Source: Blautia sp.
Lineage (GTDB): Bacteria; Bacillota; Clostridia; Lachnospirales; Lachnospiraceae
Reading direction: 5' to 3'
DNA length: 49,064 bases
NCBI GenBank assembly: GCA_017515325.1
Contig: JAFWGA010000053.1
Coordinates: 1-49,064 of the forward strand
Shown here: positions 1 through 49,064 of the stretch, one piece after another
Layout of the letters: the number at the start of each line of letters is the position of its first letter
Numbering within the stretch: position 1 is the stretch's first letter
Translations under genes and position numbers: made by a program
The notes under the pieces: model-generated
Told to the model about the DNA's origin: nothing
Seen by the model: only the letters and a program-made list of their open reading frames with translations
Databases searched by the model: none

Positions 1-21
1 TACGGATAGCAACGAGGGTTG

Positions 22-56
22 ATATATTCTGAATTATCTGTTAATTCGGAATATAT
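22..56. repeat. 15-bp inverted repeat at the left edge
   Basis: Positions 22-36 and 42-56 are inverted copies with a single G.T pair and a 5-nt loop. The element lies downstream of the recombinase relic, which is read on the minus strand. No T-run follows in that direction, so it is a weak candidate for a terminator; it could equally be part of an element end. Confidence 0.55.
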
Positions 57-106
57 GAGCCTTGGTGAAGTGCACCCTTTTTGAGGAAATATCCTTGAAA
101 ATTCCT

Positions 107-1425
107 TCAAATTTCTATTGACATATCACCAGAATGCTTTCCGATGTAGAAATTGCCTTCCATGTCCGCCAGCGGCCTGAGCTTGTCATCCGGCACCCGG
201 ATGCCCTTGCAGAACTTTTTCCCCTGGCGGCTCAGACCGTCACAGAGCCAGGTGACCTTCCCGGTGTTGGAAACAATCCTGCGCAGGCGGGAACCGCAGT
301 ATTTGCAGAAAACGCGGTTCATGTACGGGTAGTTCTCCTCGTTCAGTTCCGGTGCAAGGGAAGCAGCCGAGCGGTTCTTCTTCCTGTGATCCTTTTTCCA
401 CTCTTCGTCCGGCGTATGGTCGTGGCCTGTGATTTTGCCCTTTTCAATGATGGCGGACACGTAATGCCCGCCCTCCGCCAGCGGCAGCCAGGAGCGCACC
501 TCATCGTCGGTGACGGTGACCCCGGAGCAGAAATCCTGCGAGAACCGCTCCTTGCCGTTGCACTCCCATAAAACGCGCCCGGCGCGGACGGCACGATTGA
601 GCCGATGCCCGCACCGGGCGCAGAAAAGCTGGTGGCGATACGGGTAGTTTTCATCATTCAGCGCCATCGGTTTGCTGTCGGTCGGAGCAACCTTGTGCGT
701 GGCGGCCGCCAACGTCTCCTGAGCCTTGGCCCAAAGCTCCCTGGTCACGATGGGGATATGGTCATCCTCGATGTAGAGCATGGGCTTCTCGCCGTTGTTT
801 TTCACCAGCCTCCTGTCCTCGGTGACGTAATGCCGCTGGGCAATGAAGTCGCCCTTGTAGGCGGGATTGCGCAAAAGCCTCGTCACGCTGGCGCGGTGGA
901 AGGTCTTCCCGTTGTGGGTGGTGATGCCCTCATTGTACCTGCGTTTCAGCGACATTCAGCGTATGCATCCTCGCACCCTCGCTCTCCGCCTGTCCGAAGG
1001 CGGCAAAGAGCGTCATGAACAGCTCGCCCTCCTGTGAAAGCGTGTTGATGCCCTGCAGTTCAAAGTAGACGCCAATGCCCATCTCCTTCAGCCGCCGGGT
1101 GGATTCCAACACCGTCCGGGTGTTTCTGGCAAAGCGGGATGGCCTTCGTGATGACCAGTTCGAAGCGCCCGGTCTCGGCATCGTCCATCATGCGCTGGAA
1201 ACCGGGTCTGGCTTCTTTGAAACCGGAAATGCCGAAATCGTAGTAAATCTCCACCAGCTCATAGCGCGGGTCATTGCCCACCGTCTCCGTGTAGTGGGTA
1301 ATCTGGTTTTCCAGGGAATCGCCCTGGCGCTCCGCTTTCGTGGAGACCCTCGCGTAAACGGCGACACGGGTTTTATGCCTGTCAGCCCGTTCCCGCTGGG
1401 GTATGATGGTCACATTCTTGTTCAT
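107..1425 (-). pseudogene. Large serine recombinase (transposon/ICE integrase type), two frameshifts
   Basis: This is the remnant of a large serine recombinase of the kind that moves Tn1549-like conjugative transposons. The N-terminal resolvase domain (from 1425) has the YARVSTK nucleophile serine. The reading frame breaks near 1138-1140, where one base appears missing: VITKAI should continue as RFARNT, which is found in another frame. It breaks again near 955-960, after QAESEGARMH, and then continues as SLKRRYNEG in a third stretch. The last part holds the recombinase domain and two zinc-ribbon-like pairs (FCARCG with DFCSG, and FCKYCG with KFCKG). A good Shine-Dalgarno (AGGAGG) precedes the ATG at 1425. 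Intact, it would be about 435 residues, short of the 500 or more usual for the family. It is almost certainly inactive unless both shifts are sequencing errors. Confidence 0.85.
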
Positions 1426-1436
1426 GCTGTGCCTCC

Positions 1437-2183
1437 TCAGAGCAGAATGAAGTCAGGCTCCTGTGCCGGTCGCCTGCGCCTCGCGGAGTAGAATGCCGCC
1501 CTCTGCTCTTCCGTGCGGAATGCCGAATCGCCTGAGAGGTTCTTCAGCAGTTCCGCCCTCGCCCCCGCATAAGCCTCTCCCGTCATGCCCAGGGAATTGA
1601 GCCACACGCGGAAACTGTACTTCTCGTTGGTGACCGCCGGGGCTTTGCCTTTTATCCAGCGGTTTGTCACGGCGGCATGGACGATTCGCTCCGCCAGTAT
1701 GCGGCAGGCGGCGGTATCAGGGAACCCCGGAAACGCGATCCATCCGTTTCCGAGTGCCAGTCCCTTTATGGCGCTTTGCCCTCCGTAGCCGTGAAGGATG
1801 GCCATGAACTCCGTCATCGCAGTGGGCTTTATGGTCTTCAGTTCCTTCACCAGTTCGGCGTTCATGTGAAAGGCGTTCGGGATGCCGATGGCCTTGTTGA
1901 TGAGCTGTCCTCTGGCGGCGAGGCTGTTTACGATGTTCGTCATCGTCTGGCCGGTGAAGTCGGTGGCATCGAAGGAAATGCCGCCCAGGGTATTGCCCGT
2001 CCGATCGATCAGCCCCAGCCCCGCCAGTCTGTCCAGCATGGCGGCGTCCGCCTTCCCATCAGAAACAGTGAAAGGCGGGCAGCTCCTATCGCTTGGGGCT
2101 GCCTGTTTCTGTTTCGAGGATAATACAAAACCGTGATATATGGTTAAAAAATCTTGACCGAAGTAAAGCCTGCGTGGTATCAT
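1437..2183 (-). pseudogene. Conjugative-element 'virulence-related' protein, 5'-truncated
   Basis: From about position 2100 to the stop at 1437 the protein resembles a family often annotated 'virulence-related protein' beside recombinases in clostridial conjugative elements. Features recalled for the family are the stretch TGQTMTNIVNSLA, an LHGYGG segment, and the C-terminal NEKYSFRVWLNSLGM with a GDSAFRT end. The function of the family is unknown. The first 25-30 residues (MIPRRLYFGQ onward) do not look like the family and overlap the promoter of the restriction operon running the other way, so the original start was probably lost at the junction. The stop lies 11 bases upstream of the recombinase start, as expected for an operon. 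Family assignment is from memory and moderate. Confidence 0.5.
2154..2183 (+). promoter_or_regulatory. Promoter of the type I R-M operon
   Basis: TTGACC (2154-2159), an 18-bp spacer and TATCAT (2178-2183) form a sigma-A-like promoter about 50 bp upstream of the HTH gene. It overlaps the presumed junction with the conjugative-element fragment. Confidence 0.5.
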
Positions 2184-2235
2184 ATATCTGATTTACCGGC
2201 ACCTTTGAAAACGGAATAAGGATCTTGAAATTATT

Positions 2236-2706
2236 ATGAATGAGAATACTGAAATGAAAAATGAACAAGATACTCGCCTTGAAAGGCTGCAGGACAACCT
2301 TCCGGCTATTCGAAAAATAGCTGGATGGCGCGCTGTTGATCTGGGTAATCTTTTGGGCATAACAAAGCAGAGCGTCAGTAACCTTGAAACCCGTAAATCC
2401 AAAATCACCCTGATGCAGTACATTGCGATCAGACATATGATTGATTTCCAGATTACGGCTCATCCAGAGAATACCGCACTGGCTCATGTTGTACCGTTGC
2501 TACTTGATTCACCGTATACAGATGAAAAAACCTATGACGAAATAAAGAAAGCAGCGGAAGAAATGGCAAGTGCCGCGTCTGGCGGTGTAAGCGATGCTGT
2601 TCTCTCAACCCTGTCGGATTCTCTCCTATCAGACATTGACGCTTCTCCGCCATCTGACTGGACCGCCGCCGTCGTTGCAAGTGCGGCATCCTGTCAGGAC
2701 ATATAA
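2236..2706 (+). CDS. XRE-like HTH protein heading the R-M operon
   Basis: A 156-residue protein. Residues ~20-70 form a helix-turn-helix of Cro/XRE type (AVDLGNLLGITKQSVSNLE is the recognition core). Residues ~85-156 are acidic and alanine/serine rich, with no domain I recognise. An AAGGA at about 2218-2222 sits 13 bases from the ATG; a second ATG seven codons in is possible. It lies 24 bases upstream of hsdM and behind the operon promoter, so by analogy with control proteins of R-M systems it probably regulates the operon, though autoregulation is only inferred. The C-terminal extension is longer than that of typical small C-proteins (about 80 residues). Confidence 0.75.
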   Translation: MNENTEMKNEQDTRLERLQDNLPAIRKIAGWRAVDLGNLLGITKQSVSNLETRKSKITLMQYIAIRHMIDFQITAHPENTALAHVVPLLLDSPYTDEKTYDEIKKAAEEMASAASGGVSDAVLSTLSDSLLSDIDASPPSDWTAAVVASAASCQDI

Positions 2707-2730
2707 AACAATACTCGGAGGCACACCGTT

Positions 2731-5481
2731 ATGAATAAGCAAAAGCTCGCATCCACGATTTGGGAATCTGCTAATGAGATGCGTTCAAAGATTGAAGCGA
2801 ATGAGTATAAGGATTTCATCCTTGGATTCATTTTTTATAAATACCTCTCTGAGAGCGAGGTTCGTTTTTTCCGTTCAGAACAGATGACGGATGAGGATAT
2901 TGAGCAACTGGATGAAAGCGACGAGGAATTTGTCGGCTATGTAAAAGACAAAATCGGATATTTCATCGAGTATAAGAATCTGTTCTCAACCTGGATTGGT
3001 AAAGGGGATGATTTTGACGTCTCCGACGTCCGTACCGCACTCTCCGCCTTCTCCCGCCTCATCGGGGATACGCACAAAAAAGTATTTGACAAGATATTCA
3101 CCACGCTTCAAACCGGCCTTTCCAAACTCGGCGAAAGTGCCTCTACACAGACAAAGGCCATCAGCGGTCTTATCACACTTATTAATCAGATTCCTATGGA
3201 TGGAAAGCAGGACTATGATGTCCTTGGCTTCATCTATGAATATCTGATCAGCAACTTTGCAGCAAACGCCGGGAAGAAGGCAGGCGAATTCTACACGCCC
3301 CATGAGGTTTCGGTGCTGATGTCGGAAATTGTGGCCGCGCATCTGAAGGATAGAAAATCCATCCGTATTTACGACCCGACATCCGGTTCCGGATCGCTAT
3401 TGATAAACATCGGCGCCGCCGCTTCCAAATACATTCAGGGTGATAACAAAATCACCTATTATGCCCAGGAATTGAAAGAGAACACCTACAACCTTACCCG
3501 GATGAATCTGGTCATGCGCGGGATCTCTCCGAGCTGTATCTTTGTCCGCAATGGGGATACTCTTGAAGAAGACTGGCCCTTCTTTGAGGATGGCAATCCA
3601 GATACCTATACACTTACTCGAGTGGATGCCGTGGTTTCCAATCCTCCTTACTCCCAAAAATGGGACGTAAAGGACAAGAAATTCGATCCGAGATTTAAAC
3701 AGTATGGTGTCGCTCCTAAAGGCAAGGCGGACTATGCTTTCCTTCTCCATGACCTCTATCATTTGGAAGAAGACGGCATCATGACAATCGTTCTCCCGCA
3801 CGGGGTGCTGTTCCGCGGCAATGAGGAAGAAACCATCCGCACAAACCTCGTGGAGAACAACAACATTGATGCCATCATCGGGCTCCCAGCCAACATATTC
3901 TTCGGTACCAGCATTCCCACCATCATCATGGTGTTACGTCGTGTCCGAAAGAATACCGATATACTGATCATCGATGCCTCCAGAGGTTTTGAAAAAGCCA
4001 GCAAAAACAATGTCCTCCGGGCCTCTGACATCAAGCGAATTGCCGATACTGTCAAAGCCAGGGCTGAAGTTCCGGGGTTTTCCGTGCTCGTGAGCAAAGA
4101 GCAGGTCGTTGCAAACGGATACAATCTGAACATCCCCAGGTACATCGACAATACTGATCCTGTGGAGCCTTGGGACATCCACTCCATTATGTTTGGCGGC
4201 ATTCCCAAGAAGGAGGTCGCTCTCCTGCAGGAATACTGGGATGCGCTTCCGGGCTTGGCCGATACGCTCTTTACCGAGGTTTCCTCTGACTATGTACAGT
4301 TCTCTTGTGAAGACATCGCTGTGCATGTAACCGAACACCCCGCCGTTGCCCGTTACCGTTCCCAATATGAGGCGGCCTTTTCTGGCTTTGCTGACCTGCT
4401 AAAGTCCGACCTTATTGACCATCGCCATGTGATCGGCGCGGAAGCAGAAGAAGAAAAAATCAGTCAGGAGATATTCCGCCGCATGGAAGGAATCCCGGTC
4501 ATCGACCCATACGACGCATATCAGGTGCTGGATAATGCCTGGGCGCAGATCCGCATCGACCTGGATATTCTCCATACCGAGGGTGACGCCGCACTTACTG
4601 CGGTGGACCCGAATATGGTGACGAAGAAAAAGAACGATAAGACCATCGAAGTACAGGAAGGCTGGGTTGGACGTATCCTGCCCTTTGACCTTGTGCAGAG
4701 ACAGCTGCTGGGCGCTGATCTTGAAGCTCTTGAGGGAAAGCAAGCGGAACTGGCTGAGATTGATGCCGCCTATGAGGAGATCATAGACTCGCTGGAAGAT
4801 GATGAGCGTGAAAGCAGTATCACAAATGAAGGAAACGCGTCCTTCTCTTCCAAGGGAGTTAAGGATAAAGTATCTGAAATTCTGGAGGACGTGGAATCTG
4901 ACGAGATTACTGCCTTGCAGGAATATCTGACTCTCTCCCGAAAGGCAGATAAGCAGAACTATATACGTGACTGCAAGCTGGTAGATTGGTCTGCTATTAC
5001 CTGCAGCGCAAACGGCACATATACGAAGACCGCCATCACTACCCGCATCGCAGAGCTTAAGCGACAGTTTGAATTCCCGGAGGACTCCTTCGAGTATAAG
5101 ATGCTGGCTGTTCTTGATGCGATGGAACGGGAGACGCAGTTAAAGCGGGAAGTAAAACAGATGGCCGCCGATCTTCACGAAAAAACCAAGGTAACTATCG
5201 AGCAGATGTCGACTGAACAGGCATTGGGACTTCTGGTAGAAAAATGGATAAATCCCATCACTGCTAACATCGCCGGTTTGGCGGACGTTATGCTTCGCTT
5301 ACTAAAAGAGAAACTGCAGCACCTATCTAAAAAATATCAGCATACATTCTCTGATGTGGGGCAAAAGATTGAGACCAGTGAACGAGCATTAGCTATTGTG
5401 TTAAAGGATTTATCAGCTGACTCCGCCACATCCGAAGGATTAAAAACACTAAGCATGCTGCTGGGAGGAGAAAATGAATAA
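2731..5481 (+). CDS. hsdM: Type I restriction-modification methyltransferase subunit HsdM
   Basis: HsdM transfers a methyl group from S-adenosylmethionine to adenine N6 within the bipartite site chosen by HsdS. Residues 1-~130 are an HsdM N-terminal helical domain (KLASTIWESANEMRS start). The N6-methyltransferase domain follows, with the SAM motif DPTSGSGSLL at ~215 and the catalytic NPPY at ~304. The protein is 916 residues, against roughly 500-530 for EcoKI-type HsdM. The extra ~400 residues, from about 490 on, are highly charged and predicted largely helical or coiled-coil (for example EIDAAYEEIIDSLEDDE), ending in a LysR-like heptad pattern. Long HsdM proteins of this kind occur in Firmicutes, and the tail may dock on HsdS/HsdR. 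A GGAGG-type ribosome site precedes the ATG. The stop overlaps the hsdS start by 8 bases, indicating coupled translation. Confidence 0.95.
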   Translation: MNKQKLASTIWESANEMRSKIEANEYKDFILGFIFYKYLSESEVRFFRSEQMTDEDIEQLDESDEEFVGYVKDKIGYFIEYKNLFSTWIGKGDDFDVSDVRTALSAFSRLIGDTHKKVFDKIFTTLQTGLSKLGESASTQTKAISGLITLINQIPMDGKQDYDVLGFIYEYLISNFAANAGKKAGEFYTPHEVSVLMSEIVAAHLKDRKSIRIYDPTSGSGSLLINIGAAASKYIQGDNKITYYAQELKENTYNLTRMNLVMRGISPSCIFVRNGDTLEEDWPFFEDGNPDTYTLTRVDAVVSNPPYSQKWDVKDKKFDPRFKQYGVAPKGKADYAFLLHDLYHLEEDGIMTIVLPHGVLFRGNEEETIRTNLVENNNIDAIIGLPANIFFGTSIPTIIMVLRRVRKNTDILIIDASRGFEKASKNNVLRASDIKRIADTVKARAEVPGFSVLVSKEQVVANGYNLNIPRYIDNTDPVEPWDIHSIMFGGIPKKEVALLQEYWDALPGLADTLFTEVSSDYVQFSCEDIAVHVTEHPAVARYRSQYEAAFSGFADLLKSDLIDHRHVIGAEAEEEKISQEIFRRMEGIPVIDPYDAYQVLDNAWAQIRIDLDILHTEGDAALTAVDPNMVTKKKNDKTIEVQEGWVGRILPFDLVQRQLLGADLEALEGKQAELAEIDAAYEEIIDSLEDDERESSITNEGNASFSSKGVKDKVSEILEDVESDEITALQEYLTLSRKADKQNYIRDCKLVDWSAITCSANGTYTKTAITTRIAELKRQFEFPEDSFEYKMLAVLDAMERETQLKREVKQMAADLHEKTKVTIEQMSTEQALGLLVEKWINPITANIAGLADVMLRLLKEKLQHLSKKYQHTFSDVGQKIETSERALAIVLKDLSADSATSEGLKTLSMLLGGENE

Positions 5482-6613
5482 ACATCCAAAGATACGATTC
5501 CGGCAGTATACATCCGATTGGGAACAGCGTAAGTTTTCTGATGTTGTCGATATCGGTAGCGGAATGGATTATAAACATCTTGGTGAAGGGGATATTCCTG
5601 TTTATGGAACTGGCGGATATATGCTTAGCGTAGATGTTGCTCTTTCGGAAGATAAAGATGCTATCGGAATAGGACGAAAAGGTACTATCGATAAACCATA
5701 TATTTTGAGAGCACCATTTTGGACTGTAGACACGCTATTTTACTGTATTCCCAAGGATGGATATGATTTAGATTTTACCAGCTGTCTTTTTCAAAATGTT
5801 GATTGGAAGAAAAAGGATGAATCAACTGGAGTACCAAGTCTCTCGAAGGTGATTATAAATAATGTTGAGACGGCGGCTCCTTCATATGAGGAACAGAGAA
5901 AAATCGGTGATTACTTTAAAGGAATCGATAACCTTATCACCCTTCATCAGCGTAAACTGGCAAAGTATAAAGAGACTCGAACATGTTTACTTCAGAAAAT
6001 GTTTTGCACCAGTTCTTCATCCAAACCTGACATTCATTTTTCTGAGTATACAGCGCAATGGGAAAAAATACCTCTGAGCAGGGTTTTGACTCCCTATACC
6101 GACTACCTTCCGACCCCCACCGATGGCTACACCCGCCTTGGCATTCGTAGCCACATGAAAGGGACCTTCTACGAGTACGTTGCGCCCAGCAAGCAGCTGG
6201 GGGAAAAGCGGCTCCAGCGCGTGAAGCGGGATAACTTCATCGTTAATATTGTCTTTGCCTGGGAGCACGCCATTGCCGTCACCACTGAAGAGGATGAAGG
6301 GAAACTGGTCTCCCACCGTTTCCCGCAGTTCAGCTTCACTGAAGGAATGTATCCTCGATTCTTCCACTACGCCCTTAATGATGAACGGTTCCGCCATCAC
6401 CTTTGGCTCGCTTCTCCCAGTGGCGCAGGGCGAAACAAGACTCTGCGCATTGACGAGATGATGGAATATGAACTCCGCGTTCCAGGATATGAAGAGCAAA
6501 AGAAAATCGCGGATTTCCTGACATCGCTTGATGAGCTTATCGAACTCTATGATTACCGCATCACGAAGTTGCAGAACATCAAGGCCGCCTGCCTGCAGGG
6601 AATGTTCGTATAG
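5474..6613 (+). CDS. hsdS: Type I R-M specificity subunit HsdS
   Basis: HsdS sets the DNA sequence recognised by the complex. The 379-residue protein has the classic two-fold layout. Target-recognition domain 1 (~10-145) is followed by a conserved helix (EEQRKIGDYFKGIDNLI, then LLQKMF, ~146-185). Target-recognition domain 2 (~195-335) is followed by the matching helix (EEQKKIADFLTSLDELI, then CLQGMF, ~340-378). It starts inside the end of hsdM with GGGAGGAG just upstream, and hsdR follows 12 bases after its stop. The first half is clearly AT-richer than the second, suggesting that TRD1 was acquired separately. The recognition sequence cannot be read from the protein. Confidence 0.95.
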   Translation: MNKHPKIRFRQYTSDWEQRKFSDVVDIGSGMDYKHLGEGDIPVYGTGGYMLSVDVALSEDKDAIGIGRKGTIDKPYILRAPFWTVDTLFYCIPKDGYDLDFTSCLFQNVDWKKKDESTGVPSLSKVIINNVETAAPSYEEQRKIGDYFKGIDNLITLHQRKLAKYKETRTCLLQKMFCTSSSSKPDIHFSEYTAQWEKIPLSRVLTPYTDYLPTPTDGYTRLGIRSHMKGTFYEYVAPSKQLGEKRLQRVKRDNFIVNIVFAWEHAIAVTTEEDEGKLVSHRFPQFSFTEGMYPRFFHYALNDERFRHHLWLASPSGAGRNKTLRIDEMMEYELRVPGYEEQKKIADFLTSLDELIELYDYRITKLQNIKAACLQGMFV

Positions 6614-6625
6614 GAGGGATTCCCC

Positions 6626-9600
6626 ATGACATACGAAACCGAGAAAGAATTTGAGAAGGTAGTCATAGCACAGCTTATCGAGGGTGGCTGGAAATCTGAG
6701 GTCATCCGCTATCCAACGGAGGAAGAGCTCGTCCAGAACTGGGCGAATATTCTCTTTGAAAACAACCGTGGGCGGGACCAGCTGAATGGCTGCCCGCTCA
6801 CCAAGGGCGAAATGGATCAGATCATTGAACAGATTATTGCCCTGCGCACACCCCTGAAGCTGAATGACTTCATCAACGGGAAAAGCGTATCCATCCGCCG
6901 TGATAGCCCGGATGATCAGGAACACTTTGGTCAGGAAATCAGCCTGAAGATTTATGATCGTCAGGAAATTGCAAATGGGCAAAGCCGGTATCAAATTGTC
7001 CAGCAGCCAAAATTCAAAACGCGGGCTGTTCTTAACGACCGGCGTGGCGATTTGATGCTGCTGATCAACGGCATGCCCGTCATCCACATAGAATTAAAAC
7101 GGAGCGGCGTCTCCGTCAGCCGCGCATACAACCAGATAGAGAAGTATGCCCACGAAGGCGTATTCACCGGCCTCTTCTCGCTGATTCAGGTTTTCGTGGC
7201 TATGGAGCCGGAAGAAACCGTGTACTTCGCCAACCCCGGCCCCGATGGTGAATTCAACAAAGCATTCTATTTCCACTGGGCAAACTTTGACAATGAACCG
7301 ATTAACGACTGGAAACAGGTCGTGTCCGAGCTTCTCAATATCCCTATGGCGCACACCCTGATCGGCTTTTACACAATTCCCGATGCCAAGGACAACACGC
7401 TCAAGGTCATGAGGAGCTATCAGTATTATGCCGCGACCAGAATTGCCGACCGGGTCACAGCTAAGGATTGGGCAGATACCGACATCCTTGGAGGACATAT
7501 CTGGCACACTACCGGTTCCGGGAAAACCCTGACCAGCTTCAAATCCGCTACGCTTATAGCCAGCTGTCATGATGCCGACAAGGTTGTTTTTCTCGTAGAT
7601 CGGAAGGCTCTCGGCCGGCAGTCGTTTGACGATTTCACGGCTTTTGCAGGGCCGTCAGAGGTCATTCAGGCTACAGAGGACAGCACTGAGCTTGCGGCCA
7701 AGCTGAAAAGCGATTCTACCCAGGATACGCTGATTGTCACCTCAATTCAGAAACTCAGTAATGTCACGAAGGATGATGCAAATATCCGTGCTGCGGATTT
7801 GCAGAAAATTCTCTCGAAGCGGATCGTCATTATCATAGACGAGGCGCACCGTTCCACTTTCGGAGAAATGCTCTCCAACATCAAGACTACCTTTAACCAC
7901 TCCCTGATTTTTGGCTTTACCGGTACGCCGATTCAGGACGCGAACAAAAAGAAAGACAATACTACGACCACAGTTTTTGGTAGCGAGCTGCACAGATACA
8001 CCCTCGCTGATGGCATCCGCGATAAAAACGTGCTTGGCTTCGACCCTTACATGGTATTAATCTATAAGGACGGAGACGTCAGGCAAAAAGTCGCTCTTAT
8101 GAAAGCTCGGGCCGACAAGGTCGAAGATGTCTTCAAGACCAAGAAGCAGGAAAAAATCTACTATCACTACATGGATGCCACCAAAGTGAAAATGGTGGGG
8201 GAAATGCGCGGAGGCAAGTACATCAAAGGCATAGAAGATTTCGTGCCCAACTCACAGTACGAAGAACTCAGCTACCGTAAGGCGGTGCTTCAGGACATCC
8301 TGGACAACTGGATTAGCCTGAGCCACAACGGCCTGTTCCATGCGATTTTTGCGACATCAAGCATCCCGGAGGCTGTGGCGTATTATAGGCTTCTCCGGAG
8401 CATGGCACCGCAGATGAACATAACGGGTGTCTTCGACCCGGCCATTGATGACAATGGTGGAAAGTCGCTGGACAAGGAAGACGGCATTGTTGAGATGCTT
8501 GAGGACTATGAGCGCATGTTTGGCCAGCCATTTTCCATGTCTGGCTATGACCAGTTCCGAGAGGATGTACAACTGCGCCTTGCGCACAAGAAGCACTATA
8601 ACCATATTGGGCCTGACGAGCAGATTAACATCTTGATTGTTGTAAACCAGATGCTGACCGGCTTTGATTCCAAATGGATCAATACTCTGTACATGGACAA
8701 GGTCATGGATTATGAAAACCTGATTCAGGCCTTCTCCCGTACCAACAGGCTCTATGGTGACGAGAAGCCATTCGGAATCATAAAGTACTACCGCCGCCCT
8801 CACACGATGGCGAGGAACATTGAGGAAGCGGTACGAGCCTATTCTGGGGATATACCCATCGGTCTGTTTGTTGACAAACTGCCGGGGAACCTGAGAAAGA
8901 TGAACCGCCTGTTCGCTGAGATTTCTGACATCTTCAAAAATACTGGAGTCGAGAACTTCGAGCGACTGCCGGATGAAAAGGCAGCCGTAGGCAAATTTGC
9001 AAAGCAGTTTAAGAAACTGAATCAGACCATTGAGGCCGCCACAATTCAGGGCTTCAGCTGGCAGAAGGACCGCTATAGTGAAGTGTTGGAGGACGGCACA
9101 GAGAATTTTATCCACGTGGATTTTGACGAGCCGACGTACCTTGCGCTTCTCCACCGCTATAAGGAGCTTTCCACCGGAGAAGGCGGAGGTTTTGGCGGTG
9201 ACCCGCCCTTCGAAATTGACACGCATATCACCGAAATAAGGACTGACGCCATCGACGCTGACTATATGAATTCCCGCTTCGATAAGTTCTATAAGCTGTG
9301 GGAGCAGGGCGGCTACGATCAGGAAACCTTCGATAACACGCTTGCGGCCCTCCACAAGTCATTTGGTATGCTCAGCCCGGAAGAGCAGAAATACGCCAAC
9401 CTGTTTATTCGCGACATTCAGTCTGGAGACATACTGGTTGATCCGAATAAGTCCTTCCGGGATTATATCTCCGAGTATATGCGTCGTGAAGAAGATTCCC
9501 GCATCGCCCGCATGGTCCGACGGCTTGGCTGCTATGCGGACAAGTTAAGGGAATTCCTCGACCGCAAGGTCACGGAGGCAAACTACAATGACGGGAACCG

Positions 9601-10606
9601 CTTTAGTGAATTAGTGGCGAGCGTGGATCGAGATAAAGCCAGGGTCTTCTTTATAGCTGTGGAGAAGCAGAACTACAAGGAATTCCGGCTCGGAATGCTC
9701 ATCCACAATTATCTGAAGCACTTTATCCTCACCGGCGGTAAAGACTTATACGACGATGTTGCTGAACCCGTAGCGGGAAGTAATACTGCTACTGAAGGAA
9801 ACGAGACCACCCGCAGGTCGAATAGTCAGGGCGGTTCCACTGACGGCCATATTATAATTGACGGTGTACAGTACAGCACTTCCCACTCAGTCAAAAGAAA
9901 GAACTTTACGACTTGGTATTCCAACAGTGGGAAGAAAAACGCTGTCGCCTGCATGATGGATACTGGCTGCTTTGCTTATTTGGAGGAGAAGGTCTGTCTA
10001 AATCAGGAACTGTATGTTCAGCGCGGTGCTGACAGCAAAATGCATCTTACCGAGTATGCCCGTTCTCATGAGGATGAATGCTTTTTGCAATTTGTTACTG
10101 ACGATGATGGCATTCTACATTATGTCGTGCTGCCGAAAAAGCTGGCTGACAAAAAATTCGAATACTCGAAGTTTATTTCCGAGGATATACTCAAGAAGTA
10201 TGGACTTGTATGTGAGATGGCGCGGCTGATGCTTGAGGCGATTGAACACATGGAATTCGGCCCTGCGTTTAAGAAACTCATGAGCAAGGGAATCTGCAAT
10301 TACACAGTGGGGTCCTTATACACTACCACCGGGCTGGACAATCATACCATCTCAAATCTCCGCAGTGGCAAAAATCTAACAAACCTCAACGTGGTCTCCG
10401 CTCTTCTTGGCATTCAGGTACCATATCCTGTAAGTGAGGCAATGCTGAAGTTAGCCAACATCTCGTTCCCTACAGACCGAGGCCCGGACAGTAATAAGAT
10501 GTATGTAATGCTACTCAGCACCAGATGGGCCGCCCCATACTATGAAATATATGAAGATCTCGAATCTGAAGGTATGCAGGATTTGATAAAGCAACCGCCA
10601 ATCTAA
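6626..10606 (+). CDS. hsdR: Type I restriction endonuclease subunit HsdR, with C-terminal extension
   Basis: HsdR is the ATP-driven translocase and nuclease of the complex. In order: an N-terminal PD-(D/E)xK nuclease domain (GDLMLLINGM then HIELKRSG, ~140-160); SF2 motor with Walker A HTTGSGKT (~294), DEAH box IIDEAHRS (~405) and motif III FTGTPI (~432); second RecA fold around LTGFDSKWI and QAFSRTNR; and a helical region to ~1045. The 1326-residue length exceeds the usual ~1000-1050. After a Ser/Thr/Gly-rich linker (~1055-1075) there are about 250 extra residues, including an HTH-like stretch (TVGSLYTTTGLDNHTISNLR, ~1225-1245). The gene ends 20 bases before a strong terminator. It is the last gene of the operon. 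Confidence 0.95.
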   Translation: MTYETEKEFEKVVIAQLIEGGWKSEVIRYPTEEELVQNWANILFENNRGRDQLNGCPLTKGEMDQIIEQIIALRTPLKLNDFINGKSVSIRRDSPDDQEHFGQEISLKIYDRQEIANGQSRYQIVQQPKFKTRAVLNDRRGDLMLLINGMPVIHIELKRSGVSVSRAYNQIEKYAHEGVFTGLFSLIQVFVAMEPEETVYFANPGPDGEFNKAFYFHWANFDNEPINDWKQVVSELLNIPMAHTLIGFYTIPDAKDNTLKVMRSYQYYAATRIADRVTAKDWADTDILGGHIWHTTGSGKTLTSFKSATLIASCHDADKVVFLVDRKALGRQSFDDFTAFAGPSEVIQATEDSTELAAKLKSDSTQDTLIVTSIQKLSNVTKDDANIRAADLQKILSKRIVIIIDEAHRSTFGEMLSNIKTTFNHSLIFGFTGTPIQDANKKKDNTTTTVFGSELHRYTLADGIRDKNVLGFDPYMVLIYKDGDVRQKVALMKARADKVEDVFKTKKQEKIYYHYMDATKVKMVGEMRGGKYIKGIEDFVPNSQYEELSYRKAVLQDILDNWISLSHNGLFHAIFATSSIPEAVAYYRLLRSMAPQMNITGVFDPAIDDNGGKSLDKEDGIVEMLEDYERMFGQPFSMSGYDQFREDVQLRLAHKKHYNHIGPDEQINILIVVNQMLTGFDSKWINTLYMDKVMDYENLIQAFSRTNRLYGDEKPFGIIKYYRRPHTMARNIEEAVRAYSGDIPIGLFVDKLPGNLRKMNRLFAEISDIFKNTGVENFERLPDEKAAVGKFAKQFKKLNQTIEAATIQGFSWQKDRYSEVLEDGTENFIHVDFDEPTYLALLHRYKELSTGEGGGFGGDPPFEIDTHITEIRTDAIDADYMNSRFDKFYKLWEQGGYDQETFDNTLAALHKSFGMLSPEEQKYANLFIRDIQSGDILVDPNKSFRDYISEYMRREEDSRIARMVRRLGCYADKLREFLDRKVTEANYNDGNRFSELVASVDRDKARVFFIAVEKQNYKEFRLGMLIHNYLKHFILTGGKDLYDDVAEPVAGSNTATEGNETTRRSNSQGGSTDGHIIIDGVQYSTSHSVKRKNFTTWYSNSGKKNAVACMMDTGCFAYLEEKVCLNQELYVQRGADSKMHLTEYARSHEDECFLQFVTDDDGILHYVVLPKKLADKKFEYSKFISEDILKKYGLVCEMARLMLEAIEHMEFGPAFKKLMSKGICNYTVGSLYTTTGLDNHTISNLRSGKNLTNLNVVSALLGIQVPYPVSEAMLKLANISFPTDRGPDSNKMYVMLLSTRWAAPYYEIYEDLESEGMQDLIKQPPI

Positions 10607-10625
10607 CCATATATAACCGCCGATA

Positions 10626-10658
10626 GGCCAGACGAAAGTCTGGTCTATTTTTTTTTTG
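10626..10658 (+). terminator. Intrinsic terminator of the R-M operon
   Basis: An 8-bp stem (GGCCAGAC with GTCTGGTC, GAAA loop) is followed after two bases by a run of about ten T. It lies 20 bases past the hsdR stop. Confidence 0.9.
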
Positions 10659-10683
10659 CCAAAAATTTTTTTTTGCCGTATTG

Positions 10684-11020
10684 AACTTTCTTCAACAGAA
10701 AGTTGCTATCCGCTCCGCTGAAGAGCTTGGAAAGCCTTATTTCTCCATTGTACTTTGTACAATGCGGTTCAAATTCTAATGGAATATTATGTACTTGTTT
10801 TTAAGAACAAGTTCGGCAAAACGCCTTGTTTTTCTCTTTATAAGAGTAGGGAGGCGCATCTGTCCGGCTGACGAGTCGGAAGATAGCTGAACTGCAACAC
10901 CATCACTCACAAAGGGCGGCGGGTCCGGATTCCCAAAGCGCGTAAGGCCGATGTGGGTGATAACAGCAAAAGCCAGCGTCCTTGCGCGGCTGGCCACTAC
11001 CGATAACGAACGGAGTGGCC
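10684..11020. other. Structured non-coding stretch with several hairpins
   Basis: No convincing gene lies between hsdR and the next start at 11089. Visible inverted repeats are: AACTTTC/GAAAGTT at 10684-10704; a perfect 8-bp stem CATTGTAC/GTACAATG with a TTT loop at 10746-10764; ACTTGTT/AACAAGT at 10793-10812; and GGCCACT/AGTGGCC at 10992-11020. The last can compete with a second pairing between CGAACGGAGTGGCC (from 11007) and GACCGCTCCGTTCT (from about 11051), just ahead of the downstream gene. This looks like a regulatory leader from a mobile element, with attenuator-like alternatives. Function is inferred only. Confidence 0.45.
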
Positions 11021-11088
11021 GATATGAAGAAACTGAACATTGCCATTGGAGACCGCTCCGTTCTGTGCGAACAGAAAGGAGCCCAACG

Positions 11089-11760
11089 ATGGCTAAGAAA
11101 ACCGCAGTCAATTTCAGCAATTACGACTTCAACGAGAACCCTGACAACTACACCTACGAGGAGATTACGACAATCCGCCGCATGACCGCCGCCGGTGAGC
11201 CGATTTACCTGGCTCCCATCGAGGTCGAGCATCGTGAAAATCTGGAAGCCCTTCACGTCACCTACGCCGAATGCAAAACCTGGCATATCGGCTCGGAGCC
11301 TGTCTGCGTCCATCTGACGCCCGCCAATGCGGAAATCTATGACCTGCTCTTGGGCGACCTCCGCGCAAAGCATCGTGACGGCGTCCGCAAGAGCAGGTGC
11401 ATGGTCATCGGCAAACGCGGCAAACCAATCCGCTGCGACGAGCGGAACAAGTGCCGGGAATGCCCGTTTGGAAGGAAGCCGGAGGACAGGGAGCATCAGG
11501 TGGTTTCCTGGAACGAGATGGTGGATAAGGGGTACGACCCCGCCGCCCATGACAGTACATCCGAGCCCGCCCTGAACAGGATCACCTATCAGGAAATCCG
11601 GGCTGAGTGGAACGCCGTCGACCCGCGCCTCACCAGGGCGTTCGAGATGTCCGAATCGGGATACGATATCAAGGATATCATGAAAGAACTGAACTTGTCC
11701 CAGCGCCGGGTCTACCAGCTGATTGAGAAGGCCAAGGAAATGGCGAAACAGGGCCACTAA
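11089..11760 (+). CDS. Conjugative-element-type HTH protein (sigma-region-4-like)
   Basis: The start at 11089 is chosen because AGAAAGGAG lies 8 bases upstream and the upstream in-frame codons look non-coding. The 223-residue product opens MAKKTAVNFS and has a Cys cluster (CDERNKCRECPFG, ~118-130). It ends in a helix-turn-helix (SGYDIKDIMKELNLSQRRVY, ~185-205) reminiscent of sigma region 4 or MarR-like helices. Proteins opening this way are common in clostridial conjugative and mobilizable elements, where their role is not established. It has a good terminator downstream and marks the right flank of the island. No partner transfer genes are present. Confidence 0.65.
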   Translation: MAKKTAVNFSNYDFNENPDNYTYEEITTIRRMTAAGEPIYLAPIEVEHRENLEALHVTYAECKTWHIGSEPVCVHLTPANAEIYDLLLGDLRAKHRDGVRKSRCMVIGKRGKPIRCDERNKCRECPFGRKPEDREHQVVSWNEMVDKGYDPAAHDSTSEPALNRITYQEIRAEWNAVDPRLTRAFEMSESGYDIKDIMKELNLSQRRVYQLIEKAKEMAKQGH

Positions 11761-11768
11761 GACAGCGC

Positions 11769-11801
11769 AGCCCCGGAGGCTTCATGCCTCTGGGGCTTTT
11801 T
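11769..11801 (+). terminator. Intrinsic terminator after the HTH gene
   Basis: AGCCCCGGAGGC pairs with GCCTCTGGGGCT (one mismatch, TTCAT loop), followed by five T. It begins 8 bases after the stop at 11760. Confidence 0.9.
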
Positions 11802-11884
11802 ACGCAGTCTTTGGCGATATACGCATAGAATGGCATTATACGCAATTATGGCTAAAGGCAAAAACGCAATATTGCGCAAAATGA

Positions 11885-12313
11885 ATGGTGGATGGATATG
11901 AGGCTGATTTGGCTACTGAGAGAGGTATTGCAACAAGATTAGAAACTCACAGCCGAGCAAATTATCCCGGCTCGAAGGCAGTGTTGGTTGCGATTGCGAT
12001 TCCGGTTTTCACAACCCAGTTAGAGAAGAGCCGTGAGGCTACCGATCTTGCAAACCTGCGTAGCGCATACGCCGAGAAAATGACAGAGATTCTGACTTGG
12101 GACGGCAAGACTGCTATCACAGCCACCAAGGTTACCGCCAAGCAGACACAGGCTAACTGGCAGAGTGATGGTAACGCAACTTCTACCAAAATTGCTGATG
12201 GCCTTGATGGTGCAGGAATTGACGTTCCGCAGTCTACTAAGGGTTGGGATATCACTGTAAGCAATCCTACGGATGGCAGTGCTCCCGCAATCACAATATC
12301 TGCTAAATCTTAA
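11885..12313 (+). pseudogene. Headless type IV pilin copy (possible silent pilin cassette)
   Basis: From about 11979 the frame encodes the distal part of a type IV pilin (AVLVAIAIPVF, then QLEKSREATDLAN) closely matching the intact pilin on the opposite strand. A 24-bp block at 12023-12046 is identical to the reverse complement of 12762-12785. The prepilin leader and the first ~16 mature residues (GFTLAELL and following) are missing; the upstream ~30 codons (MVDGYEADLA on) do not resemble a pilin, so the protein could not be processed or assembled as it stands. The C-terminal half differs strongly from the intact pilin but keeps KQTQA.WQ and ends at a proper stop. This is the layout of a silent variant cassette, by analogy with Neisseria pilS; a plain decayed duplicate is the alternative. 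Confidence 0.7.
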
Positions 12314-12328
12314 GATAACGTAGTTATC

Positions 12329-12364
12329 GCCACCCCTCCTCTCCGGGAAAGGGAGTAGGGTGGC
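12329..12364 (+). terminator. Imperfect hairpin after the pilin copy
   Basis: GCCACCC (12329-12335) pairs with GGGTGGC (12358-12364) with partial pairing inside. It starts 16 bases past the stop of the headless pilin copy. There is no T-run, so termination would rely on the tandem hairpins that follow. Confidence 0.4.
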
Positions 12365-12366
12365 AA

Positions 12367-12404
12367 GCAAAGGCCCTGTCCAAGCATGCGGACAGGGCCT
12401 TTGC
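12367..12404. terminator. Perfect 15-bp hairpin between convergent pilin copies
   Basis: Positions 12367-12381 pair perfectly with 12390-12404 around the loop AAGCATGC. With the next hairpin it separates the two convergent pilin reading frames and probably serves as a terminator for one or both. Confidence 0.8.
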
Positions 12405-12407
12405 TAT

Positions 12408-12447
12408 AAAGAATGGCACCCTCGCATGCTTGAGGGTGCCATTCTTT
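12408..12447. terminator. Perfect 16-bp hairpin, loop complementary to its neighbour's loop
   Basis: Positions 12408-12423 pair perfectly with 12432-12447 around the loop GCATGCTT, the exact reverse complement of the previous loop. On the plus strand the stem ends in TTCTTTT. On the minus strand it begins about 40 bases after the stop of the major pilin gene and ends in TTCTTTAT. Confidence 0.8.
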
Positions 12448-12485
12448 TAGGTTCTTGGGCCTTCCCGGGGACCCAGAATATGCTA

Positions 12486-12896
12486 TTACGGAGTAGTTGT
12501 GATGAAGCTGGAATCAACCTTTGTTCCACCAATGGTAATTTCACCAGTTCCATCAGTACCAGCAGTATACTTAATTTCGATTTTTTTGCCCTTGGCAACA
12601 TCCCAAAGATCCGCAGTAATATCGATGCCAGCAATGTTAGCACCAGTGGTCTGCCACTTTGCCTGAGTCTGCTTCAAATCCACGCTTGCCGTAATGGTAT
12701 TGTCGGGATCAGTAATAGAAGCAGCAGCAACTTCAGCATAAGCGCCACGGATGTTAGCCATATCGGTAGCCTCACGGCTCTTCTCCAACTGCGCTGTGAA
12801 CACGGGAATAGCTATGGCGGTCAATACAGCAATAATCGCAACAACGATCAGCAACTCAGCAAGGGTAAAGCCTTTCTTATTATTCATTTTCTTCAT
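12486..12896 (-). CDS. pilA: Major type IV prepilin
   Basis: This encodes the structural subunit of the pilus. Starting at 12896 the leader is MKKMNNKKG, cut by PilD before phenylalanine. The mature N-terminus FTLAELLIVVAIIAVLTAI has the conserved Glu5 and the hydrophobic helix ending in IPVF. The mature part is about 127 residues, small for a pilin and without a Cys pair. AAAGG sits about 12 bases upstream of this ATG; an ATG four codons earlier overlaps the ribosome site and one three codons later is also possible. It is the last gene of the locus, separated from pilO by a 180-base structured gap that may carry its own promoter. An inverted partial copy lies downstream, past two hairpins. 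Confidence 0.93.
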   Translation of the reverse strand: MKKMNNKKGFTLAELLIVVAIIAVLTAIAIPVFTAQLEKSREATDMANIRGAYAEVAAASITDPDNTITASVDLKQTQAKWQTTGANIAGIDITADLWDVAKGKKIEIKYTAGTDGTGEITIGGTKVDSSFITTTP

Positions 12897-12908
12897 ATTA
12901 TGTATCAT

Positions 12909-13078
12909 CCTTTCTACATGTAGTTGTCAGCCTTAGGCGGCTGAAGAACCTTTTCTTACCCTGGGTTCCTCTCGGCCGAATGCCGCCCACGGCTATTAGG
13001 CCAAACAGGTACATAATCTATCTCACAGGCTGCCGGGAACAGCCGGAAGATCGGTAATAAAAAATTACTATCATGAAT
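12909..13078 (-). promoter_or_regulatory. Structured leader between pilO and pilA
   Basis: Read on the minus strand it holds GGCTG..CAGCC (near 13030-13046), a GC-rich block around 12970-13000 (GCGGCATTCGGCCG) and TCAGCC..GGCTGA (near 12927-12944). It does not fit the c-di-GMP-I, c-di-GMP-II or other riboswitch cores that I can recall. It may stabilise or regulate the abundant pilin mRNA. The GC block resembles one in the malQ leader. Confidence 0.35.
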
Positions 13079-13663
13079 CTATTTTACTTCGGCAGAGTCC
13101 AAAGGAAGGGCAGCATCCGGTGTGCCTCCTACCATGGTTTCATAGAAGGTGGCCGTAGTATTGATTGTTACTCCCTTTTCTTTATCCATGCTGCAGCGAA
13201 TGTCCCCCACCAGACAACGATATTTTCCATTGCTCAGACGCGCCATCACTCTGCGAGCCTCATCGTAGTTCCTTGTCTGAAACTGCAGGGTGAAATTCCG
13301 GCGGATCTGATTTCCGCTTCTGGATACATCCGCAAAGGTAATGGTATATACTATGGTATCAGCCAGGATCTCATTCAGGAAAGCCACCTCCGCTTTGCTG
13401 CTGTTGTAGCTTGGCATATAGGTCAACTCCCCGGACTCCTCCATCTCCGTCAGATTGTCACGGATACCCCTAAGCTGCATAATCCTGATCTCCAGCATAT
13501 CCATCTCACTTTGAATCAAAGCATTATCGGCTTCGGCTGAAGTAATGGCATCCCGAACCGGAATATCAATAAAGCGATAATAAAAAAGTCCGATAAGGAT
13601 CAAAGCCAAAAAGGTAAGGAGAAGTTTTTCAGAATTCTTAAATTCCCTGCTCATGAACCTCAT
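13079..13663 (-). CDS. pilO: PilO-like type IV pilus inner-membrane protein
   Basis: A 194-residue bitopic protein. There is a short cytoplasmic N-terminus and one transmembrane helix (LLLTFLALILIGLFYYRF, ~14-31). A coiled coil follows (ITSAEADNALIQSEMDMLEIRIMQL is its core, ~40-65), then an alpha/beta domain (~85-190). This is the PilO plan: a dimer partner of PilN that aligns the machinery. Its start overlaps the end of the upstream pilN-like gene by 4 bases (ATGA), so translation is coupled. Sequence similarity to textbook PilO is not obvious; the call rests on topology and on the gene order pilM-pilN-pilO. Confidence 0.75.
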   Translation of the reverse strand: MRFMSREFKNSEKLLLTFLALILIGLFYYRFIDIPVRDAITSAEADNALIQSEMDMLEIRIMQLRGIRDNLTEMEESGELTYMPSYNSSKAEVAFLNEILADTIVYTITFADVSRSGNQIRRNFTLQFQTRNYDEARRVMARLSNGKYRCLVGDIRCSMDKEKGVTINTTATFYETMVGGTPDAALPLDSAEVK

Positions 13664-14283
13664 GGCTCTTCTCCCTCCTCTTCCTCCGGAGGCTGCTGAA
13701 GATAAATGATAAATTTCCCTCTGACGCCAGCGGAAGCCTTTTTCTCATCATTTTTGGTGACATTCATAATCGTGCAGCTGTCAACGATATCCTCCTGCTC
13801 GATCTTTCTTGCCAACTTGTTCAGCTTGGTCAGAGAACTGCCGGTCATCTCCAGGGTCAGGACATTACCGGTCAATACCCAGGTTCCATCTGCCATACCA
13901 TTGCGGAGGACATTTCCCGCCAAGGCTAAAATCTTAGTCCTGTCCACTCGGGAGAGCTCCTCCCGGGTCATACCATCACGGGTATAATGGGCATATTCCT
14001 CCTCCACCCCACCGTACTCCTTCAAGAGACTGTACAACCTCTCCAAATCCGCTTTCTTCTGGCCTGCCAAAGACTCTGCCTGGGACATGGCTGTCAAGCG
14101 GTCAACCACCAGATATTTGCTGAAGACTCCAGCTATAACTACAATTGCGATAATTCCTATCACCGCTTTGGGGATACTCAGCTTTTTTTCATCCGCCAAC
14201 ACCAAATTGATGGATCGCTTTGTCGGAAGCTTTCCCCGGAAATTCTTTTTCCCTCTCTTTCTTTTTGCTGCCTGAACAGCCAT
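13660..14283 (-). CDS. pilN: PilN-like type IV pilus inner-membrane protein
   Basis: A 207-residue bitopic protein. The basic cytoplasmic head (~1-35) contains TKRSINLVLADE, in the position where PilN has its INLLP motif for PilM binding. A transmembrane helix (AVIGIIAIVVIAGVFSKYL, ~40-58), a coiled coil (~60-95) and a small extracytoplasmic domain follow. The tail is very acidic and proline-rich (PPEEEEGEEP). It lies 18 bases downstream of pilM and overlaps the pilO-like gene, as in pilMNO operons. Assignment rests on order, topology and the INLV element. Confidence 0.75.
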   Translation of the reverse strand: MAVQAAKRKRGKKNFRGKLPTKRSINLVLADEKKLSIPKAVIGIIAIVVIAGVFSKYLVVDRLTAMSQAESLAGQKKADLERLYSLLKEYGGVEEEYAHYTRDGMTREELSRVDRTKILALAGNVLRNGMADGTWVLTGNVLTLEMTGSSLTKLNKLARKIEQEDIVDSCTIMNVTKNDEKKASAGVRGKFIIYLQQPPEEEEGEEP

Positions 14284-14301
14284 CCGTCATCCCTCCCGCT
14301 T

Positions 14302-15372
14302 CTAGCCCATAGCGATTCCGATTGCCTGAACGAAGGTATTGCATTCCGCAAGCTTTTCTCCTTCAGGAACCAGGTCTTCGGCTCGATGCAGATTAATATC
14401 CAGCATTTCTCCTATAGTCTCAGACAGGGAGGAGATAACGGCTCCACCTCCGCAAAGCCACAGATCAGCCAGGGTACTGTCCCGATTGCTGAAACGGTAG
14501 AAATTCAGCGCCCGCATCAGCTCTACAGCGATATTCTCATAAGCAGCCAGACATTCTGCCCTGGCCTGACAGTTTTCATAATTCGACATCAAATAGGTAT
14601 GCGCCAGATGGACATCCACACTATAGATATCCGAGATCACCCGATCCAGGTTGGAAAGACCGATCTCCAGAACACGGGTGGCCACATGGCGGTCACCGCG
14701 GAACATATACATACGGACAGCTTCGAAGCCCAGATCCAGGATGCCGTATTCTTCAGCTATCTGTGAAAGAGTTTCCTTTTGAGCCCTAATCAGAGAAATG
14801 AAAGCACTGATGGCAGGAGCTGCTACGGCCATACGAAGACCTGCCTGTTGCAAAATCAACTGAGCATCCTCCACTACACTGCGAAGAGCAGCCACCCCCA
14901 TAAGCTCCATCGTCTCAGGCTCTGCCTCATTCTCATTCTCTTCCCGCTCTTTTGCTTCCGGCCAGACAGTATCAAGCCCTGGATTCTTTTGATCCGCTTC
15001 CTCCTGCCCCTCCGGTGTGGAAAGCATAGCATAATCAAAGACGTAATCCTTGATATCCCCAGAAATATAGTCATTAAATTCAAAGGGGAGATTATAGGAT
15101 AACTGCTCCACCGTCATCAAGGGCATCTCTATATTCTTAATAAAAACAGCTTCATTGGGAATGACAATGCAGGCCTGGCTGGCGTGAATGCCACCTTCCT
15201 TCATAGTCTTGCGCAAAAGCTCACTCATGGATTCAATGGAAACAATACGACCTTCCCGCAGAAGGTTCACGGGCATGGCCGCGGATACTGTCTTAATCAC
15301 TCTGTTCTGTTTGACCAAAGCCAGCTTGAGCTGATCCCGCCCAATGTCGATCCCCAAAAAGGTTTTTGCCAT
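14302..15372 (-). CDS. pilM: Type IV pilus assembly ATPase-fold protein PilM
   Basis: An actin/FtsA-fold cytoplasmic protein that binds the PilN N-terminus and couples it to the motor ATPases. The 356-residue length is typical. It opens FLGIDIGRDQLKLALV (phosphate-1 loop of the fold) and has further motifs EYGILDLGFEAVRMY (~225) and LWLCGGGAVISSL (~310). An acidic Glu/Asn-rich insertion at ~130-160 (PEAKEREENENEAEPE) is unusual. It lies between pilD and the pilN-like gene on the same strand. Confidence 0.88.
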   Translation of the reverse strand: MAKTFLGIDIGRDQLKLALVKQNRVIKTVSAAMPVNLLREGRIVSIESMSELLRKTMKEGGIHASQACIVIPNEAVFIKNIEMPLMTVEQLSYNLPFEFNDYISGDIKDYVFDYAMLSTPEGQEEADQKNPGLDTVWPEAKEREENENEAEPETMELMGVAALRSVVEDAQLILQQAGLRMAVAAPAISAFISLIRAQKETLSQIAEEYGILDLGFEAVRMYMFRGDRHVATRVLEIGLSNLDRVISDIYSVDVHLAHTYLMSNYENCQARAECLAAYENIAVELMRALNFYRFSNRDSTLADLWLCGGGAVISSLSETIGEMLDINLHRAEDLVPEGEKLAECNTFVQAIGIAMG

Positions 15373-15506
15373 TTTATTTTCCGCCTGTCTGCTGATTTCT
15401 TCCCAACTGTTCAGTCCACTGTTACATCACAGCTACATTTCCGGGTCTCTTCCGGAATGGGTCATACTCCTGTCAGGCTCAGCCGGGCTTTGCCTGAAAT
15501 AGTCCG

Positions 15507-16295
15507 TCATCGCAAAAAGCTCATATACCAGTTCACCAGTGGCTCCCCATACAGGAGCATGACAGCCGTCCCTAAAGCAATCCAAGGACCGAAGGGAAAT
15601 TCCTTCCCTCCGTGCTTTTTGCCCAGTCCATAATAGAACAGACCGGCCACACAGGCAAACATGAGGGCAAATAAGGTAGCCACAAAGCCCAGATAAAGGC
15701 CAACGACAGCAAAGAGCTTAATATCGCCGCCTCCAAGGGTATCCCGCTGCAGCATATGATCCATCAAAAGAGAAATCCCCAGTAAGCTTCCTCCAAAAAC
15801 CACAGCTGCCGCTACATGAAGCAGAATGTCCCTCCCTGTCAAATCAAGGAAAGGACAAAACAGCAGCCAGACAAGAGCAGCCAGGATGAGACACCCATCC
15901 GGAATCACCATAGCATCCAGATCTGTCAGAGTAAGCACGAAAAGGCAACACAGAAAAAGATAATTCCGAAAGCAAAGAGGGGTCAGATCAAATCGGAGAA
16001 GACAGACCACCGTAAGCAAAGAAAAACCCAGCTCCGTCAAAGGATAACGGGCAGAAACCTTCTCCTTACACCATCGGCATCTTCCCTTGAGAAAAACCCA
16101 GCTCAGTACCGGAACCAGCTCTGCGGCTCCCAGCACATGCCCACAGTGGGGGCATTGGCTTCTCCCTGTGATAAAGGACTCGCCCCTACCCAATCTCCAG
16201 GCGGCACAATTGAGAAAAGAACCCATAATCGCACCAAAAACAGAAGCAAGGATCAGGAAGAAAAAAAGTATGGTCTTATCATCATAGATAGACAT
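15507..16295 (-). CDS. pilD: Prepilin peptidase / N-methyltransferase
   Basis: A polytopic membrane aspartyl protease that cleaves prepilins after the leader glycine and methylates the new N-terminus. At 262 residues it shows the zinc-binding pair CPHCG and CRWCK (~48-75) of the methyltransferase domain. The two catalytic aspartates lie in TLTDLDAMVIPD (~125-136) and GGGDIKL (~190). About seven hydrophobic segments are visible. It has a strong promoter of its own upstream (16336-16364), so pilD to pilA may form a separate transcription unit. A 134-base gap separates it from pilM. Confidence 0.95.
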   Translation of the reverse strand: MSIYDDKTILFFFLILASVFGAIMGSFLNCAAWRLGRGESFITGRSQCPHCGHVLGAAELVPVLSWVFLKGRCRWCKEKVSARYPLTELGFSLLTVVCLLRFDLTPLCFRNYLFLCCLFVLTLTDLDAMVIPDGCLILAALVWLLFCPFLDLTGRDILLHVAAAVVFGGSLLGISLLMDHMLQRDTLGGGDIKLFAVVGLYLGFVATLFALMFACVAGLFYYGLGKKHGGKEFPFGPWIALGTAVMLLYGEPLVNWYMSFLR

Positions 16296-16335
16296 TCATC
16301 CCTCCATCTTTTATTGGGTATACTTATCTATCATC

Positions 16336-16364
16336 ATATTATCAAAAAAACCCGTAGCTGTCAA
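16336..16364 (-). promoter_or_regulatory. Sigma-A promoter upstream of pilD
   Basis: On the minus strand TTGACA (16364-16359), a 17-bp spacer and TAATAT (16341-16336) form a near-consensus promoter, about 40 bp ahead of the pilD start. A GGAGGG ribosome site follows. Confidence 0.75.
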
Positions 16365-16426
16365 TTGTTATTTATGTATGTTTAGCTAAAAACTATAAAA
16401 GACCCTTTTTCAGCTATTTATCTCTT

Positions 16427-17290
16427 CTACTTTGTATAGGCGCTTCCGGTCCAGCCGTCATCACTGCGCCAGACGGCATATTCCTCTTCATCAGCATAAG
16501 CAAAGTAGCAGATCTCACCTTTTTTCCCCTTGTCAGCAAAGTCTCCCTCTCCTCCCAGGCCAAAAAAGGCAATCACTCCATTATAGCCACTGGTAGTCCT
16601 TGTCCCTCTGCGAATCCAAACCTCTTTCTTTACCCGAATACATTTCAGATCTTTCCCATTGAGAGTAATCATGACAGAATCCGGTTCAGGAACAAACACT
16701 TCTGTGTTTATCTCTGTATCTGAACTCGACTCTGCTGCAGCAGCTTCTGCTTCTTGGTTCTTTTCTGCTCCCTCGTTTTCTCTTTGGGCATTCTCCCGGC
16801 CTTCTAACTCTGCCAGCTCCTGCTCTTCCACCTGATGTTCCGCATCCAGCATAGCCCGACGGCGGGTCTGGATCAGATTTTCCGTCACCAGAGTCATCGC
16901 CCGGGAGGCGTTCAGCCTCGTGCGCTGCTTGAGGTCAGAGCTATGCAGGCCGCAGATGGGCACAAATATTCCATTCTCATCCGGAACCAGATAGACATTT
17001 CCCCCAGCCGGACAAATGCCAGGCCTAGTGACCATGATCTGATCCAGGGACTCTCTTGCCTCTTCCAGGGTCTGGGCATCTCCACCCCGGGAGAGATATT
17101 CAATGATCAGGCCGTCTCCCGCTGATTTGATGGCCTGCTCACAGGCCGTTTTTTCCGAACGGAAACGAAAGCGGTTCCAGGCGGGAACAGCCAGGATCAC
17201 CAGCATGATACCGATCAGGAGTAACAATATAGCCGTGGCACGGTTAACACCGCCCTGCTCTTCCTTTATCTTTCTCTTCCCCTTATTCAT
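16427..17290 (-). CDS. Minor-pilin-like membrane protein
   Basis: Start 17290 is preferred because GGGGG and AGG elements lie just upstream and the earlier in-frame codons look like spacer. The 287-residue protein has a basic head, then EEQGG, then one hydrophobic helix ending in AVPAW (~15-38), as in prepilins. A position-5 glutamate is absent, which would make it unusual as a pilin. Residues ~85-115 hold ICPAGGNVYLVPDENG and PICGLH, matching the CP.GG.Y...C..H signature of pseudopilins and minor pilins. After ~120 there is a Glu/Ala-rich linker and a C-terminal domain of unknown fold. Position between pilC and pilD supports a pilus role, perhaps tip or priming subunit. Confidence 0.6.
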   Translation of the reverse strand: MNKGKRKIKEEQGGVNRATAILLLLIGIMLVILAVPAWNRFRFRSEKTACEQAIKSAGDGLIIEYLSRGGDAQTLEEARESLDQIMVTRPGICPAGGNVYLVPDENGIFVPICGLHSSDLKQRTRLNASRAMTLVTENLIQTRRRAMLDAEHQVEEQELAELEGRENAQRENEGAEKNQEAEAAAAESSSDTEINTEVFVPEPDSVMITLNGKDLKCIRVKKEVWIRRGTRTTSGYNGVIAFFGLGGEGDFADKGKKGEICYFAYADEEEYAVWRSDDGWTGSAYTK

Positions 17291-17374
17291 CCTGGTTCCC
17301 CCATATGAGCCTATTTCATACCTACTCGAGCCAGCAGCCCATGCCTGCTGCAAGCTGCGCAGTTATCCAATTTC

Positions 17375-18595
17375 CTACATTGCAGCGTACATACCGAACA
17401 TGGCCATATAGATGGCAATGACGATATAGCCGGCAAAGCCGGCCAGGAAAACAAGAATGGTAGGCTCCAGCTTGGCCAAGGCCTCAGAGGTTGCCCGTTC
17501 CAGCTCATGGTCGTAATACTCGGCAGTCATGGACAGGGTCTGGGCCAGCTCCCCGCTGTCCTCACCGACAGCCGTCATGTCCACCAGGATATCCGGCAGA
17601 CAGTTGGCTTCACGAAGACATCTGCCCAAGGTATAGCCTTCCTCCAGCCTGCCCGTAATTTTCCCCACTCTGCTGCTGACGTAGTAGTTATCCATGACGC
17701 GGGATGAAATGGCCACTGCCTTGGTCATGGGAAGGCCAGCGTTCAGCATCATGGCCATAGTATTGGCAAACTGGCTGGAAGCGTTTAATACCGCAATCTC
17801 CCCCAGTACCGGCAGCTTCAGCTGCGTCTTTGCCAGATTCAGCCGTCCCGCCTCCGTATTACCATATATTTTATAGAAAAGTCCCAGAAATGCGGCAATC
17901 CCCACTATGGTCAGGATGTTGCTGCGGAAGAAGTCGGAAGCCCAGATCAGGGTCTGCGTAATAAAGGGCAGCTCAGCCTCGTAGGTATCAAAAATAGCCA
18001 TGAAGGTAGGAACCACCTTTACCATCAGGACAATGACTACCACAATGGCTACAACAAGGACGAAGGCAGGATAGATCATCGCCCCTCTCACCTTGTCCTT
18101 TAAGTTAGTCTGTTTGGCATAATGCTGACTGACCGATTCGAAGGAGACATCCAGGCTGCCGGATTCCTCCCCTGCATGGATGGTTTCCAGAAAGGTCGTC
18201 GGCAGCAGCTTCTTTCCCCGGTCCGCAAAGCTGGCGGAAATCGACCGGCCGGCTTCCACATCCTCTGCCACCTGTCCCAGCACCCGCTTCAGGGGTTTGT
18301 CCGTCATCTTCTCATAAATCAGAGCCACTGTCCGGGTGATGGGCACTCCCGCCTTTAAAATGACGGCAAACTGACGGCACATCAGGGTGAAGAGCTTATC
18401 GTCCAGCTTATTGCCACCGATATCCATGCTCAGAAAGGCTGCCGCCTTTCCCTGTTCCTTCACCGGAGCCAGATGTGTCACAATGGCGTAGTTCTCCTTG
18501 ATCTTCGCTGCCGCGTCCATCTCGTTGAAGGCCTCGATTACGCCGGAAACCTTTTTCCCATCCTTTGAGAGGGCAGAATACTTATAGGTAAACAT
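17375..18595 (-). CDS. pilC: Type IV pilus platform protein PilC
   Basis: The inner-membrane platform on which PilB and PilT act. The 406-residue length and two tandem T2SSF domains fit the family: the first at ~65-190 (CRQFAVILKAGVPITRTVAL) and the second at ~270-395 (ANTMAMMLNAGLPMTKAVAI). Three hydrophobic segments lie near 170-195, 220-240 and 375-400. It opens FTYKYSALSKDGKKVSGVI as typical PilC does. It starts 22 bases after the pilT stop. Confidence 0.95.
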   Translation of the reverse strand: MFTYKYSALSKDGKKVSGVIEAFNEMDAAAKIKENYAIVTHLAPVKEQGKAAAFLSMDIGGNKLDDKLFTLMCRQFAVILKAGVPITRTVALIYEKMTDKPLKRVLGQVAEDVEAGRSISASFADRGKKLLPTTFLETIHAGEESGSLDVSFESVSQHYAKQTNLKDKVRGAMIYPAFVLVVAIVVVIVLMVKVVPTFMAIFDTYEAELPFITQTLIWASDFFRSNILTIVGIAAFLGLFYKIYGNTEAGRLNLAKTQLKLPVLGEIAVLNASSQFANTMAMMLNAGLPMTKAVAISSRVMDNYYVSSRVGKITGRLEEGYTLGRCLREANCLPDILVDMTAVGEDSGELAQTLSMTAEYYDHELERATSEALAKLEPTILVFLAGFAGYIVIAIYMAMFGMYAAM

Positions 18596-18617
18596 ACTTG
18601 CCTCCCATCTTTATTGT

Positions 18618-19658
18618 TTAGGAGTTCTTTTTCACGTAATCCGTTTCATGGGCATAATGAAGGGCGGAATCTCTGGTGATCCTGCCAGCCCGAACCAGCT
18701 TCACCAAAGCCTGATCCATGGTCTGTCCGCCCAGGGCAGCACTGGTGGCCACTGCATTGGCAATCTGCGGGGTATTCCCGCTGCGGATCAGGTTCCGGAT
18801 GGCATCCGTCACCACCATCATCTCGCAGGCCAGAACCCGGCCTCCGTCCTTTCCCGGAATCAGCTGCTGCGTCAGGACAGCCTGCAGGCACATGGAAAGC
18901 TGAAGGCGGACCTGGGTCTGCATTCCCTCCGGAAAGACCTGAACAATACGGTCGATGGAATCGGGGGCACTGCCTGTATGCAGAGTCCCGAAAACCAGAT
19001 GTCCGGTCTCTGCCGCTGTGATCGCCGTCTCAATGGTCTCCTTGTCTCTCATCTCACCGATCAGGATGACGTTGGGATCCTCACGAAGGCTGGCCCGCAG
19101 GCCGGAAGCAAAGCTCATGGTGTCCTTGCCAACCTCTCTTTGGTTGATGGCGCACAGATCCGGTTTGTAGATATATTCCACCGGATCCTCCAGCGTGACA
19201 ATATGGCTCTTCCTGGTATGGTTGATGTGGTCCATCATGGCTGCCAGGGTAGTGGATTTACCGGAACCGGTCTCTCCTGTCACCAGCACAATGCCCTTGT
19301 GAAGACTGGTCAGGGGAATAGCTGCCGGAGGAAGGCCAAGGGTATCCAGCCTGGGGATATTGTCGGAAAGAAGACGAAGAGCAACCGACGGCATGCCCTG
19401 CTGCCGGAAAATATGGATACGGCAGCGGATGCCCGCAAAGGTCTGGGCAGCATCCAACTCCCCGGTTCTGTCATACTCCTCATAGGCAGGCCCTGCCAGC
19501 TCCCTGGCATAGAGACAGCAGTCTTCTCCACTGATGGGCTCCTCAGTCATATTTTCCAGCTGGCCGTTCCTGCGGTATTTGGGCGGTAGGCCATAGATCA
19601 GATGAATATCTGACGCACGGTCTGTCCTTGCTTTGACCACTAATTCTTCTATTGTCAT
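18618..19658 (-). CDS. pilT: Type IV pilus retraction ATPase PilT
   Basis: A hexameric AAA-like ATPase that drives pilus retraction. Its 346 residues match the family. It carries Walker A GETGSGKSTT (~127-136), the Asp box VTLEDPVEYIY (~153), Walker B with GEMRDKETIETA (~195), the His box GHLVFGTLHTGSAP (~213-226) and the C-terminal family element around GGQTMDQAL. A GAGG ribosome site lies 8 bases upstream. A 228-base gap separates it from pilB. The presence of PilT implies a dynamic, retractable pilus with possible twitching or DNA uptake. Confidence 0.95.
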   Translation of the reverse strand: MTIEELVVKARTDRASDIHLIYGLPPKYRRNGQLENMTEEPISGEDCCLYARELAGPAYEEYDRTGELDAAQTFAGIRCRIHIFRQQGMPSVALRLLSDNIPRLDTLGLPPAAIPLTSLHKGIVLVTGETGSGKSTTLAAMMDHINHTRKSHIVTLEDPVEYIYKPDLCAINQREVGKDTMSFASGLRASLREDPNVILIGEMRDKETIETAITAAETGHLVFGTLHTGSAPDSIDRIVQVFPEGMQTQVRLQLSMCLQAVLTQQLIPGKDGGRVLACEMMVVTDAIRNLIRSGNTPQIANAVATSAALGGQTMDQALVKLVRAGRITRDSALHYAHETDYVKKNS

Positions 19659-19886
19659 TCTTTTACCTCATCCCCTTTCCAATAAGCGATACAAAGATTT
19701 CGTCGCAGGCTGCTACCGATTATGGTATAAACGCAAAAAAGCGTATCCAACCCTGAAAACACCTGTCCCGTGCTGCCCGACTTTAACCACAACCACCTCG
19801 CGGTGTAATACCGGACATCTCCATTATACTCGTTAGCGGAAATCATTTCCATTAATATAAGTGATGCGACAGCCACATAGCCGTTA
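19659..19886 (-). other. Intergenic gap between pilB and pilT
   Basis: On the minus strand a TATAAT lies at about 19835 with only a weak -35 (TGGAAA, 17 bp upstream), and a short ACGC/GCGT hairpin lies near 19730-19745. An internal promoter for pilT is possible. An 88-codon open frame crossing the gap shows no recognisable features. Confidence 0.3.
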
Positions 19887-21632
19887 TCACAGATCCTCAT
19901 AGATGACACGCATGACCTCACTCACTGTCGTCTGTCCTGTCTCGACCAGCTTCATGGCATTATCCTTCAGGGATACAAAGCCGCTGGAGGGATCCGCCAA
20001 GGCCTTCTCGATGGCCTCTCTGCCCGAATTGGCAGCTATGATGCGGCGGATGCCTATGGTGAGGGAGAAGATTTCAAAGACAGCAATTCGTCCCCGGTAG
20101 CCGGTATCAAAACACTGAGGGCAGCCCTTACCCCGGTAAAAGATCCTGCCTGCTTTGGGCTTCAGGCCAAGCTGGCCGAGCTCCTCCGCGTCAGGCTCAT
20201 AGCTCTCCCGGCAATTGGGACATATCCGCCTTACCAGACGCTGGGAGAGAACGCCCTTGAGGGCGCTGGCCACCAGATAGGGCTCCACCCCCATATCGAT
20301 CAGTCTCTCTACGGTTCCCAGGGCGTCGCTGGTATGAATGGTGGAGAGAACCACATGACCCGTGATAGCAGAGCGCATGGCGATTTCCGCTGTCTCGCCA
20401 TCACGGATCTCGCCTACCGCGATGATATCCGGGTCCTGTCTCAGAATAGCCCTGAGGCCGCTGGCAAAGGTCATACCTACCTTTTCATTGATCTGCACCT
20501 GGTTGACGCCGTCAATATTGTACTCCACCGGATCCTCCAGCGTGACCAGGTTGACATCACGCTGATTCATATCCCCGATCATGGTATACATGGTCGTCGT
20601 CTTTCCACTTCCGGTAGGTCCTACGATCAGGACAACACCGTTTTTGATCCTGAGCAGCTTCAAGTACTTGTCCAGATCCTCTTGTGTCATGCCAAGTGAT
20701 TCCCGGCTAAGCCTTGCCCCTGTCTTGTCCAGAAGACGGGCGACGATCTTTTCTCCGTAAACCGTAGGGAGGGTGGACACACGCAGGTCAATATCCTTGT
20801 CCCGCACCTTAACATTAAAACGGCCATCCTGAGGCACCCTGCGCTCCGTGATGTCCAGACCGCTCATAACCTTGATACGGGAGATCACGGCAGCCTGCAG
20901 CTCTCTGGGAACGGTCAGGATATCCTGCAGTAAGCCGTCGATCCGCATACGAACCGAAAGCTCCGTCTCCCTGGGCTCAATGTGGATATCACTGGCCCTC
21001 TCTGTCACGGCACGCTCGATAATAGCATTCACCAGACGGATGGCAGGAGCCTGATTCAGGGAATCATCTCCCACCTGATTGCCGGCAAAGGCCGTGTCCA
21101 CTGCCCCGGTTCCCTCTCCGGTAAGGGCAGCTTCCCGCTTCATCTCCTCGATGGCCTTGGCTGCGCCTTCATTCCCATAGAGAACCTGGATCGCCCGTTC
21201 CACAGCTGCCGACATAGCCACCATGGGCACGACTCTGCGCCGGACAGCCTTTCTCACTTCCTCTATCGCATAGAAGTTCAGCGGATCCGTCATAGCCAGG
21301 AAAAGCTCATCCCTGACGATGCGCACCGGCACAACCTGATACTGCTTGGCAATATTCTTTGGCACCATCTGAGCCAGCTCGGTGGGAATATTGATCTTCG
21401 CCAGATCAATGAACTCAATACCCAGCTGCATCTGCAGGGCTTCAATCAGTTCACTCTCACTGATAAAGCCTTGCTCCTGCAGTACCGTCCCCAATCTCTT
21501 GTTGCTGCCCGCCTGAAGGCGTAAGCCTTCCTGTAGCTGCTCCTGCGTGATCATACCCGCCGAGATCAGCAAATCCCCCAAACGAAGGTATCCCTTACCG
21601 GCGGATTTCTTCTTTTCGTTTTGATCTGCCAT
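19887..21632 (-). CDS. pilB: Type IV pilus extension ATPase PilB
   Basis: A cytoplasmic hexameric motor for pilus extension, 581 residues. The N-terminal MshEN/T2SSE-N region has two copies of the R-L-G...L...G......L...L..Q pattern. The first opens RLGDLLISAG and ends EGLRLQ; the second opens RLGTVLQEQG and ends EALQMQ (~18-72). This pattern is the known c-di-GMP ligand of MshEN domains. The ATPase part has Walker A GPTGSGKTTT (~338), the Asp box LEDPVEYN, Walker B with GEIRDGETAEIA and the His box STIHTSDAL. A tetracysteine zinc site (CPNC then CPQC, ~480-515) is as in canonical PilB. It is the first pil gene, 93 bases after malQ on the same strand. Confidence 0.95.
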   Translation of the reverse strand: MADQNEKKKSAGKGYLRLGDLLISAGMITQEQLQEGLRLQAGSNKRLGTVLQEQGFISESELIEALQMQLGIEFIDLAKINIPTELAQMVPKNIAKQYQVVPVRIVRDELFLAMTDPLNFYAIEEVRKAVRRRVVPMVAMSAAVERAIQVLYGNEGAAKAIEEMKREAALTGEGTGAVDTAFAGNQVGDDSLNQAPAIRLVNAIIERAVTERASDIHIEPRETELSVRMRIDGLLQDILTVPRELQAAVISRIKVMSGLDITERRVPQDGRFNVKVRDKDIDLRVSTLPTVYGEKIVARLLDKTGARLSRESLGMTQEDLDKYLKLLRIKNGVVLIVGPTGSGKTTTMYTMIGDMNQRDVNLVTLEDPVEYNIDGVNQVQINEKVGMTFASGLRAILRQDPDIIAVGEIRDGETAEIAMRSAITGHVVLSTIHTSDALGTVERLIDMGVEPYLVASALKGVLSQRLVRRICPNCRESYEPDAEELGQLGLKPKAGRIFYRGKGCPQCFDTGYRGRIAVFEIFSLTIGIRRIIAANSGREAIEKALADPSSGFVSLKDNAMKLVETGQTTVSEVMRVIYEDL

Positions 21633-21725
21633 TTACAATCACTGCTCTCCCTGAAATATTTAGTCGTTGCTGCAGACAACGCGAATTTCTCTCTTCCGGA
21701 TGAAAATCTTCTCTCTGATGCCAGA

Positions 21726-23282
21726 TCAAGGCAGCCGGCTATAGGTTGAGGCCAGGTCACGGATGCTTCGGGCCAGATCCTGGGAAAGGAAATGGGGCTT
21801 CAGCCTCCACTGCCAGTTGCCGTCTGCGGTTCCCGGTGTATTGATCCTGGACTCCCTTCCCTTGCACAGGTAATCCTGCAGAGGAATGATGCAAAGATCC
21901 GCTACGGAACGGTAAGCTTCCCGGATGATATCCCAGGTTAAAGCACCGTAATCCGTATTCCTGGAATTGACATAACGGCGGGTGAAATCCCTTTCCCCAT
22001 CGGAAATCTCCTCCACCCAGGCTCTGGTGGGCATATTGTCGTGGGTACCGGTATAGACAACACAGTTGCGGATATGCCGATGAGTGACATAAACGCTTTC
22101 CCAGCTGGTAAAGCCAAACTGAAGAACCTTCATGCCGGGGAAGCCGGTATCCTCCAGAAGCCTGGCATTCTCCTCGGTCACATTCCCCAGATCCTCCGCG
22201 ATGATATCCAGTTTTCCCAGTTTTTCCTCCAATACCTTAAAAAGCTCCAATCCGGGTCCCTTCCTCAGGGTACCCTTCTCGGCGGTTTCGTCCCCATAGG
22301 GTACGGCGTAATAGTCACAGAAGCCATGGAAATGGTCAATGCGGATCACATCATAGAATTCATAATTACGTCCGATGCGGCGCACCCACCAGTCATAGCC
22401 TGCCTCCTTCAGGCCATCCCAATCGTAGATCGGATTGCCCCAGAGCTGACCCGTAGGGGAGAAGGCATCGGGCGGGCAGCCGGCCACCACGGTCGGCACC
22501 AGATCCTGATCCATCTGGAAAACCTCCGGATGGGCCCAGGCGTCCGTACTGTCCAGGGAAACGTAGAACGGCAGATCCCCGATAATGCGAACCTTCTTTT
22601 CGTTCGCATAGGCACGGAGCTTATGCCACTGGCTGTCAAACTCAAACTGAAGGAAGCGATAGAAACCGATATCATCCGCGTACTCTTCCTTTGCCTTCGC
22701 CAGGGCATCAGCCTGCCTGGTCCGAAGTCCATCCTCCCAGGTCGTCCAGGAGGCTCCGTTAAAGGCGTTCTTCAGCGCCATAAAGAGGGCATAGTCCTCC
22801 AGCCAATAGGCTTCCTTATCACAATAAGCGGCAAAAGCTTCCCGTACGGCCTGACTTTTGTCTTCCGTATCCTCCTGCCTGTCCTGACCTTGAGTATCAG
22901 AAGCTTCCTTCTCCCCACTGCCTTTCTTCATGAAACGCTCGTATGCCTTTTTCAGCAGGACGAAACGATTCTCATAGAGGGCGCCGTAATCCACCGACTC
23001 AACGTTCTCTCCAAAATTCACATCCTTCACATCCTCAGGGGTGAGAAGGCCATCTTCGATCAGTAGATCCGGAGCGATAAAATAGGGGTTGCCCGCAAAT
23101 GCTGAGAGGGGCTGATAGGGGGAATTGCCATAGCCTGTGGGGCCAATGGGCAGGATCTGCCAGCAGCCCTGGCCAGCCTGCTCCAGAAAGTCCACAAACT
23201 CATAGGCTTCCCTGGAAAAGCTTCCGATCCCATAAGGGGAAGGAAGGGAGAAAATGGGGAACAAGATACCACTAAGACGCAT
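21726..23282 (-). CDS. malQ: 4-alpha-glucanotransferase (amylomaltase, GH77)
   Basis: Transfers alpha-1,4-glucan segments between maltooligosaccharides during starch or glycogen use, in the cytoplasm. Start 23282 (MRLSGILFPIF) is chosen because TAAGGAGA lies 9 bases upstream. The family motifs are present: PTGYGNSPYQ near the N-terminus, the nucleophile in RIDHFHGF (~312), the acid/base in AEDLGNVT (~357) and the transition-state aspartate in GTHDNMP (~413). Length 518 is close to the usual ~500. A hydrophilic insertion at ~128-150 (KEASDTQGQDRQED) is not typical. It stands alone, with no glycogen genes beside it. A palindrome AAAACGTTTT at 23417-23426 in the upstream region could be a LacI-family operator. 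Confidence 0.95.
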   Translation of the reverse strand: MRLSGILFPIFSLPSPYGIGSFSREAYEFVDFLEQAGQGCWQILPIGPTGYGNSPYQPLSAFAGNPYFIAPDLLIEDGLLTPEDVKDVNFGENVESVDYGALYENRFVLLKKAYERFMKKGSGEKEASDTQGQDRQEDTEDKSQAVREAFAAYCDKEAYWLEDYALFMALKNAFNGASWTTWEDGLRTRQADALAKAKEEYADDIGFYRFLQFEFDSQWHKLRAYANEKKVRIIGDLPFYVSLDSTDAWAHPEVFQMDQDLVPTVVAGCPPDAFSPTGQLWGNPIYDWDGLKEAGYDWWVRRIGRNYEFYDVIRIDHFHGFCDYYAVPYGDETAEKGTLRKGPGLELFKVLEEKLGKLDIIAEDLGNVTEENARLLEDTGFPGMKVLQFGFTSWESVYVTHRHIRNCVVYTGTHDNMPTRAWVEEISDGERDFTRRYVNSRNTDYGALTWDIIREAYRSVADLCIIPLQDYLCKGRESRINTPGTADGNWQWRLKPHFLSQDLARSIRDLASTYSRLP

Positions 23283-23725
23283 AAAACATATCTCCTTACT
23301 GTGTTTTTTTCTCTCACCCACGAAGTGTTGCTTCGTTTGTAAGCCTGCGCGGCCGCATGCCGCTTAGCAGCTGAATTCTCTGTACGGCCGTCGCATCGAT
23401 TGATACCCGTTATACAAAACGTTTTTTCTTAAAGAGTATCACAGTTCTTGGGAGCCGCCCGGTTTACTTTGCATTCCGTTAGTGTATCACAGAGAAAGAG
23501 TTTTTTCAAGGCAGTTTGTCTGAGGTGAACAGCCGGGGTTGATTCACCTGTGGAATTATGATAAATTATAATATCCGCACGAGAATCATGCCGTTTACAG
23601 CATAATATGGTGCCAGTTTTTGGCTTTCGTTACCCTCACTCTAAGGCATAGATTCAGGCGATGATGAAACAATTGTCAAAGCTACCCCCCATATAGTTCA
23701 CACGATCAAAAAAAGGAGGAATACG
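23283..23725. promoter_or_regulatory. Divergent regulatory gap between malQ and the cell-wall hydrolase gene
   Basis: On the minus strand, toward malQ, there is a palindrome AAAACGTTTT (23417-23426) and a GC block GCGGCATGCGGCCG (about 23350-23363). A small hairpin CGAAG/CTTCG lies near 23321-23336. On the plus strand TATAAT at 23567-23572 with TTCACC 18 bp upstream is a plausible promoter for the hydrolase gene, leaving a leader of about 145 nt. An AAAAGGAGG ribosome site precedes 23726. No gene was seen. Confidence 0.45.
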
Positions 23726-26353
23726 ATGAAGAAAAAACATCTTGTCGGCCTGATCACCGTGGCAATTCTGGCTTCTTTGCTCTGTCAGACCGCCTTTGCC
23801 GAGATTCGATACCTGGAATATGTCACCGGGGACATGACAGAAGCCGGCTACTGGACAACCGGGATAGAGAATCCTGACGCTGTGCTGGCGGATTATACGG
23901 ATATCCAGGCCATCAACGCCAGTATCTATGACACAGACGCCTGTATGATGACCGATATGAGCCAGATCCGCAAAGAATACAATGCCGAAGCCACCTATCG
24001 AAGCCTTTGGGCGACGGCATTTTCCGAAGCTTCCGGCCTCATGCAGGTAACCCATTACGATATCAACAATACTATCATCACCGGAGACAGGATGAACGCG
24101 ATCCTGGAAAACATCGGCGGTGAGGATGCCTCAAGCTCGGCCACGCTGAAATACGGTATCTGCGTCCGCCGTTCTGACGTGATCGGCCTCCCCAGCGACC
24201 TGATCGCCACCGACGAAGAGGGCGACGTGGACTATAATTTTTACCAGATGTCCGCTGTCAGGGTAAATGAGCCTGTCGCTATAAAGGCTGTCTCCAAGGA
24301 TGGAAAGTATTTTTTCTGTGACACGGAATGTGTTTCCGGCTGGATCCGTTCCGAGGATATCGCTGTCTGCGAGGATAAAGAGGAATGGCTGGATGCCTGG
24401 TGTTTCCCGGCGGAAGAAGCCATCGTCGTTGCCGAGGGCAAAATTTATCTGGAGGATTCCAACATCAATCCCGTCACCAGCCATGTCATGCTTCCCATGG
24501 GGACTGTCCTGCGGAGAGTCTCTGACGATGAGTATGACGCCTCCGTCACCGGGCGTCAGCCGGTATACAACTATGCGGTATGGCTTCCCATCCGCCAGAA
24601 GGACGGCTCCTATTCCAAGACCATCGCCCTGATCTCCAAGCATTACTTTGTCAGCGAGGGCTATCTCCCCCTGACCACCAACAATATTCTGAAGGTAGCC
24701 TTTGGCAAGCTGGGGGATACCTACGGCTGGGGCAGCATGCTCAACTCTGTGGACTGCTCCAACTATATCCGGGATATCTACAGCTGTTTTGGCCTTTCCC
24801 TGGCCAGAAACACCACTTGGCAGTCTGCCATGCCGGTCTTCAAGTTCAATGTGGCCAATGCCAATATCAAGGAGAAAAAAGCAGTCCTGGATACTCTGCC
24901 GCCCGGAGCCGTGCTCTACTTCAACGGACATGAGATGATGTACCTGGGTCACGAGGAGGACAACTACTATGTGATCAGTGCCGTCAGCAATGTCAAGGAT
25001 ATGACCACCGCTGAGCAGGTAAAGCTCCGCACCGTCGTCATCAATGTACTGGACCAGCCCAGGCCCAGCGGTCTGACCTGGCTGGAATGCCTGGACACCA
25101 TGCTGGTACCCTATCTGCCCGGGCAGGAGGGCGGCCCGGAGGTCATCGGCACACCGGATACGGACAATTCCGTCAGTGAAGCTGCCCTGAAGGAAGAGCT
25201 GGCCAATGCGGACGCCGCAGCCCTTCGGGATGCCATGAATATCCACACCGATTTCCATGACAAATATTTCCTGCATGGGGACAAGGGCGCCGACTTCCAG
25301 AAATACATTGTTCTGCATGATACCTCTTCCTACGCCGCAGGCGATGAAGTGGTTTCCCACTGGGCAAACAGCGGTGATTACCAGGCTTCCCATTTCCTGA
25401 TCGATAAGGACGGAAGCATCACCCAGTGCCTGCCTCTGGACAAGCTTGCCCATCACTCCGGCTGGGGCGATAAGGGAAATAATGAGAAATTCGAGGTGCC
25501 TGAAGACGGCAGAGACGACCGCAACGGCACACAGCCAAGCAGCATCTACAGCGACTATGGTATGAACTCTTACTCCATCGGCATCGCACTGCAGCATATG
25601 GATTCCGAGGAAGGTGAGGAGGACGAGTACACCGAAGAACAGCTTACTGCCCTGGATCAGCTGATCGCCTATATCGATGCCTACTATGGCAGCGAAAGCC
25701 AGATCATCTCTCACAAGGATTGGTTGGCCGACAGTACCGATATGTCTGCCTCATTTGACGCTTACCTGAATCTGTATCAGGCTTACCGGCAGCATACGGA
25801 GCCCGAAGCAGAAGCCGAGGAGGTTACCGAGGAAACGGAAGAAGGCTCTGATGAGGCGGTTGAGGAGATTGTCGTCTCCGGAACTGACTTGACCGATGAA
25901 GAAAGGCCAGAGAATGCGACGGTTTCCGGGCAAGCCGAGGCCGCTGATACGAATCCTGAGGCGGCTGCAACAGATAACGAAAAGACAGGAAATGCTGAGG
26001 TTTCCGAGCAAACTGAGGCAGCCGATGCGGATGCTGAAGCGGATGCAACAAATGACGAAATGGCTGATGCAGATACAGATACACCAGCAGACGGCACTGA
26101 CGCTAAGGCAGTTGATGAAGATACCGAGACCGCTGATGCCGACCTGACGGAAGGAGAAGCTGAGACGAAGGATACCGCGGCGAAAGCCAAGGAAAAAAAT
26201 GCCGAAGCTGAGGGAGCCAATGAAGCAGATCAGGCTGAAAATGCCAAGGAAGATGCTTCAGATGCTGCCCCCGTTCCCGGCCAGACAAGCGAGATTTCCG
26301 GAGAGGCTTCCGATCTGGACGAGGTTACCGGTGACGAGAAGGAGGCCTCATAA
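23726..26353 (+). CDS. Secreted dual cell-wall hydrolase: NlpC/P60 plus amidase_2, acidic tail
   Basis: The 875-residue protein starts with a Sec signal peptide (to ~25, cleavage after FA). Residues ~140-310 resemble two SH3-like modules (GWIRSEDIAV and the segment before SKHYFVSEG). An NlpC/P60-type peptidase follows, with GDTYGWGS then VDCSNY, Cys344 as nucleophile and a downstream GHEMMYLGHE for the histidine. Residues ~515-690 are an N-acetylmuramoyl-L-alanine amidase of the amidase_2 type: VLHDTSS (His531), SHFLIDKDG, LAHHSGWGDK and SHKDW. From ~692 a Glu/Asp/Ala-rich tail contains an imperfect 26-residue repeat (SGQAEAADTN and SEQTEAADAD units). It probably remodels peptidoglycan at the cell surface. 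It is monocistronic, ending near a hairpin at 26376-26399. Confidence 0.8.
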   Translation: MKKKHLVGLITVAILASLLCQTAFAEIRYLEYVTGDMTEAGYWTTGIENPDAVLADYTDIQAINASIYDTDACMMTDMSQIRKEYNAEATYRSLWATAFSEASGLMQVTHYDINNTIITGDRMNAILENIGGEDASSSATLKYGICVRRSDVIGLPSDLIATDEEGDVDYNFYQMSAVRVNEPVAIKAVSKDGKYFFCDTECVSGWIRSEDIAVCEDKEEWLDAWCFPAEEAIVVAEGKIYLEDSNINPVTSHVMLPMGTVLRRVSDDEYDASVTGRQPVYNYAVWLPIRQKDGSYSKTIALISKHYFVSEGYLPLTTNNILKVAFGKLGDTYGWGSMLNSVDCSNYIRDIYSCFGLSLARNTTWQSAMPVFKFNVANANIKEKKAVLDTLPPGAVLYFNGHEMMYLGHEEDNYYVISAVSNVKDMTTAEQVKLRTVVINVLDQPRPSGLTWLECLDTMLVPYLPGQEGGPEVIGTPDTDNSVSEAALKEELANADAAALRDAMNIHTDFHDKYFLHGDKGADFQKYIVLHDTSSYAAGDEVVSHWANSGDYQASHFLIDKDGSITQCLPLDKLAHHSGWGDKGNNEKFEVPEDGRDDRNGTQPSSIYSDYGMNSYSIGIALQHMDSEEGEEDEYTEEQLTALDQLIAYIDAYYGSESQIISHKDWLADSTDMSASFDAYLNLYQAYRQHTEPEAEAEEVTEETEEGSDEAVEEIVVSGTDLTDEERPENATVSGQAEAADTNPEAAATDNEKTGNAEVSEQTEAADADAEADATNDEMADADTDTPADGTDAKAVDEDTETADADLTEGEAETKDTAAKAKEKNAEAEGANEADQAENAKEDASDAAPVPGQTSEISGEASDLDEVTGDEKEAS

Positions 26354-26375
26354 AAAGCTCGACTTTAACGATACA

Positions 26376-26399
26376 CACCTCGCAGAGATGCACGAGGTG
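26376..26399. terminator. Short hairpin after the hydrolase gene
   Basis: CACCTCG (26376-26382) pairs with CGAGGTG (26393-26399). There is no T-run, so this is only a weak terminator candidate; the strong hairpins lie further on. Confidence 0.35.
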
Positions 26400-26440
26400 C
26401 TGACTGCCCCGTTACAAAAAGAAATGGAGAGAGCGTCTTT

Positions 26441-26624
26441 CCTGCTCTCCCCTCCCCCTGAGTCATGCGCCGCCAAGGACTGCTGCTTTCACAGCGCGGC
26501 CCCCCTGCCAATAAGGGAAAAGGAGGCGCAGCCTGCTCTCCCCTCCCCCTGAGTCATGCGCCGCCAAGGACTGCTGCTTTCACAGCGCGGCCCCCCTGCC
26601 AATAAGGGAAAAGGAGGCGCAGCC
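26441..26624. repeat. Perfect 91-bp tandem duplication
   Basis: Positions 26441-26531 and 26532-26622 are identical, and identity extends two more bases. Each unit opens CCTGCTCTCCCC and ends AAGGAGGCGCAG. Flanking sequence on both sides is a degenerate match (CTCTCTACCCCCCCTCCCC after the second copy), suggesting an older array. No coding frame is obvious; the unit is C-rich on the plus strand. Confidence 0.95.
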
Positions 26625-26641
26625 AACTCTCTACCCCCCCT

Positions 26642-26692
26642 CCCCGAGCCGTGTTTCGACGTTAGTCGGAAAACTCATAACGCGGCTCGGGG
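26642..26692. terminator. GC-rich hairpin between convergent genes
   Basis: CCCCGAGCCG (26642-26651) pairs perfectly with CGGCTCGGGG (26683-26692), with a small inner CGAC/GTCG stem. On the plus strand ATAAAAAAA follows. Confidence 0.7.
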
Positions 26693-26698
26693 ATAAAA

Positions 26699-26749
26699 AA
26701 AGGGCGAACCGATGTTCAGTTTCATTTTCTGAACATCGATTCGCCCTTT
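26699..26749. terminator. Strong bidirectional terminator
   Basis: Two 10-bp blocks (26699-26708 and 26710-26719) pair with 26729-26738 and 26740-26749, with a single C/A mismatch and a 9-nt loop. T-rich ends lie on both strands. It lies between the hydrolase gene (plus) and the racemase gene (minus). From 26750 to 26910 I see nothing further. Confidence 0.85.
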
Positions 26750-26910
26750 CCTTTACCGGATTTCGTCTGTTAACCTTCTTCCTGGCCGTCTTCTTTCCCA
26801 CGTCACATCCCGCCTCGGGATCTATCCTGCAAAGGCTTATAGCCAATGACACATTACATGTATCGTTGACTCACGATAACTGTCGTCTGCGGCACACAGG
26901 CCTCCCTAGC

Positions 26911-27846
26911 TCATAGCTGTTGGGATAAAGAAAAATGCCCGACCAGCCTGACTCTGCCAAACAACCAGCTTCTTCCCTTATCCGGACTGGACTTCACCCA
27001 GAGATTGCCCCCAGGCTCCTGCAGGGTCAGAAAAACGGCTTGACCCATCTGATCCGCCAGAGCCATTCCCACGGCAGAGCTGCCGCTGGCACAGGAGTTC
27101 TCCCAGAATACCGTCCCACTGCCAGGGATATACACCAGAGGAGTCAGTCTCTTGATTATCGAAACAGGCTTCTCCCCCTCTTCAACAGATCCCACACAGA
27201 AAGCCTGCTCAAAGAGCCTTCGAACCGCCTCATCCCCGGAAGGTTCCTCCAGGAACATCAGTCCAAGCCCCTCTGCCGAGAGCTCCTGGCACCAGGCTTT
27301 TACAGCCTGCTCCGCTTTTTGGGCATCCCGCTTCAGGCTAAAGAAGGCGGAAGACTTCTCTATGATGATATGGGAAATCCCCTCCATCAGCACGGTGGGA
27401 AGCATTTCCCGGATTCCCTCAAAGGAATACTCCATCCTGGTTACAGCCAGAGGCAAAGGCATCCGGACAGCAGCCCTCAGGCTTTTTTCATCTTCCCTGA
27501 CCAGGCTGACCTTCACAAGCTCTGCACAGCCGGATACCCCAAGCTTCACGGTCTGCCATACATCCGTTACCCCTTCAGGCCGGCACCGCAGCGCATACAG
27601 AGCCGCTGCGCTCATGGACGCATTTCCGCAGAACTCTCCACCTGCCATGCGAAGCTCAACCTGATGGTCTGTCCGGGGTGAAGCCACATAGTTCACAAAC
27701 CCGACCTGCTCCACCTCAGGATGATCCTCCATCAGCACGGCGGCCAGGGACGGCTGATCGGCAATCTCTATGGGACTATCCACCAAGGCCGTAATATTCC
27801 CTGTCGGATCCAGGATACTGTAAGAAACCAGTTCGTCTTTCCACAT
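26911..27846 (-). CDS. DapF-superfamily amino acid racemase/epimerase
   Basis: The 311-residue protein has the two-domain plan of diaminopimelate epimerase with both catalytic cysteines in place: GGEFCGNASM (Cys73) and ENSCASGSSA (Cys252). The DapF signatures ADGSEAEMCGNG and ACGTG are not present, so it is not ordinary DapF. The A.FCGNA/CASGSSA pattern is closer to CntK, the histidine racemase of staphylopine synthesis, and to related cofactor-independent racemases; that comparison is from memory. It starts 2 bases after the stop of the transporter ATPase gene and is last in the importer operon, so its substrate is probably the imported amino acid. No opine synthase genes lie nearby. Two strong terminators follow. 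Confidence 0.7.
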   Translation of the reverse strand: MWKDELVSYSILDPTGNITALVDSPIEIADQPSLAAVLMEDHPEVEQVGFVNYVASPRTDHQVELRMAGGEFCGNASMSAAALYALRCRPEGVTDVWQTVKLGVSGCAELVKVSLVREDEKSLRAAVRMPLPLAVTRMEYSFEGIREMLPTVLMEGISHIIIEKSSAFFSLKRDAQKAEQAVKAWCQELSAEGLGLMFLEEPSGDEAVRRLFEQAFCVGSVEEGEKPVSIIKRLTPLVYIPGSGTVFWENSCASGSSAVGMALADQMGQAVFLTLQEPGGNLWVKSSPDKGRSWLFGRVRLVGHFSLSQQL

Positions 27847-27848
27847 GT

Positions 27849-28607
27849 CTATCTTTCAAATACCCGAAGGAACTGCTTGGTTCTCTCCTCACGGGGATGA
27901 TCGAAAACCTCCTTGGGATCTCCCTGCTCTACGATCAGGCCGCCTTCCATGAAGATTACCCGGTTGCTGACTGCCTTGGCAAAAGGCATTTCGTGAGTCA
28001 CCACAACCATGGTCATCTTTTCCTCTGCCAGCTGCCGGATTACCTTCAGCACCTCTCCTGTCAGCTCAGGATCCAGGGCTGAGGTCGGCTCATCAAAGAA
28101 AAGAATTGCCGGCTTCATCGCCAAAGCCCGGGCGATTGCCACCCTCTGCTGCTGTCCGCCGGAAAGCTGGTAGGGATAGGCCTTTGCTTTTTCCGCAATT
28201 CCCATCTTTTTCAACAATTCCATGGCGGTCGCCTCTACTTCCTTGGGATCCCTGTGCTGTACCTTTACCGGAGCATCGGTAAGGTTTTTCAGCACATTAT
28301 AATGGGGAAAGAGATGAAACTGCTGAAAAACCAGCCCGCAGTAAGCCCGAAACGCTCTCAGCTCCTGATGGTGGACATATACGGCTTTTCCCGATTCGTC
28401 CGTATGGGCAGCCTTTTTCCCCATATACAGGATCTCGCCGCCATCGATCGTCTCCAGGAAAGTTGCACAGCGAAGAAGAGTGGATTTGCCTGAACCGGAG
28501 GGGCCGATGATGCTGACCACTTCCCCGCTGTCCACGCCAAAGCTGATGGACTTTAAGACCTCCAGGCCGTCAAAGTGTTTCCTGATATTTTTCATTTCTA
28601 TGATCAT
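27849..28607 (-). CDS. Polar amino acid ABC transporter, ATP-binding protein
   Basis: Energises uptake of a polar amino acid together with the permease and binding protein upstream. The 252 residues show Walker [10 protein letters not shown] (~35), the Q-loop [17 protein letters not shown], the signature [15 protein letters not shown] (~150), Walker [13 protein letters not shown] (~175) and the switch His in [10 protein letters not shown]. The insertion [16 protein letters not shown] (~65-80) before the Q-loop is a variant seen in some members of the GlnQ/HisP family. It lies 52 bases after the permease gene and 2 bases before the racemase gene. Confidence 0.95.
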
Positions 28608-28659
28608 GCTATTACCGTCTCCCTATGGCAGCCTTTGCTGCCCTGCTGCCGTCCCAGCA

Positions 28660-29307
28660 TTACCTGTAATAATCCAAGGCTTTCTCGATCCTCTCCATGC
28701 CGAATGCGACCACATAGTTGGCGACAAAATAGAATGTGCCTGCAATGACAAAGGGCATGAAGGAGGTCTGGGAAGCAGAGATCTGTTTCGCCAGAGAGAA
28801 CACCTCCTGGTAAGCCAGGGTAAAGGCAAGGGAGGTATCCTTGACCAGTGTGATCACTTCGTTTGTCACAGAAGGCATGATCCTTTTGATCACCTGAGGC
28901 AGGATGATGCGCATAAAAATCTGCGCCTTGGTATAGCCCAGAACCTCTCCTGCTTCATGCTGTCCGACAGGGATGGACTCGATCCCGCCACGGTAGATCT
29001 CAGCAAAATAAGCCGCATAGTTGAGGACAAAGCCTGTGATCAGAGCCGGGAACCGCCAGCCCCTGATCGACATACCGAACAGATAGTAAGGGCCGAAGTA
29101 CCAGACCAGCAGCTGCAGCATCAGCGGGGTGCCGCGAATCACAGAAATATAGACACGAATGATCCCCCTTACCAGGGGGATCCGTGACTTCCTAAGCAGA
29201 GCGACGATCATGCCGAGAGGCAGAGAACCGGCCAGGGTCAGGAGAAAGATCCCGATTGTCCGCAGCATCCCGGCTGACATCGTGGAAATCATAGTGGATA
29301 AGGTCAT
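28660..29307 (-). CDS. Polar amino acid ABC transporter, permease
   Basis: An integral membrane permease of the HisM/GlnP family, 215 residues. About five transmembrane segments are visible, and the conserved cytoplasmic loop EAGEVLGYTKAQIFMRIILPQ (~118-138) contacts the ATPase. GTPLMLQL (~60) is the family hallmark. It lies 10 bases downstream of the binding-protein gene. A single permease gene suggests a homodimer. Confidence 0.95.
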   Translation of the reverse strand: MTLSTMISTMSAGMLRTIGIFLLTLAGSLPLGMIVALLRKSRIPLVRGIIRVYISVIRGTPLMLQLLVWYFGPYYLFGMSIRGWRFPALITGFVLNYAAYFAEIYRGGIESIPVGQHEAGEVLGYTKAQIFMRIILPQVIKRIMPSVTNEVITLVKDTSLAFTLAYQEVFSLAKQISASQTSFMPFVIAGTFYFVANYVVAFGMERIEKALDYYR

Positions 29308-29317
29308 TCCTCGTTCC

Positions 29318-30133
29318 TCACTTATTCAGGCAAAGAAAATCGTAAATCTCAGGATATTTCTGTCCGATCTCATCGTAGGTTCCGTCAGCGGCCAGAGCGT
29401 CCAGAGCCTCATTGATCTTCTCGCACAGCTCTGTGTCATCCTTGCGGAAGCCAATGGCATACTGCTCGCTGCCCAGCTCTTCCTCGAGATAGACATAATC
29501 CGTCTCTCCGCTCATCAGGTAATTGCCGCTGGTCACATCGATGGCGATGGCATCGATGGCGCCTGCCTTCAGATCGTTGAAGGCGATGGTATAGGTCTCG
29601 TACACCTCCAGGGAGCCGAAGGTGGCACACAGATCTGCCTGGCCTTCCTCGTCATTGAGCAGATCATAGGCGGAGGTAGAGGTCTGAACGCCCACTGCCT
29701 TGCCGGCCAGGTCCGCCAGGGTCTCGATGCCGGAATCCTTGTTGACCATGATCATCTGAGTATTGTCGGAATAGGGTTTGCTCCACAGATAGTCATCCTC
29801 ACGTCCGTTCATGGTAAAACCGGACCAGATACAGTCACAGCTGCCGGCATTCAGCTCGGCATCCTTTGCGTCCCAGTTAAAGGGAACCGCTTCGTATTCC
29901 CAGCCGTAATATTCGCAGACTGCCTTTGCCATCTCTACGTCAAAGCCGTTGGTCTCGCCATTGTCGTCAATATAGGAATAGGGCGGATAGTCAAGATCAA
30001 AGCCATGCTTGAAGACAAAGGTTTCTTCGTCGGCGGCTTCAGCCTCAGCCTCGCCTGCCCAGACCGTCACACAACAAGCCAGCATAAAAACAGACATAGT
30101 GATCGCAAGAACAGAGGTAATTCTTTTTTTCAT
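29318..30133 (-). CDS. Extracellular amino acid-binding protein (SBP family 3)
   Basis: Captures the substrate outside the membrane for the importer. The start at 30133 (MKKRITSVLAI) is favoured because AAGGAG lies about 13 bases upstream; an ATG eight codons earlier lacks a site. The signal peptide ends near VWAGEA. The Cys pair in MLACC could make it a lipoprotein, but the lipobox is imperfect. The mature part has the family start (HGFDLDYPPYSYIDDNGETN region), ligand-binding elements GFDVEMAKAVC and a typical length of ~250. First gene of the operon binding protein, permease, ATPase, racemase. Confidence 0.93.
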   Translation of the reverse strand: MKKRITSVLAITMSVFMLACCVTVWAGEAEAEAADEETFVFKHGFDLDYPPYSYIDDNGETNGFDVEMAKAVCEYYGWEYEAVPFNWDAKDAELNAGSCDCIWSGFTMNGREDDYLWSKPYSDNTQMIMVNKDSGIETLADLAGKAVGVQTSTSAYDLLNDEEGQADLCATFGSLEVYETYTIAFNDLKAGAIDAIAIDVTSGNYLMSGETDYVYLEEELGSEQYAIGFRKDDTELCEKINEALDALAADGTYDEIGQKYPEIYDFLCLNK

Positions 30134-30195
30134 TTTTCTTTCATTTCTCCTTTTCATTCATCAGCCATAAATGTAGCCCTTATAGCAACTATGAC

Positions 30196-30224
30196 ATAGT
30201 AGCACACTAAAGTGTTATTGTAAA
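30196..30224 (-). promoter_or_regulatory. Promoter of the amino acid importer operon with inverted repeat
   Basis: On the minus strand TTTACA (30224-30219), a 17-bp spacer and TACTAT (30201-30196) lie about 65 bp upstream of the binding-protein start. The spacer contains the inverted repeat ACACT/AGTGT, which could be a repressor operator. Confidence 0.55.
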
Positions 30225-30278
30225 GAGCGAGATTCGCGATCGGGAAAGACAAGGCCCAGAGTCATTGCCGGAATTCCA

Positions 30279-31235
30279 TCAGGTTCTGGCACATTCCGAA
30301 GCGCTTCCTCTCAGTATTCTGAGGCCATGGTCCAGGGGCTCCAGGATAAAGCCCAGGCTTTCCCTGACTGCCTTGGGGCTTCCGGGAAGATTTATGATCA
30401 GGGTTCCCTTGCGGATCACAGAAACGCCTCTGCTGAGTATGGCCCGATTGGTCACCTGGGCGGAGCACTGACGGATGTATTCCGCGATTCCCGGAGCATT
30501 GCGGTCCGCGACTGCCAGCGTGGCTTCCGGCGTGGTATCCCTCAGCGAAAAGCCCGTGCCGCCACTTGTCAGGATCAGATCCACCTGCCGCTGGTCAGAA
30601 AGCCGGATCAGCTCCTTCTGCAGCAGCAAGGGTTCGTCCGGCAGAAGCAGCAGCTCCACCACCTCATAGCCCGCTTCCGTCAGCATGGCCTGGGCGGCAG
30701 GGCCGCTTTCATCCTTTCGTTCCCCCACCGAGCCCTTGTCGGAAAGGGTGATGACGGCAGCCCGGAAGGGCCTGTCCGGATCGGGCAGAATGACTGTCAT
30801 CTCATCTCCGGCCTTGATCTCTCCTTCTGTCAGTACCTCGGCAAAAACACCCTCCCTTGGCATGATACAATCCCCCACCCGCTGTCGGATGGCACAATGG
30901 CTGTGACACTCCTTACCGATCTGGGTCATGCGCAGGGTAACCGATCCGCATTGAAAAACCGTCCCCACCGGAAGGCTGCAAAAATCAATTCCCTCCACCA
31001 GGAGGTTCTCCCCGAAATCTCCATCCTCGACCTGGGCTCCTCTGGCATTGAATTCCACTACTTTATCATAGGAAAGCAGGCTGACCTGCCTATGCCAGTT
31101 TCCTGCATGAGCATCATTTTCGATGCCAAAGCCCTTGATAAAATGTCCGCTTGCCACGGGTCTTTTTTCTGTCCCCTTGACCGGACTGGTGCATACCGCC
31201 CTCACCCGTCCGGTCAGACTCATTTCTTTTTGCAT
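30279..31235 (-). CDS. MOSC domain fused to MogA/MoaB-type molybdopterin adenylyltransferase
   Basis: A 318-residue two-domain protein. Residues 1-~152 are a MOSC domain (DAHAGNWHRQVSLL, GDFGENLLVEG, IGKECHSHCAI), a fold that binds sulfur or Moco. Residues ~158-318 are MogA/MoaB-like, with AAVITLSDKGS, the TSGGTGFSLRDTTPEAT loop and NLPGSPKAVRES. MogA-type enzymes adenylate molybdopterin ahead of metal insertion by MoeA. Such fusions are known in clostridia. It lies 7 bases after moaA and is last in the operon. What the MOSC half does is not established. Confidence 0.9.
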   Translation of the reverse strand: MQKEMSLTGRVRAVCTSPVKGTEKRPVASGHFIKGFGIENDAHAGNWHRQVSLLSYDKVVEFNARGAQVEDGDFGENLLVEGIDFCSLPVGTVFQCGSVTLRMTQIGKECHSHCAIRQRVGDCIMPREGVFAEVLTEGEIKAGDEMTVILPDPDRPFRAAVITLSDKGSVGERKDESGPAAQAMLTEAGYEVVELLLLPDEPLLLQKELIRLSDQRQVDLILTSGGTGFSLRDTTPEATLAVADRNAPGIAEYIRQCSAQVTNRAILSRGVSVIRKGTLIINLPGSPKAVRESLGFILEPLDHGLRILRGSASECART

Positions 31236-31242
31236 CGCCCCA

Positions 31243-32220
31243 TCACCCTCCTATGGCGTTCATAGTCGCGGCCTCGGTAACCGCTTCCGCCGATTCAAAA
31301 CAATGTTCCCTTGGTTTATGCTCTACCGCGTCCTGAATAGCAAGGATCAATTGCCTCTGGATCTCCTCCTCGGGCAGATCCGAACGCAGGATCCGTCTCA
31401 GGTCTGTCCCGTTTTCATAGCAAAGGCAGGTCTTTAAATAGCCCTGAGAGGTCAGGCGCACCCGGTTGCAGCCTTTGCAGAATTTGCCGTGTATGGCACT
31501 GATAAAACCGATGCTTCCTTCATACCCGGGCAGGGTATAGTAGCTGGCCGGCCCGAAGCCATGCTGGCTTTTGTCCTCTTTCAGGCCGGGATACAGGCCT
31601 TTCAGGATCTCGAATATTTCCGGATTTGACATGGCCGGAAAATCCTTCCCGTTGCCGATGGGCATCATCTCGATAAATCTCACATCGACTGGCCTGTCCT
31701 TGGCCAGATTGACCAGGGCCTGGATATCTCTTTTTTCCTGGCGCACTGACACGGCATTGATCTTAACCGGCAAGCCCTTCTTACAAACCTGATCCAGAGC
31801 CGCAAGGACCTCAGAAACGCCATCTCTTCCCGTGATCTGCCTGTATTTTTCCGGGTCTGTGGTGTCAAGGCTGATATTGACCGCGTCCAGACCGGCCTCC
31901 ATCAATGACTCCAGCTTTTCCCGCAGAAGAATCCCATTGGTGGTCAGAGTAACCTTTTCGATGCCAGGCGTACTTTTCAGCAGCCGGATCAGGAGATCCA
32001 GTCCCTTTCTGATCAGGGGCTCTCCTCCGGTCAGCTTGATATGGCAGATGCCAAGGGCAGCGGCTGCCTTGGCCGCCTGGGCAAATTCCTCCATGGACAG
32101 GATCTGGCTCATGGGAACAAGATCGATGTCCTCCGGCATGCAGTAACGGCATCTTAAGTTGCAGCGGTCTGTAATGGAAACGCGCATATAGTCGATGGTT
32201 CTTCCAAAGGAGTCCTTCAT
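31243..32220 (-). CDS. moaA: GTP 3',8-cyclase MoaA
   Basis: A radical SAM enzyme that converts GTP to 3',8-cyclo-GTP, the first step of molybdopterin synthesis. The 325 residues hold the N-terminal iron-sulfur motif [11 protein letters not shown] (~19-29), the SAM motif KLTGGEPLI (~63), and the second cluster [17 protein letters not shown] near the C-terminus. The last two residues are Gly-Gly, as required for activity in the family. The start overlaps the moaC stop by 4 bases (ATGA), so it is translationally coupled. Confidence 0.97.
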
Positions 32221-32711
32221 GAACGATCCCCCTCTCTGGGATTGACAAAATCACCGCTCTTGCCGCCGCTTTTTCTCAGAAGCCGTATCCCGGTTATTTC
32301 CATGGTCTTATCCACGGCCTTGCACATATCGTAAATCGTCAGCAGAGCCACCGAAGCACCGGTGAGGGCTTCCATCTCCACCCCTGTTTTTCCGGTGGTC
32401 TTTGCCGTACACAAGGCCCGGATCTCATGCCTGTCCTCGATCATTTCAAAATCCACTGCCAGCTTTGTCAGGTTCAGGATATGGCAGAGGGGAATCAGCT
32501 CGGAGGTCCGTTTTGCCCCCATGATTCCTGCTATACGGGCAGTTCCCAGGACATCTCCCTTGGCCATAGACCCTTGCTTTACCTTCCGGAAGCATTCCGG
32601 GCTCATCAGGATGCTTCCTGCTGCCACTGCTTCCCTCAGGGTATCCTCCTTGGCGCTGACATCTACCATCCAGGCATTGCCGGCATCATCAAAATGTGTA
32701 AATTCCATCAT
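32217..32711 (-). CDS. moaC: Cyclic pyranopterin monophosphate synthase MoaC
   Basis: Turns the MoaA product into cyclic pyranopterin monophosphate. At 164 residues it has the family elements [14 protein letters not shown] near the N-terminus, [18 protein letters not shown] (~50-67), the active-site [10 protein letters not shown] (~70-79) and the YDMCKAVDK helix (~130). It sits between moeA (24 bases upstream) and moaA (overlapping). Confidence 0.97.
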
Positions 32712-32735
32712 ATATTCTTTCTCTACTGATTCCTC

Positions 32736-33962
32736 TCATAGAAGCCAGACACTGGCCCTGCTGCCGGCCTCCATTGCTTTGGTTCCCGCCGGAATATCCA
32801 GCAGGGCATTGATATGAAGGCCGGAAGCCACATCTCCATTGCCTCCGGTATGTCCCTCAAGATATACCAGTCCCTCCTGCAGATAAGCCCGGACAAAGCG
32901 GCGCAGGGGACTGGCCTTATCATAGCTGTCCGCCAAAGCCGCATTCACGTAGACCATCTTAAGAGCGTCATTTCCTGTCAGTCCACACAGGATAGGTCTG
33001 GCCAGAAGCTGTAGTCCCACGAAAGAGGCATAGGGATTTCCGGAAAGAGCCAGCAGCCATTTCCCCCGGTATTTCCCACAAAGAACTGCGGAACCGGGCT
33101 TTATGGCCAGGCCGCCGATCATCTTTTCTACCTTCAGATCCCGGAAAACCTCGTGCATGATATCCCTTTTTCCCACCGAAACACCCCCGGTAGTGAAGAT
33201 CAGATCGACCTCCTCCTGCCGGCTTCGGATATAGTCCTCGACCAGGGCAGGATCATCCTGACAGCAGATGGCCTCAGCCACGTCCACCCCCCAGTCCTTC
33301 AGCTGCGCCTGCAGCATGAAGAGATTGGAATCGTAAATCCTGCCCGGCTTTAAGGGTTCCCCCGGATGCTGCAGCTCACTCCCTGTCGAGATCACCAGCG
33401 CTCTTGGCCTTTGCACTACCGTGACGCTTTCCAGACCAAGGCTTGCCAGAACGGCAATCGTCGAAGCGTCCAGGCAGGCACCCGGCCGGACCAGGAGATG
33501 CCCCTCTTTATAATCCTCTCCCTGGAATACATAATTCTGCCATGGCCGGACAGACCGGTACAGACGCACCTGATCCTCGCCATAATCCGTATTCTCCTGC
33601 CTGATGACTGCATTGGCTCCATTTGGAACAGGCGCCCCTGTCATGATCCTTACCGCCTCGCCCGGCTGCAGGGTATCCGCAAAAACATCCCCTGCGTCCA
33701 CCTCCGCAATCACCTTCAGAGTCACAGGCGATTCCGCAGCGGCACCGTCCGTATCCTCCCCGATCACTGCATAGCCATCCAAGGGCGATCTGGGAAAAGG
33801 CGGCTGGTCGTGGGTTGCGAACACCCTTTCCGCCAGAGTCCTTCCCAAAGCCTCAGGAAGGGGAACAGATTGAACCCTCCCCAGCGGCAGGGTCTCTCTT
33901 TTCAAAAGCTTAACCGCCTCCTCAAGCCCCATCGGGCCAGCCGCCGCATCATGGTTTCGCAT
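32736..33962 (-). CDS. moeA: Molybdopterin molybdotransferase MoeA
   Basis: Inserts molybdate into adenylated molybdopterin. The 408 residues are the usual length and order: domain with PFPRSPLDGYAV (~55), MTGAPVPNGANAV (~108), the VISTGSELQHPGEPL loop (~190), the TGGVSVGKRD element (~262) and the C-terminal beta-barrel. AAGGAGGAG precedes the ATG at 33962. It is the first gene of the Moco operon. A hairpin (33988-34024) lies in its leader. Confidence 0.96.
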   Translation of the reverse strand: MRNHDAAAGPMGLEEAVKLLKRETLPLGRVQSVPLPEALGRTLAERVFATHDQPPFPRSPLDGYAVIGEDTDGAAAESPVTLKVIAEVDAGDVFADTLQPGEAVRIMTGAPVPNGANAVIRQENTDYGEDQVRLYRSVRPWQNYVFQGEDYKEGHLLVRPGACLDASTIAVLASLGLESVTVVQRPRALVISTGSELQHPGEPLKPGRIYDSNLFMLQAQLKDWGVDVAEAICCQDDPALVEDYIRSRQEEVDLIFTTGGVSVGKRDIMHEVFRDLKVEKMIGGLAIKPGSAVLCGKYRGKWLLALSGNPYASFVGLQLLARPILCGLTGNDALKMVYVNAALADSYDKASPLRRFVRAYLQEGLVYLEGHTGGNGDVASGLHINALLDIPAGTKAMEAGSRASVWLL

Positions 33963-33987
33963 GTTTTTTCACTCCTCCTTGAGTCAT

Positions 33988-34024
33988 GGGGACGGTTCTT
34001 CTGACTCTCTTCAAAACCATCCCC
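33988..34024. repeat. Inverted repeat in the moeA leader
   Basis: GGGGACGGTT (33988-33997) pairs with AACCATCCCC (34015-34024) with one G.T pair. It lies between the moeA ribosome site and its presumed promoter. The rest of the gap to about 34150 shows no clear minus-strand promoter. Confidence 0.5.
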
Positions 34025-34198
34025 TGATATCCCCAATGCACCGTTTTGTTCGTTACCGAAGCCCCGTTCCCGCCTGCCTGGTCTCGCCTCCCGGCTTGGT
34101 CAATTCTAAACGATGCCTACCTGGCACCAAAACCGATCGTTATGTGGAACACTTTTTGCAATGGAGTCATATATTATTGTTACATTTTCATTGATATA

Positions 34199-34207
34199 TG
34201 ATATAAT
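34199..34207 (+). promoter_or_regulatory. Extended -10 promoter for the NitT/TauT-type transporter genes
   Basis: TG, one base, then TATAAT (34202-34207) is an extended -10. A weak TTACAT lies 16-17 bp upstream. It implies a leader of about 290 nt before the binding-protein start at 34501. Confidence 0.55.
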
Positions 34208-34500
34208 CACCTGGCGAAGGATGGCTATAGCTGTACCTTGCCATGGTATTTTATGACGAATTTTCCGGGTAACTATTCGGATCAGCAGCCCACACCTACT
34301 GGGCCGGATTTGCCCCGCCTCAGGCGGCATATTTCCCAAGCAAAGCCGTGCGCATCCTGCCGGAGACTGAAAGGCAGCGACAAATTACATTTGTCGTTGC
34401 CTTTACATGATATCATCCGCCTGATCAAACAAGCGGTGAAGGCTTTGGCTATACATCCTGAGTCAAATGCGTTTTGAGGAACGTTGAGAAAGGAGAAAAA
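34208..34500 (+). promoter_or_regulatory. Long structured leader (riboswitch-like) ahead of the binding-protein gene
   Basis: Hairpins seen in order: TGGCGAAGG/CCTTGCCA at 34212-34243 (one bulge); GCCCA/TGGGC near 34287-34303; CCGCC/GGCGG near 34315-34327; and a 15-bp stem with one wobble at 34370-34404 (TTACA loop). The last lacks a T-run. GAAAGGAG precedes the start. I could not match it to the TPP, Moco, SAM or cobalamin consensus from memory. It could also be part of a REP-like element. Confidence 0.45.
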
Positions 34501-35445
34501 ATGAAAAAACGTTACCCTGTCAAAAAAGCTCTTGTCCTCTTGCTCTCTGTGTTCATGATCATGAGCCACTTTGCCCTGGCCAGCGCCGAGGAGGCAGACA
34601 GCCCAGTCTTTACCGTGGCCTCCCCGGAAGGAGCCCCCGGCCTGGCCCTGGCCACTCTGGCAGCAGCGGATCCTGACCATTACACCTTCCTGGCGGCGGA
34701 AACCATTACCGCGGAATTCTCCAGCCAGGAGGCAGACTTCATCATTGCTCCCCTGAATGCCGGTGCCAGGCTCTACCTGAATGGCAAGTCCAGCTATAAG
34801 CTGGCGGCAGTCGTTTCCTGGGGTAATCTCTACCTTGCCTCACAGAAGGATCAGTTCCAGCCGGAGGATATCAATGGCGCAGAGCTCACTCTCTTCGGGG
34901 AAAACACCATCAATTCCTCCATCACCCTCTATGCCCTGGAGCAGAACGGCATCCAGCCGGCCAGCGTCTCCTATCTGGCCGGTGCCGCCAATACCCAGCA
35001 GCTGCTTCTGACGGACGAGAACGCCATTGTCCTGACAGCCGAACCTGCCCTGACTGCTGCCCAGGCTAAAAACGACCATATCACCGGTTGCCCGGTCAAT
35101 GACCTGTTTCAGGAGGCGACCGGCAATGACGGCTTTACCCAGGCCGGATTATTCGTAAAGGCAGAAACCGCCGAGAATCAGCCTGAGGCTGTGGAAGCAT
35201 ATCTGCAGCAGGTCGAAGAATCCTGCGAAAAATGCCTTTCCGACCTTGAGTCTGTAGCCCAGGCTGCCGTGACACTGGAGCTTCTCCCTAACGAAAAAAT
35301 CGCCATGAGCGCGATCCCCCACTGCTCTATCCGCTATATGCCCGCCTGGGAAGCCAAAGAACAGATCGAGATGACCGCGAATATCGATATCGCACAGTTC
35401 GGGGGCTCCCTTCCCGCCGATGATTTCTACTATGGTGCACAGTAA
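34501..35445 (+). CDS. NitT/TauT-family ABC transporter binding protein
   Basis: Start 34501 (MKKRYPVKKALVLLL) has GAAAGGAG 6 bases upstream. The signal peptide ends near ALASAEE. The mature 290-residue part follows the SsuA/TauA/ThiY plan: VASPEGAPGLALA at the ligand-binding start, QEADFIIAPLNAGARLY (~80), LYLASQKDQFQPEDINGAEL (~115), and a C-terminal helical lobe. No substrate can be named. The last bases overlap the permease gene by 26 bases. An ATPase gene does not follow, which is unusual for this family. Confidence 0.85.
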   Translation: MKKRYPVKKALVLLLSVFMIMSHFALASAEEADSPVFTVASPEGAPGLALATLAAADPDHYTFLAAETITAEFSSQEADFIIAPLNAGARLYLNGKSSYKLAAVVSWGNLYLASQKDQFQPEDINGAELTLFGENTINSSITLYALEQNGIQPASVSYLAGAANTQQLLLTDENAIVLTAEPALTAAQAKNDHITGCPVNDLFQEATGNDGFTQAGLFVKAETAENQPEAVEAYLQQVEESCEKCLSDLESVAQAAVTLELLPNEKIAMSAIPHCSIRYMPAWEAKEQIEMTANIDIAQFGGSLPADDFYYGAQ

Positions 35446-36187
35446 AAGAACACAGACCATAGCCTTCTGTCTGGGGATCATCCTGATCGGCTGCCTGATC
35501 CAGGCAGCCGGCTGGATGAAAAACGACCGCCTGGTCTTTCCCAGTGTGACCGAAATCCTGAGGGCTCTTTTTTTCCTGCTATCCCAAAAAGAAACCTATC
35601 AGAAAATCTGGGTTACCCTTCGTCATCTGCTGCAGACGCTGGCAGTTTCCACCGTCATCGGCATTAGCCTTGGACTGGCCGAAGGTCTGTCCGATTTCCT
35701 GCAGGCACTGCTGAAGCCTCTGATGATCCTGCTTCGCTCTGTTCCCATGATTATCCTGGTGGTCGTCATCATGGTCATGACACAGTACGACCGGGTTCCC
35801 CTCCTTGCCTCTTCTCTTATCCTGATCCCGCTGATCAGCGAAGCCGCCAATGAAGGATGCCGCCGGATCGATCCGGAGCTGATCGACGTCTACCGCCTGA
35901 ACAGCTCCGTAAATCCCCGTATCCTCTTCAGCGTCTACCTTCCCCTGATGGCCGGTTACCTGAAACAGGCCTATATCAGCGCAGCCGGTATGGGACTCAA
36001 GCTGGTCGTTTCCACGGAATATCTGGTCCAGACCAGAAATTCCCTGGGAAAGGCCGTTCACAGCAGCAGCTATTTCAACGAATATCAGGACATCTATGCC
36101 TATGCCCTGATCATGATCCTGCTGGTGCTCGCCGTATGTGAACTGCCGGTTCTGGCCGGACGGCTCATTCAAAGACTTAAAGCCTGA
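35420..36187 (+). CDS. NitT/TauT-family ABC transporter permease
   Basis: A 255-residue membrane protein with about six hydrophobic segments, of the SsuC/TauC family. FPSVTEILRAL (~40) and the cytoplasmic EAANEGCRRIDPELIDVYRL (~140-160) loop that contacts the ATPase are visible. An in-frame ATG at 35432 is an equally good start; neither has a clear ribosome site, so translation is probably coupled to the overlapping binding-protein gene. Its end overlaps the convergent epimerase gene by 11 bases. The ATPase must come from elsewhere in the genome. Confidence 0.88.
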   Translation: MISTMVHSKRTQTIAFCLGIILIGCLIQAAGWMKNDRLVFPSVTEILRALFFLLSQKETYQKIWVTLRHLLQTLAVSTVIGISLGLAEGLSDFLQALLKPLMILLRSVPMIILVVVIMVMTQYDRVPLLASSLILIPLISEAANEGCRRIDPELIDVYRLNSSVNPRILFSVYLPLMAGYLKQAYISAAGMGLKLVVSTEYLVQTRNSLGKAVHSSSYFNEYQDIYAYALIMILLVLAVCELPVLAGRLIQRLKA

Positions 36188-37211
36188 AGTGTACCAGCTC
36201 CTTGGACTTTTCCAGAGCGACGACCACAGCATCACACCAGGCGTCAAATTCCTCATCCTCCTCATAGTTTTCCGGATGGGATAAAATATATTCCAGCGCA
36301 ATCTGCGCTCCCTGATCGAAACGGTATGCCGTGTACATATCCGGAACGGCTCTCTTCAATTTGCTGTTGTCAAATACCACAGAGACGGATTTGTCGCCGA
36401 TCAGGCTGCCTTCAAAATCATAGCCGTATTTCTTCCCGACTGCGCTCAGATAGTCGGAGGCCACATGATAAGCGTTCAGCCTGACTCCCAGCAGACGGGC
36501 GATTGTCTGATGGATCTGCTCCCAGGTCAGGGTCTCGTCCCCTGTGATCTGGAAGGCTTCCCCGATCGCATGGGGATTCCCCATAAGGCCGGTGTAGCCT
36601 GTGGCAAAATCCTCATTGAAGGTCACTGTCCACAGGGAGCTGCCGTCTCCCGGAAGGATCACCGGCTTGCCCTCCTGCATACGACGGATCACCTGATAAA
36701 AGCCTTTCTTTCCATGTACGGCTATCGGAAGATTTCTTTCGTCATAGGTATGGCTGGGACGGATGATAGTCACAGGGAAACCATTTTTCCGGTATTTTTC
36801 CATAAGGAATTCCTCACAGGCAATCTTGTTCCTGGAATATTCCCAGTAAGGATTTGCCAGCGATGTGCCCTCTGTGACAATATAGCCTGACGCCGGCTTG
36901 TGGTAAGCGGAAGCGCTGCTGATATACATATACTGCCTGGTCTTCCCGTGAAAAAGTCTGAAATCCCGCTCTACCGCTTCAAGGGTGAAGCCGATAAAAT
37001 CACTCACCACATCAAAGGACATTCCCGCCAGCTTCTCGGCGGTATCCGTTTCGTCCGTGATATCCGCCACGATCTGATGAACCCCCTCGGGCACGGCCTC
37101 CTTACGGTTTCCTCTGTTCAGAAGCCAGATCTCCCAGGCAGGATCCTGCGCCAGCCGTCTCACAATGGCGGTACTGATGGTTCCTGTGCCTCCGATAAAC
37201 AATGCTTTCAT
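36177..37211 (-). CDS. NAD-dependent epimerase/dehydratase-family protein (extended SDR)
   Basis: The 344-residue protein starts MKALFIGGTGTISTAIVRRL, a GxxGxxG dinucleotide-binding loop. It has the catalytic serine region YMYISSASAYHK (~95-106) and the YSRNK (YxxxK) pair (~129-133). It is of the atypical SDR/epimerase group often annotated as nucleoside-diphosphate-sugar epimerase; the substrate is unknown. It overlaps the upstream hydrolase gene by 4 bases, so the two are co-translated. Confidence 0.85.
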   Translation of the reverse strand: MKALFIGGTGTISTAIVRRLAQDPAWEIWLLNRGNRKEAVPEGVHQIVADITDETDTAEKLAGMSFDVVSDFIGFTLEAVERDFRLFHGKTRQYMYISSASAYHKPASGYIVTEGTSLANPYWEYSRNKIACEEFLMEKYRKNGFPVTIIRPSHTYDERNLPIAVHGKKGFYQVIRRMQEGKPVILPGDGSSLWTVTFNEDFATGYTGLMGNPHAIGEAFQITGDETLTWEQIHQTIARLLGVRLNAYHVASDYLSAVGKKYGYDFEGSLIGDKSVSVVFDNSKLKRAVPDMYTAYRFDQGAQIALEYILSHPENYEEDEEFDAWCDAVVVALEKSKELVHFRL

Positions 37212-38005
37212 ACTATCCCCCCTAAGAAATCATAAACCCGCTGGTTAAAATCCTTTGCCTCCTCATAAGCGGAGTGGCCATACTCTTCGTACATGTAAAT
37301 CCCGCAATTCAGCTTCTCTGCCATCTCTCTGGATGCCTGCGGCCCGACGACAAGATCCTTTTCCCCCCCGATAATAAAAACAGGGCATGTTATCTCCTCC
37401 AGTCTCTCATAGGTTCCGCAGGTCAGGCAGGCCTTGGCCATATTGGCAAACCTCTCTGCCGGAAGGAGATTCACCGTCTTCAGCAAAATCGGAAAAACAC
37501 GGCGAAACTTCTTCTGATAATTCTCGGAATAACAACGGTCCAGCATATCCATGACCAGGGACTGATAATCGTCAGCCCGGGCAAAGGCCGTCCATTTCTC
37601 TATCGCTGTCTGAATCAGTTCATTGCTCCGGCTGGTGGTAACGGCTAGAACCAGCTTTCTGACCAGATCCGGACGATCAAGAGCCAGGTACTGGCCAATC
37701 ATCCCCCCCTGGGATACCCCGACCACATCGGCCTGACTCAGCCCAAGCTGATCCATACAGGCCGCCAGGTCCCCCGCCATCTGCTCCACGGTATAATCCT
37801 CAGGCAGATCGCGGATCCTGTCAAAAAGATAAACCCGGTAATCCCGGCTGAAAATCCTGTACATATGGGAAACCAGCAAAACCGATCCTTTGAATTCCCG
37901 AAATGTCAGTCCCTGGATGAGAATCAGAGGCCTTTGCCCCTTTCCAAAGGCCATGTAGTCCACGGTGGTATCTCTGAGGGAAAGTACTCCTTCCATATTG
38001 CCCAT
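37208..38005 (-). CDS. Alpha/beta-hydrolase
   Basis: A 265-residue hydrolase of the alpha/beta fold. The nucleophile elbow is GVSQGG (~100), the acid is in IIGGEKDLVVG (~215) and the histidine in YGHSAYEE (~243). The oxyanion-hole segment is LILIQGLTF (~28). Esterase-like activity is expected, with no named substrate. It lies 18 bases after the PAP2 gene stop and overlaps the epimerase start. Start 38005 is used; an ATG three codons later is possible. Confidence 0.88.
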   Translation of the reverse strand: MGNMEGVLSLRDTTVDYMAFGKGQRPLILIQGLTFREFKGSVLLVSHMYRIFSRDYRVYLFDRIRDLPEDYTVEQMAGDLAACMDQLGLSQADVVGVSQGGMIGQYLALDRPDLVRKLVLAVTTSRSNELIQTAIEKWTAFARADDYQSLVMDMLDRCYSENYQKKFRRVFPILLKTVNLLPAERFANMAKACLTCGTYERLEEITCPVFIIGGEKDLVVGPQASREMAEKLNCGIYMYEEYGHSAYEEAKDFNQRVYDFLGGIV

Positions 38006-38023
38006 ATCATTCTCCCTCCCGTC

Positions 38024-38962
38024 TCATGATACCTGGGAGGCATCCCTTGTGAACCTCTTCTCAAGTCTGAACAGCATCGGATAGACACCGATAATCACAA
38101 AGAGGCAGAGGCCGTAGCGCAAGGTCCGAAGGGTAAAAGCAGCCATAGTGCCGGAGACAAGAAAAGACTTGTCCAAGGAAAGCTTAAGCAGGTAGTTTAA
38201 CCCAAAGTAGACCAGCGTCCCGCCTAGAACCCTCAGCACTGATATAAGCGGAGAACGGGTATTTTCAAAATGAACAAAGCGCTTTTCAAATTCCACTCCC
38301 AGAATAAATCCGATCAGAATGCCAAAGGCAGAATAGTAGTCATCACTCCTGCAGAAAAACCAGCCAGGGATGGCTGCTGCCACAATCAGCCCATAGAAGA
38401 GCCACTGATTGGTGATTTTTCTCGCCAGAAGCGGCACAACCAGGATCAGTAAGAAACCGATCAGCCATCCGGCGAGAACATCCGTCGGATAATGAACACC
38501 CAGGCAAAAGCGGGAAATACCGCAAAGCAGCGGTATCATGATACCGATCGCCCGAATTATCCTGTTTTTTTCGTACCGTCCCATGGAGGTAAAGATGGTC
38601 ACCGAATTGGTGGCATGCCCACTGGGAAAGGAATACCCCTGGGCGGCAATGTCATAGATATCGGCTTCTTTTTCGACCGGCCGAAGGCATTTGATCTGGG
38701 GATGGTCCATATATGGCCTGCGCCTGACAAAGACATTCTTGACCATGCTGTACAGAAGGATCCCTACCAAAGCATTCAGTCCGACATACCGGCCCATCTC
38801 CTTGCTCCAGCACCAGTAAATGAAGCCAAGAATCAACACACACATCAGCTGCTCGCCAAAAAGAGTGAAAAAAGAAGCAACAGCCCTTCCCGCCGGGCCA
38901 AGCCCTGCCTGTATCCATTCGATCAGCTCGACCTCCCAGGTCCAGAAAAATGTGTTCCCCAT
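38024..38962 (-). CDS. PAP2-family membrane phosphatase
   Basis: A 312-residue polytopic membrane protein of the type 2 phosphatidic acid phosphatase superfamily. The three-part active site is complete: KNVFVRRRP (~74-82), PSGHAT (~112-117) and SRFCLGVHYPTD (~149-160). About eight hydrophobic segments are visible. It likely dephosphorylates a lipid phosphate such as undecaprenyl pyrophosphate or phosphatidate; which one is not determined. The RBS AAAGGAAAG lies just upstream. It heads the operon with the hydrolase and epimerase. Confidence 0.92.
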   Translation of the reverse strand: MGNTFFWTWEVELIEWIQAGLGPAGRAVASFFTLFGEQLMCVLILGFIYWCWSKEMGRYVGLNALVGILLYSMVKNVFVRRRPYMDHPQIKCLRPVEKEADIYDIAAQGYSFPSGHATNSVTIFTSMGRYEKNRIIRAIGIMIPLLCGISRFCLGVHYPTDVLAGWLIGFLLILVVPLLARKITNQWLFYGLIVAAAIPGWFFCRSDDYYSAFGILIGFILGVEFEKRFVHFENTRSPLISVLRVLGGTLVYFGLNYLLKLSLDKSFLVSGTMAAFTLRTLRYGLCLFVIIGVYPMLFRLEKRFTRDASQVS

Positions 38963-39004
38963 CGTTTCTTTCCTTTCTTTTTTAGAAATGGCAAACAGAA
39001 TAAA

Positions 39005-39033
39005 TTGACAAACAGACTCTCATCCCTTACATT
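39005..39033 (+). promoter_or_regulatory. Candidate promoter for the hydroxyacid dehydrogenase gene
   Basis: TTGACA (39005-39010), a 17-bp spacer and TACATT (39028-39033). The leader to 39304 would be about 270 nt. In that stretch only a 60-codon TTG-started frame ending in the ATGATG of the next gene was seen; it is not supported. Confidence 0.5.
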
Positions 39034-39303
39034 GAAACCATAAGGGTAACTGTTTTGTCCTGTATTCCCTCACAATGACAACCATCGTAACTATACCTCT
39101 TTCCGGGAATTCTATCAACCAGATTTGAAAACAAAAACTTTCCCGAAATACGGAGGATACTTCGAGGTACAAAGTGCTGCGTCGTTACTACAGGGGATTT
39201 CATGTTATTCGACGTATGGCAGCTATGGCCTGAACGATCGCTGCCGTAAAGAACTTTTACGAAAGCTTAATTCGTGCGCGTACTTTAACCAGAAAGGGAT
39301 TGG

Positions 39304-40254
39304 ATGATGAAAAAAGTCGTTATTATGGAATCGCTCGGAATCTCTGAGGAAGAACTGAACTCCTTCAAAAGACCGTTTGAAGAAGAGGTGGAATTTACAG
39401 AATATCCCAAAACCACTGATGTCTCTGCCTTGATCCGCGAAGCGAAGGATGCAGACGCGATGATCATTGCCAACATGCCTATGCCAGGTGAAGTCATTTC
39501 CGCCTGTGACAGACTGCAGTTTATCGACGTCGCCTTTACCGGTGTCGATCATGTGGGGCTTGAAGCCGCAAAGGCTAAGGGAATCAAGGTTTCCAACGCC
39601 TCCGGCTATTCCAATGAGGCAGTCTCGGAGCTGGTGATCGGGGCAGCCCTGTCACTTCTGAGAAATATCCCGCAGACACAGGAACGCGTCCGCAACGGCG
39701 GCACCAAGGACGGCCTGGTAGGCAGTGAACTAAGGGGGAAAACCGTAGGTATCATCGGTTACGGCAAAATCGGCAGCCGTACCGGGGAACTGCTCCATGC
39801 CTTCCGTTGTCATGTGCTGGCCCAGAGCAGAAGCTTTCACCCGGACTATCCCGATTTTGTTGAGCAGGTTTCCCAGGAAGAACTCCTTCGGCGCAGCGAT
39901 ATCGTCGTGCTTCACTGCCCCCTGAACGAGACTACCCGTGGCATGATTGATTATGAAAAGCTCTGTATGATGAAGCCCTCCGCCATTCTCATCAATGTCG
40001 CCCGTGGACCGGTCACCAATGAGGACGATCTGGCCAGGGCACTCTCCGAAGGAATCATTGCCGGCGCGGCGATTGACGTTTTCACCAAGGAACCGCCTCT
40101 TCCCAGCGATACCCAGCTGCTTCACGCGCCTAATACCCTTCTGACCCCGCATATTGCCTTCGCAACCAGGGAATCCATGACCCTTCGTGCCGAGATTGTA
40201 TTCGACAACCTCCGCGCATGGCTGGACGGCAGCCAGAACAACACGATTCTGTAA
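39304..40254 (+). CDS. D-2-hydroxyacid dehydrogenase family protein
   Basis: An NAD-dependent oxidoreductase of the D-isomer 2-hydroxyacid dehydrogenase family, 316 residues. It has the N- and C-lobes of the substrate-binding domain, the nucleotide loop VGIIGYGKIGSRTG (~147-160), the catalytic Arg in LINVARGP (~231), the Glu in FTKEPPLP (~260) and the His in LTPHIAFAT (~281). The family reduces alpha-keto acids or oxidises phosphoglycerate-type substrates; this member is not serA or ldhA by length and motif detail. Start 39304 (or the adjacent ATG at 39307) has GAAAGGGA about 7 bases upstream. Confidence 0.92.
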   Translation: MMKKVVIMESLGISEEELNSFKRPFEEEVEFTEYPKTTDVSALIREAKDADAMIIANMPMPGEVISACDRLQFIDVAFTGVDHVGLEAAKAKGIKVSNASGYSNEAVSELVIGAALSLLRNIPQTQERVRNGGTKDGLVGSELRGKTVGIIGYGKIGSRTGELLHAFRCHVLAQSRSFHPDYPDFVEQVSQEELLRRSDIVVLHCPLNETTRGMIDYEKLCMMKPSAILINVARGPVTNEDDLARALSEGIIAGAAIDVFTKEPPLPSDTQLLHAPNTLLTPHIAFATRESMTLRAEIVFDNLRAWLDGSQNNTIL

Positions 40255-40378
40255 TGGCAGACACCCATGGATTCTCTTGAAAACTGTGGACAGCTGATGT
40301 ATCATCTGTTCCAGAAGCCACCGGCCGGAAGATCCCTTCCGGCCGCTTCCAAGTGATTCCAGGATATGAGGTTAAAAC

Positions 40379-41746
40379 GTGAAAAAACATAATCGTTTCC
40401 GATCTGCCCAGCTTATCCCCCTGAGTTTTCTGGGCGCCATATTTTTCGGTACCATTCTGCTCTGGCTGCCTTTCTCTGCCGCCTGCGGAAAACACACCGA
40501 TTTTCTCACCGCACTTTTTACCGCAACCACCTCTGTCTGTGTGACAGGACTGGTCGTCGTAGATACCTACGCCCACTGGTCCTTATTCGGAAAAGCCGTG
40601 ATCCTGTTCCTGATTCAGATTGGCGGTCTCGGGATTATCACCGTGACATCCCTGATCATGGTGTCTTTGCGAAAAAAATATTCCCTCCGACGTGCCGTTA
40701 TCATACACGACTCCTTTAATCTGAATTCCATCGGTGGAATGCTGCAGTTCCTGAAGAAGGTTTTCAAAGGCACCTTTATCGCGGAAAGTCTGGGGGCCCT
40801 CCTGTACACGATAGCCTTTATTCCCAGGTATGGCCTGATCAGAGGCGTCTGGTATTCCCTTTTTACCGCTGTCTCCGCCTTCTGTAATGCCGGAATCGAT
40901 ATCCTCGGTCCTAACAGCCTGATGGATTACCATTCCGATATCCTGGTCATGACTACGACCATGCTGCTGATCATCATGGGAGGTCTTGGCTATGTCGTCT
41001 GGTTCGACTGCCTCAAAGGCTTAAAGGAAGGGATCATAAAAAGGCATCCCTATACCCGCTTCATCCGGAATCTGGGGGAACATTCCAAGCTGGTGCTTAC
41101 CCTGACCTTTATCCTGATCGGCTTAGGCACTGTCAGCATATATATTCTGGAATGCCATAATCCCGACACGCTGGGGGCATTGTCCCTGAAGGACAAAATC
41201 CTTAACAGCCTTTTCCAGTCCGTCACCTTCCGTACAGCCGGTTTCGCTGCCATTGACCAGAGCGCCCTGCGGGACAGCTCCTGTATGATAGGAGTGATCC
41301 TGATGTTCATTGGCGGTTCTCCTGTCGGAACAGCCGGTGGCGTAAAAACCGTCACCTTCTTTGTGGTCATCGCCAACACCTATGCTTTCATAAAAGCAAG
41401 AAACGAGACCAATGTTTTCCACCACCGCATCTCCGAACAGATGATTCGGAAAGCATCCGCCATAACCTTCATCAGCTTCATTGTCACCTTCCTTATGGTG
41501 ATCCTTCTGCTGACAAGCAACCATATTTCTCTTACCGACGGCATGTTCGAGGTCTTCAGTGCCACCGCCACCGTCGGTCTGTCCCGTGGTCTGACACCGC
41601 TTTTGAACACGGCCGGCCGGTGGATCATTATCATCTGCATGTATTTAGGCAGAATCGGTCCCATCTCTATGGCCCTGTTTTTCTCCTCCAGCTGGTCTGA
41701 ACAAAACAGTATCCGCCTTTCAAAAGGAAATTTCTTTGTGGGATAG
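40379..41746 (+). CDS. K+ uptake channel subunit, TrkH/KtrB family
   Basis: A K+-conducting membrane protein, 455 residues, starting with GTG. Four pore loops, each with its filter glycine: ATTSVCVTGL (~48-57), SAFCNAGID (~160), TFRTAGFAA (~282) and TATVGLSRG (~396). The intervening membrane segments are hydrophobic as expected. It lies 77 bases before the gating subunit gene. A ~120-base gap upstream holds a GGCCGGAAG/CTTCCGGCC hairpin (about 40333-40354) after the dehydrogenase gene. Length and pairing with one RCK protein fit KtrB-type systems; KtrB and TrkH cannot be separated firmly by eye. Confidence 0.94.
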   Translation: MKKHNRFRSAQLIPLSFLGAIFFGTILLWLPFSAACGKHTDFLTALFTATTSVCVTGLVVVDTYAHWSLFGKAVILFLIQIGGLGIITVTSLIMVSLRKKYSLRRAVIIHDSFNLNSIGGMLQFLKKVFKGTFIAESLGALLYTIAFIPRYGLIRGVWYSLFTAVSAFCNAGIDILGPNSLMDYHSDILVMTTTMLLIIMGGLGYVVWFDCLKGLKEGIIKRHPYTRFIRNLGEHSKLVLTLTFILIGLGTVSIYILECHNPDTLGALSLKDKILNSLFQSVTFRTAGFAAIDQSALRDSSCMIGVILMFIGGSPVGTAGGVKTVTFFVVIANTYAFIKARNETNVFHHRISEQMIRKASAITFISFIVTFLMVILLLTSNHISLTDGMFEVFSATATVGLSRGLTPLLNTAGRWIIIICMYLGRIGPISMALFFSSSWSEQNSIRLSKGNFFVG

Positions 41747-41823
41747 TATGTTTTCCGCGAGCTGCCCCTGCCGGTCGGGCACAGCTTTCCTTGGGGCAGC
41801 TCTGCGAAATAGAAGGAGCAATC

Positions 41824-42477
41824 ATGAATAAATCTATCGTTGTATTCGGAATTGGAAGATTTGGGAAAAGTATTGCCATGACCTTGAGTGAAAATGGGGC
41901 AGATGTCATGGCTGTCGATAATGACGAGGAGATCATTGAAATGATCTCGCCGATGGTCTCGATCGCAATCCAGGCTGATCTGGAAAACGAGGAGGCCATC
42001 AGCCATCTGGGTCTGGAGCATATGGACGCCGCAGTTGTAGCCATCGGAAATGACCTGGCTGCGTCTATCATGGCCGTTATGATCTCAAAAGAAAAGGGGG
42101 TTCCCTATGTCATTGCCAAGGCAGCCAACGAACGGATGGGAGAGATCCTGAAAAAGGTAGGGGCGGATAAGATCATTTTTCCCGAGCTCCAGACTGGAAT
42201 CCGGGAGGCGCGCATGCTTTTGGCCAACAACTTTATGGAATACTTCGACATTGATAAAAACCTGTGCATGATCGAAATCTCCCCCAAGAAGGAATGGATC
42301 GGAAAAACGCTGAAGGATCTTGACCTGCCCCGCAGATACCATGTCAATGTGGTCGCTATAAAGGATCATCATGAAATGCGTTCCCATATCAATCTGGATA
42401 AGGTTCTGGATGAGCATTCTGCCCTGGTCGTCATCACAGAGAAGGCAAATCTCAAGCATCTGGTTAAGCTGCAGTGA
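41824..42477 (+). CDS. K+ uptake gating subunit, TrkA/KtrA family
   Basis: A cytoplasmic RCK protein that gates the K+ channel in response to nucleotide. Start 41824 (MNKSIVVFGIGRFGKSIA) is favoured over an earlier ATG because GAAGGAG lies 5-8 bases upstream. The 217 residues comprise RCK_N (GIGRFG dinucleotide loop at ~10) and the TrkA_C domain (~135-217). The pair with the channel gene is the usual KtrAB order reversed. A perfect 18-bp terminator follows. Confidence 0.93.
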   Translation: MNKSIVVFGIGRFGKSIAMTLSENGADVMAVDNDEEIIEMISPMVSIAIQADLENEEAISHLGLEHMDAAVVAIGNDLAASIMAVMISKEKGVPYVIAKAANERMGEILKKVGADKIIFPELQTGIREARMLLANNFMEYFDIDKNLCMIEISPKKEWIGKTLKDLDLPRRYHVNVVAIKDHHEMRSHINLDKVLDEHSALVVITEKANLKHLVKLQ

Positions 42478-43036
42478 GCAGCCGGTTCCCATATGGGGGC
42501 TTCTCCCCTGCAGCACTTCCCCTTAGACAAGGCACCGGACATCTCCGAAAGGAGATGTCCGGTGCCTTTGTCCTTTTATTCCTTTTTTGCCTAACTATGA
42601 AGGTATCTGAATCGCCCTCAATCCCCGCAAGTCTCTTTTCAAAGCTATCACAGATGACTGTCGTTGCTCCGGCACAGCGGGCATTGGCGGCAAAACCGGG
42701 ACGATCCTCCAGCACCGTAACTGGACAACCCAGCATCCGCCCCATCCGAATCAGTGGGATCGAGATGTGTCCTCCCCCGCAGATCACAAATTTCTTCTCT
42801 CGGCCCAGGACCTCGCAGAATACTCTTTGTCCTCCGATTTGCAGGGTTCCGCTTTTGTCTACATGGTTCATGATATCCGGATGACGGGCAAAAAAACCGT
42901 CCTCTCTGCTCTCCCATTTCAAAACTCCCGCTGACAGTAAGCACTTGTCGCCAAAATCCGGTCCCTCTATGACGGTCAGGACAGCATTCAGGGTATTAGG
43001 GTTGACTTCTGAAAGAAGCCTGTAAAGATCTGTCAT
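42464..43036 (-). pseudogene. xdhC-family protein, truncated at the 3' end
   Basis: XdhC proteins help mature molybdenum hydroxylases such as xanthine dehydrogenase. Residues ~85-145 hold the XdhC C-domain core: KKFVICGGGHISIPLIRMG, VTVLEDRPGFA and the segment to DSDTFIV. Normal proteins then run on (IVTRGH and more) to 300 or so residues. Here homology stops near 42597 and the frame reads into the antisense of the K+ operon terminator (42529-42568), giving a non-homologous tail. The first ~80 residues keep the family N-terminal region but the middle appears shortened. It is probably not functional. It sits 22 bases after the DUF218 gene. Confidence 0.7.
42529..42568 (+). terminator. Terminator of the K+ uptake operon
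   Basis: An 18-bp perfect stem (42529-42546 with 42551-42568) around a GAAA loop. The following sequence is T-rich (TGTCCTTTTATTCC). It lies about 50 bases after the gating-subunit stop and inside the antisense of the xdhC fragment. Confidence 0.9.
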
Positions 43037-43058
43037 GATGAAATATCACTTTCTGTTC

Positions 43059-44579
43059 TTATAGCAGGGCTAACCAGGTAAAGAAGCCAAAGACTCCTAC
43101 CAGTATGACAAGGAAGAGGATTTCCGTAATCAGACGGTTTTTCAGAAGGGCGATGCATTCCCGTACAAAGGCGTTAGGCCAGAACCACCATTTCGTCCTG
43201 CTTCCGATTCCTTCCGCCTTCAGATCCGCGAGTCCCGCCCAGATGCCGCTCCTGAATACATGATAATTCGTCGTCGCAAAAGCAACGTTTGCCACAGCCG
43301 GAGCGGCTGCCCGACTCTCAATGATTTTCTTGGAAAACTGCATATTCTGGAAGGTATTGGCGGACTGATCTTCGCGGATCACACAAGAGGCAGGAAAGCC
43401 TGTGCTGATCATATAGCGGTACATGGCCTCCGCCTCAGCCATGGGCTCTGATTTTCCCTGCCCACCGGAGGGAATAATGACTGCCTCTTTTCCTGTCTCC
43501 TCCTTCTGTCTGCGCCAGAATTCCATGGCCTTGTCTACCCTGCCCCGAATGAGGGGCGGCAGGGATCCGTCCTTGCGAAAGCCGCAGCCGAGGATCAGGA
43601 TAAAGTCCCTGTCAGGCTTGGGCACGTGCTTCGCAGCCCGCAGCCCGCAGACAACGGAGCTGAAAAGAATGCACTCCAGATAGGCAAAGACAACCCCCAC
43701 AATATTCTCTGCCATCAGCACGAAGCGATAATTGGCAGACGACAGTAAAAAGCGTACTCCGCCGGTCAGGAAAAACAGATCTCCTCCCGTCATTGCGATC
43801 CCCAAAATCAGCCCCAGAATGTTCTGAACGCGCGGCGGCTCGTGCCTGAGCAGTTCAATATTGCTGATGATCAGCAGGAGGGAAAAAACAGCGACAAGGG
43901 GGAAGGTAATCACGGCAAAATACTTTCCGCCTGACGCTATATCGTCCAGGAACATCCAGGTCTGATATAGACCTGGAGAGATCAGATGCCTGATATAGAC
44001 GGGAATTTCCAGGATCAGCGTGACAAGGGAAAAGATAAACACGCCAAAGGAAAAGATGGCCTCGTAGGAATAGATCAGAGATTCTCTCAGCCTGAGGAAA
44101 AACAGCAGCATCAGTACCGCCAGCCCTGAATAAAACAGGAGCGCTGCCAGGAAAAGCCCTTCATCTCCGGTGAAATTCCCCGTTCTTTCCGAAAAAGCCG
44201 TCAGAAAGCGTCCGACATGAAAGGAATCTCTTGCCAGCTCCTTTCCGGAGGGATCACGTACCGTCAGTTCATACTCTCCGGGTCTGTCCGGCTGCATGCT
44301 GAGGTGTATCAGCGTTGCTCTGGCGTCCCTCTCTTTCTCCACTTCCACCGAATAGTCCCTGACAGGGACATTGTCCCTGTCCCACTCCAGAACCAGCTCT
44401 GAAGTATTCCAGTCTTCCTCCCGTTCTGACAAAATCAGAAACGTATCATAATAATTCCCCTTTTTCAGCCTGACAGCGATGCACAAAAGCAATATGATCC
44501 CAGTCAAAACCGTTACCTGTATCGCCAGGCTCTTTCTGGCCTGTGTCAGCGAACAAAATCCCTTCATCTCATCATCCAT
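43059..44579 (-). CDS. Membrane protein with C-terminal DUF218 (YdcF/ElyC/SanA-like) domain
   Basis: A 506-residue protein. One N-terminal transmembrane helix (~20-37) is followed by an extracytoplasmic beta-rich domain (~45-130; MQPDRPGEYELTVRDPSG) and then about six transmembrane segments (~140-320). The DUF218 domain (~325-480) has DFILILGCGFRKDGSLPP, IPSGGQGKSEPMAEAEAM and EDQSANTFQNMQFS. DUF218 proteins are linked to envelope and peptidoglycan precursor metabolism in other bacteria, but the reaction is unclear. A single C-terminal hydrophobic helix ends the protein. It is followed on the same strand by the xdhC fragment. Confidence 0.8.
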   Translation of the reverse strand: MDDEMKGFCSLTQARKSLAIQVTVLTGIILLLCIAVRLKKGNYYDTFLILSEREEDWNTSELVLEWDRDNVPVRDYSVEVEKERDARATLIHLSMQPDRPGEYELTVRDPSGKELARDSFHVGRFLTAFSERTGNFTGDEGLFLAALLFYSGLAVLMLLFFLRLRESLIYSYEAIFSFGVFIFSLVTLILEIPVYIRHLISPGLYQTWMFLDDIASGGKYFAVITFPLVAVFSLLLIISNIELLRHEPPRVQNILGLILGIAMTGGDLFFLTGGVRFLLSSANYRFVLMAENIVGVVFAYLECILFSSVVCGLRAAKHVPKPDRDFILILGCGFRKDGSLPPLIRGRVDKAMEFWRRQKEETGKEAVIIPSGGQGKSEPMAEAEAMYRYMISTGFPASCVIREDQSANTFQNMQFSKKIIESRAAAPAVANVAFATTNYHVFRSGIWAGLADLKAEGIGSRTKWWFWPNAFVRECIALLKNRLITEILFLVILVGVFGFFTWLALL

Positions 44580-44634
44580 CCGTTTTTCATCGTAACTGCT
44601 CCGCGCCTTGTGCTTCGCAGTTCCTTTTTCATCT

Positions 44635-44664
44635 ATTATAGTATGCGTATCGTATACGCACTAA
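44635..44664 (-). promoter_or_regulatory. Promoter with palindrome upstream of the DUF218 gene
   Basis: On the minus strand TATAAT (44640-44635) lies 18 bp from TTAGTG (44664-44659). Between them is the inverted repeat TGCGTAT/ATACGCA with a CGT loop (44644-44660), which could be an operator or a terminator stem for the preceding GDPD gene. Confidence 0.45.
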
Positions 44665-44665
44665 T

Positions 44666-46561
44666 TTACTGATTTCCCCAGATATCATCCAGCCTGCTTC
44701 GCAGCAGCTGAAGGTCTGTTCTCTTATCCAGCCTGTCCTGAACCGCATCGGCCATCTCGATCTCATCCGTGATAACAGCGTCGATCCCACTGTCGAGGAA
44801 CGTAAGCATTGCTTGCTCCGTATTGACTGTCCATACAATGACTTCCTTGCCCGCCGCGTGAACCTGATTGACTCGGTTCGGGGAAGCCGTCTCCTCCTCC
44901 ATAATGAGCAGGTCACAGTTCATCCGGGATACATCCCCAAAAGCGCCGAAAAACAGGGTCCCGGTCACAAATTCAGGATAGCTGCTTTCGGCATAATCGA
45001 TGACAGGATAGTTGAGAGAGATCAGAGCCACATCCTCCACGCAGTCATGCTCCCGGATCATTTGAACCACATCGTCCACCATCCTCCGGTCTGCCGTCGC
45101 TCCTTTTAATTCTATGAAAAGAATCTCATGGCTCTTTATCACATCCAGCATTTCTTCAAGTGTGGGGACAGGCAAAAGCTTCCCGCTTCCTGTGGTGTCC
45201 CTGATGGCAAGCTGACGGATCTCCTCCATCGTCATCTTCTGAGGAGTCCTGGCCACCCCTGTCAGTCGTTTAAAATCGTTGTCGTGATATGCGATGTAAT
45301 ATCCGTCAGCGGTTCTCTGTACATCGGTCTCACTTCCGTAACAGCCATGCTCAATGGCAGCATACAGCCCCTCAATGGAATTCTCCGACGCCAGATTCCC
45401 TCCGGTACGATGGGCGATAATCTTTACCGGCTTCGCCCTGTCAAACACCTGATTGAAGACCAATCCCAGACAGGCCGATACAACAAGTACTCCCAGAAAA
45501 ACGCCGATAGACGCCAGCACTTTGAAACGATAGCGGGCTTTTTTCGGGCGCTCAGGCCATAGCTTCTGGTCTCTTCCGGTCAGGGCCAGATACAGGCGCG
45601 TAAAACGAAGCATAATATAGGCTCCCCAGAGCAGGAACACAACCGAGGACAAATAATATCCCATCAGCACAGCCGCACAGCAAAAAACACGATAGCGGAT
45701 CACCATGGCCTCCGTAGCGCTCCACATCGAAGGATCCAGTCTGCCATCCCGCAAATCAATCTGATAGCCGATGGGAACATCCGCGCCCAAACGGTTCAGC
45801 CATTCTTCAGGCAGCAGAACGAAAAGGAAATAGGCCGCTGCCAGGATAAAAAATATCAGCAGCAGCATTCTGACTGCCCAGAGCAGGAAACATTTCCAGT
45901 TTGCCTGAATGATCTCAATGGATTTTTTCCTCGCCTGAGAAGGCGAGAGACCATCGATCAGTACGCCGTGAAGGGTAAACATAGAACGAAAGCCAAACCA
46001 GACCAGGAAAACCATCCCCGCAAAATACCCTATCAGAAGGAGCGGCGTTTTCATGATCACATCCATGATGAAATTCGGCAGATAGAAGTTCTTTGTCAGA
46101 CTGATGGAAAAGCCGACGCCGCAGAGTGGAACTGCGAGAAAAATAAAAACAAGGATACCGATACCGCCCGGATTAAAGAACAGGCGCAAAGATCGGATGC
46201 CGGCACCGAGCTCCCGGATAAAGCTGGCCTGGTTTCCATACAGAATATCTTTTGCCATATGGATCTTGGCAAAAAGCTCAACCACGATATAAGCCAGCAC
46301 CAATATTGCGCCCAAAGCCAGAACGACCGGAAAACGCCAGTTCAGGATCATGGCTCTCAGGCTGGCTGTCGTCATGGCACCTCCCGGACCAGACGTCACC
46401 CAGATGATCAATCTGTCCAGCAATTCCGACAGCCCCACCAGAAGAATTCCCATCGGCAGCTGAAAGGTCCACATTTCCGGCAGCGCCTCAAATACCAGCT
46501 TTCCAAAAGAAATCATTTTATGTCCCTGCAGATCCGAATTGTTCTTTTTCACTGTAATCAT
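44666..46561 (-). CDS. Membrane-anchored glycerophosphodiester phosphodiesterase
   Basis: A 631-residue protein. Residues 1-~365 are an N-terminal multi-pass domain with about seven to eight hydrophobic segments, as in the membrane GDPD group of Firmicutes. Residues ~375-610 form the GDPD catalytic domain: IIAHRTGGNLASENSIEG, then SETDVQRTADGYYIAYHDND. The hydrolysis of glycerophosphodiesters to glycerol-3-phosphate is expected. The usual HRG is HRT here, though the catalytic His, Glu, Asp and His are kept. Start 46561 has AAAAGGA almost touching the ATG; an in-frame start at 46516 (MISFGKLV) is possible. Strand and spacing suggest its own transcript. Confidence 0.85.
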   Translation of the reverse strand: MITVKKNNSDLQGHKMISFGKLVFEALPEMWTFQLPMGILLVGLSELLDRLIIWVTSGPGGAMTTASLRAMILNWRFPVVLALGAILVLAYIVVELFAKIHMAKDILYGNQASFIRELGAGIRSLRLFFNPGGIGILVFIFLAVPLCGVGFSISLTKNFYLPNFIMDVIMKTPLLLIGYFAGMVFLVWFGFRSMFTLHGVLIDGLSPSQARKKSIEIIQANWKCFLLWAVRMLLLIFFILAAAYFLFVLLPEEWLNRLGADVPIGYQIDLRDGRLDPSMWSATEAMVIRYRVFCCAAVLMGYYLSSVVFLLWGAYIMLRFTRLYLALTGRDQKLWPERPKKARYRFKVLASIGVFLGVLVVSACLGLVFNQVFDRAKPVKIIAHRTGGNLASENSIEGLYAAIEHGCYGSETDVQRTADGYYIAYHDNDFKRLTGVARTPQKMTMEEIRQLAIRDTTGSGKLLPVPTLEEMLDVIKSHEILFIELKGATADRRMVDDVVQMIREHDCVEDVALISLNYPVIDYAESSYPEFVTGTLFFGAFGDVSRMNCDLLIMEEETASPNRVNQVHAAGKEVIVWTVNTEQAMLTFLDSGIDAVITDEIEMADAVQDRLDKRTDLQLLRSRLDDIWGNQ

Positions 46562-46669
46562 TCCTTTTCAGCATCGTCTCATGTTCCAAAAGATCAGTTT
46601 CAGATAATATTTATAGTATACCATACAGGAACAATTGCCACAATAATCCTTTGTCATTCCCCTCAATCT

Positions 46670-46999
46670 TCAAATTAAAATCATGTCTGTAAGCTCTATC
46701 CCTTTTTCTTCCCCATAGACTGTTACCTGTCCCTCTCCAATGATGCGATAGATACGGATGCTGTCTTCATTAGTTCCATAAGGTGCTATTTCTGCAAGAA
46801 GCTTCTTATATTTTGATTTCGTTATGACTGCTTCGAAAGCAGATTTTTGTATGCGAAAGCCATATCCTTCCAGCATTTTTGCAAGCTTTACTCGTTTCTT
46901 GTTGCTGATTATATCATAGATAACAAGGACAAATACTTTATCTCTATCTTGATTTTCATCATCATTCAAATCAAAAGAATATTCGTCAATGACCATCAT
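46670..46999 (-). CDS. cas2: CRISPR-associated Cas2
   Basis: A small integration-complex protein, 109 residues, with a ferredoxin-like fold. The conserved Asp lies in LVIYDIISNKKRVKLAKML (~29-47), and FRIQKSAFEAVI follows (~53). The first ~20 residues (IDEYSFDLNDDENQDRDK) are a longer, acidic head than in most Cas2 proteins. It overlaps the end of cas1 by 4 bases (ATGA). Cas2 is a structural partner of Cas1 in spacer capture. Confidence 0.93.
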   Translation of the reverse strand: MMVIDEYSFDLNDDENQDRDKVFVLVIYDIISNKKRVKLAKMLEGYGFRIQKSAFEAVITKSKYKKLLAEIAPYGTNEDSIRIYRIIGEGQVTVYGEEKGIELTDMILI

Positions 47000-47997
47000 C
47001 GGATCTCCACTGGTTTATAGAAAGAGGCATCACTGCATTCAATTGCATGAGAAAGAGTATTGATCTGCAAAGCGATTCCCTGCCGAAAAGTGACTGGAAA
47101 GTCAACCGAAGGGATATATTTTGTTTTCGTCTGAAGTTTTTTGTTGAACTTATTTAAGAATACCCGCAATCCCTTTTTTGTCAGATAGCACCCTTGATTT
47201 TCGGGGTTGAACAAATAATCTTCTTTGTGGATTTCATGGCCATTGATCAGACTCATGACGGTAGAATCAACCAAAACAGCCCGCCATTCCTCCAGCAAAT
47301 CGCTGGCGAGAGTAGGATGATTCTCATGATCCCTGTGCATGAATCCGAAGTAAGGGTTCATCCCTTTCATTTCAATTGCGGCAACAATTTCATTCATCAA
47401 GATGGTGTATCCAAGGCTGATCATAGCGTTAAACTCATCAAGAGGTGGCCGTCTGCTTCTCCCGGAAAAGGAAAAATCCTTTTCTATCACCAGACTTAAA
47501 CCCTTAAAATATGCTTTTGCCCCTTGACCTTCATATCCTAACAGGGAAGTGATATTTTCACAGCTCTCAATTTTCTTCCTGCAATTGATAAGAGCTTGGA
47601 TACAATCAATGGTACTTTCATCATGGTCCTTCGTGTATCTCCTAAGGACGACGATCTGATTTTTCAGCTTGGCAGAAATGATGATTTTGGCAAAGTCTAA
47701 CGCGAATGGCTGATGATACAGCCCGCTCTGCATCCTTTGTCTTTCTGCATTAGTATGACTGGTAGACTGAAGTCTGCCAAAATATTTTCCCCCTTTTGAA
47801 AAGAAGGCTACCGGTATCCCTCGTGTCAGGCATTCTTCCATGCACTGTGTTGTGAGTTGAACAGAGCCTAAAATAACAATGCTCTCAAGTGTCTCAACTG
47901 GTAAAGATTTCGAAGAATCATCCTTGTACTGAACAACTATCCTGTTCCCATTTTTCGTAACAACAGCACCATTTTCATCGATAAACAAAATGCTCAT
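46996..47997 (-). CDS. cas1: CRISPR-associated Cas1 integrase
   Basis: The integrase that inserts new spacers. The start at 47997 (MSILFIDENGAVV) is chosen because GGAG lies 7 bases upstream; earlier in-frame codons look non-coding. The 333 residues are the usual length. Hallmarks are LESIVILGSVQLTTQCMEEC in the N-domain and, in the catalytic helical domain, NPYFGFMHRDHENHPTLASDL with EEWRAVLVDS, carrying the metal-binding Glu/His/Asp set. The C-terminus SDASFYKPVEIR is unremarkable for type I/III Cas1. It sits between cas2 and the array on the minus strand. Confidence 0.93.
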   Translation of the reverse strand: MSILFIDENGAVVTKNGNRIVVQYKDDSSKSLPVETLESIVILGSVQLTTQCMEECLTRGIPVAFFSKGGKYFGRLQSTSHTNAERQRMQSGLYHQPFALDFAKIIISAKLKNQIVVLRRYTKDHDESTIDCIQALINCRKKIESCENITSLLGYEGQGAKAYFKGLSLVIEKDFSFSGRSRRPPLDEFNAMISLGYTILMNEIVAAIEMKGMNPYFGFMHRDHENHPTLASDLLEEWRAVLVDSTVMSLINGHEIHKEDYLFNPENQGCYLTKKGLRVFLNKFNKKLQTKTKYIPSVDFPVTFRQGIALQINTLSHAIECSDASFYKPVEIR

Positions 47998-48109
47998 AAT
48001 AATACTCCATTTCCCCTGATATGTTTTGAGAAGGTTTCTGTTTCTTAAAGAAATGTGCATCTATATCCCTATCTTATTTCTGAATATATATTTTGATAAT
48101 CTATTCCTT

Positions 48110-48500
48110 GAATCCGTCCCCTTACGGGGTCATATATTTATAAATTCAGGGAAGGAGTCTGAGGATCAGATGAAAATATCGTTTCCGTCTCCTTACGGGG
48201 TCATATATTTATAAATTCAATTAAAGAATATTTTGAAAGCCAGAAATGGCGGTTTCCGTCCCCTTACGGGGTCATATATTTATAAATCGGCGTCAGCGGT
48301 GTAACCAGGTCAGCAAAGAGGGTGTTTCCGTCCCCTTACGGGGTCATATATTTATAAATTAAACACAACTATTAGGTATCTTACAAAATCCAAGTTTCCG
48401 TCCCCTTACGGGGTCATATATTTATAAATATGGTCTTACTATTAGTGTTGACGGATATTTTCAAGTTTCCGTCCCCTTACGGGGTCATATATTTATAAAT
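48110..48500 (-). CRISPR. CRISPR array: 6 repeats of 36 bp, 5 spacers of 34-36 bp
   Basis: Repeats at 48110-48145, 48181-48216, 48252-48287, 48324-48359, 48394-48429 and 48465-48500. On the plus strand the repeat opens GTTTCCGTCC and closes TATTTATAAAT, with a CCCC-TTAC-GGGG stem inside. On the minus strand it therefore ends GGACGGAAAC, the usual type I/III 3' end that leaves a 5' tag ACGGAAAC. The repeat at 48110 is degenerate at that same end (GAAT for GTTT), and the one at 48181 has one substitution. Degeneracy marks the leader-distal end, so the array is transcribed leftward, with the leader at 48501-48635. No spacer matched this window by eye. Confidence 0.97.
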
Positions 48501-48635
48501 CCTATCCTCTGCATCCCTTGGTAGAACTGGGCTGTAGATGCATTTTGCGGCTCAAACCTGTTTTGGAATTTCCAGAGCCTTTCTCATGAGCAGAAATGCT
48601 TCTCAAGCCCAGTATTGATGCTATGCGGCTGAAAA
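48501..48635 (-). promoter_or_regulatory. Presumed CRISPR leader
   Basis: 135 bases between the intact, leader-proximal repeat and the stop of the Csm6-like stump. No clear promoter was found. The leader call rests on array polarity. Confidence 0.5.
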
Positions 48636-48929
48636 TCAACCGAATTTCATTTCCTTATCCAAAACAGCTATGATGGTCTGGTTCATTTCATCATATGAAT
48701 TCCACACGTCTTTTCCCTTTACCAGGCGAGACTTTTCTGCTACCGTCTTTAGCTTATCCCAGATCTGCTCCGAAGAGAATCCCGTCCATCTCACGATCAG
48801 ATCTTCTGTAACCGGGATCATGGTATGGGCAGCCCTGTTGCGAACGCTTTCTTCTATCCTCCGCAGATCCTCTATGAGACGATTGAGCTTGTCATCGCCG
48901 GACAATTCCAGGATCAGATCCTTTAAACG
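48636..48929 (-). pseudogene. C-terminal stump of a Csm6-like HEPN RNase
   Basis: The open frame runs from just after a stop at 48930-48932 to the stop at 48636 and has no ATG or good ribosome site at its start, so it looks like a 5'-truncated gene. It encodes 97 residues: a helix (LIEDLRRIEESVRNRAAHTM) carrying the HEPN R-x4-H catalytic motif (RNRAAH), then EDLIVRWTGFSSEQIWDKLK and WNSYDEMNQTIIAVL. This is the pattern of the C-terminal end of Csm6, the cyclic-oligoadenylate-activated RNase of type III-A CRISPR systems (from memory). The CARF sensor domain is missing here. A bare HEPN domain could in principle be made from a TTG start, but is unlikely. Confidence 0.6.
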
Positions 48930-48932
48930 TTA

Positions 48933-49064
48933 ACTCCCCAAATTTGGGGACTAACTCTATAATAGTTATTGGATTATTGGGACTAAGATAATCCATGAAA
49001 GTATTGAAAACAAAGGTTTTTCACCATTTTTTACTTGAAAATAATTATTTAATCTGTTATAATA
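48933..49064. other. Palindrome-rich AT-rich right edge
   Basis: A perfect 16-bp palindrome (TCCCCAAATTTGGGGA, 48935-48950) and an inverted repeat GGATTAT/ATAATCC (48971-48977 with 48988-48994) lie within 60 bases. GGGACTAA occurs at both. No gene starts here. They could be operator sites or the end of a small mobile element. Confidence 0.4.

Follow-up and report, generated by a model that had tools for sequence, protein, structure and literature searches.

What is a pilin gene without its head doing beside an intact one? The question is raised by a 49,064-nucleotide stretch of a Blautia sp. genome (here the window, which is the whole of contig C66 of genome G000), in which a plus-strand copy that lacks the constant head of the protein lies convergent with a full-length type IV pilin gene. 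We think it likely that the headless copy belongs, as one of its tails, to an attachment-site system in which phages carrying large serine recombinases (LSRs) enter the pilin gene at the junction of head and tail and bring a replacement tail with them.

Two convergent pilin tails and their surroundings

The headless pilin tail (spare or former) occupies 11978..12313 on the plus strand and appears in the open reading frame list as 111 aa running from AVLVAIAIP to the stop. The preliminary description of this DNA had read a headless plus-strand copy from 11885, with pilin sequence from about residue 17 of the mature protein. The copy and its strand hold, as does the normal stop, up to which the tail is open, but pilin similarity starts at 11978, and at mature residue 14 (FTLAELLIVVAII|AVL). 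The preceding 11885-11977 is an open frame of 31 codons of non-pilin DNA that recurs 5' of other headless copies. The convergent full pilin described earlier is likewise present (12486..12908, minus strand); it is the major pilin and presumably the expressed one, with its head above 12830, its tail at 12486-12830, the junction at 12830/12831 and a Pfam N_methyl match in the head (5.2e-09). Between the two tails lie two hairpin terminators (12366..12447, comprising 12366-12405 and 12408-12447), which were found by an inverted-repeat search and belong to a block common to other loci in both polarities.

No Pfam match was obtained for the headless ORF in the profile search of the window's ORFs. 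The window's two tails match each other as protein with an E of 1.3e-16 (tblastn against the genome's own pilin), and the headless copy is homologous to pilin and not a chance resemblance. Their first 32 residues are 84% identical and the remainder agrees at 26/85 aligned positions, which bears out the diverged C-terminus noticed earlier, and the identical 24-bp block noticed with it sits inside inverted arms of 98 nt at 78% identity. Over the 32 conserved codons, the headless tail and its partner show 12 synonymous and 5 replacement differences. With up to two mismatches allowed, the block is found in 12/97 distinct full and 4/23 distinct headless copies (the window's own two counted), and because it is conserved elsewhere in this way it is neither proof of nor a bar to recent exchange. 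No second headless copy was found in the genome (3,308,739 bases in 68 contigs, 87.73% complete). On another of its contigs, three consecutive N_methyl matches (G000:C41:56060-57083), two of them under the Pfam cut-off, are probably minor pilins.

A silent, headless and variable tail recalls the pilE/pilS system of Neisseria, in which many such tails serve RecA gene conversion and no phage is known to be involved, and it was this analogy that had first been proposed for the window. The intact silent tail, the conserved head-proximal block with a variable C-terminus beyond it and the identical 24-bp stretch within a 78% block would all suit a cassette of that kind. We nevertheless hold it to be very improbable here and have given the analogy up. 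Only one copy was found in the 87.73%-complete genome, no guanine-quadruplex motif (four runs of at least three G) occurs in 11001-15000 on either strand, and, as set out below, headless copies share a sharp junction at a fixed codon, with unrelated DNA upstream of it and a motif at a fixed distance, and are linked to a clade of recombinases and to prophages.

Read from the right, the window holds the host type IV pilus operon, the head with its tail, the terminators, the spare tail, an arm that we call P1, an HTH gene, hsdR, hsdS, hsdM, a phage-linked gene, a split LSR of the type designated LSR-a, and the contig end. The operon (13079..21632, minus strand) consists of prepilin peptidase-, PilC-, PilT- and PilB-like ORFs, named by sequence, with homologs beside other headless loci. 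P1 (11845..11977, plus strand) is a conserved non-pilin upstream arm that extends up to the junction, with CTCACA 26 nt before it and GGCAAAAACGCAATATTGCGCAAAATG further 5'; by blastn it is 89% identical to locus L162 over 120 nt, 78% to L168 over 176 nt and 79% to L192 over 85 nt. The adjoining HTH protein (10951..11760, plus strand; an HTH_7 match under the Pfam cut-off) is encoded by DNA that is 89.6% identical to L168, 69% to L153/L233 and 91% to an 82-nt piece in L177, from an Atopobiaceae genome; the gene also stands beside P1 in L168 and near P1 in L153, and survives as a scrap in L177. Next to it are plus-strand type I restriction-modification genes (2731..10606), namely hsdM (2731-5481), hsdS (5474-6613; Pfam Methylase_S, 1.2e-20) and hsdR (6626-10606), of which hsdM and hsdR were named by reading the sequence. 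Both hsdS and hsdR recur at the corresponding end of the L153 prophage, to which window positions 6191-11525 (∼5.4 kb) are 81.6% identical.

At the left end of the window, a minus-strand gene (1437..2183; phrog_2443, 3.5e-23) has homologs, by protein clusters, that adjoin LSRs in L093, L207 and L209. Beside it the split LSR-a comprises, on the same strand, an N-terminal resolvase piece (1063..1425; PF00239, 3.7e-15) and a recombinase plus zinc-ribbon piece (110..955; PF07508, 9e-15; phrog_95 integrase, 1.8e-32). It lies 10.5 kb from P1 and is the only recombinase of LSR kind in the window, where no phage structural genes were recognised; neither LSR-b nor a headless tail at the far side turned up in the genome's own assembly. 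The map of L153 would place LSR-b, together with another headless tail, beyond position 1, off the contig if present. Positions 1-11977 are probably a short derivative of an attachment-site element, now decayed; such decay is suggested by the split of LSR-a, which makes present switching in this strain doubtful.

A fixed junction in headless tails of relatives

The layout of the headless tail recurs beyond the genus of the window. With its own genome included in each count, a pilin match at E 1e-3 was found in 17/64 genomes of the genus and a match to the headless query at 1e-4 in 20/397 genomes of the family, and reading matches individually revealed headless copies with the identical start codon in G049, G413 (two) and G369. 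A scan of named genomes kept 80 loci of 194 relatives and a scan of IMG/VR kept 5. The 25 headless tails compared, which come from rumen and gut Clostridia, one Atopobiaceae genome and IMG/VR contigs, all begin at the [AG]VL codon, mature residue 14. Because the tail pattern requires the AVL block, it would overlook any copy with a start further 3'; BLAST alignments, which have no such anchor, likewise began at that codon for L045.

The count was reached as follows. The head/no-head pattern flagged 23 stretches, from which L189 and L202 (with heads that the pattern had overlooked), L204 (cut at the locus end) and L141 (whose contig starts at the junction) were dropped. L132, L176 and the two of L182 were counted once, as L045, L096 and L093. 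L162 and L192, to which the pattern had been blind, were added, as were L212 and the two of L238. Two copies stand outside the 25, a third and degenerate one in L205 (6602) and the one in L095 at 803 on the minus strand (G421:C32), a headless pilin-like sequence that retains IVVAII and has a different boundary.

The open tail is kept in 22/25 headless copies; L096 is frameshifted, and L192 and L165 5751 run into other sequence. Decay in all relatives, which had been named as the outcome that would count against a functional cassette, is not what was found. The accompanying null was a simple decayed duplicate; the tail, intact and silent, is more than a lone copy of that kind, and its layout recurs in other genera. 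A related account, compatible with an attachment-site origin, makes the spare tail the fossil of an old integration, functionless in this strain. The split LSR-a, the absence of a phage body from the window and the remnant-like appearance of L165, L177 and L180 all speak for it, whereas the intact tail ORF, with its excess of synonymous over replacement differences, and the 22/25 open copies speak against it, and we regard it as possible but on balance doubtful.

The junction itself joins like to unlike. Among the 25 headless copies, the DNA 5' of it falls into 15 unrelated families (defined as blastn clusters; clustering by gapped identity lumped 24/25 upstream sequences and was set aside), of which the P1 family accounts for seven copies, in records that carry differing family labels. 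Across these flanks ACA stands 26-27 nt before the junction in 10/15 upstream families, the best non-neighbour offset reaching 3/15, and the motif is absent from 5/15; a G occupies position -1 in 22/25 copies. On the tail side, TTYACA is present at +31..36 in 23/25 headless versus 22/84 full copies (Fisher 3e-9, for loci that are not independent), and the protein at this stretch is conserved in headless and full copies alike. Such fixed spacing of a motif in unrelated flanks is as would be expected of a recombinase site, and no obvious inverted symmetry was seen between the junction halves. In addition, the first base of the L141 contig coincides with the first base of the junction. This would fit a sample in which one tail had two upstreams and the assembler stopped between them, and it may have other causes.

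None of 219 occurrences of the head motif was an orphan (a count that includes duplicates from overlapping loci); 2/219 failed the continuation pattern yet read on as pilin. Given that no orphan head was met, the head appears always to be re-completed, presumably by the tail of the element. We rejected an element that simply inserts and breaks the pilin on the same lack of any tail-less head.

Several further arrangements of pilin genes were seen in the survey. In locus L094 (5883-6934), two full pilin genes face each other and are nearly identical in head and leader DNA; the second is frameshifted right after the conserved block. The full pilins within L131, and likewise those within L133 (Atopobiaceae), agree closely in the head and diverge widely in the tail. 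A tail of L131 is similar to the headless tail of the window, and tails may cross phyla. On contig G035:C109 (L047), four headed pilin genes lie within 9.9 kb, beside two mutually similar ORFs that we take to be nuclease/transposase-like. Contigs G035:C185, G053:C81, G059:C100 and G052:C68 end in or near a pilin gene, which suggests repeats or mixed alleles in the sample. A tail search of INPHARED returned two records, L235 and L236 (MT836441.1 and MT836257.1), with no headless copy by pattern in either; they are records of a human-faeces phage collection that resemble bacterial chromosome, L235 with a pilus operon and L236 with a full-length pilin.

Linkage to recombinases, phages and host genes

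LSRs, mostly as a tandem pair, lie 9 nt to ∼1.6 kb from a headless tail in L045, L093, L205, L207, L208, L209, L212 and L238. The LSR stop is 9 nt from the junction in L093, and in L045, L205 and L212 other ORFs intervene and the gap is 1.2-1.6 kb. The LSR-b proteins linked to headless tails form one clade without unlinked members in a FastTree phylogeny (drawn without support values). When IMG/VR was scanned with the LSR-b alignment, 80 loci were retained, 79 of them new, and 5/80 bear a headless tail, namely L237, L238, L240 and L241 (4/79 of the new loci) and L208. All five belong to the six loci with 60-61% identity, of which the remaining one (L239) breaks off 6 bp past its LSR. The search by tail had already turned up every one of the five contigs except L238, which alone counts as new evidence, and several of the unlinked or more distant LSR contigs end soon after the gene, so that absence of a tail there is partly uninformative.

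At the level of whole genomes, PF07508 was found in 14/16 genomes or records with headless tails or junction-starting contigs. It had no match in the genomes of L165 and L177, whose pairs are therefore without an LSR there now. LSRs are also present in these genomes away from headless tails, and those of G474 are distant (26% identical to those of L093) and thus not of the linked clade's kind. In L120 (G464:C65), LSR-a- and LSR-b-like pieces lie 3.5 kb from a full pilin, with no headless copy in the stretch examined.

The DNA linked to the tails is viral. On contig G465:C3 (162,490 bases, the contig of L153; map coordinates converted from pieces of the contig), a headless tail at 59.8 kb is followed by LSR-b and LSR-a at 61.0-63.9 kb and by a phage body with tape measure at 76-79 kb, head protease, portal and terminase at 84-88 kb and DNA polymerase at 106-108 kb. 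At its right end are hsd genes at ∼109-117 kb, an HTH gene to 118 kb, headless tails at 118.7 and 118.9 kb and a full pilin at 119.8 kb. About 55 kb with phage genes, all on one contig, lie between the headless tail with its LSR pair and the pilin locus. In G474 the phage genes recognised are the terminase large subunit (5.6e-189) and those for tape measure, DNA polymerase and primase; from its start, the order there is pilC end (named by sequence), full pilin, convergent headless tail, second pilin and then phage. A tail gene was found in G475 and a terminase in G473.

On the far side, genes that elsewhere follow the full pilin were recognised in three loci. In L158 and L180 it is followed by a gene of ∼900 aa, and the same gene follows the full pilin in nine loci (L173, L126, L146, L174, L140, L156, L120, L171 and L169). 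In L212 it is followed by one ORF and then by a pilin-like gene that is 69% identical, over 339 residues, to the one after the full pilin of L142. In these three loci the headless tail sits where the tail of the host's own pilin should be. The genes 3' of the headless tail in L045 (G049) matched no pilin-downstream gene, and for the window the usual pilin-following gene is only 23-30% identical to proteins of its own genome, so that the far end could not be located there. L165, L177 and L180 look like remnants from which most or all of the phage has been lost. Host-like genes, judged by sequence, lie beyond the cassettes of L162, L155 and L165, which indicates that cassettes can exist without a phage.

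Proposed tail exchange and its relation to known systems

Convergent pairs of a headed and a headless tail occur in six loci (the window, L162, L165, L168, L155 and L153), with the two terminators between the tails, T1 and T2, conserved across loci. The terminator nearer to the headed gene is T2 in the window, L162, L165 and L155 and T1 in L153 and L168; 3/12 terminator positions (T2 of L155 and L168, T1 of L153) were read by eye. The occurrence of the pair in both polarities between species suggests inversion, and on the simplest reading head and headless partner would have traded places between lineages in this way. L238 has a convergent pair of headless tails directly after its LSR.

It might be supposed that this is a stand-alone inversion switch of the host, like that of Moraxella Piv or a shufflon, which is not phage-borne and whose site phages adopted later. 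Pairs in six loci, conserved terminators and both polarities are what such a switch would leave, and host-like genes do lie beyond the pair in L162 and L155. We consider it unlikely, however, because the HTH-P1 block recurs, the HTH and hsd genes belong to the prophage end in L153, and neither an IS110/Piv nor a tyrosine recombinase is encoded on the contig of the window. PF01548 (IS110/Piv) matched in 4/16 genomes or records and in G000 only on C56, not C66, and PF00589 (tyrosine recombinase) matched in G000 only on C24, C21, C23 and C36. In the R64/TP114 PilV shufflon, a fixed head/tail junction is combined with alternative C-terminal segments, as here, but in a plasmid minor pilin, by the Rci tyrosine recombinase and short repeats, whereas the present case concerns a major pilin, LSRs and prophages. 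Moraxella pilin inversion involves a convergent headless partner of the expressed pilin, as found in the window and its relatives, but its recombinase Piv is of the IS110 family, of which the window's contig has no member. Inversion of pilin gene segments changes the pilin in Moraxella bovis and Moraxella lacunata (PMC11868660, in the portion available); in the available portion of PMC11208160 Moraxella pilin inversion appears in the reference list only.

Under the attachment-site account that we favor, the target of temperate phages with a tandem LSR pair would be one set position within the major type IV pilin gene, the boundary at which the constant head, made up of the leader and the first 13 residues, gives way to the variable tail. 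The phage's own tail would adjoin its attachment arm, and the host head would then read into it, leaving the pilin changed but not destroyed; the old host tail would stay behind without a head at the far end, that of the LSRs. Several elements would bring a convergent pair (tail, two terminators, and a tail in the opposite direction) followed by arm P1, and recombination between the head/tail and P1/tail junctions would invert the pair and swap the expressed tail. The same LSR reaction of a head/tail site with an arm/tail site would thus yield integration where the sites are direct and inversion where they are convergent. In the window, 12486-12908 would be head plus tail, 11978-12313 the paired spare tail and 1-11977 the element derivative. 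The observations establish the anatomy and its recurrence, the fixed junction, the linkage to phages, the two polarities and, in three loci, the host synteny on the far side; we infer that the LSRs would catalyse both reactions, that the present tail of a lysogen may be phage-derived, and that a swap of tails may alter pilus function (adhesion) or phage sensitivity or entry.

Insertion with a replaced 3' end has precedents in the icd gene of E. coli, where phage 21 integrates in this manner, as does e14, whose integrase is a tyrosine recombinase. Prophage e14 lies inside the coding gene, supplies a replacement 3' end and leaves a partial copy beyond the prophage, with two conservative changes among the 54 C-terminal residues (PMC11148124, in the portion available). 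The likeness lies in a gene kept whole by a supplied 3' end with a left-over partial copy beyond the prophage. Its features are seen here as a prophage between the replaced gene and the left-over end (G465:C3), a left-over end at the host gene (L158, L180 and L212) and a recombinase by the arm (L093, L207-L209, L212, L205, L045 and L238). In contrast to the metabolic enzyme, near-identical ends and tyrosine recombinase of e14/icd, the present gene encodes a surface filament, its tails differ strongly and the recombinases are LSRs. Pneumococcal Int2b phages integrate in the 5' part of comGC, between nt 58 and 59, disrupting the gene and abolishing transformation (PMC7600539), and a Staphylococcus prophage breaks comGA (PMC7029219; both in the portions available). 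The former resemble the proposed system in that a major pilin gene is entered, within its 5' part, by a prophage, and differ from it in that they disrupt comGC, a replacement tail not being mentioned in the available part of that paper (PMC7600539).

Among the literature matches listed (open-licence papers, by title and abstract opening), there was no report of a prophage replacing pilin tails. It is a more tentative suggestion, for which we would claim slightly less than an even chance, that a family of temperate phages of gut Firmicutes (and perhaps of Coriobacteriia) integrates in the major type IV pilin gene, rewrites the pilus's exposed half as it does so and carries an invertible pair of tails by which the lysogen can switch between two pilus faces, plausibly against rival pilus-binding phages or to change adhesion. 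A single attachment site would then combine lysogenic conversion with phase variation. Lysogenic conversion usually means that a gene is gained. If the account given here is true, a phage would instead edit the exposed C-terminal half of its host's main surface filament through its insertion point, without disruption, and might retain a switchable spare tail. It yields recombination sites and an LSR pair that are open to a plasmid assay, it offers an explanation for pilin tails common to different families, and it predicts that some of the variation among pili of rumen and gut Clostridia is driven by phages.
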